A DNA stretch of 64,000 nt, taken from positions 372,001-436,000 of the forward strand of contig RIAY01000001.1 in NCBI GenBank assembly GCA_003833075.1, read 5' to 3'. Within the stretch, counting starts at the first letter, position 1, and each line of letters begins with the position of its first letter. The position numbers were made by a program, and so were the translations under genes. Origin of the DNA: Muribaculaceae bacterium Isolate-036 (Harlan) (lineage in GTDB: Bacteria; Bacteroidota; Bacteroidia; Bacteroidales; Muribaculaceae). This document shows positions 1 to 64,000 of the stretch, in pieces. The notes under the pieces are model-generated. The model made no database searches. It was not told the origin of the DNA and saw only the letters and a list, made by a program, of their open reading frames with translations.

Positions 1-761
1 GACTTGCTTCCAAATTCACGTTCCACGACTTCTGCCGGAAGTAGCATTTCGGAAGCAAAAGCATCACATAATTTCTCTTGGTCATGTTTCGACAATCTTG
101 CGTCAAAAGAGGTATTTGCCAGCAAATGGGCCAGCTCATGCATATGTGTGAAACGACGTCTTTCTGTATTTTGTATGTTTTTATTTATTACCATCAGAGG
201 AGTATGGCTGTTTGCATATCCGCTGATTCCATCAAATCCTTCCGGTCCGTCGATCTCAAACACCTTCACACCATGTCCCATAAGAAGATTCTTGACACTC
301 GGAATTGGCGAAATCCCTAAGCCACAAATTCGTCTGACCTCTTTTGCAAGCATTATCATCTGCATTGGTTGAGAGATTTGTGTCGGTGCGCAGACTCGCG
401 ATATCATTGATTCTATTCCAAGGATATTTTCAATATCAATAAACCGCTCAACCTCATCTTGAATTTTAAGTTTCAATATCGTCTGATCCTTTACTCCGAT
501 ACTTGCTTTTTTTCTGAATGATATCTCCACCTCCGAAACATCAAAGGTGTATGGTCTGAAAAAATAATCTACCGGCACGCCTAAAGCTTTGGAGAGTTTG
601 ATTAAAATCTGACTCCCTGCCATAGCTTTGCCAGCTTCGTATTTGGATATGGTTTGCTTGGTTACCTCCTTTCCTGTTTTTGCGGAAAGACCTTCCATCG
701 ACAAGCCGGCCCTTTGCCGCGCTTGCTTTAGCCTTTTTGCGAATACTTCTTTCGTTTCCAT
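1..761 (-). CDS. XRE-family regulator with ImmA/IrrE-type metalloprotease domain (partial at window edge)
   Basis: Reading leftward from the ATG at 759-761, the frame stays open for 253 codons to the window edge, so the C-terminus is missing. Residues about 1-70 form an XRE helix-turn-helix (TKQTISKYEAGKA is the recognition region). Residue 208 begins a zinc protease motif, HELAH, with H208, E209 and H212, as in ImmA/IrrE peptidases. It is followed by a DAFASEMLLP segment that is usual for that family. Proteins with this layout are repressors of mobile elements, stress genes or toxin-antitoxin-like loci, and the protease half cleaves a regulator or senses a ligand. The target here is unknown. 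A palindrome 10 bp upstream suggests autoregulation. The family call is firm; the biological role is inferred. Confidence 0.88.
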   Translation of the reverse strand, partial: METKEVFAKRLKQARQRAGLSMEGLSAKTGKEVTKQTISKYEAGKAMAGSQILIKLSKALGVPVDYFFRPYTFDVSEVEISFRKKASIGVKDQTILKLKIQDEVERFIDIENILGIESMISRVCAPTQISQPMQMIMLAKEVRRICGLGISPIPSVKNLLMGHGVKVFEIDGPEGFDGISGYANSHTPLMVINKNIQNTERRRFTHMHELAHLLANTSFDARLSKHDQEKLCDAFASEMLLPAEVVEREFGSK

Positions 762-770
762 ATTTTTGTC

Positions 771-787
771 GTCGCATTTAATGCGAC
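771..787. promoter_or_regulatory. Palindromic operator candidate upstream of the XRE/ImmA regulator
   Basis: GTCGCATT and AATGCGAC form a perfect 8-bp inverted repeat with a one-base centre, starting 10 bp before the regulator's start codon. TTTTGTC to the left and GACAAAA to the right extend the symmetry in an alternative register. XRE regulators usually bind such sites in their own promoter. That this one does so is inference. Confidence 0.55.
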
Positions 788-911
788 AAAATTACAAAAT
801 TATTTTGATTTGTCAACCATTCAAGTAGAAAAAATTCAGACTTTTTTACTTCAACTGGAAACCTCAGGTAATTTGTATCATGAACAAGGTGCTTTCAGTT
901 GTCCAGAATAC

Positions 912-1217
912 CGTTTTCTTGGCCAAATCTCTGTTTATTCTTTACCAATCGCCTCAGATAGCCTCAGATAGCCCGGTTTTCTTTGCCAAATTCCGTTAAT
1001 AATAACTAATTAGCTGTGTGTCAATTCATAGAGTGCTTTTCAACGAGGAGGGGTATTAAGCAATAAATTACACATAATATCCTAAAAAAAATCAATGGCT
1101 AAGAAAATAAATGATTTTCTTAGCCATTGATTTTTTTATCCCGTTTTACCCCATAGTTTTCTTGGCTAAATTACGTTTTCTTGGCCAAGAATATTTGTTT
1201 TCTTGGCTAAAATTCCG
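912..1217. repeat. Degenerate repeat array, consensus TTTTCTTGGCYAAA
   Basis: The 780-1358 gap holds no convincing gene. It carries at least five forward copies of a 14-base motif, near 914, 977, 1157, 1175 and 1198, often followed by a TTCCGT-like tail. An inverted pair of the related TTTTCTTAGCCA is built into the hairpin at 1084-1137. CCTCAGATAG is also repeated in tandem near 952-971. The spacing is irregular and there are no CRISPR-like spacers or nearby cas genes. Possibilities are regulator sites, remnants of an interspersed element, or an untranslated structured RNA. Confidence 0.6.
1084..1137. terminator. Long symmetrical hairpin, possible bidirectional terminator
   Basis: An 18-bp perfect stem (1091-1108 with 1114-1131) closes on a five-base loop. 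It is extended by an A run on the left pairing with a T run on the right, giving about 24 bp. The A and T tracts allow termination in both directions. No gene end lies close by, so it could equally be a decayed mobile-element end. Confidence 0.55.
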
Positions 1218-1358
1218 ACACTCCACGGTAGGTTTGTGAGTATCAATGGAGGGCTTCGATTGCAAATTTTCGTGGAAATACAATGAAAGGGACAACAATT
1301 AAGAATTTTTCAAATCATACTGCAAGTATATGGCAGTTATTTCGATTAACTTTGCAGA

Positions 1359-2420
1359 ATGAAACAGGAAAAGACGCGCATACTTACCCGGGACGGCGTG
1401 GAAGTCGAGGCTTTCGCTCCAGCTATTTTGTCTGTAAGCCGTGCTACGGATATACCGGCGTTCTATGCGGAATGGTTTTTCAATCGCCTGGAGGAGGGAT
1501 ATTGTAAATGGCGCAATCCTTTCAACCGGGTGGTGAATTATGTGTCGTTTGAAAGAGTGCGGTTTATTGTATTCTGGTCGAAGAATCCGGCTCCCCTTAT
1601 TCCTTATCTTGACAGATTAAAGAAACGGGGAATAGGTTGCTATATCCAGTATACGCTCAATGATTATGAGGCGGAGGGACTAGAACCCGGTGTGCCCGCA
1701 ACCGGACAGCGCGTTGAGACCTTCCGCCGACTGGTGGAGGTTCTTAGTGCGCATGGCGTGGTGTGGCGGTTCGATCCGATGATTCTGACAGATAAAATCG
1801 GGATCAGTGAACTCTTGCAGAAAGTCAGTTTTTTGGCGGAGAAACTACATGGCTATACCGATACACTTGTTTTCAGTTTTGCCGACATAGCCGGTTATCG
1901 CAAAGTCGGGCGCAATCTCGCGGCGAATGGAATCGGTTATGAGGAATGGACGGAGGTCGGGATGAGGGAATTTGCCTTGCGACTTTCTCAACTTAACAAA
2001 GAATCTAGATGGAATCTGAAACTGCGCACCTGTGCCGAGAGAATTGACTTGTCGGAGTTCGGTATAGAGCATAGTCGATGTGTAGATGATGAGCGTATTG
2101 CTCGTATCGCCAATCGTGATGCTTGCCTTATGACGGAACTTGGATTGCGAATACATGAACAGTCGCCCGGTCTGTTCGGAGAGATCGAGATGCTTCCAGC
2201 CGGAGCCATCTTTATGCCGGAAGGGCGGTATGCCATGTGTATCGCCAATAGAAAAGATTCTGGTCAGCGCCAGCTCTGCGGCTGCATCAAATCGAAGGAC
2301 ATTGGACAGTATGACACGTGCCCGCATGGATGCCTTTACTGCTACGCCAATACCTCATCCGAATCAGCAAGTCGAAATTATCATCGGCATAATCCCGATA
2401 CCGAAACGATTATATCTTAA
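1359..2420 (+). CDS. DUF1848 family protein (radical-SAM-like, C-terminal cysteine cluster)
   Basis: The 353 residues match DUF1848 along their length: an N-terminal 'SVSRATDIPAFY' segment, a 'VRFIVFWSKNPAPL' strand, a 'RFDPMIL' motif, and a cysteine-rich C-terminus. C307 and C309 are followed by C321-x3-C325-x2-C328. The last three have the spacing of a radical SAM 4Fe-4S cluster but sit at the C-terminus rather than the N-terminus. The reaction of the family is not established. A TAACTTTG -7 element ends only four bases before the ATG, so the mRNA may have almost no leader. The methyltransferase remnant follows after 9 bp and may have been co-transcribed. Confidence 0.85.
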   Translation: MKQEKTRILTRDGVEVEAFAPAILSVSRATDIPAFYAEWFFNRLEEGYCKWRNPFNRVVNYVSFERVRFIVFWSKNPAPLIPYLDRLKKRGIGCYIQYTLNDYEAEGLEPGVPATGQRVETFRRLVEVLSAHGVVWRFDPMILTDKIGISELLQKVSFLAEKLHGYTDTLVFSFADIAGYRKVGRNLAANGIGYEEWTEVGMREFALRLSQLNKESRWNLKLRTCAERIDLSEFGIEHSRCVDDERIARIANRDACLMTELGLRIHEQSPGLFGEIEMLPAGAIFMPEGRYAMCIANRKDSGQRQLCGCIKSKDIGQYDTCPHGCLYCYANTSSESASRNYHRHNPDTETIIS

Positions 2421-2429
2421 ACAGCCCTA

Positions 2430-3205
2430 TTGAAAATGTTGAAGTTACTCACCTATGACTCATTACTGGCGGAAGCGTCAGAGTATATACTGAGCCTTCC
2501 GGAAACTAAGCAAAAAGAATTGAAGGAAAATCTTTCTCATGGGAAAGCTCTCCTGAAAAGCAAGGATCAAATGAAAGCCTATCTACATCATTATGGCCAG
2601 ATGCATCGTGAGAAACTCCTGCGTGCATATAAGCACATTCCCTCAGATTTTTTGAAGTCTTCATTTTCGGTGATAGACTGGGGCTGCGGCCAAGGTCTGG
2701 CATCAATGGTATTGAGTGAATATGTGCCGAATGAAGACATTGTGACAGACTTTATATTAATTGAACCTTCTGTACTGTGCTTGTCACAGGCGAATGCCAA
2801 CCTCACATGGAGCAATCCTAAGAGTATGGTTGATGTACTTAGGAAGCGTGAGGAAGAAGTTGAAGCCACTGATATATGTGTTCAAGAACGCAAAGTGCTT
2901 CATTTATTGTCAAATGTAGTGGATATGCCTGAATTTTCGGGTAATGGGATTCGCCGGTTTGTCTTTGCCAATATCAACCTTAATCATCTTATCATAGGAG
3001 TGAGTCCATTTTACCCGAAGAAGGTCGAGGAAAGAGGATGGATGAATTTGCGGAATCACTCAATGGCTTCAAGAAGGTGTATTCTTTCCAGAAACATATT
3101 GATGATTGGGATAAAAACTATAGTTGTCAAATTCGGGTTCTATCAAACCGACTTACACCGAAAGGTGAAGTCTTTGAGAATCGTCAATACGTTCATATTG
3201 TCTAA
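2430..3205 (+). pseudogene. Class I SAM-dependent methyltransferase, frameshifted
   Basis: The first part reads as a methyltransferase: a helical N-terminus, then DWGCGQG at about residues 83-89, the glycine-rich SAM-binding loop. After codon ~200 the original frame runs into low-complexity sequence unlike any protein. A good continuation lies in another frame from the ATG at 3038 to the TAA at 3203-3205 (MDEFAESLNGFKKVYSF...). Restoring one A in the AAA run near 3031-3033 would join the two as VEEKRMDEF. The gene therefore looks inactivated by a one-base deletion, or the sequence has an error there. Substrate unknown. Confidence 0.75.
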
Positions 3206-3278
3206 TGTTTTTATAATGAACGTTTTGGCGATTCATTTGTATTTGACATTTCGATATATTAACTTAAGTTGCAACTAC

Positions 3279-3326
3279 TTCGGTAATTTTTACCGAATCA
3301 TTGTCTGAGAAAAATCACTAAATTTG
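3279..3326 (+). promoter_or_regulatory. Promoter with palindrome before the truncated RhuM gene
   Basis: TTCGGTAA-TTT-TTACCGAA (3279-3297) is an 8-bp inverted repeat. It abuts a TTG at 3301-3303 and a TAAATTTG -7 element at 3319-3326. The ATG is only four bases further on. The palindrome would cover or flank the -33 region, as a repressor site would. Confidence 0.55.
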
Positions 3327-3330
3327 CAAG

Positions 3331-3576
3331 ATGAAAGAAGATAATGCAAATGAAATCATACTCTATCAGCCGAACGATACTCTCACTCTTGATGTAAGAG
3401 TAGAGGATGAATCAGTGTGGCTTACTCAGGCTCAGATCGTTGAGTTGTTTGCCAGCAGCAAAGCCAATATCAGCGAACACCTGAAACATATATTTGAGTC
3501 TGGAGAATTACTTAAAGATGCAACTGTTCGGAAATTCCGAACAGTTCGTCAAGAAGGGAATCGGAGTGCGACATGA
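3331..3576 (+). pseudogene. RhuM family protein, N-terminal fragment
   Basis: These 81 residues align with the start of the intact RhuM at 4027: ILYQPND, VWLTQAQIVELF, NISEHLKHIFESGEL and VRQEGNR correspond to IIYQSED, VWLSQQQMAELY, NIVQHIRNIYADGEL and VRQEGAR. The match stops after VRQEGNR, where the intact protein continues into its FYNLDMIISLGY core, so about three quarters of the protein is missing. The stop codon overlaps the start of the next ORF (ATGA), so translation could be coupled. It may be a dead fragment, or a short DNA-binding-like protein kept with its neighbour. Confidence 0.75.
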
Positions 3577-3947
3577 TGAATCTGGTTTCTGTATGTAATG
3601 CTCCCACCAATAAGAGTGGCGTTTATTTGGTATGGAACTCAACTTGCAATGGAAACAAAGAATTAATTTATATCTGCCGATCAGGAAAAAAGGAAAATGG
3701 TAAAATTGTTCATCGCAAAGCCGGATTGGGGGGAATTAAGGATAGATTGGTTAATGGTCACCAATTGGGGAAGTTACCTCGAAAAAGAATATGGCCTATT
3801 ATAATGTTACAATATGGGATAAAAAAATTAACAGTAAGTTGGTTTGATACAGAGAACGATGATCCTGTAGAAGTGGAAAGACTTTTATTAAATGAAATAT
3901 TACATATCAGTGGGAGTCTACCAGTTTGGAATAATCAACCATACTAA
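3573..3947 (+). CDS. Small protein with divergent GIY-YIG-like nuclease signature
   Basis: This is a 124-residue ORF of unknown function. Its order of motifs resembles a GIY-YIG domain: GVYLVW near residue 17 in the place of GIY, LIYICRSG in the place of YIG, GIKDRLVNGH in the place of the R...H helix, a glutamate in VERLLLNEI, and a closing PVWNNQ like the PxxN loop. The central YIG is degenerate (YIC), so catalysis is uncertain. It overlaps the truncated RhuM fragment by four bases and may be translated with it. The resemblance is by eye; a structure prediction would decide it. Confidence 0.5.
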   Translation: MMNLVSVCNAPTNKSGVYLVWNSTCNGNKELIYICRSGKKENGKIVHRKAGLGGIKDRLVNGHQLGKLPRKRIWPIIMLQYGIKKLTVSWFDTENDDPVEVERLLLNEILHISGSLPVWNNQPY

Positions 3948-4026
3948 TTCACGGTTAATTGACAAGTTTGATTAACACAAAAGTATACTACAATTATTGA
4001 ACATCTATCAATAATCATTTGCGACC

Positions 4027-5031
4027 ATGGATGTCAACAACCAAATAATCATATATCAGAGCGAGGACGGCGAGACCCGCATCGAGGTGAAGTTTACGGG
4101 AGAGACTGTATGGCTTTCCCAGCAACAGATGGCAGAGCTTTATCAGACGACTCGACCCAATATCGTGCAGCATATCCGCAACATATATGCGGATGGAGAA
4201 TTGGATGAACATGCAACCTGTAAGAATTTCTTACAAGTTCGACAAGAGGGAGCCAGGCAGGTGACGCGAGAGATACCATTCTATAACCTCGATATGATTA
4301 TATCGCTGGGTTATAGAATCCGGTCGGTGATTGCGACGCACTTCCGCAGGTGGGCCACGGAGCGACTGAAGGAGTATATCATCAAGGGATTTACAATGGA
4401 CGACGAGCGGTTGAAGGGTAACGGCGGCGGTGCATACTGGCGTGAGCTGCTCGATCGTATCCGTGATATCCGTTCGTCGGAGAAAGTGATGTACCGACAG
4501 GTACTCGACCTTTATGCCACGGCTGTCGATTATGATCCTCGTTCTGAAATTTCGGTCGAGTTCTTCAAAATTGTGCAGAATAAACTTCATTTCGCCGCTC
4601 ATGGCAACACTGCTGCCGAGGTGATTTTTAAGCGAGCCAATGCGGATGCTCCGATGATGGGTCTGACGTCATTCAAAGGTGACCATCCAACACTTCGAGA
4701 CGCACAGATTGCCAAGAATTATCTGAGCGAAAATGAACTGAAAATTCTCAACAATCTTGTCTCCGGATACTTTGATTTCGCCGAGATTCAGGCGATGAAG
4801 CGTCGCCCTATGTATATGGATGACTATGTGCGACAACTTGACATGATTCTTTCCTCAACAGGTGAAGCATTGCTCAATGGTCCCGGCTCGGTCAGCCATC
4901 AGCAGGCGATGGATAAAGCCCGCGAAGAGTACCGCAAATTCCAGGTAAGAGAGTTGTCCCCAGTTGAACGTGCCTATCTCGATACTATCAAAGCCCTCAA
5001 TGCCAAAGCCAAGAACAAAGGGAAAGACTAA
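4027..5031 (+). CDS. RhuM family protein
   Basis: The 334 residues are the usual length for the RhuM (virulence protein RhuM) family. The N-terminus has VWLSQQQMAELYQTTRPNIVQHI, a helix-turn-helix-like region. It is followed by the conserved VRQEGARQV, FYNLDMIISLGYRIRS and THFRRWATERLKEYI blocks. The C-terminal half is helical and basic and ends in a lysine-rich tail. RhuM genes are common in pathogenicity and defence islands and on mobile DNA, but their biochemical role is unclear. A truncated paralogue lies just upstream, which suggests repeated turnover at this site. Confidence 0.88.
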   Translation: MDVNNQIIIYQSEDGETRIEVKFTGETVWLSQQQMAELYQTTRPNIVQHIRNIYADGELDEHATCKNFLQVRQEGARQVTREIPFYNLDMIISLGYRIRSVIATHFRRWATERLKEYIIKGFTMDDERLKGNGGGAYWRELLDRIRDIRSSEKVMYRQVLDLYATAVDYDPRSEISVEFFKIVQNKLHFAAHGNTAAEVIFKRANADAPMMGLTSFKGDHPTLRDAQIAKNYLSENELKILNNLVSGYFDFAEIQAMKRRPMYMDDYVRQLDMILSSTGEALLNGPGSVSHQQAMDKAREEYRKFQVRELSPVERAYLDTIKALNAKAKNKGKD

Positions 5032-5110
5032 AGATCCTTTCGTGATTTCAAATCGTGATGACGTGGTGCATTCATTGTCTTTCATCGCCTGATTCACTTG
5101 TCTATTGAAG

Positions 5111-5263
5111 TTAAAAATATCGTAAAATACTGATTTCGTGTTTGCCGTTTGCGGGTCCGGGAAGACGTTCCACAGTGAAGCCTGCCGGCTGAAGCCGGCG
5201 GCGTATGACTTCTTTTGCACAATAGGTTGTCAGCTCCCCGCCGCTGTCTGTTGTTGGAATCAT
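5111..5263 (-). pseudogene. MnmD-like tRNA-modification methyltransferase, C-terminal remnant
   Basis: A 50-codon frame on the minus strand reads GELTTYCAKEVIRRRLQPAG and then FTVERLPGPANGKHE. This is the C-terminal signature of MnmD/MnmC-N type methyltransferases, which act on the wobble uridine of tRNA. The remaining ~170 residues of the family are absent. It overlaps the stop of the ABC-F remnant by an ATGA. Both are 3' ends of larger genes, so this is a graveyard of gene tails left by deletion or recombination. A GCCGGC-TGAA-GCCGGC hairpin lies within it at 5184-5199. Confidence 0.65.
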
Positions 5264-5496
5264 GAGAGCTGCTCTGCTTTTTTCTTTTCGAGGAATTCAT
5301 TAATGCCGCACAGGTGCTCGCGCACACGACCATCGCCGAATTCATATACCTTGGTGACGAGTCCGTCAAGAAAGTCGCGGTCATGGCTGACGGCGATGAG
5401 CGTACCGTCGAAGTCCCGCAACGCATGCTGTGCAGAGAGCCGCTTTTCGCCGGACATCTGCAACGCCATCACTTCGTCGATATTGAGTTTGCTCAT
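5260..5496 (-). pseudogene. ABC-F ATPase, C-terminal remnant
   Basis: From about residue 25, this 78-residue frame reads as the tail of an ABC-F second ATPase domain: ALRDFDGTLIAVSHDRDFLD, then a KVYEFGDGRV segment with the switch histidine, and a short charged end. The Walker A, signature and Walker B regions are missing, and the first 24 residues do not look like ABC-F. Intact ABC-F genes exist at 36408 and 39679, so this is not the cell's only copy. Likely non-functional. Confidence 0.75.
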
Positions 5497-5655
5497 CGCT
5501 GTGGTTTGTTAGCTGCTATCAATGTTACTTTAATCTGTTGCCCGACAAGAGATTCATCGTATGCACTCCCCCGGCAGATACAAATGGATTTGTCGGTGCT
5601 GAGAGAATGTAGTATTTTTGTGTTGTAAAATGTTTGGGATGTCAAAAAATAGAAT

Positions 5656-7308
5656 ATGGACGGCGCATCTGTAACAGGAAAGGGTATGAACAATCCCTTT
5701 GATTATATTCCCGATGCCGCGTGCGAGAGAGCTTATCAGGAATTAAGAGACAGGCTGAAGGCGTTAAAGCGAAGTGTCAACCCTGATGATGTCAATTTCT
5801 GTCGGGAACTTGAAGCCGGGAAAATGCTTGGCGTGCTTATCGCTTCAGATGACGGCGGAATGCGTCACACCCTGTGTGCCTTTTCCGGACAACTTGGCAA
5901 CGGAGGCTTCTTTTATCCTGGTTTTGTAGGACCGGTGTTCGATTATCTGGACCCCGATGGCTATTTCAAATCAAAAGAACGCGACATATCACGTCTGAGC
6001 GCAGAGATTGCGGAGTTCGGGAAAAACACGTTCTCCAGAGCAAAGCGTGAATACGAAGAGGCGAAGAGACAATCTGATGCGGAAATTGAGGCGTATAAGG
6101 ATAAATGCAGAAGATCAAAAACTGAAAGGAATGCTAAAAGAGCAACGGCATCATGCGATGAGGCAGAACTGGCAGCCATGATACGTCAGAGTCAGTTTGA
6201 AAAAGCCGAACTTCATCGTCTCAAGAAGAGAGCTGCAGAGAGACTGGAGCCTTTATTGGCGGCAATGAATGAGGCGCAGTCGCATATTGACACCCTGAAA
6301 GAGAGACGCCGTATGGATTCCGAAGCTTTGCAGCAATGGCTCTTCTCTAATTTCACATTGCTTAACGCCAGAGGTGAAAGCAGGACACTGAGTGAGATTT
6401 TTGCAGAAACGCCACTGAAGATTCCTCCATCCGGAGCAGGGGAGTGCTGTGCGCCCAAACTTTTGCAGGCTGCCTATCTGCGCGGCTGGAAGCCAATAGC
6501 GATTGCCGAATATTGGTATGGACATGCCAAGAGCGGAGAAATAAGGATAGATGGCGCGTATTATCCCGCCTGTCGCGGAAAATGTCTTCCGGTGCTGGGC
6601 TGGATGCTGCAGGGTCTTGATGTATATCCGCCTCTGGAAAGTGGTTGCGGGCAACCGGTAGTCCGGGATCCGGAAATCATATATGAGAACAGATGGTTCT
6701 GTGTGGTTGACAAACCGTCTGGAATGCTCTCTGTGCCAGGTAAGGGGAACGCGGTTTCCGTGCAGCAGTGGCTTGAGGAGAAATATGGCTCCGGCAGGTC
6801 TGTCAGAATGGCTCATCGTCTTGATCAGGACACCTCCGGTCTGCTTATAGCCACATTCGGGAACGACACTCTCAAGGTCATGCAGTCGCTTTTTGCCACA
6901 AGAAAGGTAAAAAAGACGTATGTTGCCGAACTTGTGGGAGATTACCGGTCACTTGGAATCTCCCGTTGCGGACATATAGATCTGCCATTATCTCCGGACT
7001 GGCTTGACAGACCGCGTCAGCGCGTGGATCTTGAATGTGGCAAGGATGCTCTTACCTATTACGAATTCACCGGTGCTGAAGGTGGAAGAAGCCGCGTAGA
7101 GTTCCAGCCAGTCACAGGCCGTACCCACCAACTGAGAATACATGCGGCATCAGAAATAGGGCTCGGAATGCCTATTGCCGGCGACCGCCTGTATGGCAGG
7201 AATATCGGGAATGGTCAGAGGCGACTTCATCTTCATGCAGAAAAGCTGGAATTTACCTTCCCTACAGATGGTAATCATTATTGTTTCGAATCACCTGCTC
7301 CGTTCTGA
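5656..7308 (+). CDS. RluA family RNA pseudouridine synthase with long N-terminal extension
   Basis: Residues about 335-550 are an RluA-type pseudouridine synthase: FCVVDKPSGMLSVPG, HRLDQDTSG with catalytic D390, KTYVAEL, and GRTHQLRIHAA. The enzyme turns specific uridines in rRNA or tRNA into pseudouridine. The first ~330 residues are not part of the usual ~220-320-residue family. They contain a glycine-rich patch (FSGQLGNGGFFYPGF) and then a charged helix of about 100 residues, probably a coiled coil. A second ATG ten codons in (MNNPFDY) could be the true start, and neither has a strong ribosome-binding site. The RNA target cannot be told from sequence. Confidence 0.88.
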   Translation: MDGASVTGKGMNNPFDYIPDAACERAYQELRDRLKALKRSVNPDDVNFCRELEAGKMLGVLIASDDGGMRHTLCAFSGQLGNGGFFYPGFVGPVFDYLDPDGYFKSKERDISRLSAEIAEFGKNTFSRAKREYEEAKRQSDAEIEAYKDKCRRSKTERNAKRATASCDEAELAAMIRQSQFEKAELHRLKKRAAERLEPLLAAMNEAQSHIDTLKERRRMDSEALQQWLFSNFTLLNARGESRTLSEIFAETPLKIPPSGAGECCAPKLLQAAYLRGWKPIAIAEYWYGHAKSGEIRIDGAYYPACRGKCLPVLGWMLQGLDVYPPLESGCGQPVVRDPEIIYENRWFCVVDKPSGMLSVPGKGNAVSVQQWLEEKYGSGRSVRMAHRLDQDTSGLLIATFGNDTLKVMQSLFATRKVKKTYVAELVGDYRSLGISRCGHIDLPLSPDWLDRPRQRVDLECGKDALTYYEFTGAEGGRSRVEFQPVTGRTHQLRIHAASEIGLGMPIAGDRLYGRNIGNGQRRLHLHAEKLEFTFPTDGNHYCFESPAPF

Positions 7309-7376
7309 CAACAGGTGAAAGGGTGGCTGTCTGTTGAGATAATGTTGAAATAATATTTGCGATATTGGCTTTAAAG

Positions 7377-7408
7377 TTTTGCAACAAATAGTTTTTGTAT
7401 TATCTTTA
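7377..7408 (+). promoter_or_regulatory. Probable promoter of the first DUF6377 regulator
   Basis: TTTTG near 7377-7381 and TATCTTTAC at 7400-7408 match the Bacteroidota -33 and -7 elements, about 20 bases apart. This places the transcript start about 65 bases before the gene. Confidence 0.5.
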
Positions 7409-7480
7409 CCAAGTGGATTTTTAGAGTGAAATCATCTTGATTTTATGGCTCCATGCTTAATGAAATAAAAATGATAGGAT

Positions 7481-9121
7481 ATGTATGTCATTAGGGTATA
7501 TGCCTGTGTTGTTGTCATGATGCTCTGCATGTCGTGTGGAACGCCTGAGGCTGATCGTGAATCGGCTCTTGAGGATTCTTACGCGCTGCTTGATGCAGAA
7601 ATTGCAAGGAGCGGAGTCTATGAGAAAGAAAAGGAAGACAGGATCGGCAGGTTGCGTCTGCAATGTGCCGGAGAGGATGACGAGCAGCTGCGTACTGACA
7701 TAATAAACAGTCTCATCGATGAATTTGCGGCATATAAATCAGACTCGGCGTTGTATTATATAAATTTAAATCTGCGCCGTCCTGAGATATTGTCGAAACC
7801 GGGTGAATATACCAGGTTGCTTATAAAACGGGCAGATGTGTTCGCACATGCCGGATTGTTTTCCGATGCCTTGTCTCTGATGCAAAAGATTCCGAGGGAT
7901 TCACTTGATTCACACGAGTCGCTTCTTGAAGACTATTACTCTACTTATTGTGCCGCCTATCAATATCTGTGCGAATATGCAAATGAACATGAAACTGCAC
8001 GCGGACATGAACAGAGACGTGCCTTATATGCCGATTCTTTGAGTAAGGTTGTTGACAAGGCGTCGTTTAATTGCATTTTAGTTACATCGGAATCGGCGCG
8101 TGACGGAAATCCGGAGGATGCAATCAAATTTCTACATACGTATCTCAAGAAATATCCATCAGGAACCAGGGAATATTCGATCTTGGCTTCAACGCTTGCC
8201 TATATATACAAAATTACGGGTGAAAAGGAGAAATATAAACGCTATCTGGTGGCAAGTGCCATTTCCGATGTAAGGGGAGCTGTAAAAGAAAACATGTCAT
8301 TCAGGGAGATGGCTACAATCATGTTTGAGGAGGGTGACATAGAGCGTGCTCATCGTTATCTGAAGAAAAGCATAGCTGATGCTAATTTTTATTCGGCACT
8401 TATGCGCAACACCCAGTCTACCAAGATTCTGCCCTTGATAGATGATGCCTACGCCACTTTGCAGAATAAACTGACAGGCAAACTGCGGGCAATGATCTGG
8501 ATTGTAAGCATAATATCGTGCATACTGGTGATTACGATATTGTTTATATTGAAGCAGTTCAAAAGTCTTCACCGGGCAAATGACAGAATCAATTCTGCAA
8601 ATGAAAAATTGAGCGCATTGTCTGAAAAACTGAAAACCATTAATGACGAGTTGCGTGATTCGAATCGCACGAAGGAGCAGTATGCCGGTCTTTTCATGGA
8701 ATATTGTTCTTCAGCCATATCCACGTTACGTTCTTATCAGCAATCGTTGCGCATTCTTGCCGCTCAAGGTGCCAACAGGGCGGTTTTGTTGAAGAAACTG
8801 GAATCTTCCGAGATGGCAGACGAGCTGCTGAGCAATTTTTATGAAAAATTTGACGAAGCGATTTTGAACATATATCCTTCTTTTGTTGAAAAATTCAACG
8901 CGCTCCTTATTCCTGATTACAGGGTGGTCTTGAAATCCGGCGAACTGCTGAATACAGAGCTGAGGCTTTTTGCCTTGATTCGCATAGGCATTAACGACAG
9001 TCCCAAAATTGCTCACTTCCTATGCTGTTCGATTTCTACCGTCTACACATATCGGTCGAAGATGAGGAAACGCGCCATCGATCCTGATAATTTCGAGAAT
9101 GAAGTTAAAGAAATAGGTTAA
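7481..9121 (+). CDS. DUF6377 membrane-spanning regulator of the starch PUL (SusR-like)
   Basis: The 546 residues begin with a signal or lipoprotein-like segment ending LCMSCG. A helical, TPR-like periplasmic region follows to about residue 340, then one membrane helix (IWIVSIISCILVITILFIL) and a coiled coil (ANEKLSALSEKLKTINDEL). The cytoplasmic end has a helix-turn-helix-like LRLFALIRIGINDSPKIAHF and STVYTYRSKMRKRA. This is the layout of DUF6377 proteins, which sit beside SusC/D loci and are thought to sense a sugar outside the inner membrane and switch on transcription, like SusR. It lies 215 bp upstream of susC in the same direction. A paralogue with the same layout is at 47580. Confidence 0.85.
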   Translation: MYVIRVYACVVVMMLCMSCGTPEADRESALEDSYALLDAEIARSGVYEKEKEDRIGRLRLQCAGEDDEQLRTDIINSLIDEFAAYKSDSALYYINLNLRRPEILSKPGEYTRLLIKRADVFAHAGLFSDALSLMQKIPRDSLDSHESLLEDYYSTYCAAYQYLCEYANEHETARGHEQRRALYADSLSKVVDKASFNCILVTSESARDGNPEDAIKFLHTYLKKYPSGTREYSILASTLAYIYKITGEKEKYKRYLVASAISDVRGAVKENMSFREMATIMFEEGDIERAHRYLKKSIADANFYSALMRNTQSTKILPLIDDAYATLQNKLTGKLRAMIWIVSIISCILVITILFILKQFKSLHRANDRINSANEKLSALSEKLKTINDELRDSNRTKEQYAGLFMEYCSSAISTLRSYQQSLRILAAQGANRAVLLKKLESSEMADELLSNFYEKFDEAILNIYPSFVEKFNALLIPDYRVVLKSGELLNTELRLFALIRIGINDSPKIAHFLCCSISTVYTYRSKMRKRAIDPDNFENEVKEIG

Positions 9122-9241
9122 ATTATTCTTTAAACAATCTCTAAATAATCTTGATTTTTTAAGTTTATTTGCAGTTGTAATTTATTGGTTTATAATCTGT
9201 TGATATTGAATAATATTTTGATTTTTGTTTGATAGCCTTGA

Positions 9242-9295
9242 TTGGGATAGTAAAGTTTATGAACTTTGCATCGTTCTGACGGAGATTGTCTCCGT
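9242..9295 (+). promoter_or_regulatory. PUL 1 promoter and leader hairpin
   Basis: TTG at 9242-9244 and a GAACTTTG -7-like element at 9261-9268 are spaced as in Bacteroidota promoters. Just after the expected start, ACGGAG-ATTGT-CTCCGT (9279-9295) forms a short stem in the leader. No direct repeats like those before the second PUL are seen here, so the two loci are probably controlled by different site sequences. Confidence 0.5.
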
Positions 9296-9336
9296 TGCTG
9301 CCAAGAAAAACTATCACCTTTTAATCAAAAAATAAA

Positions 9337-12303
9337 ATGAACAGAAAACCATGGAATTTAAGGGCGATCGTCTTCTCTATTTCACAGACGTTGGTTCTTG
9401 TAGCTGCTCCTTTATTTGCACAGGCGCAGTTGAAAGTTTCGGGCACTGTATCCGATCCTACGGGAGAGGTATTGATCGGTGTCAGCGTCTCTGTCAAGGG
9501 AAAACCGACCTTGGGAACCTCAACCAATATCGATGGTCGCTACACCTTGAACGATGTTCCCGAAGGCGGGACGCTAATCTTCAGCTATGTTGGCTTTGCG
9601 GCTCAGGAAATAGCGGTGAAGGGACGAAACGTTGTTGATGCGGTGCTGCATGAGAATCAGGAACTCCTCGACGAAGTTGTTGTAGTGGGTTACGGTTCGC
9701 TAAGTCGCCGTGAAGTGTCAAGCTCCATCGTGCAGGTAAACAAAAGCGATTTTCAGACAGGAGCGATGAATAACCCGATGGAGATGCTTACCGGTAAGGT
9801 TACGGGTCTAAACGTGTCCACGACAGCTGCCGCAAATCCTAACGGCAGTTCAGCTTTGCAGGTCAGGGGTGCCACATCACTGAGTGCAGGAAATGGTCCG
9901 CTCATAGTGATCGACGGTGTTGCCGGAGGGGATATCCGTACTTTGGCGCCACAGGATATCGAATCCATGTCAGTACTTAAGGATGCAGCGTCTGCCGCTA
10001 TCTATGGCACGCGGGGTGCCAATGGCGTAATACTTATCACTACCAAGAAAGGTACCGGTACGCCCGGTTTGCCTGTAGTTACCTACGAATCATATGGAGC
10101 GCTTGCTTTCGGTAAAAACAGACCCGAAGTATTGTCACCCTACGAATGGCGATTGTCTCGCCGTGGTAACGATTATGGTGCAAGCACAGACTGGTATGAC
10201 GAAATAACACGCGACTTTGCCTATGACACCAACCAGTATGTCGGCATTGACGGCTCGTTGGCAAACGGAGGATATTACACAGCTTCCGTCAACTATAAGA
10301 GGGCAAATGGTCTTGACATTACCAGCGGACGTGAGGAATTTGGCGGTCGTGCCGCTGTTTCCGCCAATACTCTTGACAATCATCTCCGTTTAACGGCATC
10401 ATTCAATGCCAGACGGGTGAATGAGAAATGGGGTGATGACGGCATGTTTGACACGGCTCTCGGCATGAATCCGACAATCCCTGTCTTCAATACAGACGGA
10501 ACCTATTATCAGCCCACTTCCCCTACGGATATCAAGAATCCTGTTCAGCAGCTTAAGGTAAACACATCCGAGGGTAAACGTACTTATCTGCTCGGCACAA
10601 TCGATCTGAAATATGATATATGGCATAACGACAACCATAATGTAAGCACTACGTTATCATATTCCTACAATTATAATGACCTGAAGAGTGATTATTACAC
10701 TCCGTCAACTTCCGGAGAATCTTATTGGGGTGGTTATGCCGGCAGGGCATCAATTCAATATCAGAAATGGTATACGAACCGCGTGGAGTGGCTTGCCAAC
10801 TATAGCTTCCGCAATGATGATCATGATGTACGTTTTGTAGGCGGTTATTCTTTCGAACGCAGCAACTGGGAGCAGATGTTCGAGCAGAACAATGATTTCA
10901 CATTCGACAAGCCTCTCTGGAACGGCATCGGTGCCGGTTCATGGCTCGGACAGGGCAAGGCACAGATGTATGCCGGCAAGAGTGAGTCTACTTTGGTGGG
11001 CTTTTTCGGTCGTGTCAATTATGCTTGGAGAGGCATGTTGATAGCCAGTGCCTCCATCCGTCGCGAAGGCTCCACAAAATTTGGTGCAAACAAGAAATGG
11101 GGTAACTTCCCGGCAGTGTCGGTAGCGTGGGAAATGACGAAAGCTCCCTTCTTCAAGGACAAGGAACAGATTGTGCAGAGTTTGAAACCACGTTTCTCAT
11201 ATGGTATGACGGGACGTAGCGATTTCGATGCATACAAAGCTCTTGCAACTTATTCCACCGGTGGTCAGTACCTTATCGACGGAAACTGGATGACCGGTTA
11301 TAGACCTTCGAACAACGCGAATCCGAATCTCGGCTGGGAGAAGCTTTCCAGTATAAACGTTGGTGTGGATTTCATGTTCTTCAATCGTCTTAACGGATCT
11401 ATAGAATATTTCGACCGCCGTTCGAATGACCTTCTGTATAATTACACAGCTCCTCAGCCGCCGTATGTGTATCCTTCGATTCTCGTGAATGTCGGCACGA
11501 CAAAGAATACCGGTGTTGAGCTGACCCTTAACGGCAACATCCTCGTAAACACGCCTGTTACATGGGACATGGGAATCAATTATTCCTATGGCACAACCAA
11601 GCTCACAAAACTTTCCAACGATCTCTACCGTGCCTCCTATCTTGATCTCTATCAGAAACCGGGTGCAGGCACCAGCGAATACTTCTTCCGAGTGGAGGAG
11701 GGTGGAAAGATCGGGCAGTTCTATGGTTATGAATATGCAGGAACAGACGAGAACCACAACATGCTCGTATATGCTGCCGACGGTTCGAAAGTTACAGCTG
11801 CTTCAGCCAATCCGGAAGACAAACGTTTTATCGGAGATGGCGCTCCCAAGCATTTCCTCTCATGGAGCAATTCATTGAAATGGAAGAATTTCGACCTGAG
11901 CATGATGTTCCAGGGCGCTTTCGGGTTCAAGATTTTCAATATGCGTAAATACGGCATGGGACTTCAGGGAAGCGGTAGCGACAATGTGCTTCGCAGTGCA
12001 TATCTTGACGATCGCGACACTTGGAGCGGCGGCGGTGTGATATCATCTTATTTCTTGGAACGCGGTGACTATTTCAAACTTGAAAACGTTACGCTCGGCT
12101 ATAATTTCCCGATAAAGAACCGCCGTTTGCTCGATTCATTACGTGTATATGTTTCTGCAAAGAACCTCTTCACTCTTACCGGATATTCCGGAACGGATCC
12201 TTCGGCTGTGACTTCGACAGGTATCACTCCGGGAGTAGACGTGTCGAGTGCTTATCCTTCGGCAACTCAGATTACATTAGGCGTGACTATCCGCTTCAGG
12301 TGA
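9337..12303 (+). CDS. SusC-like TonB-dependent outer-membrane transporter
   Basis: The 988 residues show a signal peptide (ending near AQAQ), a carboxypeptidase-regulatory-like domain (VSGTVSDPTGEVLIGVSV), and a TonB-box region (LLDEVVVVGYG). A plug domain follows with DVLKDAASAAIYGTRGANG-like sequence and then a ~700-residue beta-barrel ending in ITLGVTIRFR. With SusD it imports oligosaccharides across the outer membrane using energy from TonB. Its partners downstream (SusD, CBM26 lipoprotein, GH13, GH97) point to starch or malto-oligosaccharides. Spacing to SusD is 38 bp, so the genes are an operon. Confidence 0.96.
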   Translation: MNRKPWNLRAIVFSISQTLVLVAAPLFAQAQLKVSGTVSDPTGEVLIGVSVSVKGKPTLGTSTNIDGRYTLNDVPEGGTLIFSYVGFAAQEIAVKGRNVVDAVLHENQELLDEVVVVGYGSLSRREVSSSIVQVNKSDFQTGAMNNPMEMLTGKVTGLNVSTTAAANPNGSSALQVRGATSLSAGNGPLIVIDGVAGGDIRTLAPQDIESMSVLKDAASAAIYGTRGANGVILITTKKGTGTPGLPVVTYESYGALAFGKNRPEVLSPYEWRLSRRGNDYGASTDWYDEITRDFAYDTNQYVGIDGSLANGGYYTASVNYKRANGLDITSGREEFGGRAAVSANTLDNHLRLTASFNARRVNEKWGDDGMFDTALGMNPTIPVFNTDGTYYQPTSPTDIKNPVQQLKVNTSEGKRTYLLGTIDLKYDIWHNDNHNVSTTLSYSYNYNDLKSDYYTPSTSGESYWGGYAGRASIQYQKWYTNRVEWLANYSFRNDDHDVRFVGGYSFERSNWEQMFEQNNDFTFDKPLWNGIGAGSWLGQGKAQMYAGKSESTLVGFFGRVNYAWRGMLIASASIRREGSTKFGANKKWGNFPAVSVAWEMTKAPFFKDKEQIVQSLKPRFSYGMTGRSDFDAYKALATYSTGGQYLIDGNWMTGYRPSNNANPNLGWEKLSSINVGVDFMFFNRLNGSIEYFDRRSNDLLYNYTAPQPPYVYPSILVNVGTTKNTGVELTLNGNILVNTPVTWDMGINYSYGTTKLTKLSNDLYRASYLDLYQKPGAGTSEYFFRVEEGGKIGQFYGYEYAGTDENHNMLVYAADGSKVTAASANPEDKRFIGDGAPKHFLSWSNSLKWKNFDLSMMFQGAFGFKIFNMRKYGMGLQGSGSDNVLRSAYLDDRDTWSGGGVISSYFLERGDYFKLENVTLGYNFPIKNRRLLDSLRVYVSAKNLFTLTGYSGTDPSAVTSTGITPGVDVSSAYPSATQITLGVTIRFR

Positions 12304-12341
12304 TCAATTCGTGAAACAGAAACCTCAATTTAAAATTTCTT

Positions 12342-14138
12342 ATGAATCTAATTAAATATTTAGGCGCAATGTTTGCGGCTGCCACCATGACGGCAGTTCT
12401 GCCATCCTGCACCAATCTCGATGAGATCACTTACGACAGGATAGACGCCTCAGCATATTATCAGGACGAGAACAGCGTAAAGGGTGCTGTAGCATCAATC
12501 TATGCCAGCGCACAGAGCGGTTTCCTTGAATATTTCTGGTATCTCAACGAATTTCCGGCAGACCAGGTAACATGGCGCACATGGAACGGTGGAGCATGGG
12601 GATATGACGAAGCTGCAAAATTTGTGCTCTCGTCGCAGACGTGGAACTCCGAATCGGTGATAATACGCCAGGCTTGGGAACATGCTTGGGAGACCATCGG
12701 TCTTTGCAACACTCTCCTCGGAGACCTTGAGAAACTCAATCCGGCTTCGCTCGGTATGAGTGACAGCGCAATGAAGCAATATATCGCTGAAGTGCGGACC
12801 ATGCGTGCATGGGCATATTATAATAACTTTGAGCTTTGGGGAGGGACGTTGCCCCTGTGTGTTGCAGCTGATGGCAATGTTCCAGGTTCCGCAGATCCGG
12901 ATTTCAACAAGAGTTCGCAGATTATCTGGCAATTCATGGCAGATGAGCTTGATGGCTGTTATGGAGATCTTATTGCGGAACAGGGCAATCCCGGAACCCG
13001 GAACCGTCTTAGCCAGGGAATGAACCGTATGCTCAAGATGCGTCTTCTTCTCAACTCTGAACTTTGGACCGGAACGGCACGATATGAGGAATGCAAGACG
13101 CTTTGCGAACAGATCATAGCCGGTGACTACGGAAATTATTCGATTGTTTCAGATTACCGCGACATATACGGCATCAATAACGAGACATGCCCCGAGGTGG
13201 TGTTCGCTTTCGCAATGGAAGCGGGGCATAATACCAACAATAACCGCAACACCCCCTTCCTCCCTTACAATTATGACCAGATGTTTGGATTCTCTTGCGA
13301 TCAAAGTGGATGGAATTGCGTATGCATGGTGCCTTCGAAAGACAATACCGGCACACTTGTGCCTTACGCAGGAACATCCAACCCCAAGAGTTTCATCTTC
13401 GATTATGGTGACAAACTCGGTGCTCCCTTTGACCGCATGAATAATGCCGACATCAGAAAGCAGCCCTTCAAATGCGATGCAGGAGGCAACTGGCGCGGAA
13501 TATTCGCTATGGGTCCGCAGAAAGACTGGAACACCGGTGCCGACGTGCTTGCCGATGCCGATCTTCAGGACAAGCCGTTGATTTATGTGGATCAGGTAGG
13601 AACTTTCCAGAACCTCGGTCGTCAGCTCGAACCCGTGATGAGTCCGCGATGGGGAGAAACCAATTCCGGTTACAGGGTGATCCGTTACCCTATCTATCCC
13701 ACTTCCACAGGTCTCGACTGGCGTAATGCAGATCAGGTGGAATTTCGTCTTGCAGAGGTTTATTACACACTTGCAGAATGTTATATGCGTTCCGGTAACC
13801 CCTCTATGGCGAAGAGTTACGTAAATCAGGTGCGCGGCAGATATTTCGGCGCATCAGATCAGAAGGAACTTGAAAAACCCGGTCCCGGTTTCGATACATT
13901 TGATGCCGACTGGCTTCTCAGCGAGTGGGGTATTGAGTTTCTCAATGAAGGTCGCCGACGTCGCACCGACTTGCGCCGTTTTGACAAATTCACTCAAGGA
14001 CAGTGGTGGTTCTTCGGACGTGCTACGGAAACCGACCGTCAACTACCCGCAAAACGAGACCGTAAATATGAATGGTATCCTCTGCCTCAGGCAGCACTTA
14101 TGGTGAATCCCGGTCTTGTTCAAAATCCCAATTATTAA
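12342..14138 (+). CDS. SusD-like starch-binding outer-membrane lipoprotein
   Basis: The 598 residues have a lipoprotein signal (AVLPSCTNLDE) and the helical, TPR-like fold of SusD/RagB: WEHAWETIGLCNTLLGDL and EVRTMRAWAYYNNFELWG near the front, LAEVYYTLAECYMRSGNP and WGIEFLNEGRRRRTDLRRF near the end, and a closing WYPLPQAALMVNPGLVQNPNY. It acts as the lid of the SusC channel, binding glycans at the cell surface. This copy ends normally, which makes a useful contrast with the fused SusD at 52475. Confidence 0.95.
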   Translation: MNLIKYLGAMFAAATMTAVLPSCTNLDEITYDRIDASAYYQDENSVKGAVASIYASAQSGFLEYFWYLNEFPADQVTWRTWNGGAWGYDEAAKFVLSSQTWNSESVIIRQAWEHAWETIGLCNTLLGDLEKLNPASLGMSDSAMKQYIAEVRTMRAWAYYNNFELWGGTLPLCVAADGNVPGSADPDFNKSSQIIWQFMADELDGCYGDLIAEQGNPGTRNRLSQGMNRMLKMRLLLNSELWTGTARYEECKTLCEQIIAGDYGNYSIVSDYRDIYGINNETCPEVVFAFAMEAGHNTNNNRNTPFLPYNYDQMFGFSCDQSGWNCVCMVPSKDNTGTLVPYAGTSNPKSFIFDYGDKLGAPFDRMNNADIRKQPFKCDAGGNWRGIFAMGPQKDWNTGADVLADADLQDKPLIYVDQVGTFQNLGRQLEPVMSPRWGETNSGYRVIRYPIYPTSTGLDWRNADQVEFRLAEVYYTLAECYMRSGNPSMAKSYVNQVRGRYFGASDQKELEKPGPGFDTFDADWLLSEWGIEFLNEGRRRRTDLRRFDKFTQGQWWFFGRATETDRQLPAKRDRKYEWYPLPQAALMVNPGLVQNPNY

Positions 14139-14161
14139 ACAGCTTCTTAAAAGACTTCAAA

Positions 14162-15583
14162 ATGAAAAAGTTCAAAATATCGTATCTTTGGCTTCTTATG
14201 CTGCTCCCCCTTATGGGCGCATGCTCAAAGGAAGACATCGTATTTGACGTGGAGTTGCCCCGTTTCGAACTTCGTCCCGGCTACCAGTTGCTTGAGGTGA
14301 TAGTGCCGCAACGCACCATGCCTACTGACAAGATATATATCGTAGGTGAATTTAACGGTGGCAAGGATGTTGCGGTGGGAGATCCCCGCTGGGAACTTGA
14401 AAAGGCGCATGACACAGATGCCAAGTGGGGTATTTACCTTAATCCCGAAGACTTTTTAGAAGGGAAGACACTTGCCGACGGCTATACATTCTATTCCGTA
14501 GAACAGGGGGAGGAGCGTTCTCTCGACAATCAACCCGTGGCGCATACCGAATCTCCGGCTCTCGGACAGAGGACGAACGTGATCGTGTATCGTTGGGCGG
14601 ATTATTTTAAAGAGCCTGAGAACCCCGGGGAGATAGATCATGACGGATATGCCATATACGTGGTTGACAATTCCGGTTACGAGCAGTTGTCGCTTTATGC
14701 CTGGGGTGATGCGGAAGTATTCGGCGGATGGCCGGGTATACAGCCCACTGGTGAGACCACCATCGATGGTGTGAAATATAAGTATTTCGATACGGGAGAA
14801 GCAAACGAAGGTCTCAATATCAATTTGATCTTCAACAACAATAATAACGGCTCCCAGCTTGGCGATTACAACGTGACTCTTGATCAGGATTATTATCTTG
14901 AGCTGACTGCCGACGGGGTGGTGCCTTACGATCCATCTTCCAATATTCCTCATGACGGTTATACACTCTATGTTTCAGACCAGTCCGGATGGGAAGAGCT
15001 GTATCTCTACATGTGGGGAGATGTCAACGACCTTAACGGCGCCTGGCCTGGAATGTCACCTGCGGGGACACAGGTTATCAATGGCGTTACTTACACGTAT
15101 TTTGATTTCGGAAAGGATAATTGCGACAAAGGGCTCACAGAGCATCTGATCCTCAATAATGGAAATGGCAAGCAGGTGGATGATGTCGTGGTGTTCGCAC
15201 TCGACCGTGATGTATATGTGGAATTGACTGCAACTTCTGCCAAGGAGATAGATCCATCCGATTATTCACCCGGCGCAACCGAACCTGAAAAACCGGTTTC
15301 CTATAATCTTTATATAGAAAACAACACAGGCTGGAACGAATTTCATGTCTATGCTTATGGTGATAAGGAAGCGTTCGGGGGATGGCCCGGAGCAACAGCT
15401 TCTTCAACAAAAACAATAGATGGTGTGGAATATCTCGTGTTCCCCGTGGAAGGTGCCGGAGAAGTGGAGAACCTTATTTTTACAGACAATGCCGGAATCC
15501 AGTATGATGCCTTGCAGATTACGTTGGACAAGGATTATTATATAAGGGCGAATCCCGAATCTGCTGAACTGATTAGCAAATAA
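14162..15583 (+). CDS. Surface lipoprotein with three CBM26-like starch-binding repeats (SusE position)
   Basis: The start is the ATG at 14162, just after SusD, because it gives a proper lipoprotein signal with lipobox LMGAC (C21), followed by acidic residues as in surface-exported lipoproteins. Three ~100-residue repeats follow (about residues 160-262, 262-365 and 378-470). Each has an aromatic strand and a GGWPG or GAWPG turn (WGDAEVFGGWPG, WGDVNDLNGAWPG, YGDKEAFGGWPG), typical of starch-binding CBM26. The gene occupies the place of susE/susF, which hold starch at the surface, but its tandem CBM26 build differs from them. Residues 22-155 contain a SusE-like segment. Confidence 0.85.
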   Translation: MKKFKISYLWLLMLLPLMGACSKEDIVFDVELPRFELRPGYQLLEVIVPQRTMPTDKIYIVGEFNGGKDVAVGDPRWELEKAHDTDAKWGIYLNPEDFLEGKTLADGYTFYSVEQGEERSLDNQPVAHTESPALGQRTNVIVYRWADYFKEPENPGEIDHDGYAIYVVDNSGYEQLSLYAWGDAEVFGGWPGIQPTGETTIDGVKYKYFDTGEANEGLNINLIFNNNNNGSQLGDYNVTLDQDYYLELTADGVVPYDPSSNIPHDGYTLYVSDQSGWEELYLYMWGDVNDLNGAWPGMSPAGTQVINGVTYTYFDFGKDNCDKGLTEHLILNNGNGKQVDDVVVFALDRDVYVELTATSAKEIDPSDYSPGATEPEKPVSYNLYIENNTGWNEFHVYAYGDKEAFGGWPGATASSTKTIDGVEYLVFPVEGAGEVENLIFTDNAGIQYDALQITLDKDYYIRANPESAELISK

Positions 15584-15586
15584 TAG

Positions 15587-16933
15587 ATGATGGACACGAA
15601 AAAGACAGGTAAAAAAATCTTTTTGGCATCGCTCGCTGTCGCCGCCGTAGCTTGCGGCGACAGCAATGAGCCTGCCAGCCCCGTTATCCCCGATAAGCCG
15701 TCGGGAGATAAGGCGGCATCTATGGTAATATATCAGGTTAATCCGAGGTTTTATGGTGAAAGCGATTGCCTGAAAGCGGTAACAGCCGATATTTCGAGAA
15801 TTGCGGATATGGGTTGCGATGTGATATGGTTGATGCCGATACATGAGATCGGTGTCAAGAACAGCATCGGCTCTCCATATTGTGTAAAGGATTACAAGAG
15901 CGTGGCTGCATCTCTCGGAACAATGGAAGACCTTAAGGAACTTGTTTCTGTAGCTCACGGCAAAGGTCTGGACGTAATCCTTGACTGGGTCGCAAACCAC
16001 ACATCATGGGATAATACATGGACAATCACGAATCCTGAGCGTTATGCTAAAGATGCTAATGGAAATATTGCAGCCACCCCGTCATGGGGAGACGTGGCTC
16101 AACTTGATTATTCCGTAGAATCTACGCGCACGGGAATGAAAGAGGCAATGAAATTCTGGATTGAGGAGGCTGATATCGACGGCTTCAGGTGTGATTATGC
16201 AGAGGGGGTGCCTCATTCTTTCTGGAAAGAGGCTATTGCGGAATTGCGTGCCGAAGATCCCGATGTCATTATGCTTGCTGAATCATCCCGAACGGATTTC
16301 TATGCCGACGGTTTTGATATGGTTTACGACTGGAATTTCGCTCCCGCGATGAAAACTCTCTTCAATGGTGGAAAACCGGCAGCATTCCATGATTATGTGA
16401 CCGAAAGCAATGCAAAAATTCCGTCAGGTAAAACTATTTTGCGTTATGCTTTCAATCATGACGTGGCTGCTGAAAATGAGGTTGACAGGATGTTTGGTGC
16501 GCCGGAAGGGGTTCCTGCAGCATACGTTTTGGCGGCAATGTCCAATTCCACTCCCATGATTTATTCTTCCATGGATGTTGAAGGGCTTAAAGGGAAACTC
16601 TCTTTCTTCAATCATCGCAAACTGGATTTTTCACCGGAACTGACAGCCACATATAAAGCTATAAACAATGCTTTCAAAGTGTCGGCAGAGGCAAGAGGGG
16701 GCGAACTTAAGAATTATGCTCAAAATGAAGCCGTGGTGTTCAGCAGGGAGAATGGAGGCAAGACGTTGCTCGTAATGGTTAATCCTTCAGCCAAGGCGAT
16801 ATCTGTAAAAACTCCGATATCGTTTACAGGCATGCAAGTCTCGGAACTGATTTCCGGGGAGGAAACGTCACTTCCCGTCATGACGGATATTCCAGCCTAT
16901 GGGTATAAAATTTATCTTGGTGATACTCAATAA
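15587..16933 (+). CDS. GH13 alpha-amylase family lipoprotein
   Basis: The signal ends in AVAAVAC (C23 lipid anchor). The 448-residue enzyme keeps the GH13 regions: DWVANHTSW, GFRCDYA with nucleophile D203, MLAESS with acid/base E232, and FNHD with D292. It lacks the extra starch-binding domains of SusG, so it is a compact enzyme that cuts alpha-1,4-glucans. A surface location like SusG is possible from the lipid anchor, although the residues after the cysteine (GDSNE) are only mildly acidic. It lies 3 bp after the CBM26 lipoprotein. Confidence 0.93.
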   Translation: MMDTKKTGKKIFLASLAVAAVACGDSNEPASPVIPDKPSGDKAASMVIYQVNPRFYGESDCLKAVTADISRIADMGCDVIWLMPIHEIGVKNSIGSPYCVKDYKSVAASLGTMEDLKELVSVAHGKGLDVILDWVANHTSWDNTWTITNPERYAKDANGNIAATPSWGDVAQLDYSVESTRTGMKEAMKFWIEEADIDGFRCDYAEGVPHSFWKEAIAELRAEDPDVIMLAESSRTDFYADGFDMVYDWNFAPAMKTLFNGGKPAAFHDYVTESNAKIPSGKTILRYAFNHDVAAENEVDRMFGAPEGVPAAYVLAAMSNSTPMIYSSMDVEGLKGKLSFFNHRKLDFSPELTATYKAINNAFKVSAEARGGELKNYAQNEAVVFSRENGGKTLLVMVNPSAKAISVKTPISFTGMQVSELISGEETSLPVMTDIPAYGYKIYLGDTQ

Positions 16934-16950
16934 TCGTTAGCCGCTTCATT

Positions 16951-19056
16951 ATGAGAAAATTGATATTTATGATGATGCTGGTTTCGGCTTTAGGTGTTTC
17001 TGCCGTTTCCCGCATAACTTCTCCTTCCGGAGAATTGCTTCTGAATGTTGATATTGATGCAGATGGCAGTCTTTGTTATTCCCTTGATTACAAAGGGTCT
17101 TCACTCGTGAAGGAGAGTAGGCTCGGTCTTGTGTCTGATGAAGCAGACTTTACACATGGTTTCAAGATTGCTGGAACGGACACTCTCTCTGTAGACAGGA
17201 CATGGAAGCCGATATGGGGGGAATATGAAACCGTACGCGATAATTTCCGTGAACTTGCCGTAATTTTGAAAGCCGAGAAGCCTGATCGCGAAATGACAGT
17301 CCGTTTCCGTCTTTTTGATGACGGTCTTGGATTCCGCTATGAATTTCCGGCACAGAGGGGTAGTAGCAACTACCTGACAGTGCGCGATGAGAAGACTGAG
17401 TTTAATTTCACCGGAGATCACACCCTCTTCTGCATTCCGGGAGATTATGACACGGATGAATACTTATGGTCAGAGACCTCGTTTTCCGGACTTCCGGATG
17501 CTTTAGGCCGTTATAGGCGACATTCAGAGGCTCAGCGCACCGGCGGAAATACCATTCAGACTCCGATGCTGATAAAAACGGGGGCTCCGGTGTATGTGAA
17601 CATCCATGAAGCGGCACTTAAGGGATATCCTGCGATGCTTCTTGATGTTGATACGGACCGGCATGCGATGAAGACTCACCTTGTTCCCGATAAACTCGGG
17701 GTGCGGGCATATCTTCATCTCCCTTTCGAATCTCCGTGGCGCACACTTATTGTAAGTGACGATGCCCGAGACATACTCGCTTCTCAACTTGTGCTAAACC
17801 TTAACGAGCCTTGTAAGATCGAAGACACCTCCTGGATCAAACCCATGAAATTCATTGGCGTGTGGTGGGAGATGTTTACGGGAAAGAAGAAGACATGGGC
17901 ATATTCTGATGAATACCTTGCCAAACCGGGAGTGACAGACTATGCCTCCCTTAAATCCAATGGCAGGCATCCGGCGAATACAGCGAATGTGATGAGGTAT
18001 ATAGATTTTGCGGCAAGGAACGGTATTGACGGCGTTCTCGTGGAAGGCTGGAATGAAGGTTGGGAAGACTGGGCTTCATATCGCAAGAACCGGCAATTCC
18101 TTTTCGACAAGCCTTATCCCGACTTTGATGTGGATTCATTGCGTGATTATGCCGCCGCCAAAGGGGTGAAGCTTATAATGCATCATGAGACGGCAGCAAA
18201 CGCCGCCGATTATGAACTTCAGCTTGATCGCGCTTTCAAGTTTATGAAAGATAACAATTATGATGCGGTCAAGACCGGGTATGTAGGCGCGATCATTCCG
18301 CGTTCGGAACATCACGGATCGCAATGGATGGTTGACCATGTGCGCCATGTCATAGAGCGTGCCGCAGATTATGAGATAATGGTCGACAGTCATGAGGCGC
18401 CGCGTCCCACCGGACTCTGTCGCACTTATCCCAACTGGCTTGCTCAGGAATCGGCACGTGGCGGCGAGTTTGAGTCTATGGGCGGTAATCCGCCGTCACA
18501 CACCTGCATCCTTCCCTTCACAAGGCTGAAAGGGGGACCGATGGACTATACCCCCGGACTTTTCGAGACCCGTCTAAGTTATTATGACGAAGGTAAAAAC
18601 GATCAGGCAGGAACCACGTTAGCCCGTCAGCTCGCGTTATACCTTACTATGCCTTCTCCCATGCAGATGGCATGTGACCTGCCGGAAAATTATGAACGCT
18701 TTCCTGATGCGTTCCAGTTTATAAAGGATGTGCCGGTTGATTGGGCTGATTCGAGATATATTGAAGCGGAGCCTAACAGGTATATCACCGTAGCCCGGCG
18801 TGACAAGGAATCTGACGACTGGTATGTGGGTGCAATAACCGATGAGTCTCCGCGAACGGCAGTAATAGACATGAGCTTCTTGCCGAAAGGGAAAAAATAT
18901 GAAGCGACAATCTATGAAGATGCCCCTGGTGCGCATTGGAAGGATAATCCACAGGCGTATCGCATCCGTAAAGTGAAAGTTGACAATAAAACCAGGCTTA
19001 AGCAGCCTCTCGCAGCAGGAGGAGGGGCAGCAATCAGGATTAAGAAATTACATTGA
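16951..19056 (+). CDS. susB: GH97 alpha-glucosidase, inverting type (SusB-like)
   Basis: The 701 residues start with a cleavable signal peptide and match GH97 throughout, including DTSWIKPMKFIGVWWEMF. The glutamates E413 (HHE), E482 (DSHE), E500 and E506 (QESARGGEFE) lie exactly 26 positions before the E439, E508, E526 and E532 that I recall for Bacteroides thetaiotaomicron SusB. This marks the inverting, calcium-dependent alpha-glucosidase subgroup. It would release glucose from imported malto-oligosaccharides in the periplasm. Compare the retaining GH97 at 59931. Confidence 0.93.
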   Translation: MRKLIFMMMLVSALGVSAVSRITSPSGELLLNVDIDADGSLCYSLDYKGSSLVKESRLGLVSDEADFTHGFKIAGTDTLSVDRTWKPIWGEYETVRDNFRELAVILKAEKPDREMTVRFRLFDDGLGFRYEFPAQRGSSNYLTVRDEKTEFNFTGDHTLFCIPGDYDTDEYLWSETSFSGLPDALGRYRRHSEAQRTGGNTIQTPMLIKTGAPVYVNIHEAALKGYPAMLLDVDTDRHAMKTHLVPDKLGVRAYLHLPFESPWRTLIVSDDARDILASQLVLNLNEPCKIEDTSWIKPMKFIGVWWEMFTGKKKTWAYSDEYLAKPGVTDYASLKSNGRHPANTANVMRYIDFAARNGIDGVLVEGWNEGWEDWASYRKNRQFLFDKPYPDFDVDSLRDYAAAKGVKLIMHHETAANAADYELQLDRAFKFMKDNNYDAVKTGYVGAIIPRSEHHGSQWMVDHVRHVIERAADYEIMVDSHEAPRPTGLCRTYPNWLAQESARGGEFESMGGNPPSHTCILPFTRLKGGPMDYTPGLFETRLSYYDEGKNDQAGTTLARQLALYLTMPSPMQMACDLPENYERFPDAFQFIKDVPVDWADSRYIEAEPNRYITVARRDKESDDWYVGAITDESPRTAVIDMSFLPKGKKYEATIYEDAPGAHWKDNPQAYRIRKVKVDNKTRLKQPLAAGGGAAIRIKKLH

Positions 19057-19134
19057 AAACAATTGTTCTTATACCGGCTTGCGTGTGAACGTCGGCCGGT
19101 ATTTTTTATTTAATACATTTATTAATTTGACATT

Positions 19135-22100
19135 ATGAAAATTAGAAATATAATATTGTCAGTATTGACAACAGCAGTGTCATCCTTTGGAGTCGTTGCG
19201 TCTCCTGGAGGTGTGACTCCTGCTGCCTCAAAGGTGAGTGAGGATTTTAATTCCATGTGGTCTGATAACACGCCAACTTTGAATCTTCCGGAAGGATGGC
19301 GAGTGGATAGAAATTTGACAGCTCTCAGAAAAGTTGGCAAATGGAATGACGCGGTGACCGACGTTATGTATACAGGCGGTGCGAATCTTGCATCGAATGC
19401 AAAAAACGGAACATGGAACTGGGGACCAGATGATTCTTCTTCGGATCGCGCGGTGGGTGGATTGTCTACTACGGTAAGCAATGGAACACGCTGCGTCAGC
19501 TACATGACAAAACTCAAGAATGAAGATGACGTCAAGATTATAAATTATCTTGACATATCATATGTGGTTGAGAAATATCGTTTAGGCGCTAACGCGGCAG
19601 GTTTCTCCGTGCAGCTTTATTGGTCGGGCGATGGCGAAAAATGGTATTCGGCAGGTGAAAGCTTCAATACATATTTCCCGGCGGATGCAAGCACGGCAGG
19701 AGTGGCTGTCGTTCCTGTCTCTCAGACCGAGGTTGGCAACTCCCTGCGGGTGCATGTTGAACCGAAGAAAGATATTTATCTGGCATGGAATATATCTGTT
19801 GCTTCCGGGTCGACTCCGGATAAGGCACAAGGACTTGCTATAGATGATGTAGAGATTCAGGCATCTTTTACCGATAAGGTTGATGACTGGAAAGATCCTT
19901 CGGAAGATGTGCCCGAGATTAATCATTCGGGAATATACATGCGTGGACAGGATGGATGGGATGCTTCGGATGAATGGGAGTTTGACAAAATAGATGAAAC
20001 CACCTTTGTGCTCAGGGATAAAATCATTTCCGGCACTTTCAAAATTGCGGATGCATCCTGGAGCGCATCTTGCAATTACGGTTCGAACGGCACGAATATT
20101 GTAATGGATATGCCTTACGAGTTGAAGGCTGGTGTTGACGGCAATATTTCTTGCGGACCGAATGTGTTCAATTGTTCCTTAATTACACTGACCATAAAGG
20201 ATGGAGTCGCGACTTTGCTTCTCAGTGCCAACGAAGACGCAGAAGGTCTAACCTCCGTTTATGTGATAGGAGACAATAACGGTTGGAATTATATGGATGC
20301 TTCCGGCATCTTGAAATATGATGCTTCTGATAAACTTTTTAAAGGCAGGGTTTCAATGCCTGCCGGCTCTGACGGTTTGAGCCGTTGGATGATCTATCAG
20401 CGCCTGGGTATGGCAGGTGCATGGGGACTGAATGAAGATTCCTCGTTGCCATCAACGGAAGGGACGCTGATCAAAGGTAAGAAATGTAATGCGTGTGTGG
20501 AACCTGGCACGTATGACATAACTTTTGACTTGCAAACAGGTGGATATACGTTTACAAAAGTCAGTTCGGCTGTATCTTCTCTTGTAATTAATCCGGTTGA
20601 GACAATCCTTGTGCCGGAGCTTCCTTCGAAAATAAAGGTTCTTTCGCTCAATAATTCGCTGATCTATTATAATGATCAGGATGTGATGTTCAATGACATA
20701 GCCAAAGGAGAAGGGAAAGTGGCGGAATGGACTAAGCATACACTGTTAGGTAAACCCCTTTCAACCCATTGGAATGAAGGTGAAGGTCTTGCAGATGACG
20801 GGCAACCAGGCGCAAAAATGCTCGTGCGTTCACAACCTTGGAGCCATATTATTCTTCAGGAACAGAGCTCCCTTCCTCGCACTGATCCCGAAACGTTCCG
20901 CAATAATGTAAAGTTATGGGTGGAATATATCCGTCAACGTTGTCCGAATCCGAATGCTGTAATCATTATGCCTGTAAACTGGGCATACGCAGGAGATTGG
21001 GGTAACTTTACAAAATTTAATGAATTGTTCATTGCCAACTATTCCAAGGTTGCGGCTGAGTTCGGGATAGTGCTTTGTCCTGTGGCAAATGCATACCAGG
21101 CTGTTTATGATGATAAGGGTGCGGTCGCAGCCGAAGGATTGTTTCTGGATGACAGACATCCTACAGCAAAAGCTACATACATGGCGGCATGTATGGAATA
21201 TGGACTGATTTTCGGAACGGATCCTTTAGACATATCCACTCATCCAACTTCAATTTCTTCCGCTGAAGCATTGGAAATGAGGACATATGCATCTAATGCT
21301 CTTAAAGGTTTTATACAGACTGTTGATCATCATTCCGGAATGATCAATTTCGATGCGCGTATGTCGGATGAATTTGGTATGGATGTTGAAGGGGATATAA
21401 CATTCCATGCGGATAACGGGGCTACAATTTCACCGGAAGGTGTGTTTAAGGCTCCGGATTGCAATGAAGCGGTGTATAATGTTACTGCAAATGGTGGAGG
21501 TTTTGAAGCAAAAGCTGTGGTGATGGTAAGAAAAGCGGTTGAGAAGATGGATATCATCCCTTCTGTAGATATGTCGGCAGGAAATACGCACTACATTCAA
21601 AATTTTGATGAAATAGGAGATGCTGCAGCGGCACGCTTGCCTAAGGGATGGCGTGTGCAGGGGCAACAGGATGGAGAGTTGCCGTCTTTCTATAAAGGGG
21701 TGGAAAATACCACATATGCCGGAGGGGTGTCTCTTCCGTCTAATGCTAAGAACGGATTGTGGAATTTTGGTGCATCCACGTCTACGGATCGTGCGGTGGG
21801 TGGTATCACAACCGGTGTTGCCGGTGGCACGCGTAAGGTTAACGTCATGTTGTTGCTGACCAATAGCGGTAAAAAGAAACTTACGGATATTTCATTAAGT
21901 TATGATATCGAGAAATATCGTAAAGGTTCTAATCCGGCAGGTTTTGATGTGACTCTTTTTTATTCCAATGATGGTGTAAATTGGGTTGAAAATTCGGATG
22001 AAAACCTTAATCATCATTTCGATGCCGATGATGTCACAGCCGGATTCGAGGTGGTTCCCGGAGAGACAGTTTCAAAAACCGGTTTTTTATCGGCGGAACT

Positions 22101-22752
22101 GATTCCCGGTGCGGAGCTTTACCTGATGTGGCAGATAGCTGTGGCTTCCGGTAATAATTTCGCCGCAGCTCCGGCACTTGCTATTGATAATGTTGAAATA
22201 GAAGGACAACTGCCACCTGTGCCTGTTTATGACTGGCACATATATGTGGATGACAAGACGGGTTATGCATCTATGGGCGCATATGCTTATGGAGCGTTGA
22301 CAACCGACGAGTTCTGGGGCGGCTGGCCCGGACAGGCACCGATTGACGAGGTTGTGATTGACGGAACGAAATATAAAGTATTTGGTCATAACCGGTCAGA
22401 AGGAAGTTATAATCTTATTTTGAATAACTGGAACAATGGCTCGCAATTACCGGATTTCGTATTTGAAGGAGGCAGGGACTACTATCTGCTTGCAACGTCT
22501 GATAAGGTAACAGAAAAAACATTGTCGGATGTAAGGGAACTTGAGGAACAAGGTGATATGCAGCTCTTCTTTAAAGGTGATACTTTGATTGCAGATGACT
22601 CAGACATTATTGCAATATATGACATGCAGGGCAGGGAAATACTTCGCACCCCAAACGGGTCGTTGAATGTCGGGAATCTTGTTTCAGGAATTTATGTTGC
22701 AAAAGCTTCCGGAAAAGATGTGATGAAAGTCATTAAAATATATATTGAATGA
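19135..22752 (+). CDS. T9SS-exported multidomain protein: SGNH-like hydrolase with starch-binding modules
   Basis: The 1205 residues have a signal peptide and then a beta-sandwich domain (about 30-245). A SusE/F-like region follows (260-480; VYVIGDNNGWNYMD), then an SGNH/DUF4886-like domain (500-700) with LSLNNSL holding S508, IILQEQSSLPRT, and DDRHPTAKATY with D672/D673 and H675. A second copy of the first beta-sandwich (823-1023) is marked by matching LPEGWRV/LPKGWRV and SNAKNG motifs. A CBM26-like module (1033-1125; FWGGWPG) and a type IX secretion sorting tail (1130-1205) close the protein. The catalytic triad is plausible, so it may be an esterase that removes acyl groups from starch. 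The activity is inferred. It is the last PUL 1 gene. Confidence 0.8.
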   Translation: MKIRNIILSVLTTAVSSFGVVASPGGVTPAASKVSEDFNSMWSDNTPTLNLPEGWRVDRNLTALRKVGKWNDAVTDVMYTGGANLASNAKNGTWNWGPDDSSSDRAVGGLSTTVSNGTRCVSYMTKLKNEDDVKIINYLDISYVVEKYRLGANAAGFSVQLYWSGDGEKWYSAGESFNTYFPADASTAGVAVVPVSQTEVGNSLRVHVEPKKDIYLAWNISVASGSTPDKAQGLAIDDVEIQASFTDKVDDWKDPSEDVPEINHSGIYMRGQDGWDASDEWEFDKIDETTFVLRDKIISGTFKIADASWSASCNYGSNGTNIVMDMPYELKAGVDGNISCGPNVFNCSLITLTIKDGVATLLLSANEDAEGLTSVYVIGDNNGWNYMDASGILKYDASDKLFKGRVSMPAGSDGLSRWMIYQRLGMAGAWGLNEDSSLPSTEGTLIKGKKCNACVEPGTYDITFDLQTGGYTFTKVSSAVSSLVINPVETILVPELPSKIKVLSLNNSLIYYNDQDVMFNDIAKGEGKVAEWTKHTLLGKPLSTHWNEGEGLADDGQPGAKMLVRSQPWSHIILQEQSSLPRTDPETFRNNVKLWVEYIRQRCPNPNAVIIMPVNWAYAGDWGNFTKFNELFIANYSKVAAEFGIVLCPVANAYQAVYDDKGAVAAEGLFLDDRHPTAKATYMAACMEYGLIFGTDPLDISTHPTSISSAEALEMRTYASNALKGFIQTVDHHSGMINFDARMSDEFGMDVEGDITFHADNGATISPEGVFKAPDCNEAVYNVTANGGGFEAKAVVMVRKAVEKMDIIPSVDMSAGNTHYIQNFDEIGDAAAARLPKGWRVQGQQDGELPSFYKGVENTTYAGGVSLPSNAKNGLWNFGASTSTDRAVGGITTGVAGGTRKVNVMLLLTNSGKKKLTDISLSYDIEKYRKGSNPAGFDVTLFYSNDGVNWVENSDENLNHHFDADDVTAGFEVVPGETVSKTGFLSAELIPGAELYLMWQIAVASGNNFAAAPALAIDNVEIEGQLPPVPVYDWHIYVDDKTGYASMGAYAYGALTTDEFWGGWPGQAPIDEVVIDGTKYKVFGHNRSEGSYNLILNNWNNGSQLPDFVFEGGRDYYLLATSDKVTEKTLSDVRELEEQGDMQLFFKGDTLIADDSDIIAIYDMQGREILRTPNGSLNVGNLVSGIYVAKASGKDVMKVIKIYIE

Positions 22753-22767
22753 AAGTTATGGCTCTTA

Positions 22768-22862
22768 CATGTGGATTTTTACATGTAGTTTGATTCTTGT
22801 ATTAATAAAGATAAAGTTTTATGGGCTGCCTGTTGCGTCGGGAATGGCGCGGCAGGCAGCCC
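22768..22862 (+). terminator. Two hairpins at the end of PUL 1
   Basis: TACATGT and ACATGTA around 22768-22790 form a small stem. GGGCTGCCTG (22823-22832) pairs perfectly with CAGGCAGCCC (22853-22862), and a weak T-rich stretch follows. The second lies between the convergent PUL 1 and crcB genes and could end both transcripts. Confidence 0.6.
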
Positions 22863-22883
22863 GTAATTGTGTTTTTGATGATT

Positions 22884-23255
22884 TTATCTGATGATTGCGC
22901 GTCCTGCCCATACGAGGAGGATGCCGATTACAACAGAAAGCACCAGATATAGGATGAACGTGGTTCAGTCTCCTTTGCTACCGAGAACCCACATGTCGTC
23001 GGCGAAAGATGAGAATGTCGTGAAACCTCCGCAGAAACCGGTGATCAGCATGACATTTTCTCCCGGTGTCATGACATGTGCTTTCTCCAATAGTCCGAAG
23101 AGGAGTCCGATAACGAAGCAGCCAATAATGTTTACAAGAAATGTTCCCATAGGGAATGCCCCATGAAACATGGCGGAACTCCATTTCCCGATCAGGAACC
23201 GTCCGCATGTGCCCACGAATCCGCCGGCACCGGCAAGTAGCATCATTTTGATCAT
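22884..23255 (-). pseudogene. crcB: crcB fluoride channel gene interrupted by an in-frame TGA
   Basis: The first 96 residues are a Fluc/CrcB fluoride channel: GAGGFVGTCGRFLIG, MGTFLVNIIGCFVIG and GFCGGFTTFSSFADD. Reading stops at TGA (22965-22967), but the same frame continues with TTFILYLVLSVVIGILLVW and AGRAIIR, the missing last membrane helix, to TAA at 22884-22886. With TGA read as an amino acid, the protein is 123 residues, the family's normal size. Tryptophan (TGG) fits at this place, so a G-to-A change is the simplest cause. Fluc needs all four helices to form its dimer, so the shortened form is probably dead. Confidence 0.8.
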
Positions 23256-23309
23256 ATCATAAAATTTTAATTATAGAATTTTAACGCTTATTTGTCTTTT
23301 AAAGTTGCT

Positions 23310-23335
23310 GTTGTCATGAAAATATATTAAATTTG
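23310..23335 (+). promoter_or_regulatory. Promoter of the metK leader
   Basis: TTG near 23310-23312 and TAAATTTG near 23328-23335 fit the Bacteroidota promoter pattern. The transcript would begin near 23342 and carry a ~250-base leader before metK. Confidence 0.6.
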
Positions 23336-23349
23336 CATTGCAATTCTGC

Positions 23350-23465
23350 GGACTGGTCTTTCTTATTATAATTTAGAAGTAAGAAGGTCAGGAGACGGAA
23401 GTGGAGAAATTTGGCTGCTTGCAACCACTCAAAAAAATGCTAAAATCGCATCTTTAGGTATGGCT
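23350..23465 (+). promoter_or_regulatory. Probable SAM riboswitch (SAM-I clan) in the metK leader
   Basis: The metK leader holds the conserved bases of SAM-I type aptamers in order: a GTGG...CCAC stem enclosing TTGCAACC (GCAACC at 23421-23426), then ATGCTAAA (23437-23444) at the start of an ATGC...GCAT stem. A 12-bp stem (CTGGTCTTTCTTA with TAAGAAGGTCAG) precedes them. A terminator hairpin follows at 23510, so the likely action is to stop transcription when SAM is plentiful. The match is by eye and the outer limits are approximate. Confidence 0.68.
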
Positions 23466-23509
23466 CTTCCTGGAGTCATGTTCAACAATGACGACATAAT
23501 TTGCATTAT

Positions 23510-23541
23510 AAAGAGTGATCGCGACAGCGGTTACTCTTTTT
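23510..23541 (+). terminator. Terminator hairpin between the aptamer and metK
   Basis: AAAGAGTGATCGC (23510-23522) pairs with GCGGTTACTCTTT (23527-23539) over a GACA loop, with two G-U pairs, and runs into TTTTTG. It lies 50 bases before the metK start, where a riboswitch expression platform would be. Confidence 0.75.
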
Positions 23542-23590
23542 GTTAAAACTACACGGCTGACAACCGACAACCGAAAACCTAAAATTACAT

Positions 23591-24928
23591 ATGAATTATT
23601 TATTTACATCGGAATCCGTTTCCGAAGGTCATCCCGATAAGGTGGCTGACCAGATAAGTGATACTCTGCTTGATGAATTTCTTGCGCGTGATCCGGAAAG
23701 TCATGTCGCAATCGAAACGCTTTGCACTACCGGACAGGTGGTTGTTGCCGGAGAGGTTAGCTCTCAGGCTTACGTAGACATACAGAACTCTATTCGCGGT
23801 TTGATCAATGAGATAGGTTACAACCGTGGCGCATACCGTTTTGACGGAGATGCATGCGGAATTCTCAGTACCATTCACGAGCAGAGCGAGGATATCGACC
23901 GCGGCGTCAGCCGCAGTGGCGAGGACATGGATGCCGAAGACCTTCAGGGCGCCGGTGACCAAGGCATGATGTTCGGCTATGCTGTAGACGAGACTGAAGA
24001 CTACATGCCGCTGACACTTGACCTGTCGCATCTTCTGCTTCGCGAACTGGCAGACATCCGTCGCGAGGGTGACACCATGAATTATTACCGCAAAGGTAAG
24101 CTCACCACATATCTCCGTCCTGATTCCAAGAGTCAGGTAACTGTTGAATATGATGAAAACCACAGACCGGTGAGAATACACACAATTGTAGTTTCCACCC
24201 AGCATGACGACTTTGTCGAGCCTCTTGAAGACACCGCCGAGGCTCGTGCCGTGGCAGACAAAAAGATGCTCGAACAGATTTATAATGATGTGAAAGACGT
24301 TCTTCTTCCGCGTGTCAAGTCCAAGCTGCCGGCCGCAATCCGGAATCTTTTTGACGATAATTTGATTCTGCATGTGAATCCCACCGGAAAGTTCGTTCTC
24401 GGAGGCCCGCATGCCGACACCGGTCTCACAGGTCGCAAGATAATCGTTGACACCTACGGAGGTCGCGGTGCGCATGGCGGAGGTGCCTTCTCCGGCAAAG
24501 ACCCGTCGAAAGTCGACCGCTCGGCGGCTTATGCCTGCCGTCATATCGCCAAGAATCTTGTCGCCGCCGGCGTGGCAGACGAAGTTCTCGTGCAGGTTGC
24601 ATATGCCATCGGCAAGGCTCAGCCTGTGAGTGTGTTCGTGAATACCTACGGCACGTCGAAAGTGGCAATGACAGATTCCGAAATCGCCGACAAGGTTACG
24701 GCGCTTTTCGACATGCGTCCCAAAGCGATAGAGGAGCGGTTGAAACTGCGTAATCCGATCTATCGCGAAACAGCCTCATACGGTCACATGGGCCGCAAGC
24801 CCCGCACAGTCAGGAAGGAGTTCAAATCGCGCTATGAGAATGAGAAAATAGTGAAAGAGGTAGAGCTTTTCACCTGGGAGAAACTTGATGCGGTAGATGA
24901 CATACGCAAAGCCTTCGGCATTTCGTAA
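23591..24928 (+). CDS. metK: S-adenosylmethionine synthase
   Basis: This 445-residue enzyme makes SAM from methionine and ATP. It has [14 protein letters not shown] near the N-terminus, [12 protein letters not shown] at about residue 118, and [20 protein letters not shown] near 294, the phosphate and metal-binding loops of MetK. The length suits Bacteroidota, which carry small insertions relative to E. coli. It is transcribed alone, with a strong terminator 30 bases after the stop, and is probably feedback-controlled by the SAM riboswitch in its leader. Confidence 0.97.
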
Positions 24929-24956
24929 AAACGACATCATGTCAGAAACGTATCGG

Positions 24957-24993
24957 GGAATCGGTTTCGCATATAGAAACCGATTCCTTAATT
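24957..24993 (+). terminator. metK terminator
   Basis: GGAATCGGTTTC (24957-24968) and GAAACCGATTCC (24976-24987) form a perfect 12-bp stem with a seven-base loop, followed by TTAATTTTT. Confidence 0.9.
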
Positions 24994-25015
24994 TTTGACA
25001 ATTATGGTGTTGAAA

Positions 25016-25047
25016 TTTGCCGATTATTGTCAAAAATATTATCTTTG
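25016..25047 (+). promoter_or_regulatory. Promoter of the PpiD-like gene
   Basis: TTTG at 25016-25019 and TATCTTTG at 25040-25047 are 20 bases apart, a close match to the Bacteroidota consensus. The leader is about 105 bases. Confidence 0.7.
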
Positions 25048-25158
25048 CACGTTTATTAGCCGAAAATTATGCGTTTTTGACCTGATCGGGGAAATAAACG
25101 TCTTAATCGGCATTACCATTGACGAATAAGGAAATTAATTAAAACAGCTATATAAAGA

Positions 25159-27294
25159 ATGGCAACATTAGAGAAAATCAGAAGCAAATCAGTGTTTCTC
25201 ATCGTAGTGATCGGAGTGGCTCTTCTCGCCTTCATCATCGGTGACGCACTGACCAACAGTCAGAACATTTTCGGGGAGCGCACGACAATCGCAAAAGTCG
25301 GAAGCACCAAAATTGACTTCCATGACTATCAGCGCAAACGCGAAGAACTCAACAACCAGCTTGAGGAAGCACGCCGTCAGAATCCGGCTCAGTTTGCAAA
25401 TTTCGACACACAGGTTCTTGCCCAGATGGCACTTGACCAGCTCATGCAGGAGGATATCGTGATATCCGCCGCCGACAAGGCAGGTATACGCACCACCGGC
25501 AATCTTCTGCGTTATTACATGATAGAGAACCCGCAGAACCAGAGAGTGATGGATATAGTGCGCCAGCTTAATGCCTCCGGACTGAGTGTTCAGACTCCGC
25601 AGCAGGCATATGAGGTTATCTTCAATCCTAAACGTAACGGTATGACCGACGCTCAGATGGAGCCGTTCCAGCGTCTTTGGCTCAATGCTGAAAAAGAGAT
25701 GCAGGAAACAATAAAAGGGAGCGTATATCAGAGAGTCCTTGCCGGAACAGTAAAGGCAAACGACCTTGACAAGAAAGCTCTTTATAACGACTATATAACC
25801 ACTACGGCTGTTGATGTGGCTTATCTTCCTTACGGTTCGCTCGATGCCAAAGAATATCCTGTAAGCTCCGACGAGCTCAAGAAGGCATATTCCGAGAAGA
25901 AAGGTCTTTTCAGAGTTGACGAAGAGACAAAAGACGTAAGCTTTATCAGCGTAAGCATCTCTGCTTCATCGGCAGACCGCGCGGCAGCGCGTCAGCTTGC
26001 CCAGAATACAATCAAGGAACTTCGCGACAGCGCGGGTCAGCTCAGCAAAGCCACCAAGAAAGAGGGCGTGAGCATGAGCCATCACGCAGTGCGTGCCGCA
26101 GATCTCCCTTCAGGAGCTGTCAAGGAGTTCGTGATGAATGCACCCAAAGACAGTGTGAAACTTATTTCCGAGACCGTTCAGGGTTTCACGGTTGTACGTG
26201 TAGGCAAACGCACAGAGGCTGTAGACTCCATTCAGGTCAATCTCGTAAGCGCGGCTACCGAGGCTCTCGGAAACAAAGTGCTCACGGCTCTGAATTCCGG
26301 ACTTCCGGCTGACTCTATCTCAGTCCGTTTCTCTACGGACAGTGTGGCTCCTCAGCTCAACCAGTGGATACCTCTTTATACAGCGCAGGGTCCAACCAAC
26401 GCGATTGCCGACGAAATGCTTGACAGTCTCCGTAGCGCAGGTGGCAGATATGTTACACTTCAGGGCGGTCCTCAGGGTATGCTTATCGGTAAAATCGTTG
26501 AGCAGAAATCACCCAAGACAATTTATGAATATGATCTTGCGGAGTTTGTTCTCGGTCCGAGTGTGAAGACAGTCGGTGACGAGCGTGCGAAACTTGAGAA
26601 ATTCCTCCTTGAAAACAAGACTGCCGCCGATTTTGTGAAGAATGCCGAGAAAGCCGGATATACGATCCAGAACTTCAGCTTCACACAGTCCACACCCGCA
26701 GTGCCCCGCATGATGGGAATGAACTCGTATTATCCCGACAGCCGTCAGGTTGTGCGCTGGGTGATGATTGATGGTGAGGATGGCGAAGTAAGCCACATCT
26801 ACGAATCCAAGAATGCCATCACCCCCGCATTGTATGCAGTGGCGGTCGAAAGAAGTTATGATGACTTTGTTCCCGTTTCCAATCCTGATGTGAACGCGAT
26901 GCTTACCCGTGAGGTGCGCGCATCGAAAGCCGGCGACAAGCTTGTGGGTAAATTCAGCAAGAAGACCCAGAGTCTTCAGAGCGCGGCTCAGGCAATGGGC
27001 GTTGATCCTGTGAATGTGTCTACATTCCGTTTCGGACACAACGCAGGTGTAGCCGATCCTGCGGTTATGGGTCGCATCAACGGCTCGAAGGCAGACAAGA
27101 AAGTTGTCATCACCAAAGGCGAGGATGGTGTTTATGTATATCAGGTTACAGGCAAGGGTTCCGAAAAATTCCCGTTCAGCGACCAGATGTATGAACAGCA
27201 GTATTATCAGCTTGTGAATCCCAACCTTCTTGAGATGATCAAGGGTGACAATAAAGTCAAGAACAATATCTATAAGTTTGAAGCCGGTGATTGA
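25159..27294 (+). CDS. SurA/PpiD-like periplasmic peptidyl-prolyl isomerase chaperone
   Basis: The 711 residues begin with a short cytoplasmic part (MATLEKIRSKS) and one membrane anchor (VFLIVVIGVALLAFIIGDAL). A SurA N-terminal-like chaperone domain follows (KVGSTKIDFHDYQRKREELN...), then a long region with rotamase-like repeats. This is the PpiD layout: an inner-membrane-anchored folding factor that helps newly exported outer-membrane proteins. PpiD-type proteins in Bacteroidota are about this length. Catalytic activity of the isomerase part is uncertain. The gene stands alone between a strong promoter and a terminator. Confidence 0.85.
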   Translation: MATLEKIRSKSVFLIVVIGVALLAFIIGDALTNSQNIFGERTTIAKVGSTKIDFHDYQRKREELNNQLEEARRQNPAQFANFDTQVLAQMALDQLMQEDIVISAADKAGIRTTGNLLRYYMIENPQNQRVMDIVRQLNASGLSVQTPQQAYEVIFNPKRNGMTDAQMEPFQRLWLNAEKEMQETIKGSVYQRVLAGTVKANDLDKKALYNDYITTTAVDVAYLPYGSLDAKEYPVSSDELKKAYSEKKGLFRVDEETKDVSFISVSISASSADRAAARQLAQNTIKELRDSAGQLSKATKKEGVSMSHHAVRAADLPSGAVKEFVMNAPKDSVKLISETVQGFTVVRVGKRTEAVDSIQVNLVSAATEALGNKVLTALNSGLPADSISVRFSTDSVAPQLNQWIPLYTAQGPTNAIADEMLDSLRSAGGRYVTLQGGPQGMLIGKIVEQKSPKTIYEYDLAEFVLGPSVKTVGDERAKLEKFLLENKTAADFVKNAEKAGYTIQNFSFTQSTPAVPRMMGMNSYYPDSRQVVRWVMIDGEDGEVSHIYESKNAITPALYAVAVERSYDDFVPVSNPDVNAMLTREVRASKAGDKLVGKFSKKTQSLQSAAQAMGVDPVNVSTFRFGHNAGVADPAVMGRINGSKADKKVVITKGEDGVYVYQVTGKGSEKFPFSDQMYEQQYYQLVNPNLLEMIKGDNKVKNNIYKFEAGD

Positions 27295-27316
27295 TTCGGC
27301 TTTAGGACGATACACG

Positions 27317-27351
27317 AAAAAGCCTCCATTTCTACAATAGGAGGCTTTTTT
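27317..27351 (+). terminator. Terminator of the PpiD-like gene
   Basis: AAAAAGCCTCC (27317-27327) pairs with GGAGGCTTTTTT (27340-27351) across a 12-base loop, with a T run on the right. Confidence 0.9.
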
Positions 27352-27411
27352 AATTTACAAGCCGTTACGACAGCAGCGGCAATAAGAAGCTGTTAAAAAA
27401 TATGTTGAAAT

Positions 27412-28446
27412 ATGGAAAACAAGATAACGCTCATAGGAATGACTCTTGAAGAGTTGCAGGGTGTGGCGCAGCGCGGCAAAATGCCGAGGTTCGTCGGCAA
27501 GCAGCTCGCAGAGTGGATATATGACAAGAAAGTGGTTTCTTTCGACGAGATGGCAAATATCTCTAAAAAGAACAAGCAATGGCTTTCGGAGAATTACGAG
27601 ATAGGTCGTGAAGCTCCTTCTGCGGCTCACAAATCATCGGACGGCACTGTCAAGTATCTGTTCAAGGTTGGAAATGGGAACGCCATAGAGTCGGTGTATA
27701 TTCCCGACAAGGACCGCGCGACTCTATGTGTGTCGAGTCAGGTCGGATGCAAGATGAATTGTTATTTCTGTGCGACAGGTCGCATGGGATTCAAGGCAAA
27801 TCTCACGGCTTCGCAGATAATTAACCAGGTTCTGAGCATTCCTCCGGCTCCCCAGAAAGGATACGAACCCATGACGCCGTTGACCAATATCGTCTTTATG
27901 GGAATGGGGGAGCCGCTCGACAACTTCAGTGAAGTGAAAAAGGTCATCGAGATTCTGACCGCGCCCTGGGGTCTTGCCTGGAGCCCGAAGCGCATTACGG
28001 TGTCTTCTGTCGGGAAACTTCCGCAGCTCAGGGAATTGCTTGAAGAAACGCAGGTGCATGTCGCGATCAGCGTTCACACCGCCGATGCCTACCAGCGCGA
28101 GTCGATGATGCCCGCGCAAAAGGCATTCCCTATCGCAACGGTTATGAAACTGCTTTCCGGTTATGATTTCAGCCATCAGCGTCGTCTTTCGCTTGAATAT
28201 ATAATGTGGCGCAATGTTAACGATGACATCGCCCATGCGGAAATGCTTGTTAGACTTATCGGTCAGGCTGACTGCCGTGTGAATCTGATTCGTTTTCATG
28301 CCATCCCCGGAGTTGATCTGGTGCCTTGCAGTGAAGACCGGATGCTGATGTTCCGGAGCTATCTCAATTCCAAGGGAATCACCGCAACAATACGCGCATC
28401 GCGCGGGGAGGATATCGCGGCGGCATGCGGCATGCTTGCCAAATAG
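27412..28446 (+). CDS. rlmN: Dual-specificity 23S rRNA A2503 / tRNA A37 methyltransferase
   Basis: The 344 residues carry the radical SAM motif CKMNCYFC at about residues 117-124. The N-terminal accessory domain, FMGMGEPLDN, SVGKLP, and a cysteine-containing C-terminal end (RGEDIAAACGML) fit RlmN, which methylates C2 of adenosine using a cysteine intermediate. It affects ribosome accuracy and antibiotic response. The gene lies 117 bp after the PpiD-like stop, beyond that gene's terminator. Confidence 0.96.
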   Translation: MENKITLIGMTLEELQGVAQRGKMPRFVGKQLAEWIYDKKVVSFDEMANISKKNKQWLSENYEIGREAPSAAHKSSDGTVKYLFKVGNGNAIESVYIPDKDRATLCVSSQVGCKMNCYFCATGRMGFKANLTASQIINQVLSIPPAPQKGYEPMTPLTNIVFMGMGEPLDNFSEVKKVIEILTAPWGLAWSPKRITVSSVGKLPQLRELLEETQVHVAISVHTADAYQRESMMPAQKAFPIATVMKLLSGYDFSHQRRLSLEYIMWRNVNDDIAHAEMLVRLIGQADCRVNLIRFHAIPGVDLVPCSEDRMLMFRSYLNSKGITATIRASRGEDIAAACGMLAK

Positions 28447-28512
28447 CCTGACAGAGATCTGGCAACCATAGATTTCAAAGCGTATGGAAGTCAAAACGAA
28501 TTGCAAACGTCT

Positions 28513-28548
28513 GAGATTTCAGAATCTCGTATAATTTTTGTAATTTTG
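28513..28548 (+). promoter_or_regulatory. Inverted repeat and promoter before pdxA
   Basis: GAGATT-TCAG-AATCTC (28513-28528) is a small palindrome. TAATTTTG at 28541-28548 fits a -7 element, placing the transcript start shortly before the pdxA ATG. The palindrome with the following ATAATTTTTG could also act as a weak rlmN terminator. Confidence 0.45.
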
Positions 28549-28566
28549 GAGGTTAATTGAAAAAAT

Positions 28567-29661
28567 ATGGGAAAACCAATAAGAGTGGGTATTACCCACG
28601 GCGATATAAACGGCATAGGATATGAGGTCGCGCTCAAGGCTATCTCGGACGAGAGAGTTCCCGAACTTTTCACTCCTGTGTTCTTCGGAAGTCCTCAGAT
28701 TGTGGAGAAAGCCCGCAGGGAGTTCAAGCTCGAACTGCTTCCGATACATATTGTAAAGAATAAGGGTGATATTCGCGATGGGAAACTGAATATTGTCGAG
28801 ATCGGTGTCACACACAACGATGTGGAGCCGGGAGTCCCTACCGAAATGTCCGGTATGGCGGCAGTCAAGGCGCTTGAGCTTGCCACGGCAGCCCTTGAAG
28901 ACGGGGATATCCAGGTGCTTGTGACTGCTCCGATTTCAAAGAAAGCGGTTCAGAGCGAGGAATTCCGTTTTCCCGGGCATACCGAATATCTTCAGCAGCG
29001 TCTCGGCAACGGCGCGCACGCACTGATGATTCTTTTCAATGACTATCTGAAAGTGGCGCTTGTCACCACGCATCTCCCGCTTTCCAAAGTGCCCGAGACC
29101 ATTACCCGCAAAAGGGTGCTTGATCAGATCCACAGCTTCGTGCGGGTGCTTAAAAGTGATTTCACATGCGAACGCCCCAAAATAGCAGTGCTCTCCCTTA
29201 ATCCGCATTGCGGCGACGAGGGTCTTCTCGGCAATGAAGAGAAAGATGAGATCATTCCGGCGCTCGAGGATGCCAAGAAGGAGGGTATTCTTGTGTTCGG
29301 TCCGTATTCTTCGGACGGCTTTTTCGCTTCTGCCGCATATCGTAACTTCGACGGAGTGCTTGCGATGTATCATGACCAGGGGCTTGCTCCTTTCAAGGCA
29401 ATAGCGGGGGATACGGGTGTGAATTTCACCGGAGGTCTGCCGTACGTGCGCACATCGCCTGACCATGGCACCGCCTATGATCTCGCATGGAAAGACAAAG
29501 CCGACCCGACCTCGATGCGGCAGGCGATCTACAAAGCCATAGACCTTTATCGCAACCGCACCGCGCATCAGACCGCCTCGGCAAATCCATTGCGTAAGGT
29601 CCGCACAGAGAAAGGAGCCGACAAAACGATAGACCTTACTAAAGAAGAAATAACAGAATGA
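28567..29661 (+). CDS. pdxA: 4-hydroxythreonine-4-phosphate dehydrogenase
   Basis: This 364-residue PdxA makes the vitamin B6 precursor 3-amino-2-oxopropyl phosphate by oxidising 4-phosphohydroxy-L-threonine. Seen motifs are GITHGDINGIGYEV at the N-terminus, VTAPISKKA, FPGHTEYL with a metal-binding histidine, LNPHCGDEG, and AMYHDQGLAPFKA with the later metal ligands. Its last codons overlap the start of the nucleotidyltransferase gene by four bases (ATGA), so the two are translated together even though their pathways differ. Confidence 0.95.
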   Translation: MGKPIRVGITHGDINGIGYEVALKAISDERVPELFTPVFFGSPQIVEKARREFKLELLPIHIVKNKGDIRDGKLNIVEIGVTHNDVEPGVPTEMSGMAAVKALELATAALEDGDIQVLVTAPISKKAVQSEEFRFPGHTEYLQQRLGNGAHALMILFNDYLKVALVTTHLPLSKVPETITRKRVLDQIHSFVRVLKSDFTCERPKIAVLSLNPHCGDEGLLGNEEKDEIIPALEDAKKEGILVFGPYSSDGFFASAAYRNFDGVLAMYHDQGLAPFKAIAGDTGVNFTGGLPYVRTSPDHGTAYDLAWKDKADPTSMRQAIYKAIDLYRNRTAHQTASANPLRKVRTEKGADKTIDLTKEEITE

Positions 29662-30389
29662 ATTTTGGAATCATAGCCGCCGGGGAAGGATCGAGGCTTG
29701 TGCAGGAGGGTGTGGCTTTCCCCAAGCCCCTTGTCCCTCTCAACGGAGAACCGATGATCGGCAGGCTTATAAGGATATTTCAGGAGAACGGAGCGGAACG
29801 GATATGTGTGATAGTAAACGAGCACATGTCGGAAGTCCGGCAATTTGTGGAGAGACTCCAGCGGGAATTGCCGGTGCATATAGAGCTTGTGGTCAAGACG
29901 ACACCCTCGTCAATGCACAGCTTCTATGAGATCGGCAGACTGCTCAAAGGGCATGGCCGTTTCATCGTGACCACAGTGGACACGATTTTCAGAGAACCTG
30001 ATTTTGCAGGATACGTGCGTGCTTACGAATCGGCAAGCGCGGAAACCGAGGGTATGATGGCGGTGACATCGTTTGTGGACGATGAGAAACCCCTGTATGT
30101 CGAGACTGACAAGGAAATGAATATCACCGCGTTTCTGGATGCTCCTGCGGATGGCAGGTCAGACGATGAATCAGAGTTTGTTTCCGGAGGCATATACGGA
30201 CTTGGAGACAAAGCGGTCGAGGTGCTCGACGGCTGTCTGGCAAACGGAACGAGCCGCATGCGTAATTATCAGCGCGCACTTGTCGAGTCCGGTCTGGCAC
30301 TCAAGGCATACGACATGGGTAAGATTATTGATGTGGATCATGCCGGAGACATAGAGAAAGCCGAGCGGTTCATAACAACCAATTCCTAA
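29658..30389 (+). CDS. Nucleotidyltransferase family protein (inositol-lipid cluster)
   Basis: The 243 residues are a sugar- or alcohol-phosphate nucleotidyltransferase: IIAAGEGSRL (the nucleotide-binding GxGxRL loop), FPKPLVPLNGEPMI, and a TTVDTIF segment in the place of the metal-binding aspartate. It would join a phosphorylated polyol or sugar to CMP, GMP or UMP. It starts a run of genes leading to a CDP-alcohol phosphotransferase and myo-inositol-phosphate synthase, so it may activate a head group or lipid precursor. That substrate link is inference. Confidence 0.8.
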   Translation: MNFGIIAAGEGSRLVQEGVAFPKPLVPLNGEPMIGRLIRIFQENGAERICVIVNEHMSEVRQFVERLQRELPVHIELVVKTTPSSMHSFYEIGRLLKGHGRFIVTTVDTIFREPDFAGYVRAYESASAETEGMMAVTSFVDDEKPLYVETDKEMNITAFLDAPADGRSDDESEFVSGGIYGLGDKAVEVLDGCLANGTSRMRNYQRALVESGLALKAYDMGKIIDVDHAGDIEKAERFITTNS

Positions 30390-30405
30390 TTCCTCACTAA
30401 AAAAC

Positions 30406-31275
30406 ATGGCAGATATTAAAATTGCGGGGGTGATGCGCGCCGGCGCGTATTCACCGAACCATATAGGGAATGACGCGGCTATATTCAATGCCGTCGCTGA
30501 CCAGTTGCGTAAGCGCGGCTGCGAGGTAAGGATTTATAATGAAGAGCAGTTTCAGAACGGTAACGTTACCGAGGACATCATACTCAACATGTGTCGGGAA
30601 AAAGCTTCTATAGAAAAACTGATGCATCTTGAAGACGAGGGACATCTTGTAATCAATTCCGGCTATGGAATTGAAAACTGCACCCGTGAAAAGATGACAA
30701 GGCTTCTTCTTGGCAACGGCATACCTTATCCGGAAAGTCTTATAGTGAATACAAACGAGGATGTCCGTGCCGAACTTGAGGAAAACGGCTATGGGAAAGT
30801 CTGGATAAAGCGTGGCGACTTTCATGCCATGCATAAGGAAGACGTGAGCTATTGCCGCCATTCCCAGGAGGCGCAGGAGGTTCTTCATGAATACTTCTAC
30901 AGAGGTATCCGTCGCGCTGTGATAAACAAGCATCTCGAAGGAGACCTTATCAAATTCTACGGAGTGCAGGGTCAGCCCTGGTTTTTCTGGTTCTATCCAT
31001 TCGATGAAGGACACAGCAAATACGGACACGAGGCAATCAACGGTAAGTCACGCGGTCTTCATTTTGACGAGGATTATCTTAAATCCATATGTCAGAAGGC
31101 ATCTGAAATAATGGATGTGAAGGTATATGGCGGAGATTGCATAGTTGATCCCGACGGGTCGATACGCATAATAGATTTCAACGACTGGCCGAGTTTCGCG
31201 CCATGTCGTGCCGAGGCGGCACCGCATATTGCGAAATGTGTGTTGCAGGCAATAAAGGAAAGGCGCCGCAGATAA
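30406..31275 (+). CDS. ATP-grasp-like protein (inositol-lipid cluster)
   Basis: The 289 residues have an N-terminal Rossmann-like part (IYNEEQFQNGN), a central KVWIKRGDFHAMHKEDV segment and a C-terminal VYGGDCIVDPDGSIRIIDFNDWPSF. The aspartate and asparagine in IDFNDWPS match the metal-binding end of ATP-grasp ligases. It would form an amide or similar bond using ATP, but no substrate can be read from sequence. Spacing of 16 and 42 bp to its neighbours suggests the same operon. I know no confirmed function for this gene in the cluster. Confidence 0.7.
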   Translation: MADIKIAGVMRAGAYSPNHIGNDAAIFNAVADQLRKRGCEVRIYNEEQFQNGNVTEDIILNMCREKASIEKLMHLEDEGHLVINSGYGIENCTREKMTRLLLGNGIPYPESLIVNTNEDVRAELEENGYGKVWIKRGDFHAMHKEDVSYCRHSQEAQEVLHEYFYRGIRRAVINKHLEGDLIKFYGVQGQPWFFWFYPFDEGHSKYGHEAINGKSRGLHFDEDYLKSICQKASEIMDVKVYGGDCIVDPDGSIRIIDFNDWPSFAPCRAEAAPHIAKCVLQAIKERRRR

Positions 31276-31317
31276 TTTCAGGACTGATATTTTAAGGTAG
31301 AAATTGCAATTATAGTC

Positions 31318-32277
31318 ATGAGCGATAAAAAAGAAAAAAAGTCAGGTTTCAAGGATTCTTTGAAATCGATGGATACAGAGGAGACATTTGACCTCATATT
31401 CTATCGTCCCATAGGATATATGTGGGCATTGCTTGCAAAAAAACTCGGAGTGACCCCCAATGCCATAACCATCGCTTCCATATTTTTAGGTGTGGGAGCA
31501 GGCGTGTGTTTCTTTTTCAACGAGAATTCAAGTCCCTGGATAAACTATTTCTGGTGGAATATAATAGGCGTGTTTTTGCTTGTCTGGGCTGATTCTTTCG
31601 ACAGTGCCGACGGTCAGCTTGCCCGCATGACCAGGCAATATTCGCGAATCGGCAGGATACTCGACGGACTGAGCGGCGACTTCTGGTTTGCCGCCATATA
31701 CATAGCCATCTGCTTCAGGGAAAACATGACAAGTGAGTTTTTTATGGCGCATCAATGGGTAATCTGGGTGATTGCTGTGGTTACGGGAGTCTGTCATGCC
31801 GTGCAGGCGGCTATGGGTGACTATTACCGCCAGTTCCATCTCTATTTTCTCAAGGGGGAGGACGGCAGTGAGCTTGAGCGTGCCGAGTTCCTGTGGGAGA
31901 AGTTCCATTCGTTGAGCTGGAAATATAATTTCTGGCAGAAACTGACACTCGCGTTTTACACAAATTATACTGTGGGTCAGGAAAAGCGCACCCCCGGCAT
32001 GCAGAAACTTCGTGCCGCACTGCGCGAAAAATATGGAAACAGTGTGCCTCAGTCGTTCCGTGACGCATTCAGGGCAAAGAGCAAGCCATTGATGAAATAT
32101 ACCAACATATTGTCGTTCAATACCCGTACCTTCGCCTTGTTCGCCGCAATACTCATATTCCGCATGCCGTGGCTTTACTTCGCTTTCGAACTCACGGTGC
32201 TGAATGGCGTTCTGATATATATGATGTGGCGTCATGAACGCATATGCAAGTCATTCCACACACAGTTAAACAAATAG
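31318..32277 (+). CDS. CDP-alcohol phosphotransferase, probable phosphatidylinositol-phosphate synthase
   Basis: The 319 residues have several membrane helices and the CDP-alcohol phosphotransferase signature: D95-x2-DG-x2-AR-x8-G-x3-D116, followed by D121. In the textbook signature the last two aspartates are three residues apart; here four (GLSG) separate them. With myo-inositol-phosphate synthase two genes on and a phosphatase next to it, it most likely joins CDP-diacylglycerol to inositol phosphate, as described for gut Bacteroides. The ~40-residue charged N-terminus is cytoplasmic. Direct proof of substrate is lacking. Confidence 0.8.
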   Translation: MSDKKEKKSGFKDSLKSMDTEETFDLIFYRPIGYMWALLAKKLGVTPNAITIASIFLGVGAGVCFFFNENSSPWINYFWWNIIGVFLLVWADSFDSADGQLARMTRQYSRIGRILDGLSGDFWFAAIYIAICFRENMTSEFFMAHQWVIWVIAVVTGVCHAVQAAMGDYYRQFHLYFLKGEDGSELERAEFLWEKFHSLSWKYNFWQKLTLAFYTNYTVGQEKRTPGMQKLRAALREKYGNSVPQSFRDAFRAKSKPLMKYTNILSFNTRTFALFAAILIFRMPWLYFAFELTVLNGVLIYMMWRHERICKSFHTQLNK

Positions 32278-32282
32278 GTAAT

Positions 32283-32993
32283 ATGGAAATAAAAGGTATA
32301 ATTTTCGATTACGGCGGCACGCTTGACACCGGCGGCGACCATTGGAGCGAAGTCATATGGTGTGCCTACGGAAAGGCGGGAGTTGCCGTGAATAAGGCAG
32401 AGTTTCGCGAAGCATACGTGTATGCCGAGAGGGAACTTGCCCGGACAAGGCATATTCTGCCGGAACATGACTTCGGAGATCTTCTTCTTATCAAGATGCG
32501 TCTTGAGCTGCAGTGGCTTTCCGGACAGGGTCTTTTCCCCCCGGCGCAGGTTGAGGCGAAAGCCGGTGAAATCGCTGGCATCTGTTACCATTCGGCAAGA
32601 ACAAAAGTGGAAGAGGCAGTGCCGGTGCTTAAGGAATTGAGTGAAAAATATCCCCTTGTGCTCGTTTCCAATTTCTATGGAAATGTAGAGACCGTGCTTA
32701 AGGATTTCGGCATCGACACATATTTCAAAGAGATCATAGAGAGTGCAGTGGTAGGTGTGAGGAAACCGGATCCGAAGATTTTCAGTCTCGGCGTGGAGGC
32801 TCTCGGTTGCCTGCCGCAGGAAACGGTCGTGGTCGGCGATAGCTTCCGTAAGGATATAGAACCTGCGGAAAAAGTAGGATGTGCGGCAGTATGGATCAAA
32901 GGCAAAGGTTGGACGGAAGAAGAGGATATGCAGACATATCCAAACACAATTTCCGACATCAGACAGCTTCCGGAAATGTTGGAAAAACTCTAA
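32283..32993 (+). CDS. HAD-family phosphatase, probable phosphatidylinositol-phosphate phosphatase
   Basis: The start is the ATG at 32283, just after the transferase stop, giving MEIKGIIFDYGGTLD. HAD motif I is thus DYGGT: the nucleophile aspartate is present, but the usual second aspartate is glycine, as in some HAD branches. Motif II is VLVSNFYG, motif III includes RKPDPKIF, and motif IV is VVVGDSFRKDIEPA. The place between the synthase and myo-inositol-phosphate synthase suggests removal of the phosphate from phosphatidylinositol phosphate. A substrate such as another small phosphate is also possible. Confidence 0.78.
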   Translation: MEIKGIIFDYGGTLDTGGDHWSEVIWCAYGKAGVAVNKAEFREAYVYAERELARTRHILPEHDFGDLLLIKMRLELQWLSGQGLFPPAQVEAKAGEIAGICYHSARTKVEEAVPVLKELSEKYPLVLVSNFYGNVETVLKDFGIDTYFKEIIESAVVGVRKPDPKIFSLGVEALGCLPQETVVVGDSFRKDIEPAEKVGCAAVWIKGKGWTEEEDMQTYPNTISDIRQLPEMLEKL

Positions 32994-33078
32994 AATCGGG
33001 CTAATTATCCATCAAAGCCCAATTAACAAATTTTAACTGAATTTATCTGATAAATTATAATTTTAATAAATATTGGCT

Positions 33079-33128
33079 AATAAGGAAGTCTCTTAAGAAT
33101 GTTTAAGATTAGACCTCCTTATTTTTTT
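33079..33128 (+). terminator. Terminator after the HAD gene
   Basis: AATAAGGAAGTCT (33079-33091) pairs with AGACCTCCTTATT (33111-33123) with one mismatch, the inner CTTAA/TTAAG extends the stem, and T's follow. It separates myo-inositol-phosphate synthase from the upstream genes, so that gene probably has its own promoter in 33129-33275. A TAATTTTAC -7-like element lies near 33162, and nothing else is seen there. Confidence 0.8.
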
Positions 33129-33275
33129 CTTAAAATTGTTTGCAGTCTGCTAAAGTAGTCATAATTTTACCGCCGGAAATCAAGAAAGGGTTTTCGAGGT
33201 TTCCCAAAGGTTGCCGGAAGAGCGACCGTTAGAAAATTAACATAAACCAATAAAAAAAACACACATAAACTGATT

Positions 33276-34604
33276 ATGGCAACAAAAAAAGCAGAAGCGC
33301 CCAAAGGTAAACTTGGCGTAATGGTGGTAGGTCTCGGTGCCGTTACATCGACATTCATGACCGGTGTATTCATGACTCGCAAGGGGTTGGCAAAACCTAT
33401 CGGTTCCTGCACTCAATATGATAAGATTCGCATTGGCAAAGGCGAAGACAAGAAATATCTGCATTATAAGGATATCGTTCCGCTTGCAACGCTTGATGAC
33501 ATAGTGTTTGCCGCATGGGATGTATATCCTGCCAACGCATACGAGGCGGCTATCAACGCAGAGGTGCTGAAAGAGAAGGATATCAATCCGGTAAAAGACG
33601 AGCTTGAGGCAATCAAGCCATTGAAAGCCGCATTCGACCATAATTATGCGAAGCGTCTTGACGGAGACAATGTGAAGGATTGCAAAGATCGCTGGGATAT
33701 GACCGAGCAGATCCGCGAGGATATCCGCAATTTCAAGAAAGAGACCGGCGTAGAGCGCGTGGTTGTGCTTTGGGCTGCATCTACTGAGGTGTATGTTCCG
33801 GTAGATGAAAAGATTCACGGAACTTTGGAGGCGCTTGAAGCTGCAATGAAGGCTGACGACAAAGAGCATATCGCTCCGTCGATGTGTTATGCGTATGCGG
33901 CGCTGACAGAAGGTTGTCCGTTCATCATGGGCGCACCCAATACGACAGTTGACATTCCCGCAATGTGGGAACTTGCGGAAAAGACCAAAATGCCTATAGC
34001 AGGCAAGGACTTCAAGACAGGTCAGACACTGGTGAAATCCGGTTTCGCTCCTATCATCGGCGACCGTTGCCTTGGTCTGAACGGCTGGTTCTCTACAAAC
34101 ATTCTCGGCAACCGCGACGGTCTTGTGCTTGACGAGCCTGCAAACTTCCGCACAAAAGAGGTTTCCAAACTCTCTACCCTTGAGACGATTCTCGTTCCGG
34201 AGAATCAACCGGATCTTTATGGTCATGGCAATGACGAGGGTACCCAGTATTACCACAAGGTGCGTATCAACTATTATCCACCGCGCAACGACAACAAGGA
34301 AGGCTGGGATAATATCGATATTTTCGGCTGGATGGGCTATCCGATGCAGATCAAGATCAACTTCCTTTGCCGCGATTCAATTCTGGCTGCTCCGCTCTGT
34401 CTTGACCTTGTGCTTCTCAGCGACCTTGCGGCACGCGCAGGCCGTTACGGCACGCAGCGTTTCCTCAGCTTCTTCCTCAAGAGTCCGATGCACGACTATA
34501 CCAAGGGAGAGATGCCTGTAAACAACCTTTATCAGCAGCATACCATGCTTCGCAACGCAATCCGCGAGATGGGCGGTTATGAGGCTGACGAAGAAATGGA
34601 TTGA
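33276..34604 (+). CDS. ino1: myo-Inositol-1-phosphate synthase
   Basis: The 442 residues match Ino1-type synthases: VVGLGAVTSTFMTGVF (NAD-binding glycine loop), VVVLWAASTEVYVPVD, PFIMGAPNTTVDIPAM, GKDFKTGQTLVKS with the catalytic lysines, and GWFSTNILGNRDG. The enzyme turns glucose 6-phosphate into myo-inositol phosphate. Bacteria rarely carry it outside actinobacteria and inositol-lipid-making Bacteroidota, which supports the neighbouring genes being a lipid pathway. It lies 282 bp from the HAD gene, behind a terminator. Confidence 0.95.
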   Translation: MATKKAEAPKGKLGVMVVGLGAVTSTFMTGVFMTRKGLAKPIGSCTQYDKIRIGKGEDKKYLHYKDIVPLATLDDIVFAAWDVYPANAYEAAINAEVLKEKDINPVKDELEAIKPLKAAFDHNYAKRLDGDNVKDCKDRWDMTEQIREDIRNFKKETGVERVVVLWAASTEVYVPVDEKIHGTLEALEAAMKADDKEHIAPSMCYAYAALTEGCPFIMGAPNTTVDIPAMWELAEKTKMPIAGKDFKTGQTLVKSGFAPIIGDRCLGLNGWFSTNILGNRDGLVLDEPANFRTKEVSKLSTLETILVPENQPDLYGHGNDEGTQYYHKVRINYYPPRNDNKEGWDNIDIFGWMGYPMQIKINFLCRDSILAAPLCLDLVLLSDLAARAGRYGTQRFLSFFLKSPMHDYTKGEMPVNNLYQQHTMLRNAIREMGGYEADEEMD

Positions 34605-34661
34605 TCTTCACCTCATACACATCCGTGAAAATACACACATAGAATTACACAAAAGTAAGTA

Positions 34662-34692
34662 AGGAATGCCGGGCTTAATGTCCGGCTTTCCT
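34662..34692 (+). terminator. Hairpin after myo-inositol-phosphate synthase
   Basis: AGGAATGCCGG (34662-34672) pairs with CCGGCTTTCCT (34682-34692) with one mismatch. No proper T tract follows, so termination efficiency is uncertain. Confidence 0.55.
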
Positions 34693-34698
34693 GCATTC

Positions 34699-34728
34699 TT
34701 GCGGTTTGGAAAAAATTTAGTAAATTTG
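34699..34728 (+). promoter_or_regulatory. trmD promoter abutting the start codon
   Basis: TTG at 34699-34701 and TAAATTTG at 34721-34728 are correctly spaced. The ATG follows four bases after the -7 element, so the mRNA would start at or near the ATG itself. Confidence 0.6.
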
Positions 34729-34732
34729 CGGC

Positions 34733-35416
34733 ATGAGAATCGATTTGATAACCGTGATGCCTGAGATGCTTGAGCCATTCTTCAATTGCTCCATACTCAG
34801 GCGTGCGCAAGACAAAGGACTTGTGGAAATCGCGATACATAACCTTCGTGACTACACCACAAACAAGCATCGCAAGGTTGATGACTATCCTTTCGGCGGT
34901 GAGGCGGGAATGGTAATGCAGATACAACCCATCGATGCCTGTATATCTGCGTTGAAATCGCAAAGGGATTATGACGAAGTCATATTTACGTCTCCCGACG
35001 GGGAGCGTTTTGACCAACCGATGGCAAACTCCCTTTCATTGCTTGAAAATGTAATAATACTCTGCGGTCATTATAAGGGTGTGGACTGGAGAGTCAGGGA
35101 GCATCTTGTAACCAAGGAAATATCAATAGGCGATTATGTCCTGACCGGCGGGGAATTGCCGGCTGCTGTAATTGCCGATGCTATGGTGCGTCTTATTCCC
35201 GGCGCTATAGGCGACGAGCAGTCCGCATTGTCGGACTCGTTTCAGGATAATCTTCTTGCGCCTCCTGTTTACTCGCGTCCGGCAGAATACAATGGCTGGA
35301 GGGTGCCCGACATTCTTTTGTCCGGACACGAAGCCAAGATTTCGGAATGGCGTCATGAACAGGCTCTTGAACGCACCCGCAGGTTGCGCCCCGACCTGCT
35401 GGAAGGTAATGAGTAA
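34733..35416 (+). CDS. trmD: tRNA (guanine-37-N1)-methyltransferase
   Basis: The 227 residues match Trm[14 protein letters not shown] at the start, [39 protein letters not shown] and [12 protein letters not shown], which form the trefoil knot that binds SAM. The enzyme methylates G37 of tRNAs to keep the reading frame. No ribosome-binding site is possible between the promoter and the ATG, and translation may begin directly at the mRNA end. The stop is followed by a small membrane protein gene 18 bp later. Confidence 0.96.
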
Positions 35417-35434
35417 ACGGCAGAGACGGATTTT

Positions 35435-35758
35435 ATGCGAACCAATGAACGAAAAGGAGCCTGGACACTGCTGATATGTGTCCTGTTGTTCGGAGCCTTG
35501 TTCTGGGGGCTCGGAGGGAGACGTATGCATCAGAGCCGGAGCAATAAAGACTATGAACCTGCTGAAATCACAATGTCCGATTCCGTATCCGATGACAGAG
35601 GTGATGATTCTGACGGAACAAGAGGTAAACGTGGGAATACGAAGCGGCAATCCAAAAAACGTAAATCAAAATCGTCAGGACAACAAGAGGCGGGAGCTCC
35701 TTATCGCGATATACTTGCCGACACAATTGCTTCAACCGGTAAAAGTGACAGTCACTGA
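35435..35758 (+). CDS. Small single-pass membrane protein of unknown function
   Basis: The 107 residues have a short cytoplasmic start (MRTNERKGA), one membrane helix (WTLLICVLLFGALFWGLGG) and a hydrophilic tail with acidic (DSVSDDRGDDSDG) then lysine-rich (KRQSKKRKSKSS) stretches. No family is recognised. It lies 18 bp after trmD and may share its transcript. Low complexity in the tail lowers confidence, but the membrane helix and spacing suggest a real gene. Confidence 0.55.
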   Translation: MRTNERKGAWTLLICVLLFGALFWGLGGRRMHQSRSNKDYEPAEITMSDSVSDDRGDDSDGTRGKRGNTKRQSKKRKSKSSGQQEAGAPYRDILADTIASTGKSDSH

Positions 35759-35846
35759 GGCGATGCGCCCGGCGAGAGTATGGAGTCTGGCGAGGTGAAG
35801 CCCGGCGAGCGTTAGATGTTTGAGAGTTTGACATGGAATATTTTGG

Positions 35847-35872
35847 TTTGTAAAGTATTTTTATTAACTTTG
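35847..35872 (+). promoter_or_regulatory. tRNA-Thr promoter
   Basis: TTTG at 35847-35850 and TAACTTTG at 35865-35872 form a Bacteroidota-type promoter about 30 bases before the tRNA. The spacing is on the short side. Confidence 0.55.
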
Positions 35873-35901
35873 CATGGCTTTTAAATAACAGATTGCAATC
35901 A

Positions 35902-35974
35902 GCCGCAATAGCTCAGTTGGTAGAGCATTTCATTCGTAACGAAAAGGTCGTGGGTTCGAGTCCCACTCGCGGCT
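35902..35974 (+). tRNA. tRNA-Thr (anticodon CGT)
   Basis: The 73-base cloverleaf has D-arm GCTC/GAGC, anticodon loop TTCGTAA with CGT at positions 34-36, T-arm GTGGG-TTCGAGT-CCCAC, and discriminator T73; CCA is not encoded. It reads ACG threonine codons. Two stem positions are A-C mismatches: 6-67 in the acceptor stem and 31-39 closing the anticodon loop. The rest is regular, and it has its own promoter and terminator, so it is probably working. Confidence 0.9.
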
Positions 35975-35981
35975 CAACTAA

Positions 35982-36016
35982 GGGACAAGACCTTGCGGTT
36001 TTGTCCCCTTTTTTTT
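35982..36016 (+). terminator. tRNA-Thr terminator
   Basis: GGGACAAGACC (35982-35992) pairs with GGTTTTGTCCC (35997-36007) over TTGC, followed by C and eight Ts. Confidence 0.92.
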
Positions 36017-36036
36017 AACAGATAAATTATAACTCC

Positions 36037-36411
36037 ATGAAAAAGGAAATCTCCACAAACAAAGCTCCCGGAGCCATTGGACCCTACAGCCAGGCTGTTC
36101 AGGCAGGTAACCTCATTTTTGTTTCGGGTCAGCTTCCCATCAATGCCGCAACCGGCGAGATGCCCGCGGACATCAAGGCACAGACGCGTGAGTCAATCAA
36201 TAATATCAAGGCTATTCTTGCCGAAGCCGGAGCCACACTTGACAATGTGGTTAAGACTACAGTATTTCTTGCGGATATGGAATATTTCGGTCCTATGAAC
36301 GAAGTTTACGCCGAAGAATTCAAGGCTGTTTATCCGGCGCGCTGTGCTTTCGCAGTCAGGGAACTTCCAAAGAAAGCGCTTGTAGAGATTGAAGTTATCG
36401 CTGCATTATGA
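36037..36411 (+). CDS. ridA: RidA family reactive intermediate deaminase
   Basis: The 124 residues are a full-length RidA/YjgF protein: APGAIGPYSQAVQAGNLIFVSGQLP at the start, a central LAEAGATLDNVVKTTVFLADM, and the signature PARCAFAVRELPKKALVEIEV with the catalytic arginine. It hydrolyses reactive enamine/imine products made by PLP enzymes. Its stop overlaps the ABC-F start (ATGA), so the two are translated together. Confidence 0.95.
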   Translation: MKKEISTNKAPGAIGPYSQAVQAGNLIFVSGQLPINAATGEMPADIKAQTRESINNIKAILAEAGATLDNVVKTTVFLADMEYFGPMNEVYAEEFKAVYPARCAFAVRELPKKALVEIEVIAAL

Positions 36412-38183
36412 TTCTGCTGCAGATTGAGCAACTGACAAAATCGTTTGGCGACCGCATCCTCTTTGAGGATGTGTCGCTGGGCGTGTTCCAAGGTGATAAA
36501 ATCGGTATCGTGGCGCAAAACGGTGCCGGAAAAACAACTTTCCTGAATATCCTTGCCGGACGCGAGGATTACGATTCCGGAAAGGTGACATTCCGCAACG
36601 GCATCCGGGTAGGTTATCTTGAGCAGATTCCTCCCATGGATCAGAATATGACCGCTCTCGAATATGCATCTCTTGATGTGCGCGATAATGAAGAGGGCAA
36701 CGGAGTGGATCTTGCACGTCAGATGCTCACGCAGTTCAAGATTACAGATTATGTCACACCGCTCGGCCGAATGTCGGGAGGGCAGACAAAGCGTGCGGCA
36801 CTTGCGAGAGTATTGCTCTCCAAGCCCGACATGCTTATACTTGACGAGCCTACAAACCATCTTGACATAGATATGATAGAATGGCTTGAGGCTTATCTCT
36901 CGCGTCAGAAAATGACGCTTCTTATGGTGACGCATGACCGTTATTTTCTCGATAAGGTCTGTAACAAGATAATAGAGATCGACCGCACTCATGTCTATTC
37001 CTATGACGGGAATTACGACTATTATCTGCGCAAGCGCGACGAGCGTCACGAGAACCTTTCTGCCGAACTCGCCAAGGTCCGGAATCTTTTGCGCACGGAA
37101 CTTGAGTGGATGCGTCGTCAGCCTCAGGCTCGCGGATCCAAGGCGAAATACCGTATCGACAATTTTCATGAGCTTGAGAAGAAAAGCAAGGTAAATCTTA
37201 CGGAGCGCAATGTCTCGCTGAATGTGAAGTCCTCTTATATCGGTTCGAAGATTTTCGAGGCTCATAATGTTGTGAAAGCATTCGGAGAAAAACGTATATT
37301 GAACGGATGGAGTTATACGTTTGCCCGCTATGAAAAGGTCGGCATCGTAGGTGACAACGGTGCGGGTAAATCGACCTTTATAAAACTACTTTTGGGACTG
37401 ATGCAGCCGGACAGCGGTCATTTCGATATCGGCGAAACTGTGAAATGGGGATATTACAGTCAGGAGGGCATGACGGATTTTGACGAGCAGAAAAAGGTTA
37501 TCGATGCCGTCCGCGAGATTGCCGAGGAGGTGAGAATAGATGACAAGACGCGTCTGTCGGCATCTCAGTTTCTGTCTCACTTCCTTTTTACACCGGAAAC
37601 GCAGCAGAAATTCATACATAAGTTAAGCGGAGGGGAGCGTCGCCGACTTTATCTGGCGACAGTGCTGATGCGCAATCCCAATTTCCTTATTCTTGATGAG
37701 CCGACGAACGATCTTGACATCATGACACTTGCCGTGCTCGAAGATTACCTTGTGAATTTCAAGGGGTGTGTGATTGTAGTGAGTCACGACCGTTTCTTTC
37801 TTGATCGTATAGTCGATCATCTTTTCGTATTCAAGGGGGATGGCGAAGTGCGTGACTTCCCCGGTGATTATTCCACCTACCGTCATTGCGTTGCCGAAGA
37901 GGAGAAAGAGCGCCGCGCCGCCGAGAAACCCAAAGAAAAGGTCAAGGCTTCGTGGCGTCCGGCTGAAGAGAAACGCAAACTCACATTCAAGGAGAAACGC
38001 GAGATGGAATCTCTGGAGAAAGAGATTGAGGAACTCACGGCAGAACGTGCCACACTTGAGACATCTCTTTCTACTGGAGGACTTGATTCTGCCGGTATCA
38101 TAACGGCTGGAGAACGTCTTGCCGCAGTGGTCGAACGCCTTGACGAGGCGGAACTGAGGCTGCTGGAACTGATGGACATCTGA
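36408..38183 (+). CDS. ABC-F family ATPase (Uup-like)
   Basis: The 591 residues hold two ABC ATPase domains. The first has GAGKTTFLNILAG, LGRMSGGQTKRAALARV and LILDEPTNHLD; the second has GAGKSTFIKLLLG, LSGGERRRLYLATV and [12 protein letters not shown]. An ABC-F linker lies between them, and a helical coiled-coil C-terminus (EKEIEELTAERATLE) resembles Uup. It has no membrane part, so it acts on the ribosome or on DNA repair rather than as a transporter. The substrate state is unknown. Confidence 0.93.
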   Translation: MILLQIEQLTKSFGDRILFEDVSLGVFQGDKIGIVAQNGAGKTTFLNILAGREDYDSGKVTFRNGIRVGYLEQIPPMDQNMTALEYASLDVRDNEEGNGVDLARQMLTQFKITDYVTPLGRMSGGQTKRAALARVLLSKPDMLILDEPTNHLDIDMIEWLEAYLSRQKMTLLMVTHDRYFLDKVCNKIIEIDRTHVYSYDGNYDYYLRKRDERHENLSAELAKVRNLLRTELEWMRRQPQARGSKAKYRIDNFHELEKKSKVNLTERNVSLNVKSSYIGSKIFEAHNVVKAFGEKRILNGWSYTFARYEKVGIVGDNGAGKSTFIKLLLGLMQPDSGHFDIGETVKWGYYSQEGMTDFDEQKKVIDAVREIAEEVRIDDKTRLSASQFLSHFLFTPETQQKFIHKLSGGERRRLYLATVLMRNPNFLILDEPTNDLDIMTLAVLEDYLVNFKGCVIVVSHDRFFLDRIVDHLFVFKGDGEVRDFPGDYSTYRHCVAEEEKERRAAEKPKEKVKASWRPAEEKRKLTFKEKREMESLEKEIEELTAERATLETSLSTGGLDSAGIITAGERLAAVVERLDEAELRLLELMDI

Positions 38184-38238
38184 CCTGATACCCCGTTGTT
38201 TTTTTGTTGGAAGGGGAACTCGTCAAGACTTGTTTTTC

Positions 38239-39471
38239 TTAGCCGGCGTCAGGATATGCCGCAAGGTTGAATCCAAGTTCCATTCTGGTCGTGGTCTCCA
38301 GTATCCGAGGAAACACCTGCATTAACGCCTTCAGCAATACGGAATGAGAGGCAAGCGAGGGGTTGGCTGCGATTTTCTCCATTATCATCTGCTGTATCTC
38401 CGGATCCTCAAGCATCGGAATCACAATATCCTTAAGCAAAGGGACCAAAGTCTCCGTATTGAAGAATATCTGCAACTCTGTCGGTGTGAGACTATACTGT
38501 AGTGGGAATCCCTGCGACAGCAGCGGAGCAAGTTTCTGTATTGCCGCTGCAAGGGGAGCGGTGTAGTCTGCTCTTGATTGCTTTCCGAATGGATTTGGAG
38601 GAAGATCAGGATGGCTTGAGCCGTTTATCAGAATCTGCCCCATAAGGTCTGTCGGATTGATATACAGATTCATCATGATGTCATCAAGCGGGACGTATTG
38701 GATCATGCATAGAGGAGCCTGTGCGAACTGTGCCGCACCGTTGTTGCTTTGCATATAAGTTATCACTGCGTTGCCGTCGGGTCTGAATGCAACTGTCTTC
38801 AGAGCGTTCTCTATTACCTGAGCAATCGACATGTAGGCAGTGTTGCCGTAAGCCGGTATCATTGGCAGTGTGACCAGAAGGGTCATCGCATCCTGCAGGG
38901 TGCCGTCAAAGCCTTCAAGCAATGGAGGCAGACTGCATTCCCACACTATATGCAACGGTAGTGATTTATACCCTGTTCCGTCAGCGTTTTTTTCCGCAGG
39001 AGCGGGAAACCAGACGGTATTTGCGAGCCTTTGATTCTTAAGCGTTACATCGTTGAAGGAAAATGCCATTTTGGATGCATTCACGTTTCCTTCGTACGTG
39101 TAGGTAAGATACTCTGTCTCTCCGTTACCGGAGAAGGAATATACGCCACCATCGGGTTTCAGGTTCACTGGAAGAGACAAAACAGGCGTGCCGGGCAGAA
39201 CTCCCGGACCGGGAATATCCGGCATACCCTTCAGCGATTCCGAGAGATCCCCGGGAGATACGGTAGAACCCATCGTAAGAGTCGCCTTCTCTTCGTTCTG
39301 TATAAACGCCACGCTTTTCCCGCTCATTGGCGATTGATTGTAACGCAGTTCAAGAGATTCGTTTCCGGTGTATGTCTTTTCGGGCAGCGGTGAGACTGTC
39401 GGCTCGTCATCGCTGCATGATGCCAGCGGCATGAATGCGAGCAGGGCGTATAATGGCAGATAGTGTTTCAT
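38239..39471 (-). CDS. DUF4925-type lipoprotein
   Basis: The preferred start is the ATG at 39469-39471, since it gives MKHYLPLYALLAFMPLASCSDDE, a clean lipoprotein signal with lipobox LASC followed by acidic residues like a surface-export signal. The 410-residue protein is helical at its C-terminal end and matches the DUF4925 family by its middle segment (HIVWECSLPPLLEGFDG). No enzyme motif is seen. It stands alone, 130 bp from the neighbouring ABC-F gene, with its own promoter region in 39472-39560. Confidence 0.75.
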   Translation of the reverse strand: MKHYLPLYALLAFMPLASCSDDEPTVSPLPEKTYTGNESLELRYNQSPMSGKSVAFIQNEEKATLTMGSTVSPGDLSESLKGMPDIPGPGVLPGTPVLSLPVNLKPDGGVYSFSGNGETEYLTYTYEGNVNASKMAFSFNDVTLKNQRLANTVWFPAPAEKNADGTGYKSLPLHIVWECSLPPLLEGFDGTLQDAMTLLVTLPMIPAYGNTAYMSIAQVIENALKTVAFRPDGNAVITYMQSNNGAAQFAQAPLCMIQYVPLDDIMMNLYINPTDLMGQILINGSSHPDLPPNPFGKQSRADYTAPLAAAIQKLAPLLSQGFPLQYSLTPTELQIFFNTETLVPLLKDIVIPMLEDPEIQQMIMEKIAANPSLASHSVLLKALMQVFPRILETTTRMELGFNLAAYPDAG

Positions 39472-39564
39472 AGTTGTGTCTTTTGATATTATAACAAAGG
39501 TTAAGGTTTTTTTGTTAGCCCACATGTGATAAGTCGGGATTCTATGGAACGCGGTCTATAAGCA

Positions 39565-39605
39565 TTAAAGGAATGTCCGGGTACCGGTCCCGGGCATTCC
39601 TTTAA
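39565..39605 (-). terminator. Terminator of the minus-strand ABC-F gene
   Basis: TTAAAGGAATGTCCGGG (39565-39581) pairs with CCCGGGCATTCCTTTAA (39589-39605) with one G-T pair and a seven-base loop, a 17-bp stem able to end transcription in either direction. Confidence 0.88.
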
Positions 39606-39678
39606 TGTGCAACTGTGTTGTTATTCCTGTATACTATTATAAGTAAGTGTTCAAGTTTAATCTATACTTACCGCAGCA

Positions 39679-41301
<1,623 letters not shown>

Positions 41302-42384
41302 TTATTTGTGTTTTCGGGGCACGTTGACGTTGTGCTTGTCAAAAATGCGTTGTGCGCCTCTGTCGAAAAGTTGCCAGTGCGCTTTCTGGGCAGAGGGGAT
41401 TTTCTCCGGCATCCAAGAGGGGATGACAGTAAAATTCGTTTTTCCTCCTGCCGGTTTTGCTGAGAAGAACGTGTCGTAATTAGCCTCCTTGAATCTCGCG
41501 GTTCCGTCTGAGTCACGCTCGATGACCGCCCGGACAAGAGCTCCGCCGCGGGTGTCGGCGGTTTTCATGTTCGATATGAAATTCCCAAGAGAATAGACAA
41601 GAAGCACATCTTTGTCATCTTTTTCATTGCGCACCACTTTCATGGGCTGTATCACATGCGGATGACCACCTATGATCATGTCGACACCCTGGTCAATCAG
41701 GAAATCTGCCATGCTTTCCTGATTCTTGTTCTGCAGCAGCACATACTCCACTCCCCAGTGAATGGTCACGACTGTTATCTCAGCCCCGGCATCCTTGGTC
41801 TTTTTAATCTCTTCTGCCATTTTTGCACGGTCTATGAGCGAGATCTCGGCTTCTTCCGTGGGCAATATGCCGTTGGTTCCGTAAGTATAGTTCAGGAATC
41901 CCACTCGGAATCCGTTTATATTTTTTACGAACGGCACAAGAGAATCGCGCTGTGCGGCATCATGATAGGTCCCGATGTGATCCACGCCCAGAGAATCAAG
42001 GGCGGTCAGCGTGCGCCGTGCCGCTTTGTCGCGGCGGTCAAGGCAATGGTTGTTTGCTGTCAGAAACATGTCGAAACCGGCGTCTTTGAGTGCCTGTGCA
42101 TAAGAGTCCGGAGCCGAGAAGCAGGGATAACCGCTGTAAGACGGACCGCCTCCGAGCGGCACCTCAAGGTTGCACACCGCGTAATCGGCGGCAGTAATTT
42201 CCGGCGCTATATATGTGAAGCAGTCCGAATAGTCATAACAGTCTCCGCCTAATTCCCTGGCTCTGTCGAGTTGAGCCTGATGCTGCATGGCATCTCCGAC
42301 AAACAGAAGCTCGGCGCGTTGCGGCTCTCCCGGTGCCACGGCACCGGTTATAAACGAAAGCAGGCTGAACAGAAGAATCGTCAC
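41302..42384 (-). CDS. CapA family metallophosphatase-like protein
   Basis: The 360 residues have a signal peptide and the CapA/PgsA fold: LLFVGDAMQHQ at the front, NLEVPLGG, LTANNHCLDRRD, IHWGVEY and IIGGHPHVIQPM, whose His/Asp/Asn residues form a metal-bound site. CapA proteins act in poly-gamma-glutamate capsule work or are uncharacterised periplasmic phosphatases. No other capsule gene is near, so the role is open. It ends 9 bp before the ABC-F gene on the same strand. Confidence 0.88.
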   Translation of the reverse strand: MTILLFSLLSFITGAVAPGEPQRAELLFVGDAMQHQAQLDRARELGGDCYDYSDCFTYIAPEITAADYAVCNLEVPLGGGPSYSGYPCFSAPDSYAQALKDAGFDMFLTANNHCLDRRDKAARRTLTALDSLGVDHIGTYHDAAQRDSLVPFVKNINGFRVGFLNYTYGTNGILPTEEAEISLIDRAKMAEEIKKTKDAGAEITVVTIHWGVEYVLLQNKNQESMADFLIDQGVDMIIGGHPHVIQPMKVVRNEKDDKDVLLVYSLGNFISNMKTADTRGGALVRAVIERDSDGTARFKEANYDTFFSAKPAGGKTNFTVIPSWMPEKIPSAQKAHWQLFDRGAQRIFDKHNVNVPRKHK

Positions 42385-42413
42385 GTCGGTGGATAGTTTT
42401 GGTTATGTGATGA

Positions 42414-43835
42414 TTATTCGATTGTCTGGCGGGAATATGTGAAGCAGACGATTGCCTTGTCTGTATCGAGCTGTGTCACCGTGGGGCGACCGATGTATGG
42501 CGCGCAGCGGGTGACATAGGTTGTGGTTGACGTATATCCCGGCACTTCTTCCGTAGAGACAACCACAGGAACAAGCGAAAATTCCATATCTGCCGGATCA
42601 ACAGCTTTGCCGCTGTCGATCAGTTCCAGTATATATTCGCGCATCCCGCTGAAGGTATAGCTCTTGCTCTCGGTATTATATGGTGCATAGAATGAAGTCT
42701 TTCCATCCGGAATCTTGTTGTCGCGGAAGAAAGCCTCGCGCTCGGAACTCTTCACCATAAGCAGGTGAGGAGCGGCATCAAGCCCGTAGTCGTTTTCAAC
42801 GGCTTCTGCGGGAATCTCGAATGAAAGTTTGGAGACAACAGCAATACTATACAGATCCTTGTCGTATTTGTCGATAATCTCCTGTGCGGGGAATTTCACA
42901 TTTACATAATATCCGCCGGGAGTCGTTATAATCGCTTTGCCGCTGTTCGCGAGTTTCTTCAGATAATCAGACACCTTGTAAGTCACCTTGTTTGCCGAGA
43001 GCACTTCCGGCTGCGAAGAGAACAGACACACGGAGTCGCGTGTGAGAGTAGGCACGTAGTGGTATTCTCCGGAATCATCGTCTTTTTTCTGATACACCTG
43101 TCTCATGTAGTGCCAGTAGGTGAAGAATTTCATGGATGAAATCACGCCGATACAGCCGTTTCCGAAATTCTGTTCCACATATACACCGGGGAAATACTGG
43201 GCGAAAGTCTGTGGCCATTGGAAGATTCCGGGGTTGTTTTTGTAGGCGTTGAAGACATCCTGAGCCATTTTCTTTGGAAGCATTATGGGAATGCGTATGC
43301 TCTCCTGCTTTTTGAAAAGAGAATCGTTCATGGAGAGTGCCGACAGAGTGTAGCTTCTGACTCCGAGGGGAGACGAGGGATCGTAATAACCATCGGGGTC
43401 GAACGCGCTGTTTATGTCAGACGGCAACTGGCGTGTAAGCCGGTAAACCTTCAGCTGCTGCGGTGCGAGGGAGTCTCCGGTCAGCGAACCTCTGGGCACA
43501 GTGAGAACCATTCTTATTGAATCGATGTCGTTTACCGTTATTGAATCCGGTATGTTCATCTTGGTTGCGCACATTAGCTGGCTCACGAACGAGCATTCGA
43601 GCGAACCGTATTCAGGCACGTTTATGCGTCCGAGCAGTTTTGTCTGAGTGCGCGAGTCAAATTCGGGCTCCATGATTGATGAAGCGTCAAGCTTCATTTC
43701 GAGGGTGTCTACTGTAATAGAGACCTCACCGTTAACGAGCGAGCCTCCGATAGGGCTTGTGCTGTCTTCGCACGATGCCAGAATTGCCAGCGGCAACAAA
43801 GCTGCTATGGCTTTATGTAATGCTTTAAGCTTCAT
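42414..43835 (-). CDS. DUF4270 family lipoprotein
   Basis: The 473 residues start with a lipoprotein signal (LPLAILASCEDSTSPIGG), followed by a long beta-rich domain of the DUF4270 family, commonly found beside glycogen synthase-like genes in Bacteroidota. Its start codon overlaps the end of the glycogen synthase gene by 11 bp, so the two are co-transcribed. The function of the family is unknown. Confidence 0.88.
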   Translation of the reverse strand: MKLKALHKAIAALLPLAILASCEDSTSPIGGSLVNGEVSITVDTLEMKLDASSIMEPEFDSRTQTKLLGRINVPEYGSLECSFVSQLMCATKMNIPDSITVNDIDSIRMVLTVPRGSLTGDSLAPQQLKVYRLTRQLPSDINSAFDPDGYYDPSSPLGVRSYTLSALSMNDSLFKKQESIRIPIMLPKKMAQDVFNAYKNNPGIFQWPQTFAQYFPGVYVEQNFGNGCIGVISSMKFFTYWHYMRQVYQKKDDDSGEYHYVPTLTRDSVCLFSSQPEVLSANKVTYKVSDYLKKLANSGKAIITTPGGYYVNVKFPAQEIIDKYDKDLYSIAVVSKLSFEIPAEAVENDYGLDAAPHLLMVKSSEREAFFRDNKIPDGKTSFYAPYNTESKSYTFSGMREYILELIDSGKAVDPADMEFSLVPVVVSTEEVPGYTSTTTYVTRCAPYIGRPTVTQLDTDKAIVCFTYSRQTIE

Positions 43836-44646
43836 TTCCTAAGAGAGATTGATAGAATTGATGGTATTTGTCGGAGTTGTCCTCTTCCGGATTTAGCGAG
43901 AGCACGGGCATTCCGAGCTTTTCCACATATTCCACAAGTTCCGGATCCGGCGTGCGGTTATTGAAAATCACCGCGTCAGAGTTGGCGATTCCTATTTTGT
44001 GCAGGAGGTTGGTGTTTGCCGGGAGGTCGAGAAAATCCTTGAGGTCATTCCCTTTTATTCCGTCTTCACTGAGTTTCTTGAGAAATTCTGGATCTATGGC
44101 ATCCGCAGGAGTCTCGTCAAGCAGAGAATAGACTATTTTGGTCCCGTTGAAAGACACACCGTCGGAAAAGACCTTTTTCACATACAACGGCACCAATGCC
44201 GCGATCCATCCTGATGTGTGCAGAATGTCCGGCTCCCATCTGAGCTTGCGCGCGGTGTCGACGGTACCGCGGGAAAAGAAAATAACGCGTTCGTCATTGT
44301 CGGGACGGTTTGTGCCGACATTGTCCACATCATCCTCAAGTTTCTGGAAATAATCGTCGTTGTCGATGAAATAAACCTGAATGCGAGAGGGCTGCATAGA
44401 AGCCACTTTTATAATGAGAGGATGATCGGCGTCTTTGATAGGAATGTTGATTCCGCTGAGACGTATCACCTCGTGCAGCTGGTTGCGGCGTTCGTTGACG
44501 TTGCCGAAATTGGGCATGAAGGTTCTGACTTCATACTTCTTGCCATGCATAGCTACCGGAAGATCTCGGCCTAACTGTGCAATCTCCGAGGCTGGGAGAT
44601 ATGGCGCTATTTCGGGAGAGACATAAAGGATTCGTTGTTTTGCCAT
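43825..44646 (-). CDS. Glycogen/starch synthase, N-terminal catalytic domain only
   Basis: Start at 44646 (MAKQRILYVSPEIAPYLPASE). The 273 residues cover the GT5 N-terminal domain: EIAPYLPASEIAQLGRDLP, PNFGNVNERR, and DILHTSGWIAALVPLYVKK. Full glycogen synthases are about 480-560 residues, so the C-terminal half with the ADP-glucose site is absent. This short form, paired with DUF4270, recurs in Bacteroidota, so it is probably not a broken gene. Activity alone is unlikely. It may be regulatory or need a partner. Confidence 0.85.
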   Translation of the reverse strand: MAKQRILYVSPEIAPYLPASEIAQLGRDLPVAMHGKKYEVRTFMPNFGNVNERRNQLHEVIRLSGINIPIKDADHPLIIKVASMQPSRIQVYFIDNDDYFQKLEDDVDNVGTNRPDNDERVIFFSRGTVDTARKLRWEPDILHTSGWIAALVPLYVKKVFSDGVSFNGTKIVYSLLDETPADAIDPEFLKKLSEDGIKGNDLKDFLDLPANTNLLHKIGIANSDAVIFNNRTPDPELVEYVEKLGMPVLSLNPEEDNSDKYHQFYQSLLGNEA

Positions 44647-44836
44647 ATTGTTCGGTTTGCAGTGCTTATGGCTCTGTTCTCCACAGAGCGCACCAAGCGG
44701 ATGCAAAGTTAATAAAAAAAATCGAGATTCCGGTGGTTTGCGGTCACGGTGCCGTGTTTCTGCTCCTTAAAATATGTGAAATTGGTCGGATTTGAGGATA
44801 ATGACGTAAAAAATTTAGAAATTAGTAAGTTTTGAT

Positions 44837-44961
44837 TAATTTTGCAGGTTGAAAAAATGAAGGAGTCGGAACAAGACGCCTTCTTAATTGAGTTTCGCAA
44901 GCATATGCCCGGAATGCACATGGATTCCATGTCGCTCATTCGGGTTGTCTGCGCAAATTGA
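44837..44961 (+). CDS. Possible 34-residue leader ORF before panC
   Basis: A TAATTTTG -7 element (44837-44844) lies just before an ATG at 44857-44859. The ORF runs to TGA at 44959-44961, 12 bases before the panC ATG, and encodes a Met-rich 34-residue peptide (five Met) with no family match. It may be a leader peptide, a small protein or chance. The CDS itself is 44857-44961. Confidence 0.35.
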
Positions 44962-44973
44962 AACCTGAATAAA

Positions 44974-45837
44974 ATGATAATAATCAGAAAGGTCGCTGAA
45001 CTCCTCGATTTTGTGGAGCTTCAGAAAGAACAAGGGAATGCTGTGGGACTTGTGCCCACTATGGGAGCTTTGCATGCCGGCCATTTGTCGCTTGTGGAGC
45101 GGGCTGTAAAAGAGAATCCATGTGTGATCGCGAGTGTATTTGTCAATCCGACGCAGTTCAACAATCCTACGGATCTCGCCACATATCCGCGCAAGGAGGA
45201 AGACGATTTCAAGATGCTTGCCGAGGCGGGAGTATCGGCAGTTTTCGCGCCTTCCGTAGAGGAGATGTATCCCGGAGGTCCGGAAGCTCAGCCGCGCCAT
45301 GAATTCGAGCTTGGCACGGCGGCAGAGGTGATGGAGGGACGTTTCCGTCCCGGTCATTTTCAGGGTGTGGCACAGGTCGTGAGTCTTCTTTTCCGTCTGT
45401 GCAGTCCGACACGGGCTTATTTCGGAGAAAAGGACTTCCAGCAGATTGCCGTTATCCGCAATATGATCGAAACCGAGGGAATAGATGTGGAGATTGTGGC
45501 GTGTCCCATAAAACGGGCAGACGATGGTCTTGCACTCTCAAGCCGCAACGCATTGCTTTCCGAAGAGCAGAGAGCTGTGGCTCCTGAGATTCACAGGGCA
45601 TTGGAATATAGTGTCGTATATTCGCGTGAACATAGTGTCGGAGCCACACATGACACTGTCGTGGAGCGCATCGATGCCGTGCCGTTTATGAGAGTAGAGT
45701 ATTTTGAGATTGTAGACGCCCGCACGCTCCTTCCTGTGGAAGAGTGGGATGAAAGTCCGTGGATTGTCGGATGCATTACGGTCTATTGCGGAGATGTGAG
45801 ACTTATCGATAATGTGACTTATAAAAAAGAGATTTGA
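44974..45837 (+). CDS. panC: Pantothenate synthetase
   Basis: The 287 residues match PanC, which joins pantoate and beta-alanine with ATP to make vitamin B5. Seen are [15 protein letters not shown] with the ATP-binding HxGH-like motif, [32 protein letters not shown] and [12 protein letters not shown]. It is followed after 4 bp by panD, which supplies the beta-alanine, so the two enzymes of one step sequence are co-expressed. Confidence 0.97.
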
Positions 45838-45841
45838 GGAT

Positions 45842-46189
45842 ATGCTTATCGAAATGATGAAATCGAAGATTCACCGTGTTACAGTGACAGAGGCGAATCT
45901 TAATTATATAGGGAGCATCACGATTGACAAACGTCTTCTGGATGCCGCCGATATTCTGCCTGGTCAGAGAGTGTGGATCGTAAACAACAATAACGGCGAG
46001 AGGTTCGACACCTATGTGATAGAGGGAGAAGCTGACAGCGGTGTGATTTGTCTCAACGGTGCGGCTGCCCGCAAGGCGCAGCCCGGCGATGTGGTGATTA
46101 TAATGACTTATGCCCAGCTCACTCCCGAGGAGGCAAAGACCTGGAAACCCAAGGTGATATTTCCCGATACAGAAACCAACAAATTGTAA
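45842..46189 (+). CDS. panD: Aspartate 1-decarboxylase proenzyme
   Basis: The 115 residues have [18 protein letters not shown] at the start and the self-cleavage site YIG-SIT, where the chain splits between Gly24 and Ser25 to form the pyruvoyl group. [20 protein letters not shown] and [18 protein letters not shown] follow. It turns aspartate into beta-alanine for PanC. The panD stop is 6 bp before ffh, so all three may share a transcript. Confidence 0.96.
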
Positions 46190-46195
46190 TTCCGT

Positions 46196-47539
46196 ATGTT
46201 TGAAAATCTGTCGGAACGCCTTGAGCGTTCATTCAAGATATTGAAAGGTGAAGGCAAGATTACCGAAATTAATGTTGCAGAGACCCTTAAGGATGTAAGA
46301 CGTGCATTGCTTGATGCCGATGTCAACTATAAGGTTGCAAAAACGTTCACTGACACGGTTAAAAAGAAAGCCATGGGTCAGAACGTTATCAATGCCCTCA
46401 AGCCGAAGGAGCTGATGGTCAAGATTGTCCACGATGAGCTGACGGAGATGATGGGAGGCACGGAAGCTCCTTTGAATCTTGACGGGAATCCGGCAGTTAT
46501 CCTGATGTCGGGTCTGCAGGGTGCCGGTAAGACAACTTTCGCGGGTAAGCTTGCACGCAAGCTTAAATCTGCGAAAGGGAAGCGTCCGTTGCTTGTCGGT
46601 GCCGACGTTTATCGTCCTGCCGCCCGTGAACAGTTGAGAGTGCTCGCTGCAAGTATCGGTGTGCCTGTCTATACGGAAGAAGACAGTAAGGATCCTGTGC
46701 AGATCGCTCTTAACGCCATTGCTCATGCAAAATCGAATCATCTTGATTTGGTTATTGTCGACACTGCCGGACGTCTCGCTGTAGACGAAGAGATGATGGA
46801 TGAGATCGAGCGCATCAAGAAGGCGATCAGACCTCAGGAAACATTGTTCGTGGTTGACTCCATGACCGGTCAAGACGCTGTCAACACGGCAAAGACATTT
46901 AATGACCGTCTTGATTTCGATGGTGTGGTCCTCACGAAACTTGATGGTGACACCCGAGGCGGTGCTGCACTTTCAATTCGTGCGGTGGTTGACAAGCCCA
47001 TCAAATATGTCGGTACCGGTGAGAAGCTTGAGGATATCCAAGAGTTCAATCCCGAGGGTATGGCTAACCGTATCCTCGGCATGGGCGATATCGTGGAGCT
47101 TGCCAAACGTGCGCAAGAGATCTATGACCAGAAAGAGGCGGAAAGGATTCAAGAGAAGATCAAGAAGAATAAATTTGACTTCGACGATTTCTTGAAACAG
47201 ATAGAGAACATCAAGAAGATGGGTAACATCAAGGATCTTGCCGCAATGATTCCCGGTGTGGGCAAAGCGATCAAGGATGTTGATATAGATAATAACGCTT
47301 TCAAGGGTATTGAAGCGATAATTCATTCAATGACTCCTTATGAGCGTCAGAATCCGGAAGTGATAAAAGGCACGCGCCGTCAGCGCATAGCTAAAGGTTC
47401 CGGCACATCGTTACAGGATGTGAACAAGCTGCTGAAGCAGTTTGAAGACACCCGCAAGATGATGAAGATGGCGACTTCAATGAAGAATCCTATGAAGATG
47501 ATGCGCCAGATGAAGCAGCAGGGCGGACGCCGCTTCTAA
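46196..47539 (+). CDS. ffh: Signal recognition particle protein Ffh
   Basis: The 447-residue Ffh has an N domain, the GTPase G domain (SGLQGAGKTTFAGKLA, VIVDTAGRLAVDEEM, VLTKLDGDTRGGAALS) and a methionine-rich M domain at the end (MMKMATSMKNPMKMMRQMK) that binds signal sequences and SRP RNA. It guides proteins to the membrane while they are made. A terminator follows at once. Confidence 0.97.
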   Translation: MFENLSERLERSFKILKGEGKITEINVAETLKDVRRALLDADVNYKVAKTFTDTVKKKAMGQNVINALKPKELMVKIVHDELTEMMGGTEAPLNLDGNPAVILMSGLQGAGKTTFAGKLARKLKSAKGKRPLLVGADVYRPAAREQLRVLAASIGVPVYTEEDSKDPVQIALNAIAHAKSNHLDLVIVDTAGRLAVDEEMMDEIERIKKAIRPQETLFVVDSMTGQDAVNTAKTFNDRLDFDGVVLTKLDGDTRGGAALSIRAVVDKPIKYVGTGEKLEDIQEFNPEGMANRILGMGDIVELAKRAQEIYDQKEAERIQEKIKKNKFDFDDFLKQIENIKKMGNIKDLAAMIPGVGKAIKDVDIDNNAFKGIEAIIHSMTPYERQNPEVIKGTRRQRIAKGSGTSLQDVNKLLKQFEDTRKMMKMATSMKNPMKMMRQMKQQGGRRF

Positions 47540-47552
47540 AGATATTAAAAAT

Positions 47553-47580
47553 AAAAAAGAGGGACAATGTCCCTCTTTTT
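47553..47580 (+). terminator. ffh terminator
   Basis: AAAGAGGGAC and GTCCCTCTTT form a stem with a three-base AAT loop followed by a T run. The T run touches the stop codon of the convergent DUF6377 gene, so the hairpin may serve both. Confidence 0.9.
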
Positions 47581-49202
47581 TATTCCGGATATATCGGACA
47601 TATATCCATTATTTCTTTTTCGAAAGAATCGCGGTTAATTGCCCGGTTACGCATTTCGGTCCTCCTGTTGAATATTGTCTGTTGAGAATAGAACAGGAGG
47701 GTCGCTATTTTTGTGCTGTCTGTAATTCCCATCCTGATCAGGGCAAGGATGCGGAGGTTGGCGTTCAGAAGTTCACTACTTTTAGGGCATATTGCCTTGT
47801 CGGGCTGTAGCAAAGTATTCACATTCTTTATAAAATCCGGATACAGCCGCAGGAAAGCTGTATCGAAGTTGAAGAATACCTCTCTCAGTTCAGCTTCCGA
47901 AGGTCTTGAGTTCGCTTGAAGCAGCTTTTGCAGTTCATTGTATTGTCCCGCTTTCACTTTCGATGTCACTGTCAGTTGCAGGCGATTGTATTTATCGATA
48001 TATCCCGCGCATAGGTTAAGGAAGAGGTTGACGTATTGTTCACGTGAGCGGTTTGTTTCCTGAAGCTGTTTGTTGAATACCTTAAGCTGGTCGTTGAATG
48101 TAGACAAAGTCACGTTCCTGTTCCTGATTTTTCTTTTTTGCTCTATGATCATCGCTATCGCGATGATCAGTATTATCACTATTATTACGATTGTTGCCAG
48201 ATACAGGTGAAGTTGTTTGTTTTTTACCAACACAGTTTCCTGATATGCCGTTGCAATGGCTGGAAGTTTCTTGCCTATTTCAAGTATCCTCAGCCTGTTG
48301 TTGTATTCCAGCGCATCATTCAGCGAATAGTTGAGATATGCATTCGCGCGTTCCAGATCTCCGTCTTCATTCTTGATCAATAGAGCCACATCCTGCAAAG
48401 CAAGATTTTCCTTCAAGGGAATCATCTGATCGGAAATAGCTGCATTTATGAGCCATTTCCTGTAGTTTGCCCTGTCTTGCAGGTTGTTATATGCCTGTGC
48501 CAATGCGAACGCCGATTGGGCGTATAGCCGGGAATTTTTAGGTTCTTTCTCAACAACCTTGAGATAATTCTTTTTAGCCGTTTCAAAATCGTGGTTGAAC
48601 ATTAATGCTTTTTCTGCAATCCTGTAATTATACAGAGACGTGTTCCGTGGAGTTACCTGGATAAGGGAATCCAAGTATGTCTTGCTGTTGCGATAATAAA
48701 TAGGAGCAAATGTCTTATCCTGTGAATATTCTGCCCATAATCCGTAAGTCCATTGGTAAGCCTGATAATACTTTTCAAGGAGTGTGTCTGACAGGCATGA
48801 AGATTGAATTTTCTTAAGTTCATCGATTGCTTGACTGAAATGTCCGGAGGTAGCATATGACATTGACTTGTGTATTCTCACCTTTGCGTTAAGATCGTAG
48901 TCTCCCGTATCGGAAACAAGTTTTTCAGCCAAGTTGATATATCTCATTGCCGAGTCAAAACTGAGGGTCAGATACTCCTCGTAAAGTCTGTCGTATCCTT
49001 TAAGCTTATCCATTATCGGGGCATTCACCGGGATTCTGGATTTAATGCTGTCTATTCTGCGTTTTTTATTTTTGAGGAATGTGTCCCTGATGCTAAGCAC
49101 GGAATCGAGACTTGCAAGGTCATTTTGGGGCTTGGCGTAAACAGGGGATGTCGTCAACAAAACAAGGAGCATAAATATTGGGAACGTTCTCATTTTATTC
49201 AT
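47580..49202 (-). CDS. DUF6377 membrane-spanning regulator of PUL 2 (SusR-like)
   Basis: The 540 residues have a signal peptide (LLVLLTTSPVYA), a TPR-like periplasmic part, one membrane helix (LYLATIVIIVIILIIAIAMI) and a coiled coil (LSTFNDQLKVFNKQLQETN). The C-terminal helix-turn-helix-like end is LRILALIRMGITDSTKIATLL and QTIFNRRTEMRNRA. It is a paralogue of the 7481 gene, divergently placed 251 bp from susC of PUL 2, so it probably controls it by binding the repeats at 49345-49422. Its ligand is unknown but may be an alpha-glucan oligosaccharide. Confidence 0.85.
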   Translation of the reverse strand: MNKMRTFPIFMLLVLLTTSPVYAKPQNDLASLDSVLSIRDTFLKNKKRRIDSIKSRIPVNAPIMDKLKGYDRLYEEYLTLSFDSAMRYINLAEKLVSDTGDYDLNAKVRIHKSMSYATSGHFSQAIDELKKIQSSCLSDTLLEKYYQAYQWTYGLWAEYSQDKTFAPIYYRNSKTYLDSLIQVTPRNTSLYNYRIAEKALMFNHDFETAKKNYLKVVEKEPKNSRLYAQSAFALAQAYNNLQDRANYRKWLINAAISDQMIPLKENLALQDVALLIKNEDGDLERANAYLNYSLNDALEYNNRLRILEIGKKLPAIATAYQETVLVKNKQLHLYLATIVIIVIILIIAIAMIIEQKRKIRNRNVTLSTFNDQLKVFNKQLQETNRSREQYVNLFLNLCAGYIDKYNRLQLTVTSKVKAGQYNELQKLLQANSRPSEAELREVFFNFDTAFLRLYPDFIKNVNTLLQPDKAICPKSSELLNANLRILALIRMGITDSTKIATLLFYSQQTIFNRRTEMRNRAINRDSFEKEIMDICPIYPE

Positions 49203-49328
49203 ATCTCAGTTTATTTGTATGCAAAGATAATATAATTTTTTTAATACCCAATGAGATCTATCCTTCTTATTAACACTACCCGATTCCAAATTAACTTAAT
49301 TTCTAATAAATTGATAATTAATGAATTA

Positions 49329-49339
49329 CCCCCCCCCCC
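49329..49339. repeat. 11-base cytosine tract
   Basis: Eleven Cs in a row sit between the regulator and susC of PUL 2, just before the ACTACTT repeats. Such runs change length by slippage. At this place a change would shift upstream sites relative to the promoter rather than shift a reading frame. Confidence 0.85.
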
Positions 49340-49344
49340 GATGC

Positions 49345-49381
49345 ACTACTTGAACTACTTAAAACTACCTGCCAACTACTT
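49345..49381. repeat. Four phased ACTACTT direct repeats
   Basis: ACTACTT, ACTACTT, ACTACCT and ACTACTT start at 49345, 49354, 49364 and 49375, about one DNA turn apart. They sit on one face of the helix some 25 bases before the promoter region, as activator binding sites would. The nearby DUF6377 protein is the natural candidate for binding. Confidence 0.6.
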
Positions 49382-49385
49382 GCTA

Positions 49386-49422
49386 TTGATAATTGTACGT
49401 TGTGGTTATAATTTTACCACAA
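49386..49422 (+). promoter_or_regulatory. PUL 2 promoter with palindrome
   Basis: TTGTGGT (49400-49406) and ACCACAA (49416-49422) form an inverted repeat around TATAATTTT, which itself resembles a -7 element (TATAATTTTAC). A TTG at 49386-49388 could be the -33 element. A repressor or catabolite regulator bound here would block the promoter directly. Confidence 0.5.
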
Positions 49423-49453
49423 AATCAATAAACAATAATTAACCTAAATCTTT

Positions 49454-52444
49454 ATGAAACCTTTTAATTTAACATTTGGACGGATGGTGCTTCTTGTGGC
49501 AATGTTGCTGCTGTCGCCGCATGCGTTCGCCCAGGTGAAAAAAATCTCAGGTACCGTGACTGACTCATCGGGTGAGCCGTTGATAGGTGCGAGTGTATTT
49601 GTTGTAGGAACCAATAAGGGAGCTTCGACAGATATGGATGGAAGATACACGATTGAGGCGAAAAGTAACGACAAGGTGCGTTTTTCCTATATCGGGTATA
49701 AGACAAAGACTGTTAAGATTGAGAATCGCACGGTTATCAATATAACGCTTGAGGAGGACAATACGGTGCTTGATGAGGTAGTTGTTATCGGTTACGGCAC
49801 CATGGATAAGAAAGAGTTGACCTCAGCGGTGTCTCATGTCAGTGCGAAAGACTTCCAGTCCATAGCGTCGACAGACGTGTCTATGCTTATTCAGGGCAAA
49901 GTGCCGGGGCTTTCGGTTGTCAACACGGCTGCCGCCGACCCTAACTCGGCAGCGAGTCTCCAGATTCGTGGCGTTTCATCGCGCGAGGCTGGTCTTGGTC
50001 CGTTGATCGTGCTTGACGGTGTGCCCGGAGCAAGTCTCACCAATATCAATCCGAATGATATAGCATCTTTCGACGTGCTGAAGGATGGAGCCGCATCCGC
50101 TATTTATGGTACACGTGGTTCCAATGGTGTGATTATCATCACTACCAAGAAAGGTGCGCAGGATGGAAAGGTGCATACCACTTATTCAGGAACTTTCTCA
50201 TGGGACAAGGCTAACCGTGACCTTGACATGATGAATGCTGAGGAATATAGGGCCTGGCGTATTCCTTCGGGTGATGCAGCAGTGGATCTCGGTGGTAATG
50301 ATGATCTTTTCGATATGGTTTCCCAAACCGGTTTCAAACAGACGCACACTTTGACAATCAGCGGAGGTGGAGCCAATACAAATTATCGGGTATCAGCAGA
50401 TTTTCGCAACGGAGACGGCGTGGAGAAACGAGGAAACCGTGAAGAATATGGTGCTCGTGCCACTATAAATCATGCTACCAAGGGCGGCTTGTTTAACGCC
50501 ACCTTGAATGTCGCACCCCGTATCGTCTATCGCAAACTTGCTGATAATGACGTGTTCCGTCGTGCGATAGAAGCGAATCCGACCACACCTGTATGGGATC
50601 CCAATGTTCCCGGGAAATATTATGATTTCTCAACTGTCAATGGTTTCGTGAATCCCATGGAATCTATAGATCTTGTGCAAGACAAGAGTCAGGAGAAGGT
50701 GCTCGACTGGGACGCTACCGTCAAGCTTAATCTCCTTCCCCTTTTCCTTCCTAACGCAAAATACAGTCAGAATCTGTCGACTCAGATAACTTTCGCCGAT
50801 CATCAATACAATAACGACGGCAGTTATTTCGAACCGTCGACAATGAATCAGAACCTTAAGATAAAGAAGAAAGGATATGCAAGCCGTACGGCTAACAATG
50901 CCCGTAGCATGAGTCTTGAATGGCTTGTTAATTATAATATCGGAATAAAGGATCATAATATCCGTGCCATGGCGGGTTATTCATACCAGTATTGGCAGAA
51001 CTCAGGTTTCTCCGCCAATAACTATGACTTCGCCAACGACGGTCTCGGTGCTGACAATCTTGGTTCCGGAGAGGGCGCCAAGGAGGAAGGAGAGGTAGGC
51101 ATGAGCAGTTACCGTAACGACAACAAGCTTATTGCATTTTTCGGACGTGTAAACTACGACTATGCCGGACGTTATCTCTTCACAGCTTCTTTGCGTCATG
51201 AGGGTTCATCCAAATTCGGAAAGAATCACAAATGGGGTAATTTCCCTGCCGTATCCGCCGGCTGGCGCATATCCGAAGAGGAATTTATGAAGGATACTTC
51301 CTCATGGTTGAATGAATTGAAGATACGTGCTGACTTCGGTGTCACCGGTAATCAGGAATTTGGCAGCTATCTGTCGCTTGACACAATGGGCTCTTTCGGC
51401 TATAGCTACTACAACGGACAGTGGGTGAAAGTGTGGGGACCCGGAAAGAATGTCAATCCAGACCTTCATTGGGAGAAAGGAAAGAACTGGAATATTGGTC
51501 TTGATTTCTCACTCTTCAATAACAGGCTCTATGGTTCGTTCAACTATTTCAACCGCCGCCAGCAGGATCTGTTAGGTAATTATCGGGTGCCAATGCCTCC
51601 TTATCTCTTCACTCACACCTATGTGAATGTGGGAACAATGAAGAACACCGGCTTTGAGTTCGATATCACCTTTAACGCCGTCCAGACACGTGATTTCACG
51701 TATACCATGAATTTCATAGGTACAACGCAATCCAACAAGTTTGTGGATTTCAGTAACTCCGAATTTGTAGGTAACGATTATTATGACGTTGCTTATACGG
51801 AAAATCCTTATCCGAATATTCCGCTCCAGCGAATTGAGAAAGGACGTTCTATCGGAAGTTTCTATATGTTCAAATATGCCGGTATCAATACCGATGGCGA
51901 ATGGCTCATATATGACAAGGATGGAGACATCATCAAGGGTATTCAGGGTTCTGAGGCTGACCGCCAGTATGTAGGCAACGGCTTGCCCAAGTTCACGCTC
52001 TCTACAAGCCACAATTTCCGCTATAAGAATTTTGACCTTTCCCTTTTCTTCCGTGGTGCGTTCGGTTTTGATATATTCAACATCCACGACTTCTATTACG
52101 GCACACGCAATTTCCCCGGAAACATGCTGTGTAAGGCATATCAGAAGAATGAGAAGATTTCATCGAAACAGAATCCCATTGTTTCCGATTATTTTCTGGA
52201 ACGCGGTGATTATTTCAAACTCGATCAGATCACGCTCGGCTACACGCTTCCCACGCCCAAGGCACGATTCATGGATCAGCTCCGAATTTACGGAACAGTC
52301 CGCAATGTGTTCACCATCACAAAATATAGTGGCATGGATCCCTCAAATTTCCAGGTTAATGGTCTTACACCGGGTGCTCACGGCGGTCGTGGATATTATC
52401 CCACCACGCGTCAGTTCATAGTAGGCGTGCAGCTTGATTTCTAA
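49454..52444 (+). CDS. SusC-like TonB-dependent outer-membrane transporter (PUL 2)
   Basis: The 996 residues have a signal peptide (ending HAFAQ), a carboxypeptidase-regulatory-like domain (ISGTVTDSSGEPLIGASVF), a TonB box region (VLDEVVVIGYG), a plug (DVLKDGAASAIYGTRGSNG) and a long barrel ending in RQFIVGVQLDF. It would import oligosaccharides with the SusD part of the next protein. Spacing to that gene is 30 bp. It differs clearly from the PUL 1 SusC, so it has another specificity. Confidence 0.95.
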   Translation: MKPFNLTFGRMVLLVAMLLLSPHAFAQVKKISGTVTDSSGEPLIGASVFVVGTNKGASTDMDGRYTIEAKSNDKVRFSYIGYKTKTVKIENRTVINITLEEDNTVLDEVVVIGYGTMDKKELTSAVSHVSAKDFQSIASTDVSMLIQGKVPGLSVVNTAAADPNSAASLQIRGVSSREAGLGPLIVLDGVPGASLTNINPNDIASFDVLKDGAASAIYGTRGSNGVIIITTKKGAQDGKVHTTYSGTFSWDKANRDLDMMNAEEYRAWRIPSGDAAVDLGGNDDLFDMVSQTGFKQTHTLTISGGGANTNYRVSADFRNGDGVEKRGNREEYGARATINHATKGGLFNATLNVAPRIVYRKLADNDVFRRAIEANPTTPVWDPNVPGKYYDFSTVNGFVNPMESIDLVQDKSQEKVLDWDATVKLNLLPLFLPNAKYSQNLSTQITFADHQYNNDGSYFEPSTMNQNLKIKKKGYASRTANNARSMSLEWLVNYNIGIKDHNIRAMAGYSYQYWQNSGFSANNYDFANDGLGADNLGSGEGAKEEGEVGMSSYRNDNKLIAFFGRVNYDYAGRYLFTASLRHEGSSKFGKNHKWGNFPAVSAGWRISEEEFMKDTSSWLNELKIRADFGVTGNQEFGSYLSLDTMGSFGYSYYNGQWVKVWGPGKNVNPDLHWEKGKNWNIGLDFSLFNNRLYGSFNYFNRRQQDLLGNYRVPMPPYLFTHTYVNVGTMKNTGFEFDITFNAVQTRDFTYTMNFIGTTQSNKFVDFSNSEFVGNDYYDVAYTENPYPNIPLQRIEKGRSIGSFYMFKYAGINTDGEWLIYDKDGDIIKGIQGSEADRQYVGNGLPKFTLSTSHNFRYKNFDLSLFFRGAFGFDIFNIHDFYYGTRNFPGNMLCKAYQKNEKISSKQNPIVSDYFLERGDYFKLDQITLGYTLPTPKARFMDQLRIYGTVRNVFTITKYSGMDPSNFQVNGLTPGAHGGRGYYPTTRQFIVGVQLDF

Positions 52445-52474
52445 TTCCAAGTAAAAACCAAGAATTAATTAAAA

Positions 52475-55400
52475 ATGAAACCATATAAATATTTAGCGGG
52501 CTTGGCTATGGCTACGTTGACATTGTCCGGATGTACGAATCTTGACGAGACAGTGTATGACCAGATAAGCTCCAACAACTATTTCAACACGAAAGAAGAC
52601 GTAATTGCTATGGCGTTCCGTTCTTTTGAGCACGGCTATTGGACAATAGTGCCACGCTTCAGGATTCAGGAGCTTCCGGGTGACCAGCTTATCATTCCCC
52701 GGCGCGACGGAAGCTGGGACGATGGCGGTGTGTGGCGTCAGTTCCATTATCACACATGGACTCCCGATATAGCGCGTCATGTGCATGACGAATGGGATTC
52801 CTGTTTTGCAGGAATCGGACAATGTAATTTCGCTATTGACCGATTCAGCGAGCTAGGTCCTGCAAAATTCGGATTCTCTGAAGAGGAGTTCAATTCATTA
52901 AGGACACAGAACAGGGTGTTGCGTTGCTGGTATTATATCCGTCTGCTTGACGCATTCCGCAATGTGCCCTTCTCAGTGAGCTATGATGATCCGTCGAAGA
53001 ACAGCATGGCTCAGGTTCCGCCGGAATTTATATTCAACTTTGTAGAGACAGAGCTTAAGGAATCCATTCCTTTGCTCTATAAGAAAGAAAGCCTTGGTTC
53101 CGGCTCTCAGTATGCCAATCTATGGACGCAGGGAGGAGCGGCAGCTTTGCTCGTTAGGTTGTATCTCAATGCAAAAGAATGGATAGGGGTTGATCGTCTC
53201 GCTGATTGTGAGAAGGTTGCGCAGGATATTGTTGACGGTGTTTATGGTGCCTATAAGGTTGATGACCGTTGGGATGCGCCTTTTGATTCAGAGAATGACA
53301 AATGCGACGAACTCGTATTCTTCTTCTCCGGATCTTGCAATTACACAAGCTGGCACTACAATCAACTATATAATTGGGGCGTGCCATCCAATTCAGAACT
53401 TTTCTTTAACGACTATAAGGTGAAGCATGGCGGACATAACGGAGAGTTTGTATGCTCGCCGAGTTATGACCCTACGGGCATGCTTTATGATTTTGAACTC
53501 GGCATGACGGTGCAGAAATTCAGGAAATATCCCGGAGATGTGCGTCTGGCGAAATATAAGAACCTCGGAGGAGGTAAACGTGAGGGAATGTTCCTTTTCG
53601 GCAATCTTGAATATACTCAGAACGGAATTAAGCGTAAGTTGAAGGCTCCTGAGATGCCATATGACCTTTGCATCCGTGATGCAGTGGGACAGTTCCATTA
53701 CATGAAAGAAGACAAGTGGCTTACATCCGCGAATAGCGACATGACCACCGGTGATTATAACTCCGGATGGTACACGGTGAAGTATCCGATGTATAGCGAC
53801 ACGGATCCGGGTGCCGGAGAAAGTGACTTTGCGGAAATCCGTCTGCCGGAGATCATATATGCTCTTGCAGAGTGCAAGCTTCGTAAGGGAGATGCAACGG
53901 GTGCCGGTAAACTTCTCAACAGTGTGCGCCGACGTTATTATCCCCAGGCAATGCTCAGACATGTGCTGTATGCACCTGAAGGTAATGTGGATCTTGACAT
54001 GGACGAGATGCTTGACGAGTGGGGACGTGAGTTCTTGGCAGAGGGACGCCGCCGTATAGATTTGATCCGTTTCGGAAAATTCTGTACCGGAAAATGGTGG
54101 GACAAGAATCCGGATGCCGACGACCATGCGAAGATATATCCTGTGCCGCGTTCCTTGACGCGCAATTCGCAGGATCAGGTGCTTTATCCGGAAGTTACGG
54201 ATCGCCCCGATTTCACATGGGTTGTTACGGATCATCCCGGGGCGCGAGAATATATCGACGGATTTTTCAAGCATTACCATGACATGGGTGTGAATTTCGT
54301 AAGGATGGACTTCATGTGCTGGTATGAGGATGGCGATCCGGGACGCGATTATCCGGTGACGTGCGGTTACGGAAGAGAGCGTTATGAGCGCGGTCTTGCC
54401 TACATCTGTGAGTCTGCTTCCAAATACGGTATTTTCACATCTATCGTGATGCCTGAACTTTACAATGACGGCGAATTGGAAAGGAAATATTGCAACATGA
54501 CCCGTATCGTTCAGGATACGAATATAGGAGGTTGGCATCATTTCTCCTCTTTCAACAGGGGTAAGATTTATGACCGCTGGCCTTATGCCGACAATCAGTT
54601 TGACGGCTTCACCCATTGGAGCCATATCGGAGGAAAGGGGAAGGTTATCCTTGATGGTGACTTCTTGCGTCTCAACAAATGTGATAATGATGACGAACGT
54701 CGTTCGCAGGTGTCGCTGCAATTGATTGCCGGTGGTCCGGTGGCGATTGCGGATACGCCGGAAACAATCGGTGACTTGTCCCAATTCTATACCAATGATG
54801 AATTGCTTGCACTGAATAAGGATGGCTTTGTGGGTAAACCTTTGTCCGATGTAGTCAACAGCGAGAAAAGTTGTCGCTGGTGGGGGACAATGACTAATGG
54901 GGACGTGGTTATTGCCATGTTCAACAGGGAATCGGTTTCAAGGACAATGAGTATGAATCTGGAGGAAATAGGTCTTGTAGGATCATATCGTGTCCGTGAC
55001 CTTTGGGCACATGTCTATGAGGAGTCGGTGACTGGCACTTATAAGGCTCAGATTCCCGCTCATGGCTGCAAGGTGGTAAGGCTTATGCAGAAGGATGCTC
55101 CTCATCCATCTGAGATTTTCCTTATCGGCAAAGCCACTCCTGCTTATTGGAATATAGATCAGGCAAGTGAAACGCTTCGTGAAGATGACGGCACGTTCGT
55201 TTACAGTGGTCCTTTGTTTCGAGGAGAGATAAGGTTTGTAAGCGAACGGGATTGGCATTCTGTAAATTATATGCCTGAACACAATGGCACATGGCTCACG
55301 GATGGAAACAAAGTGGAAGTTTTCAATGGAGATCCACATGAGCTGGCGAAGCATTGGTGGGTAAATGAAAGCGGCACATACGAGGTGAGAATCAAGGTGT

Positions 55401-56038
55401 CTGCTTCGGGCAATATGGCGTCAGTTTCGGCAATACGCATTGGAGATCTGCCTCCGATGGTGACTTTGCTTGGTGCCGCATCCGGCTTTTGGGAAAGCGC
55501 ATACGCTCCGGTTATTTATCCTCAGGAGGGTTCTTCCGACATTTTCGTATGGGAGGGCGCGGTGAAACCTACTGCCGACAGGAAGCATTTCAAGTTTGCA
55601 GCAAGTCCCGGAGAACCGGCGGAAACAACATTCATGATTCCGGAAACGGTGGATTATAACGGAAATGTAAAGACTGTGAAATTAGGGGAGACCTATAAAT
55701 ACTGCGAAGAAACCGGAGGCGGCAGTGATCATTTCTGGGGATTCGCACCTTTGGATTGCGGTCATTGCAAAGTGATTGTCAATAAGTCTGACAAGACCGT
55801 GTCTTTTTTAGACAGACATACGTCGGCAATATGCCAAACCGGTGTTGATTTTGCACTGAAGGCTTATTTCCGGGGAGAAAACCTTATTGTGGAGAGTGTA
55901 GATGAAGAAGTGGAGGTTTATGACCTTTCCGGACGATGCATTGTGCGGACGGATACCGGCTGGCTTTCTGTGAATTGCCCGTCTTCAGGTATATATATCG
56001 TGCATTCAGGCGGTCACACTCTCAAACTTGTAAAATGA
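52475..56038 (+). CDS. SusD-glycosidase-SusE/F-like-T9SS fusion protein
   Basis: One uninterrupted 1187-residue ORF. Residues 1-560 are a SusD lipoprotein (signal LSGCTNLDE; DEWGREFLAEGRRRIDLIRF near 530). At KIYPVPRS the SusD ends early and runs straight into residues 560-870, the C-terminal two thirds of a clan GH-D glycosidase nearly identical to part of the next gene, keeping nucleophile D612 and acid/base D681 but lacking the first three barrel strands. Residues 880-1110 are SusE/F-like carbohydrate-binding domains, and 1120-1187 a T9SS tail. A lipid anchor and a T9SS tail on one protein is contradictory. It looks born by recombination between SusD and a GH-SusE pair. Function of the GH part is doubtful. 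Confidence 0.85.
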   Translation: MKPYKYLAGLAMATLTLSGCTNLDETVYDQISSNNYFNTKEDVIAMAFRSFEHGYWTIVPRFRIQELPGDQLIIPRRDGSWDDGGVWRQFHYHTWTPDIARHVHDEWDSCFAGIGQCNFAIDRFSELGPAKFGFSEEEFNSLRTQNRVLRCWYYIRLLDAFRNVPFSVSYDDPSKNSMAQVPPEFIFNFVETELKESIPLLYKKESLGSGSQYANLWTQGGAAALLVRLYLNAKEWIGVDRLADCEKVAQDIVDGVYGAYKVDDRWDAPFDSENDKCDELVFFFSGSCNYTSWHYNQLYNWGVPSNSELFFNDYKVKHGGHNGEFVCSPSYDPTGMLYDFELGMTVQKFRKYPGDVRLAKYKNLGGGKREGMFLFGNLEYTQNGIKRKLKAPEMPYDLCIRDAVGQFHYMKEDKWLTSANSDMTTGDYNSGWYTVKYPMYSDTDPGAGESDFAEIRLPEIIYALAECKLRKGDATGAGKLLNSVRRRYYPQAMLRHVLYAPEGNVDLDMDEMLDEWGREFLAEGRRRIDLIRFGKFCTGKWWDKNPDADDHAKIYPVPRSLTRNSQDQVLYPEVTDRPDFTWVVTDHPGAREYIDGFFKHYHDMGVNFVRMDFMCWYEDGDPGRDYPVTCGYGRERYERGLAYICESASKYGIFTSIVMPELYNDGELERKYCNMTRIVQDTNIGGWHHFSSFNRGKIYDRWPYADNQFDGFTHWSHIGGKGKVILDGDFLRLNKCDNDDERRSQVSLQLIAGGPVAIADTPETIGDLSQFYTNDELLALNKDGFVGKPLSDVVNSEKSCRWWGTMTNGDVVIAMFNRESVSRTMSMNLEEIGLVGSYRVRDLWAHVYEESVTGTYKAQIPAHGCKVVRLMQKDAPHPSEIFLIGKATPAYWNIDQASETLREDDGTFVYSGPLFRGEIRFVSERDWHSVNYMPEHNGTWLTDGNKVEVFNGDPHELAKHWWVNESGTYEVRIKVSASGNMASVSAIRIGDLPPMVTLLGAASGFWESAYAPVIYPQEGSSDIFVWEGAVKPTADRKHFKFAASPGEPAETTFMIPETVDYNGNVKTVKLGETYKYCEETGGGSDHFWGFAPLDCGHCKVIVNKSDKTVSFLDRHTSAICQTGVDFALKAYFRGENLIVESVDEEVEVYDLSGRCIVRTDTGWLSVNCPSSGIYIVHSGGHTLKLVK
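54300..54546 (+). repeat. 247-bp tract identical to 56731-56977
   Basis: These 247 bases, covering both catalytic aspartates, are identical base for base to 56731-56977, while the sequence on both sides differs at many synonymous sites. This is best explained by recent gene conversion between the fused and the intact glycosidase. Confidence 0.95.
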
Positions 56039-56051
56039 TTAACCGAATCAG

Positions 56052-56071
56052 AATTTTCAATACTTACTTAT
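56052..56071 (+). repeat. 20-bp repeat shared with 58892-58911
   Basis: AATTTTCAATACTTACTTAT occurs here, running into the ATG of the intact glycosidase, and again at 58892-58911, 24 bases before the GH43 gene. The exact repeat before two PUL genes may be a shared regulatory site or a scar of the rearrangement that built this region. Confidence 0.7.
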
Positions 56072-57524
56072 GAAAAGATTTATTAACACGAAAAAGATAA
56101 TAACAGCATTGTTTTGCGCCTCTGTGGCGATTACGGTTTCGTGCAAGGACAATAACGTGGAGGGACCGGTGGAACCCACCCCTGATCCTGCTCCGGAACT
56201 GCCTGAATTGCCTGTTCCAGGTGATATTCATAAATATAAGGCTCCGCTTTATTGGACAATCTATGAATATGCACGAGAGATGGAGCTTGCCGGAATCCCG
56301 TATGATCAGATGGATTTGAGTTCTGATCAATGGGATGCCGTGATCGACATGATGGCTACTAAGTTCAAACCTTATGGCTACAACATGATCTGCACCGACG
56401 GATTTCTTCCTCAGAAGGCAAGAGACGGAGGCATTTATATGTCGCATTATGGTTCGATGCCCCTTAAAGAGCTTGTGCGTCGTGCCAAGGAAAAGGGACT
56501 GAAGGTCGGTATTTATGACAACCCATTGTGGATCAAGGGGAATCTTGACAGCAAGGTGCCCGGAACAAATTATTCTTTACGCTCGCTGACACGCAACCCT
56601 CAAGATAAAGTGCTTTATCCTGACGTTACAGACAGGACAGATTTCACATGGCTTGTCACCGATCATCCGGGAGCACGTGAATATATCGATGGCTTTTTCA
56701 AGCATTACCACGACTTGGGTGTGGATTACATAAGGATGGACTTCATGTGCTGGTATGAGGATGGCGATCCGGGACGCGATTATCCGGTGACGTGCGGTTA
56801 CGGAAGAGAGCGTTATGAGCGCGGTCTTGCCTACATCTGTGAGTCTGCTTCCAAATACGGTATTTTCACATCTATCGTGATGCCTGAACTTTACAATGAC
56901 GGCGAATTGGAAAGGAAATATTGCAACATGACCCGTATCGTTCAGGATACGAATATAGGAGGTTGGCATCATTTCTCTTCTTTCAACAGGGGCAAGATAT
57001 ATGACCGCTGGCCTTATGCCGACAATCAGATGGACGGTTTCACGCACTGGAGCCATATAGGCGGAAAGGGGAAAATTATCCTTGACGGTGATTTCCTTCG
57101 CCTTAACAAATGTGCCAATGACGATGAACGCCGTTCACAGGTGTCACTGCAGCTGATAGCCGGAGGTCCTGTGACCATCGCCGACACCCCCGAGACTATA
57201 GGAAATCTTGACAAGTTCTATACCAATGAAGAGCTCCTTGCCTTGAATACCGACGGATTTATAGGAAAACCATTATCTGACGAGATCGACAGCGAAGGCA
57301 GTTGCATATGGTATGGCACGATGAGCAATGGAGATGTCGTGATGGCGATGTTCAACAGAGAGGAAGCTCCTCGCAAAATGAGCGTGAATCTTTCGGAAAT
57401 CGGACTTTCCGGAGAATACAAAGTGCGAGACCTTTGGAAACATGCCGATGAATCCGCAGTTGAATCCGTTTTCACGGTTACTGTCCCGCGTCATGGTTGT
57501 AAAGTTGTTAAACTCACAAAATAA
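56070..57524 (+). CDS. Clan GH-D glycoside hydrolase (GH27/GH36-like), intact copy
   Basis: The 484 residues begin with a lipoprotein signal (ITVSCKDNN). A TIM barrel follows with strands LYWTIYEY, YNMICTDGF and LKVGIYDNPL, then GVDYIRMDF with nucleophile D224 and RIVQDTNIGGW with acid/base D293, then a small beta domain. This is the clan that holds alpha-galactosidases and the isomalto-dextranases of GH27. With SusE/F-like and GH31 partners, an alpha-glucan such as dextran is as likely a substrate as an alpha-galactoside. It is the complete form of the piece fused at 52475. The ATG follows the 20-bp repeat. Confidence 0.82.
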   Translation: MKRFINTKKIITALFCASVAITVSCKDNNVEGPVEPTPDPAPELPELPVPGDIHKYKAPLYWTIYEYAREMELAGIPYDQMDLSSDQWDAVIDMMATKFKPYGYNMICTDGFLPQKARDGGIYMSHYGSMPLKELVRRAKEKGLKVGIYDNPLWIKGNLDSKVPGTNYSLRSLTRNPQDKVLYPDVTDRTDFTWLVTDHPGAREYIDGFFKHYHDLGVDYIRMDFMCWYEDGDPGRDYPVTCGYGRERYERGLAYICESASKYGIFTSIVMPELYNDGELERKYCNMTRIVQDTNIGGWHHFSSFNRGKIYDRWPYADNQMDGFTHWSHIGGKGKIILDGDFLRLNKCANDDERRSQVSLQLIAGGPVTIADTPETIGNLDKFYTNEELLALNTDGFIGKPLSDEIDSEGSCIWYGTMSNGDVVMAMFNREEAPRKMSVNLSEIGLSGEYKVRDLWKHADESAVESVFTVTVPRHGCKVVKLTK

Positions 57525-57548
57525 ATTATTTAATTAACCTTAAAAGTT

Positions 57549-58577
57549 ATGAAACAAAATTTACTTAAGGCGATGGCATTAGGCGGTGTCATGCTGTTGA
57601 ATGCAGTCTCTATTTCTGCTGCAATTCCCGAACATCTTTATATGGTAGGCGAAGCTTCGCCAAGTCTGTGGCATATTGATCTGGCTCAGGAAATGACTAA
57701 CGAGGGCGATGGGGTATTCAGCTATCGCGGTAACCTTTATAATCAGAACCTTCAGTTTATTGATGCAAGAAACTGGGGTGGAGTGCGTTATGTTCCGGAA
57801 CATTCAGGCACATGGCTTATTAATGCACACGAGGCGAACGTTATAAGTGCTGTCGGGAATGAAAACCGTTGGTGGGTGACTGAGCCGGGAACCTATGATG
57901 TTAAAGTCTATTTTAGTGATAACGGTGAATCTGTGATGATAACTGCGCAATGGGTTGACGAGTTGTCTCCGTTGGTTGTTCCCCTTGGAGCTGCCACAAA
58001 TCAGTGGGACACGGCATCTGTTCCTCCCACATTCAACATTTATCCTGAAGAAGGAACCGAGGATGTATTCGTATGGGAGGGTACGCTGTCTCCTAATGAC
58101 GGTTGCAGTCATTTTAAATTTATCTCCTATCCGAGTAATTATTGGGAGACTTGGTTCTATGTTCCATCCGAATTGGATTTTAACGGAAACGTGAAGCTTG
58201 TAAAGGCGGGAGAAACATATCCGGTAAGAAGAACTTGGGGCAATAGTGAAAACGCTCAAGACCATTTCTGGGGATTCCCGGCAGAGGCATGCACTCCTGA
58301 TAAAAAATATAAGGTGACACTTAACCTTGGTGAGAATACAATAAAATTTGAGAACATTGTAGAGTCAGGAGTTAATGAAATTGCCGGAACTGAATTGAAA
58401 GCAAGCTTTATAGGTGGTGACCTGGTTGTGGAGGGTGCTTCCGCCGGAATTGAAGTCTATGACATATCCGGTCGTAAGGTGGCTCAGTCAAATGGTGGCT
58501 CACTTACCGTTGCAGGCCTTTCCAATGGAGTCTATGTTGTGAAGACAGCAGGCAAGGCGGTCAAGATTGCGAAATAA
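57549..58577 (+). CDS. SusE/F-like surface glycan-binding protein with T9SS tail
   Basis: The 342 residues have a plain signal peptide (SISAA), two SusE/F-like domains (HLYMVGEASPSLWHIDLA and VVPLGAATNQWDTA) and a T9SS sorting tail (VYDISGRKVAQSNGGSLTV). Each domain resembles its counterpart at the end of the 52475 fusion, so the two are paralogues. It should be exported by type IX secretion and held at the surface to bind glycans. It lies 24 bp after the glycosidase gene. Confidence 0.85.
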   Translation: MKQNLLKAMALGGVMLLNAVSISAAIPEHLYMVGEASPSLWHIDLAQEMTNEGDGVFSYRGNLYNQNLQFIDARNWGGVRYVPEHSGTWLINAHEANVISAVGNENRWWVTEPGTYDVKVYFSDNGESVMITAQWVDELSPLVVPLGAATNQWDTASVPPTFNIYPEEGTEDVFVWEGTLSPNDGCSHFKFISYPSNYWETWFYVPSELDFNGNVKLVKAGETYPVRRTWGNSENAQDHFWGFPAEACTPDKKYKVTLNLGENTIKFENIVESGVNEIAGTELKASFIGGDLVVEGASAGIEVYDISGRKVAQSNGGSLTVAGLSNGVYVVKTAGKAVKIAK

Positions 58578-58594
58578 TCGTTTTGAATATTGAG

Positions 58595-58664
58595 GCTTTA
58601 GGTTTTTTTTAAAAGGTCTTTAGAGTCTTTAAGGTCTTTAAAGTCTTTGTGAAAAACCTAAAGC
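58595..58664. repeat. Four 9-bp tandem repeats inside a hairpin
   Basis: GTCTTT begins at 58616, 58625, 58634 and 58643, exactly 9 bases apart, lying between inverted arms GCTTTAGGTTTTT (58595-58607) and AAAAACCTAAAGC (58652-58664). T's follow, so the hairpin may end the upstream transcript. The rest of the 58578-58935 gap holds a TAAATTTG -7 element near 58758, probably starting the GH43 operon, and the 20-bp repeat at 58892; no gene is seen. Confidence 0.7.
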
Positions 58665-58935
58665 TTCTTTTAATTTTTTATTGTCGGTTTTAACTAATCA
58701 TACTAAGTAAGTGTTGGAAATTAGCTTATATTAAGAAGCTGTTTAAAAAATAAAAGTTAAATTTGGGGCGGCTATCTTCGAGTTAAAATTCATTTAAGGT
58801 AAAGAAGCTGGCTATGCGACAGATGAGAAATCATGAAAGCATCCAAAAGATTCAAAATTTAAATAAGCACAACATTTACTTATTATAAACTAATTTTCAA
58901 TACTTACTTATTCTTAATTATTCTTTTTAATAGGC

Positions 58936-59934
58936 ATGAGGAAATTTTTAATGACGATTCTGGCGGCTTTTGTAGTTTTTAATCTCTATTCGGGAAATTA
59001 CAAGTTGTCAGAGATCAATATCCGGGATCCGTTTATTCTTACAGACACCGTTGAAGGACGGTATTATATGTATCGAACTTCCGATTCCATAGATTCCAAT
59101 GGAAAAATCAGGGGTGGTGTAGAAGTTTTCATGAGCCGTGACCTTGAAAACTGGGAAGGACCGAAGACGGTGATGCGCATACCAGACGGCAACGCCTTGA
59201 CCGGAACGGTATGGGCTCCGGAGGTGCATGCCTATAATGGACAATATTACCTTTTCGCCACGATCAACAGTGACATAAAATGGAAAAAAAGTCAACCCGG
59301 CTGGGGCGATTTCACTTTGCGCGGCACTCAGATATTTCATTCCACTTCACCGGAGGGACCTTTCGTGCCTTTTGACAAGTTTCCTCACACCCCCGACATG
59401 ATGGCACTTGACGGCACGCTCTGGGTTGAGGATGGGAAGCCCTATATGGTCTATTGTCATGAATGGGTGGAATTGGGCGACGGCACCATGGAACTTATAG
59501 AACTTACGCCCGACCTTTCCAAGACAATAGTGCCGTCAAAAGTCCTTTTCAATGGCTCCGCTCCGGAATGGTCAACGGGTATGCAGCCGTCTCCCGGCTC
59601 GCCACGTGGATACGTCACTGACGGATGCTACCTTTACCGCACGGGAAAAGGGAAGCTGCTGATGATCTGGTCAAGTTTCGGCAAAGACGGTTACGCTATC
59701 GGTATTGCCGAATCGGCTACCGGCTCAGTGAAGGGACCATGGATCCAACATGAAAAACCTTTCTTTCCCGATAATGGAGGGCATGGGATGATTTTCAAGA
59801 CCCTGTCAGGAGACCTCTGTCTCATCCTGCATCAGCCCAACGATCCCTTGGGTGCCGAACGGGCACATATCTATCCTCTTGAAGACACAGGCGACACCCT
59901 AATGTTAAAATCAAAATCCAATCATACCAAATGA
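58936..59934 (+). CDS. GH43-like glycosidase
   Basis: The 332 residues have a signal peptide and a five-bladed beta-propeller of the GH43 type. INIRDPFIL gives base D31, LDGTLWVEDG gives D159, and YCHEWVEL gives acid E176. GH43 enzymes usually attack arabinose- or xylose-containing chains, but some act on galactans, so the substrate is open. The stop overlaps the next gene start by four bases. Exported to the periplasm or surface. Confidence 0.82.
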   Translation: MRKFLMTILAAFVVFNLYSGNYKLSEINIRDPFILTDTVEGRYYMYRTSDSIDSNGKIRGGVEVFMSRDLENWEGPKTVMRIPDGNALTGTVWAPEVHAYNGQYYLFATINSDIKWKKSQPGWGDFTLRGTQIFHSTSPEGPFVPFDKFPHTPDMMALDGTLWVEDGKPYMVYCHEWVELGDGTMELIELTPDLSKTIVPSKVLFNGSAPEWSTGMQPSPGSPRGYVTDGCYLYRTGKGKLLMIWSSFGKDGYAIGIAESATGSVKGPWIQHEKPFFPDNGGHGMIFKTLSGDLCLILHQPNDPLGAERAHIYPLEDTGDTLMLKSKSNHTK

Positions 59935-61925
59935 AACCACTGCAAACCTGCCTTCTTGCCGCCTCTGCAATCCTGGCGCTCAACGGCAACGCATCTATCT
60001 ACAGGATTGTCTCTCCATCCGGAACCGTGACTGCGGAGATTATCAACGACGGTGACCTGTCATGGCGCGTCAGCCATGACGGAAAGGAGGTCCTTTCGAA
60101 ATCCCCCATATCAATGACCCTCACCGACGGCACAGTCTGGGGACAAGGAGCACGCGTGTCCGGATCCTATAAAACTTCAGTCAACAACACCATAAACGCT
60201 CCATTCTCACAGTCTTCAACCATGCCCGACAGCTATAACGGAATCACGCTGAAGATGAAAGGAGACTGGAGTCTGGAATTTCGTGCCTACGATGACGGAG
60301 TGGCATATCGTTTTGTCAGCAACCGCAAAAAGCCTTTCGAGATCACTGCCGAGCAGGTTGAGTTCAATTTCCCGGATGATTTCACGGCAACCGTGCCGTA
60401 TGTGCGTGGCGGTTCCGATGAAGACATGCAGTCGCAATTCTTCAATTCATTTGAAAACAAGTATACCGTGACTCCGCTATCCGGATTGAATCCACGTCGC
60501 TTGTCATTCCTTCCACTTGCCGTCAATGCAGGTAACGGGATAACCATAGCGATCACCGAGACTGACCTCCGGGATTATCCCGGACTTTACCTCTACAATC
60601 CGGACGGGACCATGTCGTTGAAGGGTAAGCATGCTCCATATCCAACAAAGACCGAAGACGGAGGATACAACAATATCCAGTCGGTCGTTACGGCTACTGC
60701 CCCATATGTCGCCAAGGTGTCATCTCCACGCACATTTCCATGGCGCATCCTCGCCATCGGGAAAGACACTGGAATCGCCTCCACCAACCTCAGTTACCTT
60801 CTTGCTGAGCCTTCGCGCATAGCGGACACTTCCTGGATCAAGCCCGGCAAAGTTGCCTGGGACTGGTGGAACTGCTGGAATATTACCGGCGTTGACTTCG
60901 AGGCAGGCATCAACACGCCGACCTACAAGCATTATATTGACTTCGCTGCCGATAACGGCATAGAATATGTCATCCTTGATGATGGTTGGGCTGCAGGAAA
61001 AGGGGAGGATCTGTTTGTCATAAATCCCGATATAAATCTTGAAGAAATCATTTCATATGCCAAAGGTAAAGGTGTCGGCATTATTCTCTGGGCGGGTTAT
61101 CGCGCATTCGAACGTGATCTTGAAAAAGTATGCAGGCATTATTCGGAAATGGGAGTCAAGGGTTTCAAGGTGGATTTCGAAGATCGTGACGACCAGCTCA
61201 TGACAACTTTCAACCATCGTGCCGCCGAGGTAGCAGCCAAGTATCATCTCGTGCTTGACATTCACGGGGCATACAAGCCCGCCGGCATCAACCGGACATG
61301 GCCTAATGTCCTGAACATGGAAGGTGTCAACGGGCTTGAGAACATGAAATGGTCAGACCTTGACACATTCGATATTATACAATACGACGTGACCATGCCC
61401 TATCTCCGTCAGATAGCCGGTCCGGTGGATTATACGCAAGGCGCGATGAATAATGCTAACAGGCAGAACTTCCGTCCCGTCCATACCCAACCGATGAGCC
61501 CCGGCACACGCGCACACCAGCTTGCCCTCTATATGGTTCTATATTCCCCTCTGAACATGCTTTGTGACTCCCCGTCCAACTACCGACGCGAGCAGGAATG
61601 CACCGACTTCATATCGTCCGTACCCACCGTATGGGACGAAACCGTGGTTCTTGATGGCAAGATGGGTGAATATATAGTCACGGCGCGCCGCAAGGGAAAT
61701 GAATGGTACATCGGTGGTATTACGAACTGGATACCACGGGAACTTGAAATAGACCTCACTCCCCTCAGACTGGGGGGCACCCGTGAGATGACACTCTTCA
61801 CAGACGGGGTGAATGCTCACCGCAACGGCAACGATTACCGGAAGGAGATCGTATCCCTGAAAAATGAGAGGTTCCTAAAAGTGAAGCTTGCGCCAGGTGG
61901 CGGTTTCGCAGCCCATATAAAATGA
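59931..61925 (+). CDS. GH97 glycosidase, retaining type
   Basis: The 664 residues start with a signal peptide and match GH97 throughout (DTSWIKPGKVAWDWWNCW). The catalytic site is of the retaining subgroup: KVDFEDRDDQ puts the nucleophile at D415, the same number I recall for the B. thetaiotaomicron retaining alpha-galactosidase, and E464 in NMEGVNG is the likely acid/base. The glutamates that mark the inverting SusB at 16951 are missing. It should act on alpha-galactoside or related links. Confidence 0.9.
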   Translation: MKPLQTCLLAASAILALNGNASIYRIVSPSGTVTAEIINDGDLSWRVSHDGKEVLSKSPISMTLTDGTVWGQGARVSGSYKTSVNNTINAPFSQSSTMPDSYNGITLKMKGDWSLEFRAYDDGVAYRFVSNRKKPFEITAEQVEFNFPDDFTATVPYVRGGSDEDMQSQFFNSFENKYTVTPLSGLNPRRLSFLPLAVNAGNGITIAITETDLRDYPGLYLYNPDGTMSLKGKHAPYPTKTEDGGYNNIQSVVTATAPYVAKVSSPRTFPWRILAIGKDTGIASTNLSYLLAEPSRIADTSWIKPGKVAWDWWNCWNITGVDFEAGINTPTYKHYIDFAADNGIEYVILDDGWAAGKGEDLFVINPDINLEEIISYAKGKGVGIILWAGYRAFERDLEKVCRHYSEMGVKGFKVDFEDRDDQLMTTFNHRAAEVAAKYHLVLDIHGAYKPAGINRTWPNVLNMEGVNGLENMKWSDLDTFDIIQYDVTMPYLRQIAGPVDYTQGAMNNANRQNFRPVHTQPMSPGTRAHQLALYMVLYSPLNMLCDSPSNYRREQECTDFISSVPTVWDETVVLDGKMGEYIVTARRKGNEWYIGGITNWIPRELEIDLTPLRLGGTREMTLFTDGVNAHRNGNDYRKEIVSLKNERFLKVKLAPGGGFAAHIK

Positions 61926-61959
61926 ACGAACAATAAAAATTGATTAACCAAATATTATT

Positions 61960-64000
61960 ATGAGACGAATAATAAACATTGCAGTGGCGTTTGTATCCGT
62001 ATTCTCCATTTCTGCAACTCGGCATAACCCGGTTGCAAATCCGGAGGCTGTCGTTACGGAAGGAACTGTACGTTTCACGGTTCTCACACCGGAGATGATC
62101 CGTATAGAATACAGCCCCTCGGAAAAGTTCGAGGACAGGGCAACATTTACTGTAGTTAACCGTAACCTGCCTGTGCCACATTTTACAAAATCGGAGGATA
62201 ACGATTTCCTATACATAACAACGGATAAACTCAAACTGAGATACCGCAAGGGCACAAATCCCTACTTCGAACCTAACCCTCCGGGTAACCTCAACATAAC
62301 TATGGACCTTAACGGCACACCCGTGACATGGTTCCCCGGACAGGGAGACGGTCGCAACCTCAAGGGCACCTGCCGCACACTCGACCGTTGCTTCGGCGAT
62401 GGCTACCGCTCGCAGTTGGAGAATGGACTGATTTCACGTTCGGGATGGGCTGTGATTGATGATTCTCCTCAATGTGTGCGTCCCGACGGGAGTCGTTCGC
62501 TCGCCCTCGTTCCCGACGAGACGGGTGTAGACTGGGTTGCTCCTCGCGATGACAAGGCTGCTCTTGACCTATATTTCATGGGTTACGGGCATGACTACAA
62601 GCAGGCGCTTAAAGATTACACGCTCATCGCCGGTAAGATGCCGTTGCCTCCGGACTATGCTTTTGGCTACTGGTATAGTAAATACGAGAACTATTCCGCT
62701 GATGATTACCGCAACATCATCAAGAACCTCAAAGACAATGACATTAATACAGACGTCATCATTCTTGATATGGACTGGCATTGGAACGGAGACCCCAACC
62801 CAAAGATGTCTAACGGACGTGGCGGTTGGACAGGATGGAGCTGGAACACTAACCTGATTCCTGACCCAACAAAATTGCTGAAAGACATACACGGCAGCGG
62901 ACTTCACCTCGCGCTCAACCTCCACCCCGCCTTGGGTGTGGACTCATCGGAAGACATCTTCCGGGGCATGGCAACGGACATGGGGCTGAATCCCGACACC
63001 ACTAAAGTGATTCCATGGAAACTCGAAGATACAGATTTCTACAAGGCATTCGCAAACAACTTCCTGCGTCCGTTCGAGAAACAGGGCGTTGACTTCTGGT
63101 GGCTTGACTGGCAGCAACACCTCACCAGCCCCTACACCGATGGGCTCGGAGAGACTTTCTGGTGCAACCATGTTTTCTTCAATGACATGAAGAAAAACCG
63201 TCCCGACCGCCGTCCGATGATCTTCCACCGCTGGGGCGGACTCGGCAGCCACCGTTACCAGATCGGTTTTTCCGGCGACACTTTCATCAACTACGCCTCG
63301 CTCGCCTTCCAGCCTTATTTCACCGCCACTGCATCCAACGTGTGCTACGGCTATTGGGGACATGACATAGGTGGGCACATGTATGACAGCAGCTATCCGG
63401 TTAACGATCCCGAACTTCTTCTCCGCTGGTTCCAGTTCGGAGTGTTCACGCCGATCTTCCGTAGCCACGCCGCCATAGGCACATGGATCAACCGCCAGAT
63501 ATGGACCTACGACAATTTCCCTCAGCTCAATGCTACAGTTAAACTGCGCTATGCACTGTTCCCCTATATCTACACCATGGCACGCAAGAGCTATGACAGC
63601 GGTGTCGGCATATGCCGTCCGATGTATTACGACTATCCCGAACAGGACGAGGCATATACTTTCGAAGGTCAGTATTTCTTCGGAGACGATATTCTTGTTG
63701 CCCCGGTAGTGGAACCATCCTCGGCAGGAGTGAGCAAGAAGCGTATCTGGTTCCCCGAAGGTAACTGGTGGTCGGTTGCTGACAACAGGATGATCGAAGG
63801 AAACTCCATACAGACACTTGACTTCACACTCGATCAGATACCATATTTCTACCGCGAAGGCGCTATAATCGTGAACAATCCCGCGGAAGTGAAGAGCACT
63901 ACCGAACGTCCGGAAAAGATGATTGTCAACATTATTGCAGGGAAAGACGGCGAGACTACTCTCTACGAAGATTCCGGTGATTCCAACGATTATGACAGTA
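61960..64000 (+). CDS. GH31 alpha-glycosidase (partial at window edge)
   Basis: Starting at the ATG of 61960-61962, the frame is open for 680 codons to the end of the window. It has a signal peptide, an N-terminal galactose-mutarotase-like domain, then a TIM barrel with FWWLDW (nucleophile D383), GFSGDTF (acid/base D440) and WGHDIGGH (substrate binding). GH31 includes alpha-glucosidases and alpha-xylosidases. WWLDWQQ resembles Bacteroides enzymes of alpha-glucan PULs. The C-terminus lies outside the window. Confidence 0.92.
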   Translation, partial: MRRIINIAVAFVSVFSISATRHNPVANPEAVVTEGTVRFTVLTPEMIRIEYSPSEKFEDRATFTVVNRNLPVPHFTKSEDNDFLYITTDKLKLRYRKGTNPYFEPNPPGNLNITMDLNGTPVTWFPGQGDGRNLKGTCRTLDRCFGDGYRSQLENGLISRSGWAVIDDSPQCVRPDGSRSLALVPDETGVDWVAPRDDKAALDLYFMGYGHDYKQALKDYTLIAGKMPLPPDYAFGYWYSKYENYSADDYRNIIKNLKDNDINTDVIILDMDWHWNGDPNPKMSNGRGGWTGWSWNTNLIPDPTKLLKDIHGSGLHLALNLHPALGVDSSEDIFRGMATDMGLNPDTTKVIPWKLEDTDFYKAFANNFLRPFEKQGVDFWWLDWQQHLTSPYTDGLGETFWCNHVFFNDMKKNRPDRRPMIFHRWGGLGSHRYQIGFSGDTFINYASLAFQPYFTATASNVCYGYWGHDIGGHMYDSSYPVNDPELLLRWFQFGVFTPIFRSHAAIGTWINRQIWTYDNFPQLNATVKLRYALFPYIYTMARKSYDSGVGICRPMYYDYPEQDEAYTFEGQYFFGDDILVAPVVEPSSAGVSKKRIWFPEGNWWSVADNRMIEGNSIQTLDFTLDQIPYFYREGAIIVNNPAEVKSTTERPEKMIVNIIAGKDGETTLYEDSGDSNDYDS

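Follow-up and report, generated by a model that had tools for sequence, protein, structure and literature searches.

The closest described relatives of the open reading frame (ORF) at 52475–56038 of our window, i.e. the 64-kb stretch of assembled DNA analysed here as a whole, belong to three families. With the SusD/RagB lipoproteins (PF07980, PF14322) it shares a lipoprotein signal, the SusD domains and a neighbouring SusC of the RagA/SusC family, but its last ~16 SusD residues, which hold the conserved QNPGY end, are replaced by a glycosidase fragment and a binding region. With the GH27 isomaltodextranase (PDB 5AWO/5AWP/5AWQ) it shares a homologous catalytic domain and the predicted catalytic aspartates; in contrast to that enzyme, the start of the barrel (~147 residues) is absent and the domain is probably inactive, while the copy next to it is uninterrupted. 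The third family comprises the SusE/SusF-type glycan-binding proteins (PF16411), matched by residues 883–1012, a region which, unlike in free SusE/SusF lipoproteins, sits inside the fusion chain. From the joint onwards, the domain order is that of the GH27-SusE/F-T9SS proteins found in two relatives, L063 (805 aa) and G712 (796 aa), which differ from the chimera in having their own signal sequence, a full barrel and no SusD attached.

The ORF lies on the forward strand, starts with ATG and encodes 1187 aa with zero internal stops. The matches to Pfam are ordered as SusD-like_3 (85–231), SusD_RagB (419–549), Melibiase_C (802–870) and SusF_SusE (883–1012), and the chain runs from SusD (1–559) through ~313 C-terminal GH27 residues and a SusE/F-like region to a weak tail of the T9SS type. 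This confirms the parts proposed in the first-pass annotation (SusD, truncated glycosidase, SusE/F-like domains and T9SS tail) as well as its placement of the junction, which falls at R559/S560 (nt 54149–54152), and a stop codon between SusD and the glycosidase is absent from the 1187 codons. The SusD part is 97 % identical at the protein level to the SusD of the sister genome G053 and the glycosidase part is 83 % identical to the adjoining uninterrupted glycosidase, i.e. far beyond chance, while the PF16411 match reaches 34.7 bits (cut-off 27.5). By profile the chimera falls short of a complete SusD, its GH27 is incomplete, and the curated cut-off does not class it as a T9SS substrate.

Table 1. 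Coordinates of the chimera, its parts and its neighbours in the window
Feature	Position	Strand	Remarks
DUF6377 protein, probable regulator at the locus edge	47580..49202	-	
SusC, TonB-dependent transporter partner, uninterrupted	49454..52444	+	TIGR04056, E 9e-225
SusD portion of chimera	52475..54148	+	Residues 1-558 of ancestral 575; lipobox LSGC; lacks the ...NP.L.QNPGYN tail
Junction codon R559	54149..54151	+	Bases CG at 54149-54150 fit both parental sequences
GH27 copy 1, C-terminal ~313 residues	54152..55090	+	148-460 in G053 numbering; predicted catalytic Asp612 and Asp681; Melibiase_C sandwich; N-terminal ~147 residues absent
Tract shared with GH27 copy 2, 247 nt	54300..54546	+	Identical to 56731-56977; flanks far less alike
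SusE/F-like region	55091..55891	+	Ancestrally in the same protein as GH27 copy 1
T9SS type A-like C-terminal tail	55892..56035	+	Below the TIGR04183 cut-off
GH27 copy 2, isomaltodextranase-like, uninterrupted, 484 aa	56070..57524	+	Closest PDB match isomaltodextranase 5AWO, E 2.9e-70
Separate SusE/F-like protein with T9SS tail, 342 aa	57549..58577	+	
GH43 protein, same locus	58936..59934	+	
GH97 protein, same locus	59931..61925	+	

The origin of the joint can be read from the relatives. In G053 (contig CAMWMW010000001.1, analysed as pieces L036 and L059), the region matches the window with 98.66 % identity over 47581–54150, covering SusC and SusD, and the match stops at the junction. There, SusD has 575 residues, and ends in ...PVPRVQITTNPALKQNPGYN followed by a stop. 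Behind it lie genes for a SusE-like protein of 162 aa and a GH27 of 460 aa; the latter also contains the RSLTRNSQDQVLYPEVTDRP sequence of the chimera. Compared base by base with G053, the chimera follows SusD through CCGCG and GH27 from CGTTCC, with CG common to both, and 1007 bp of G053 (L036:14261–15267) are missing from the window. The more distant L063 (contig JAETNS010000022.1) shows the complete ancestral order, namely SusC, SusD (575 aa), SusE-like (153 aa), GH27-SusE/F-T9SS (805 aa), GH27 (483 aa), SusE/F-T9SS (342 aa), GH43 and a GH97-type gene. G712, a closed genome from another family of the same order (piece L094), carries a SusD of 575 aa, a SusE-like gene of 152 aa and a single 796-aa GH27-SusE/F-T9SS protein, with the glycosidase copies in a different order. 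The arrangement of a 575-aa SusD with its stop and a SusE-like gene of ~150 aa behind it recurs in L059/G053, L060, L061, L062, L063 and L094. Since relatives keep the SusD end, a separate SusE-like gene and a whole GH27 protein, the direction of change is clear, the window representing the derived state.

We therefore regard it as very likely that the ORF is a chimera, produced when a locus for the use of an alpha-glucan (probably dextran-type) recently lost ~1 kb. Its genes would originally have stood as SusC, SusD, SusE-like, GH27-SusE/F-T9SS, GH27, SusE/F-T9SS, GH43 and GH97. From this row an illegitimate deletion with an overlap of 2 bp (CG) would have taken the end of SusD (~16 residues), the entire SusE-like gene and the N-terminal ~147 residues of the first of the two GH27 enzymes, the frame being kept by chance. 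The deletion postdates the split from G053 (~1 % divergence). The chimera would presumably be transcribed with SusC and yield a lipoprotein with a glycosidase part unable to close its barrel and a SusD lid that is impaired or only partly active. The loss may have been tolerable, because the second GH27 copy remains together with its SusE/F partner, as does a paralogous SusC/D-SusE-GH27-GH97 locus elsewhere in the same genome (contig C66), and these could buffer it.

What the truncations may mean for function differs between the parts. The SusD portion lies directly 3′ of the SusC gene, as is usual for SusD/RagB proteins, its translation carries the lipobox LSGC at residues 17–20 with a mature N-terminal Cys, as in the lipoprotein signal of this family, and both SusD-like_3 and SusD_RagB score above the Pfam cut-off. 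However, the SusD_RagB profile is matched over 250 of 297 positions in the chimera versus 297 of 297 in intact relatives, and a QNPGY-type end is found in nearly all SusD relatives with readable ends; the lid may thus be impaired. Asp612 and Asp681 are kept, with motifs that align with Asp in 5AWO, and by homology would form the nucleophile and acid/base pair. The full (beta/alpha)8 barrel is not present, the N-terminal ~147 residues being absent when compared with the G053 and L063 copies, and therefore GH27 activity is unlikely and this part probably inactive. AlphaFold2 gave a mean pLDDT of 41.0 for the chimera and of 49.7 for the L063 GH27-SusE/F protein, both from shallow alignments and too low to bear on the folding of the partial barrel.

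Concerning export, LSGC is followed by TNLDE, which resembles a surface-exposed lipoprotein; acidic surface export signals such as SDDDD have been described in B. fragilis (PMC5080379). The tail (1140–1187) scored 17.3 bits in the ORF and 21.6 bits in the genome search, i.e. below the TIGR04183 cut-off of 23 bits, and is homologous to that of the neighbouring 342-aa SusE/F protein, which passes with 25 bits. Since the genome encodes the T9SS translocon SprA (2695 bits) and many T9SS-type tails (18 matches), the two export routes, for lipoproteins and by T9SS, could conceivably compete for the chimera, although its own tail is weak.

We searched genomes at three taxonomic levels with overlapping membership, namely the genus (111), the family (397) and the order (393), ~800 distinct genomes in all. 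In many of them the SusD side and the GH27 side were recovered in separate frames, with matches ending near the junction. The joined SusD-GH27 frame, a recurrence of which in related genomes had been suggested as a test, was found in none of these ~800 genomes beyond the window's own. The exact junction had, as expected, no match in the viral contigs searched. Within the titles and abstracts of the open-licence literature, we found no description of a natural SusD-glycosidase fusion and no paper dealing with isomaltodextranase and GH27 together. In the same genome, the C66 paralogue, considered as a SusD-SusE fusion owing to a 1092-aa open frame, was rejected, its SusD having 575 aa with a stop and its SusE-like protein (505 aa) being separate. 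Because close relatives keep the genes separate, the chimera is most likely private to one genome and probably a damaged gene rather than a new surface machine. The first-pass annotation had proposed, for the case of expression, a new kind of surface unit, with lid, dead or assisted hydrolase and glycan-binding arm in one chain; while its parts and junction hold, the proposal itself is not supported. The joint is a recent deletion, confined to one genome among those searched, that cost SusD its conserved tail. The SusE/F-like region and T9SS-type tail are no novelty, as by sequence comparison GH27-SusE/F-T9SS is already one ordinary protein in L063 and G712, leaving only the SusD-GH27 joint as new. 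A striking multi-domain ORF can, in other words, be the scar of one in-frame deletion, as comparison with relatives quickly reveals.

Against decay, it can be held that the frame is open over 1187 codons, without visible decay past the joint; however, since the deletion is so young, the open frame means little. Substitution counts also gave no sign of relaxation specific to the window's SusD branch, amino-acid changes in SusD being similar on the window and G053 branches, with no clear excess on the former. We infer a loss of function for the chimera, which, if working at all, would act like a SusD with extra C-terminal cargo. That the fusion is expressed and useful, with SusD capping SusC, the tethered SusE/F-like region replacing the lost SusE-like lipoprotein and the glycosidase remnant serving as a spacer, is unlikely. 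The uninterrupted frame, the lipobox with acidic residues after the Cys, resembling the Bacteroidetes signal for surface lipoprotein export (PMC5080379), and the fact that a single deletion takes away the free-standing SusE-like protein and at once supplies a SusE/F-like region all speak for it, but the conserved C-terminal tail of SusD is absent, the partial barrel is likely to misfold, the fusion is absent from all other genomes searched (~800) and the deletion is too young for selection to show. Slightly less likely still is the full version of this reading, i.e. a surface lipoprotein in which one protein replaces two, with a truncated working SusD lid, a broken GH27 as spacer and a tethered SusE/F-like arm; a working lid tethered in this way is conceivable, but nothing found here supports it. 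A functional fusion would be a natural test of whether SusD tolerates large C-terminal cargo and operates with a tethered glycan-binding arm.

An assembly artefact, in which the repeated GH27 copies or a mixture of strains misled the assembler into making the joint, is more doubtful again. Misassembly between the glycosidase copies was a reasonable worry, given that the assembly consists of 68 contigs and that the two copies are identical over a 247-nt tract that begins ~150 nt past the joint. That repeat, however, excludes the joint itself, and because only 2 bp are common to the parental sequences there, an assembler would have had no shared k-mer to follow into a misjoin. Just past the joint, moreover, the sequence is 98–100 % identical to the copy-1 part of G053 versus 70 % to copy 2, and no other part of the assembly holds the deleted segment as a leftover piece, the window's genome having no second copy except the GH27 paralogues (66–72 % identity). 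With some residual doubt, the joint is taken as real in at least the major part of the sampled population. An ancestral fusion, from which the separate genes of relatives arose by splitting, is hardly credible, as no supporting point was found, all six relatives with the locus (6/6), including the closed genome from another family, have the SusD tail and the intervening SusE-like gene, both of which splitting would have had to re-create repeatedly, and the joined frame is absent from all deep-branching lineages examined.

The surrounding locus is directed at an alpha-glucan, probably of the dextran type, and the barrel of the chimera groups with GH27, with isomaltodextranase 5AWO nearest, the E value being that of the uninterrupted neighbour. 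Compared with G053 (window 40050–58692 versus L036), identity is 91.8 % at 40050–47556, which includes ffh, and ~98–99 % from 47581 onward. Because identity steps up at 47581, the locus appears to have been swapped or gained in one block beside ffh. In the separate SusE/F-T9SS protein, 17 codon differences from G053 change the amino acid and 6 are silent, the corresponding numbers for SusC being 2 and 17, suggesting that the former is a fast-changing surface protein. A second alpha-glucan locus is located at 9337–22752 and encodes SusD_RagB, CBM26, a GH13-type amylase, GH97 and a 1205-aa DUF4886 protein with a T9SS-type tail.

Tandem GH27-SusE/F loci rearrange often, as seen by deletion and probable conversion here, by formation of a hybrid in G053 and by a frameshifted copy in G712. 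The identical tract within the two GH27 copies of the window makes recent gene conversion between them probable. In G053, the 460-aa GH27 (L036:14828–16210) is a hybrid with a copy-1-like start and a copy-2-like end, which suggests that a crossover removed the SusE/F region of copy 1. The two GH27 copies of G712 (L094) share near-identical protein stretches, and one copy (L094:5993–7539) is split, apparently by a frameshift, into two overlapping ORFs (375 and 158 aa).

Follow-up and report, generated by a model that had tools for sequence, protein, structure and literature searches.

Probable recent gene conversion between tandem GH27-like glycosidase genes in a Sus-type carbohydrate locus of a gut Bacteroidales genome

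Introduction

How can two glycosidase genes that have clearly diverged from each other share a stretch of 247 bp in which not a single base, synonymous or otherwise, differs? This question is raised by a tandem pair of genes, GH1 and GH2, found in a 64-kb window (the whole stretch of DNA analysed in this study). An earlier note on the same DNA had proposed that one copy was recently converted by the other, and this interpretation, which is the best explanation of the data, is supported by the comparisons presented here. We consider, with a probability of about 0.8, that a segment of GH2 was recently copied onto GH1 without crossover, after the split from the sister genome G087, and that a separate deletion of approximately 1,007 bp created the fused gene in which GH1 now resides.

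Results and Discussion

Organization of the locus

The glycosidase pair is part of an ordinary Sus-type carbohydrate locus, in which it is surrounded by SusC, SusE/F-like, GH43, GH97 and GH31-like genes (the last label is our own and is derived from NCBIfam alpha-glucosidase and alpha-xylosidase matches scoring below the cut-off). The substrate of the locus may be e.g. dextran. All genes described below lie on the + strand. The first gene of the locus (49454-52444) encodes a SusC-like TonB-dependent receptor (Pfam CarbopepD_reg_2, Plug and TonB_dep_Rec_b-barrel), which shares 99.8% identity with its counterpart in G087. It is followed by a fused open reading frame of 1187 aa (52475-56038), composed of SusD (without its last 16 aa), the 5'-truncated, GH27-like GH1 and a SusE/F-like C-terminal part, SusE1 (Pfam SusD_RagB, Melibiase_C and SusF_SusE, respectively). 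Then come GH2 (56070-57524), encoding an intact GH27-like, isomaltodextranase-like glycosidase of 484 aa, and SusE2 (57549-58577), encoding a SusE/F-like protein with a T9SS-type tail (Pfam SusF_SusE, NCBIfam TIGR04183). The SusD domain of the fused frame belongs to the SusD family (PF07980, 67.1 bits with a cut-off of 23.1) and may still be functional. A second related locus is present in the same genome (L041, contig C66 of G000), with SusC, SusD, GH and GH97-like proteins 65%, 58%, 55% and 28% identical, respectively; as a donor of the tract discussed below it was rejected, being too divergent in SusC, SusD and GH.

GH2 matched the isomaltodextranase structure PDB 5awo (E=2.9e-70), which we take to be a member of GH27, over residues 58-483, and thus over the catalytic domain, with both aspartates discussed below aligned; its sequence is nevertheless distant from that of 5awo and its activity is a prediction. 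Melibiase_C was found in GH2 with 70.5 bits, whereas Melibiase_2 reached only 20.8 bits (cut-off 23.0), and for this reason the protein is termed GH27-like. GH1 begins at the residue equivalent to position 171 of GH2; unlike 5awo, it has nothing corresponding to residues 1-170 and hence does not contain a complete catalytic barrel. In an AlphaFold2 model of GH2, built from five sequences and of low confidence (mean pLDDT 51.2), so that its secondary structure alone was used, and cautiously, three strands (60-63, 104-108 and 145-149) precede residue 171. Together with the 5awo alignment, this suggests that GH1 is devoid of the first three barrel strands. Since these strands would be missing, GH1 is probably inactive as an enzyme despite the presence of both aspartates, and the copied catalytic core is likely to serve no catalysis there.

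The identical tract

The tract extends from 54300 to 54546 in GH1 and from 56731 to 56977 in GH2 (both on the + strand), and the two copies are equal at 247 of 247 bases, as the earlier note had stated. No exact direct repeat of the 64-kb window is longer, and the runner-up (30 bp, at 54569 and 57000) also lies within the GH1/GH2 pair. In an ungapped comparison of the two genes (offset 2431), the tract is bounded by mismatches at 54299 and 54547, and the flanks on both sides show approximately 20% divergence. The same note had described the flanking coding DNA as diverged, and this was borne out segment by segment: 31 of 150 nt differ upstream of the tract (with synonymous differences in 19 of 50 codons), 48 of 240 nt immediately downstream (33 of 80 codons) and 92 of 261 nt farther downstream. 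Inside the tract there are no synonymous differences across 82 codons (the lone difference counted in this segment falls at 54299, where the boundary codon begins, and so outside the tract).

A permutation of the 151 differences among the 852 aligned sites, with each difference keeping its codon position (20,000 trials), gave a longest identical run of 75 bp at most (mean 26.6), compared with the 247 bp observed, and a chance origin of the tract was therefore rejected. Identity is thus confined to a segment between diverged flanks, and its synonymous component exceeds what selection or chance would leave, as is characteristic of gene conversion. The tract spans two aspartates aligned to D201 and D269 of 5awo (chain numbering, hand-counted on the alignment), presumably the catalytic pair of that enzyme. 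The inclusion of these two residues, stated in the earlier note, is confirmed by this alignment.

Comparison with the sister genome G087

A comparison with sister strains had been suggested as a check, and it was performed with G087, a genome of the same genus. G087 shares 98.6% identity with the window across 6.26 kb, from 47888 to the fusion junction at 54150. Its locus encodes a complete SusD (575 aa), a 155-aa SusE-like lipoprotein, a single glycosidase and SusE2, and the glycosidase gene is a mosaic of GH1-type and GH2-type segments. Between 54149 and 54299 it is GH1-like at 31 of the 32 sites varying among the three sequences (the remaining site differs in all three), and between 54547 and 54739 at 29 of the 30 sites where GH1 and GH2 differ; from 54740 onward it is GH2-like at 130 of 131 such sites. 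Within the tract, the G087 gene departs from the sequence shared by the window copies at 29 sites, which all fall in 54358-54505. GH1 of the window has thus kept its own markers on both sides of the tract (31/32 and 29/30 as in G087), as expected for an exchange without crossover.

The segment 54358-54505 (+ strand, 148 bp), in which the window copies agree at the 29 sites where G087 differs, constitutes the minimal converted segment. The proposal that the whole tract was copied therefore holds as regards conversion, but the length that can be proved is 148 bp and not 247 bp. The remainder of the tract consists of two blocks common to GH1, GH2 and G087, of 58 bp (54300-54357, + strand) and 41 bp (54506-54546, + strand), which are the probable left and right recombination arms, respectively. 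They are the two longest runs of identity between GH2 and pre-conversion GH1 (a proxy sequence built in part from G087) over 1,383 aligned positions, and such pre-existing identity fits the expectation for homologous recombination. The 58-bp block could also reflect an older exchange, predating the split from G087.

Direction of the proposed conversion

It is most likely that GH2 overwrote GH1, because the GH1-type gene of G087 carries another tract between GH1-type flanks, whereas GH1 of the window carries that of GH2. The role of donor thus falls very probably to GH2 and that of recipient to the fused GH1. Parsimony is what sets the direction, since G087 was the one close sister genome available and no sister genome retaining an unconverted GH2 tract came to light; at the 29 tract sites, the outgroups sided with neither version.

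The opposite course, in which GH1 converted GH2 while G087 independently acquired its tract from elsewhere, appears unlikely. It would be compatible with the lack of a sister GH2 tract in the comparison and with the residues of the G087 tract, six of which differ; three of these (L, S and R at 54389, 54398 and 54407) are absent from all other sequences aligned there and could mark an unseen outside donor. However, two events would be required instead of one, the G087 gene is of GH1 type directly on either side of the tract, and the loci compared contain no closer source of its tract, the best match outside G087 (88.3%) being the window itself.

Conversion of GH1 by GH2 can be placed in time only loosely. 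From 49388 to the junction, the window and G087 differ at 42 of 4,763 nt, and the aligned 6.26 kb in full contains 83 differences in 6,261 nt; a conversion as old as the split from G087 would be expected to have accumulated 2.2 to 3.3 differences between the two tracts, with a probability of 0.11 to 0.04 of finding none. The event is therefore probably younger than this split, the bound being a weak one.

Proposed sequence of events

The ancestral gene order would have been SusC - SusD - small SusE lipoprotein - GH1-SusE1 - GH2 - SusE2, which is the order that persists in genome G132. After the split from G087, GH2 may have served as a repair template for a putative lesion in GH1, approximately 2.4 kb distant, with strand invasion probably occurring via the 58- and 41-bp blocks, the longest pre-existing identity. 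The segment between these arms, at least 148 bp and at most 247 bp long, would then have been copied from GH2 to GH1, leaving the GH1-type flanks in place. The enzymes and the lesion assumed here follow general knowledge of RecA-type recombination.

The fusion of SusD with GH1 stems from a deletion separate from the conversion. Relative to G087, approximately 1,007 bp are absent at a junction located by blastn at 54149-54150 (+ strand), where a 2-bp microhomology (CG) is found. The missing DNA held the final 16 codons of SusD, the gene for the small lipoprotein and that portion of GH1 which matches residues 1-170 of GH2, and its loss produced the single in-frame SusD-GH1-SusE1 open reading frame. 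In a search of the genus (111 genomes, 19 of which matched parts of the fused protein), a SusD/glycosidase junction within one protein was found, among the matches listed, in the window only. Fusions of the glycosidase with SusE1 are present as an 810-aa frame in G132 (L035) and an 860-aa frame in G656 (L102), and the glycosidase-SusE1 fusion thus predates that of SusD with GH1.

Alternative explanations of the identity

Homologous recombination with DNA from another cell could also have placed a GH2-type segment in GH1, and the exact sequence by itself cannot discriminate such an import from intrachromosomal copying; moreover, the locus apparently moves between families. This origin is nevertheless improbable, as the genome itself contains an identical donor at a distance of about 2.4 kb.

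More improbable still is an artefact of assembly, in which reads of both copies were merged or the consensus overwrote one of them. The assembly consists of 68 contigs, a repeat of 247 bp is longer than the k-mers usually applied to short reads, and a contig of UBA7048 (L038:8627) stops 29 bp into the homologous tract, which hints that the region can break assemblies (for G309, the genome matching UBA7048, there was no second close copy among the matches listed). Copies as unlike as those of G087 and GH2 (29/247, approximately 12%) would, however, assemble separately. Both window copies are located on one contig and have four distinct flanks, which leaves a single full path through a two-copy repeat; the same phenomenon occurs independently in G656, a one-contig genome; and the fusion junction, with its 2 bp of identity, is hardly a product of an assembler.

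Finally, DNA- or RNA-level selection (an overlapping signal or codon usage) acting without exchange on a segment that encodes the best-conserved portion of the barrel has a negligible probability and, as a sole cause, was rejected, because the near-identical locus of G087 differs at 29 of 247 tract sites and synonymously in 20 of 82 codons (a refutation that holds unless the G087 tract is foreign) and the copies of G132 and G325 differ at more than 40 tract sites. Conversion of GH1 by GH2 remains the preferred reading.

Comparison with known systems

Gene conversion between paralogues is already known, e.g. for the PE/PPE genes of Mycobacterium tuberculosis (PMC12046097), and long-lasting concerted evolution has been documented in prokaryotes (PMC6053082). 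As in the PE/PPE genes, copying between paralogues of the same chromosome is non-reciprocal and the clustered variants of the target exactly match the source; an interrupted tract, such as that of G656 described below, is also part of the PE/PPE case (PMC12046097). The phylum and the gene class are different here, and whereas long reads served to resolve the PE/PPE copies in an outbreak, a single event is deduced in this study from a sister genome. Recurrent homogenisation of duplicate genes is shared with concerted evolution, but the latter spans hundreds of millions of years (PMC6053082), while here a short patch is involved, the N- and C-terminal parts have diverged and one of three pairs (that of G132) carries no signal.

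A literature search covering gene conversion in such loci, in SusC, in glycoside hydrolases and in tandem bacterial paralogues, with most subscription journals outside its scope, yielded no such case by title or abstract opening. The process itself is known, and the novelty lies in a polarised example from a carbohydrate-utilisation locus. It is a clean intragenomic conversion between glycosidase paralogues of a gut Bacteroidales member, in which the likely recombination arms are visible and for which a larger second case exists in a distant relative. Two warnings follow from it: trees based on the catalytic core of tandem enzymes can mislead, and a perfectly conserved-looking catalytic core may reside in a copy missing a third of the enzyme domain.

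Other tandem pairs

Three tandem pairs were examined, of which two bear traces of recent conversion, and a crossover was found in a fourth genome, G087. As the G087 gene is a GH1/GH2 crossover product, the GH1/GH2 pair does recombine. The crossover point lies between sites 54739 and 54743, where the window copies are identical over just 3 bp; this is odd for an ordinary homologous crossover, unless the copies in G087 were more alike at this place.

In G656, a genome of another family represented by one 3.08-Mb contig, two glycosidase copies approximately 3.35 kb apart share exact runs of 527, 245, 217 and 77 bp. They are separated in their downstream part by only one substitution and one A5/A4 indel, contain an unconverted island with 23 differences within 56474-56547 (GH2 coordinates), and differ in their C-terminal parts at 33 of 80 and 37 of 80 sites. 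This pattern points to an independent, larger conversion, for which collapse of the assembly would be hard to invoke. For the G132 pair, conversion was unsupported, the longest exact run being 25 bp; the copy G132b had G132a as its nearest neighbour in 601, 190 and 29 of 1000 bootstraps for the N-barrel, core and C-terminal parts, respectively.

A tentative and rather doubtful extension of these observations is that tandem isomaltodextranase-like pairs are a recurrent hot spot of recombination, in which barrels are homogenised while signal peptides, C-terminal sandwiches and SusE domains diverge, with chimeras (G087) and patchy conversions (G656) as products. If this were true, the locus would act as a natural shuffler of modules, and mutations in the barrel would be overwritten.

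Several minor features of the G656 locus (L102, family f109) should also be mentioned. Its SusC, SusD and GH31 proteins share 79%, 83% and 87% identity, respectively, with those of the window. A close match to GH2 (84-86%) turned up in only one of nine genomes of family f109, namely G656, which suggests acquisition of the locus by horizontal transfer. The first glycosidase copy (L102:5990-7539) is frameshifted by one base (A4, compared with A5 in the second copy) within the converted stretch, a change that could stem from genuine decay of the gene or from faulty sequencing. In the same locus, L102:7608-9425 encodes two SusE2-like units in one 605-aa frame with a 99-bp exact repeat (7859/8606), which is probably a further internal duplication with recent exchange.
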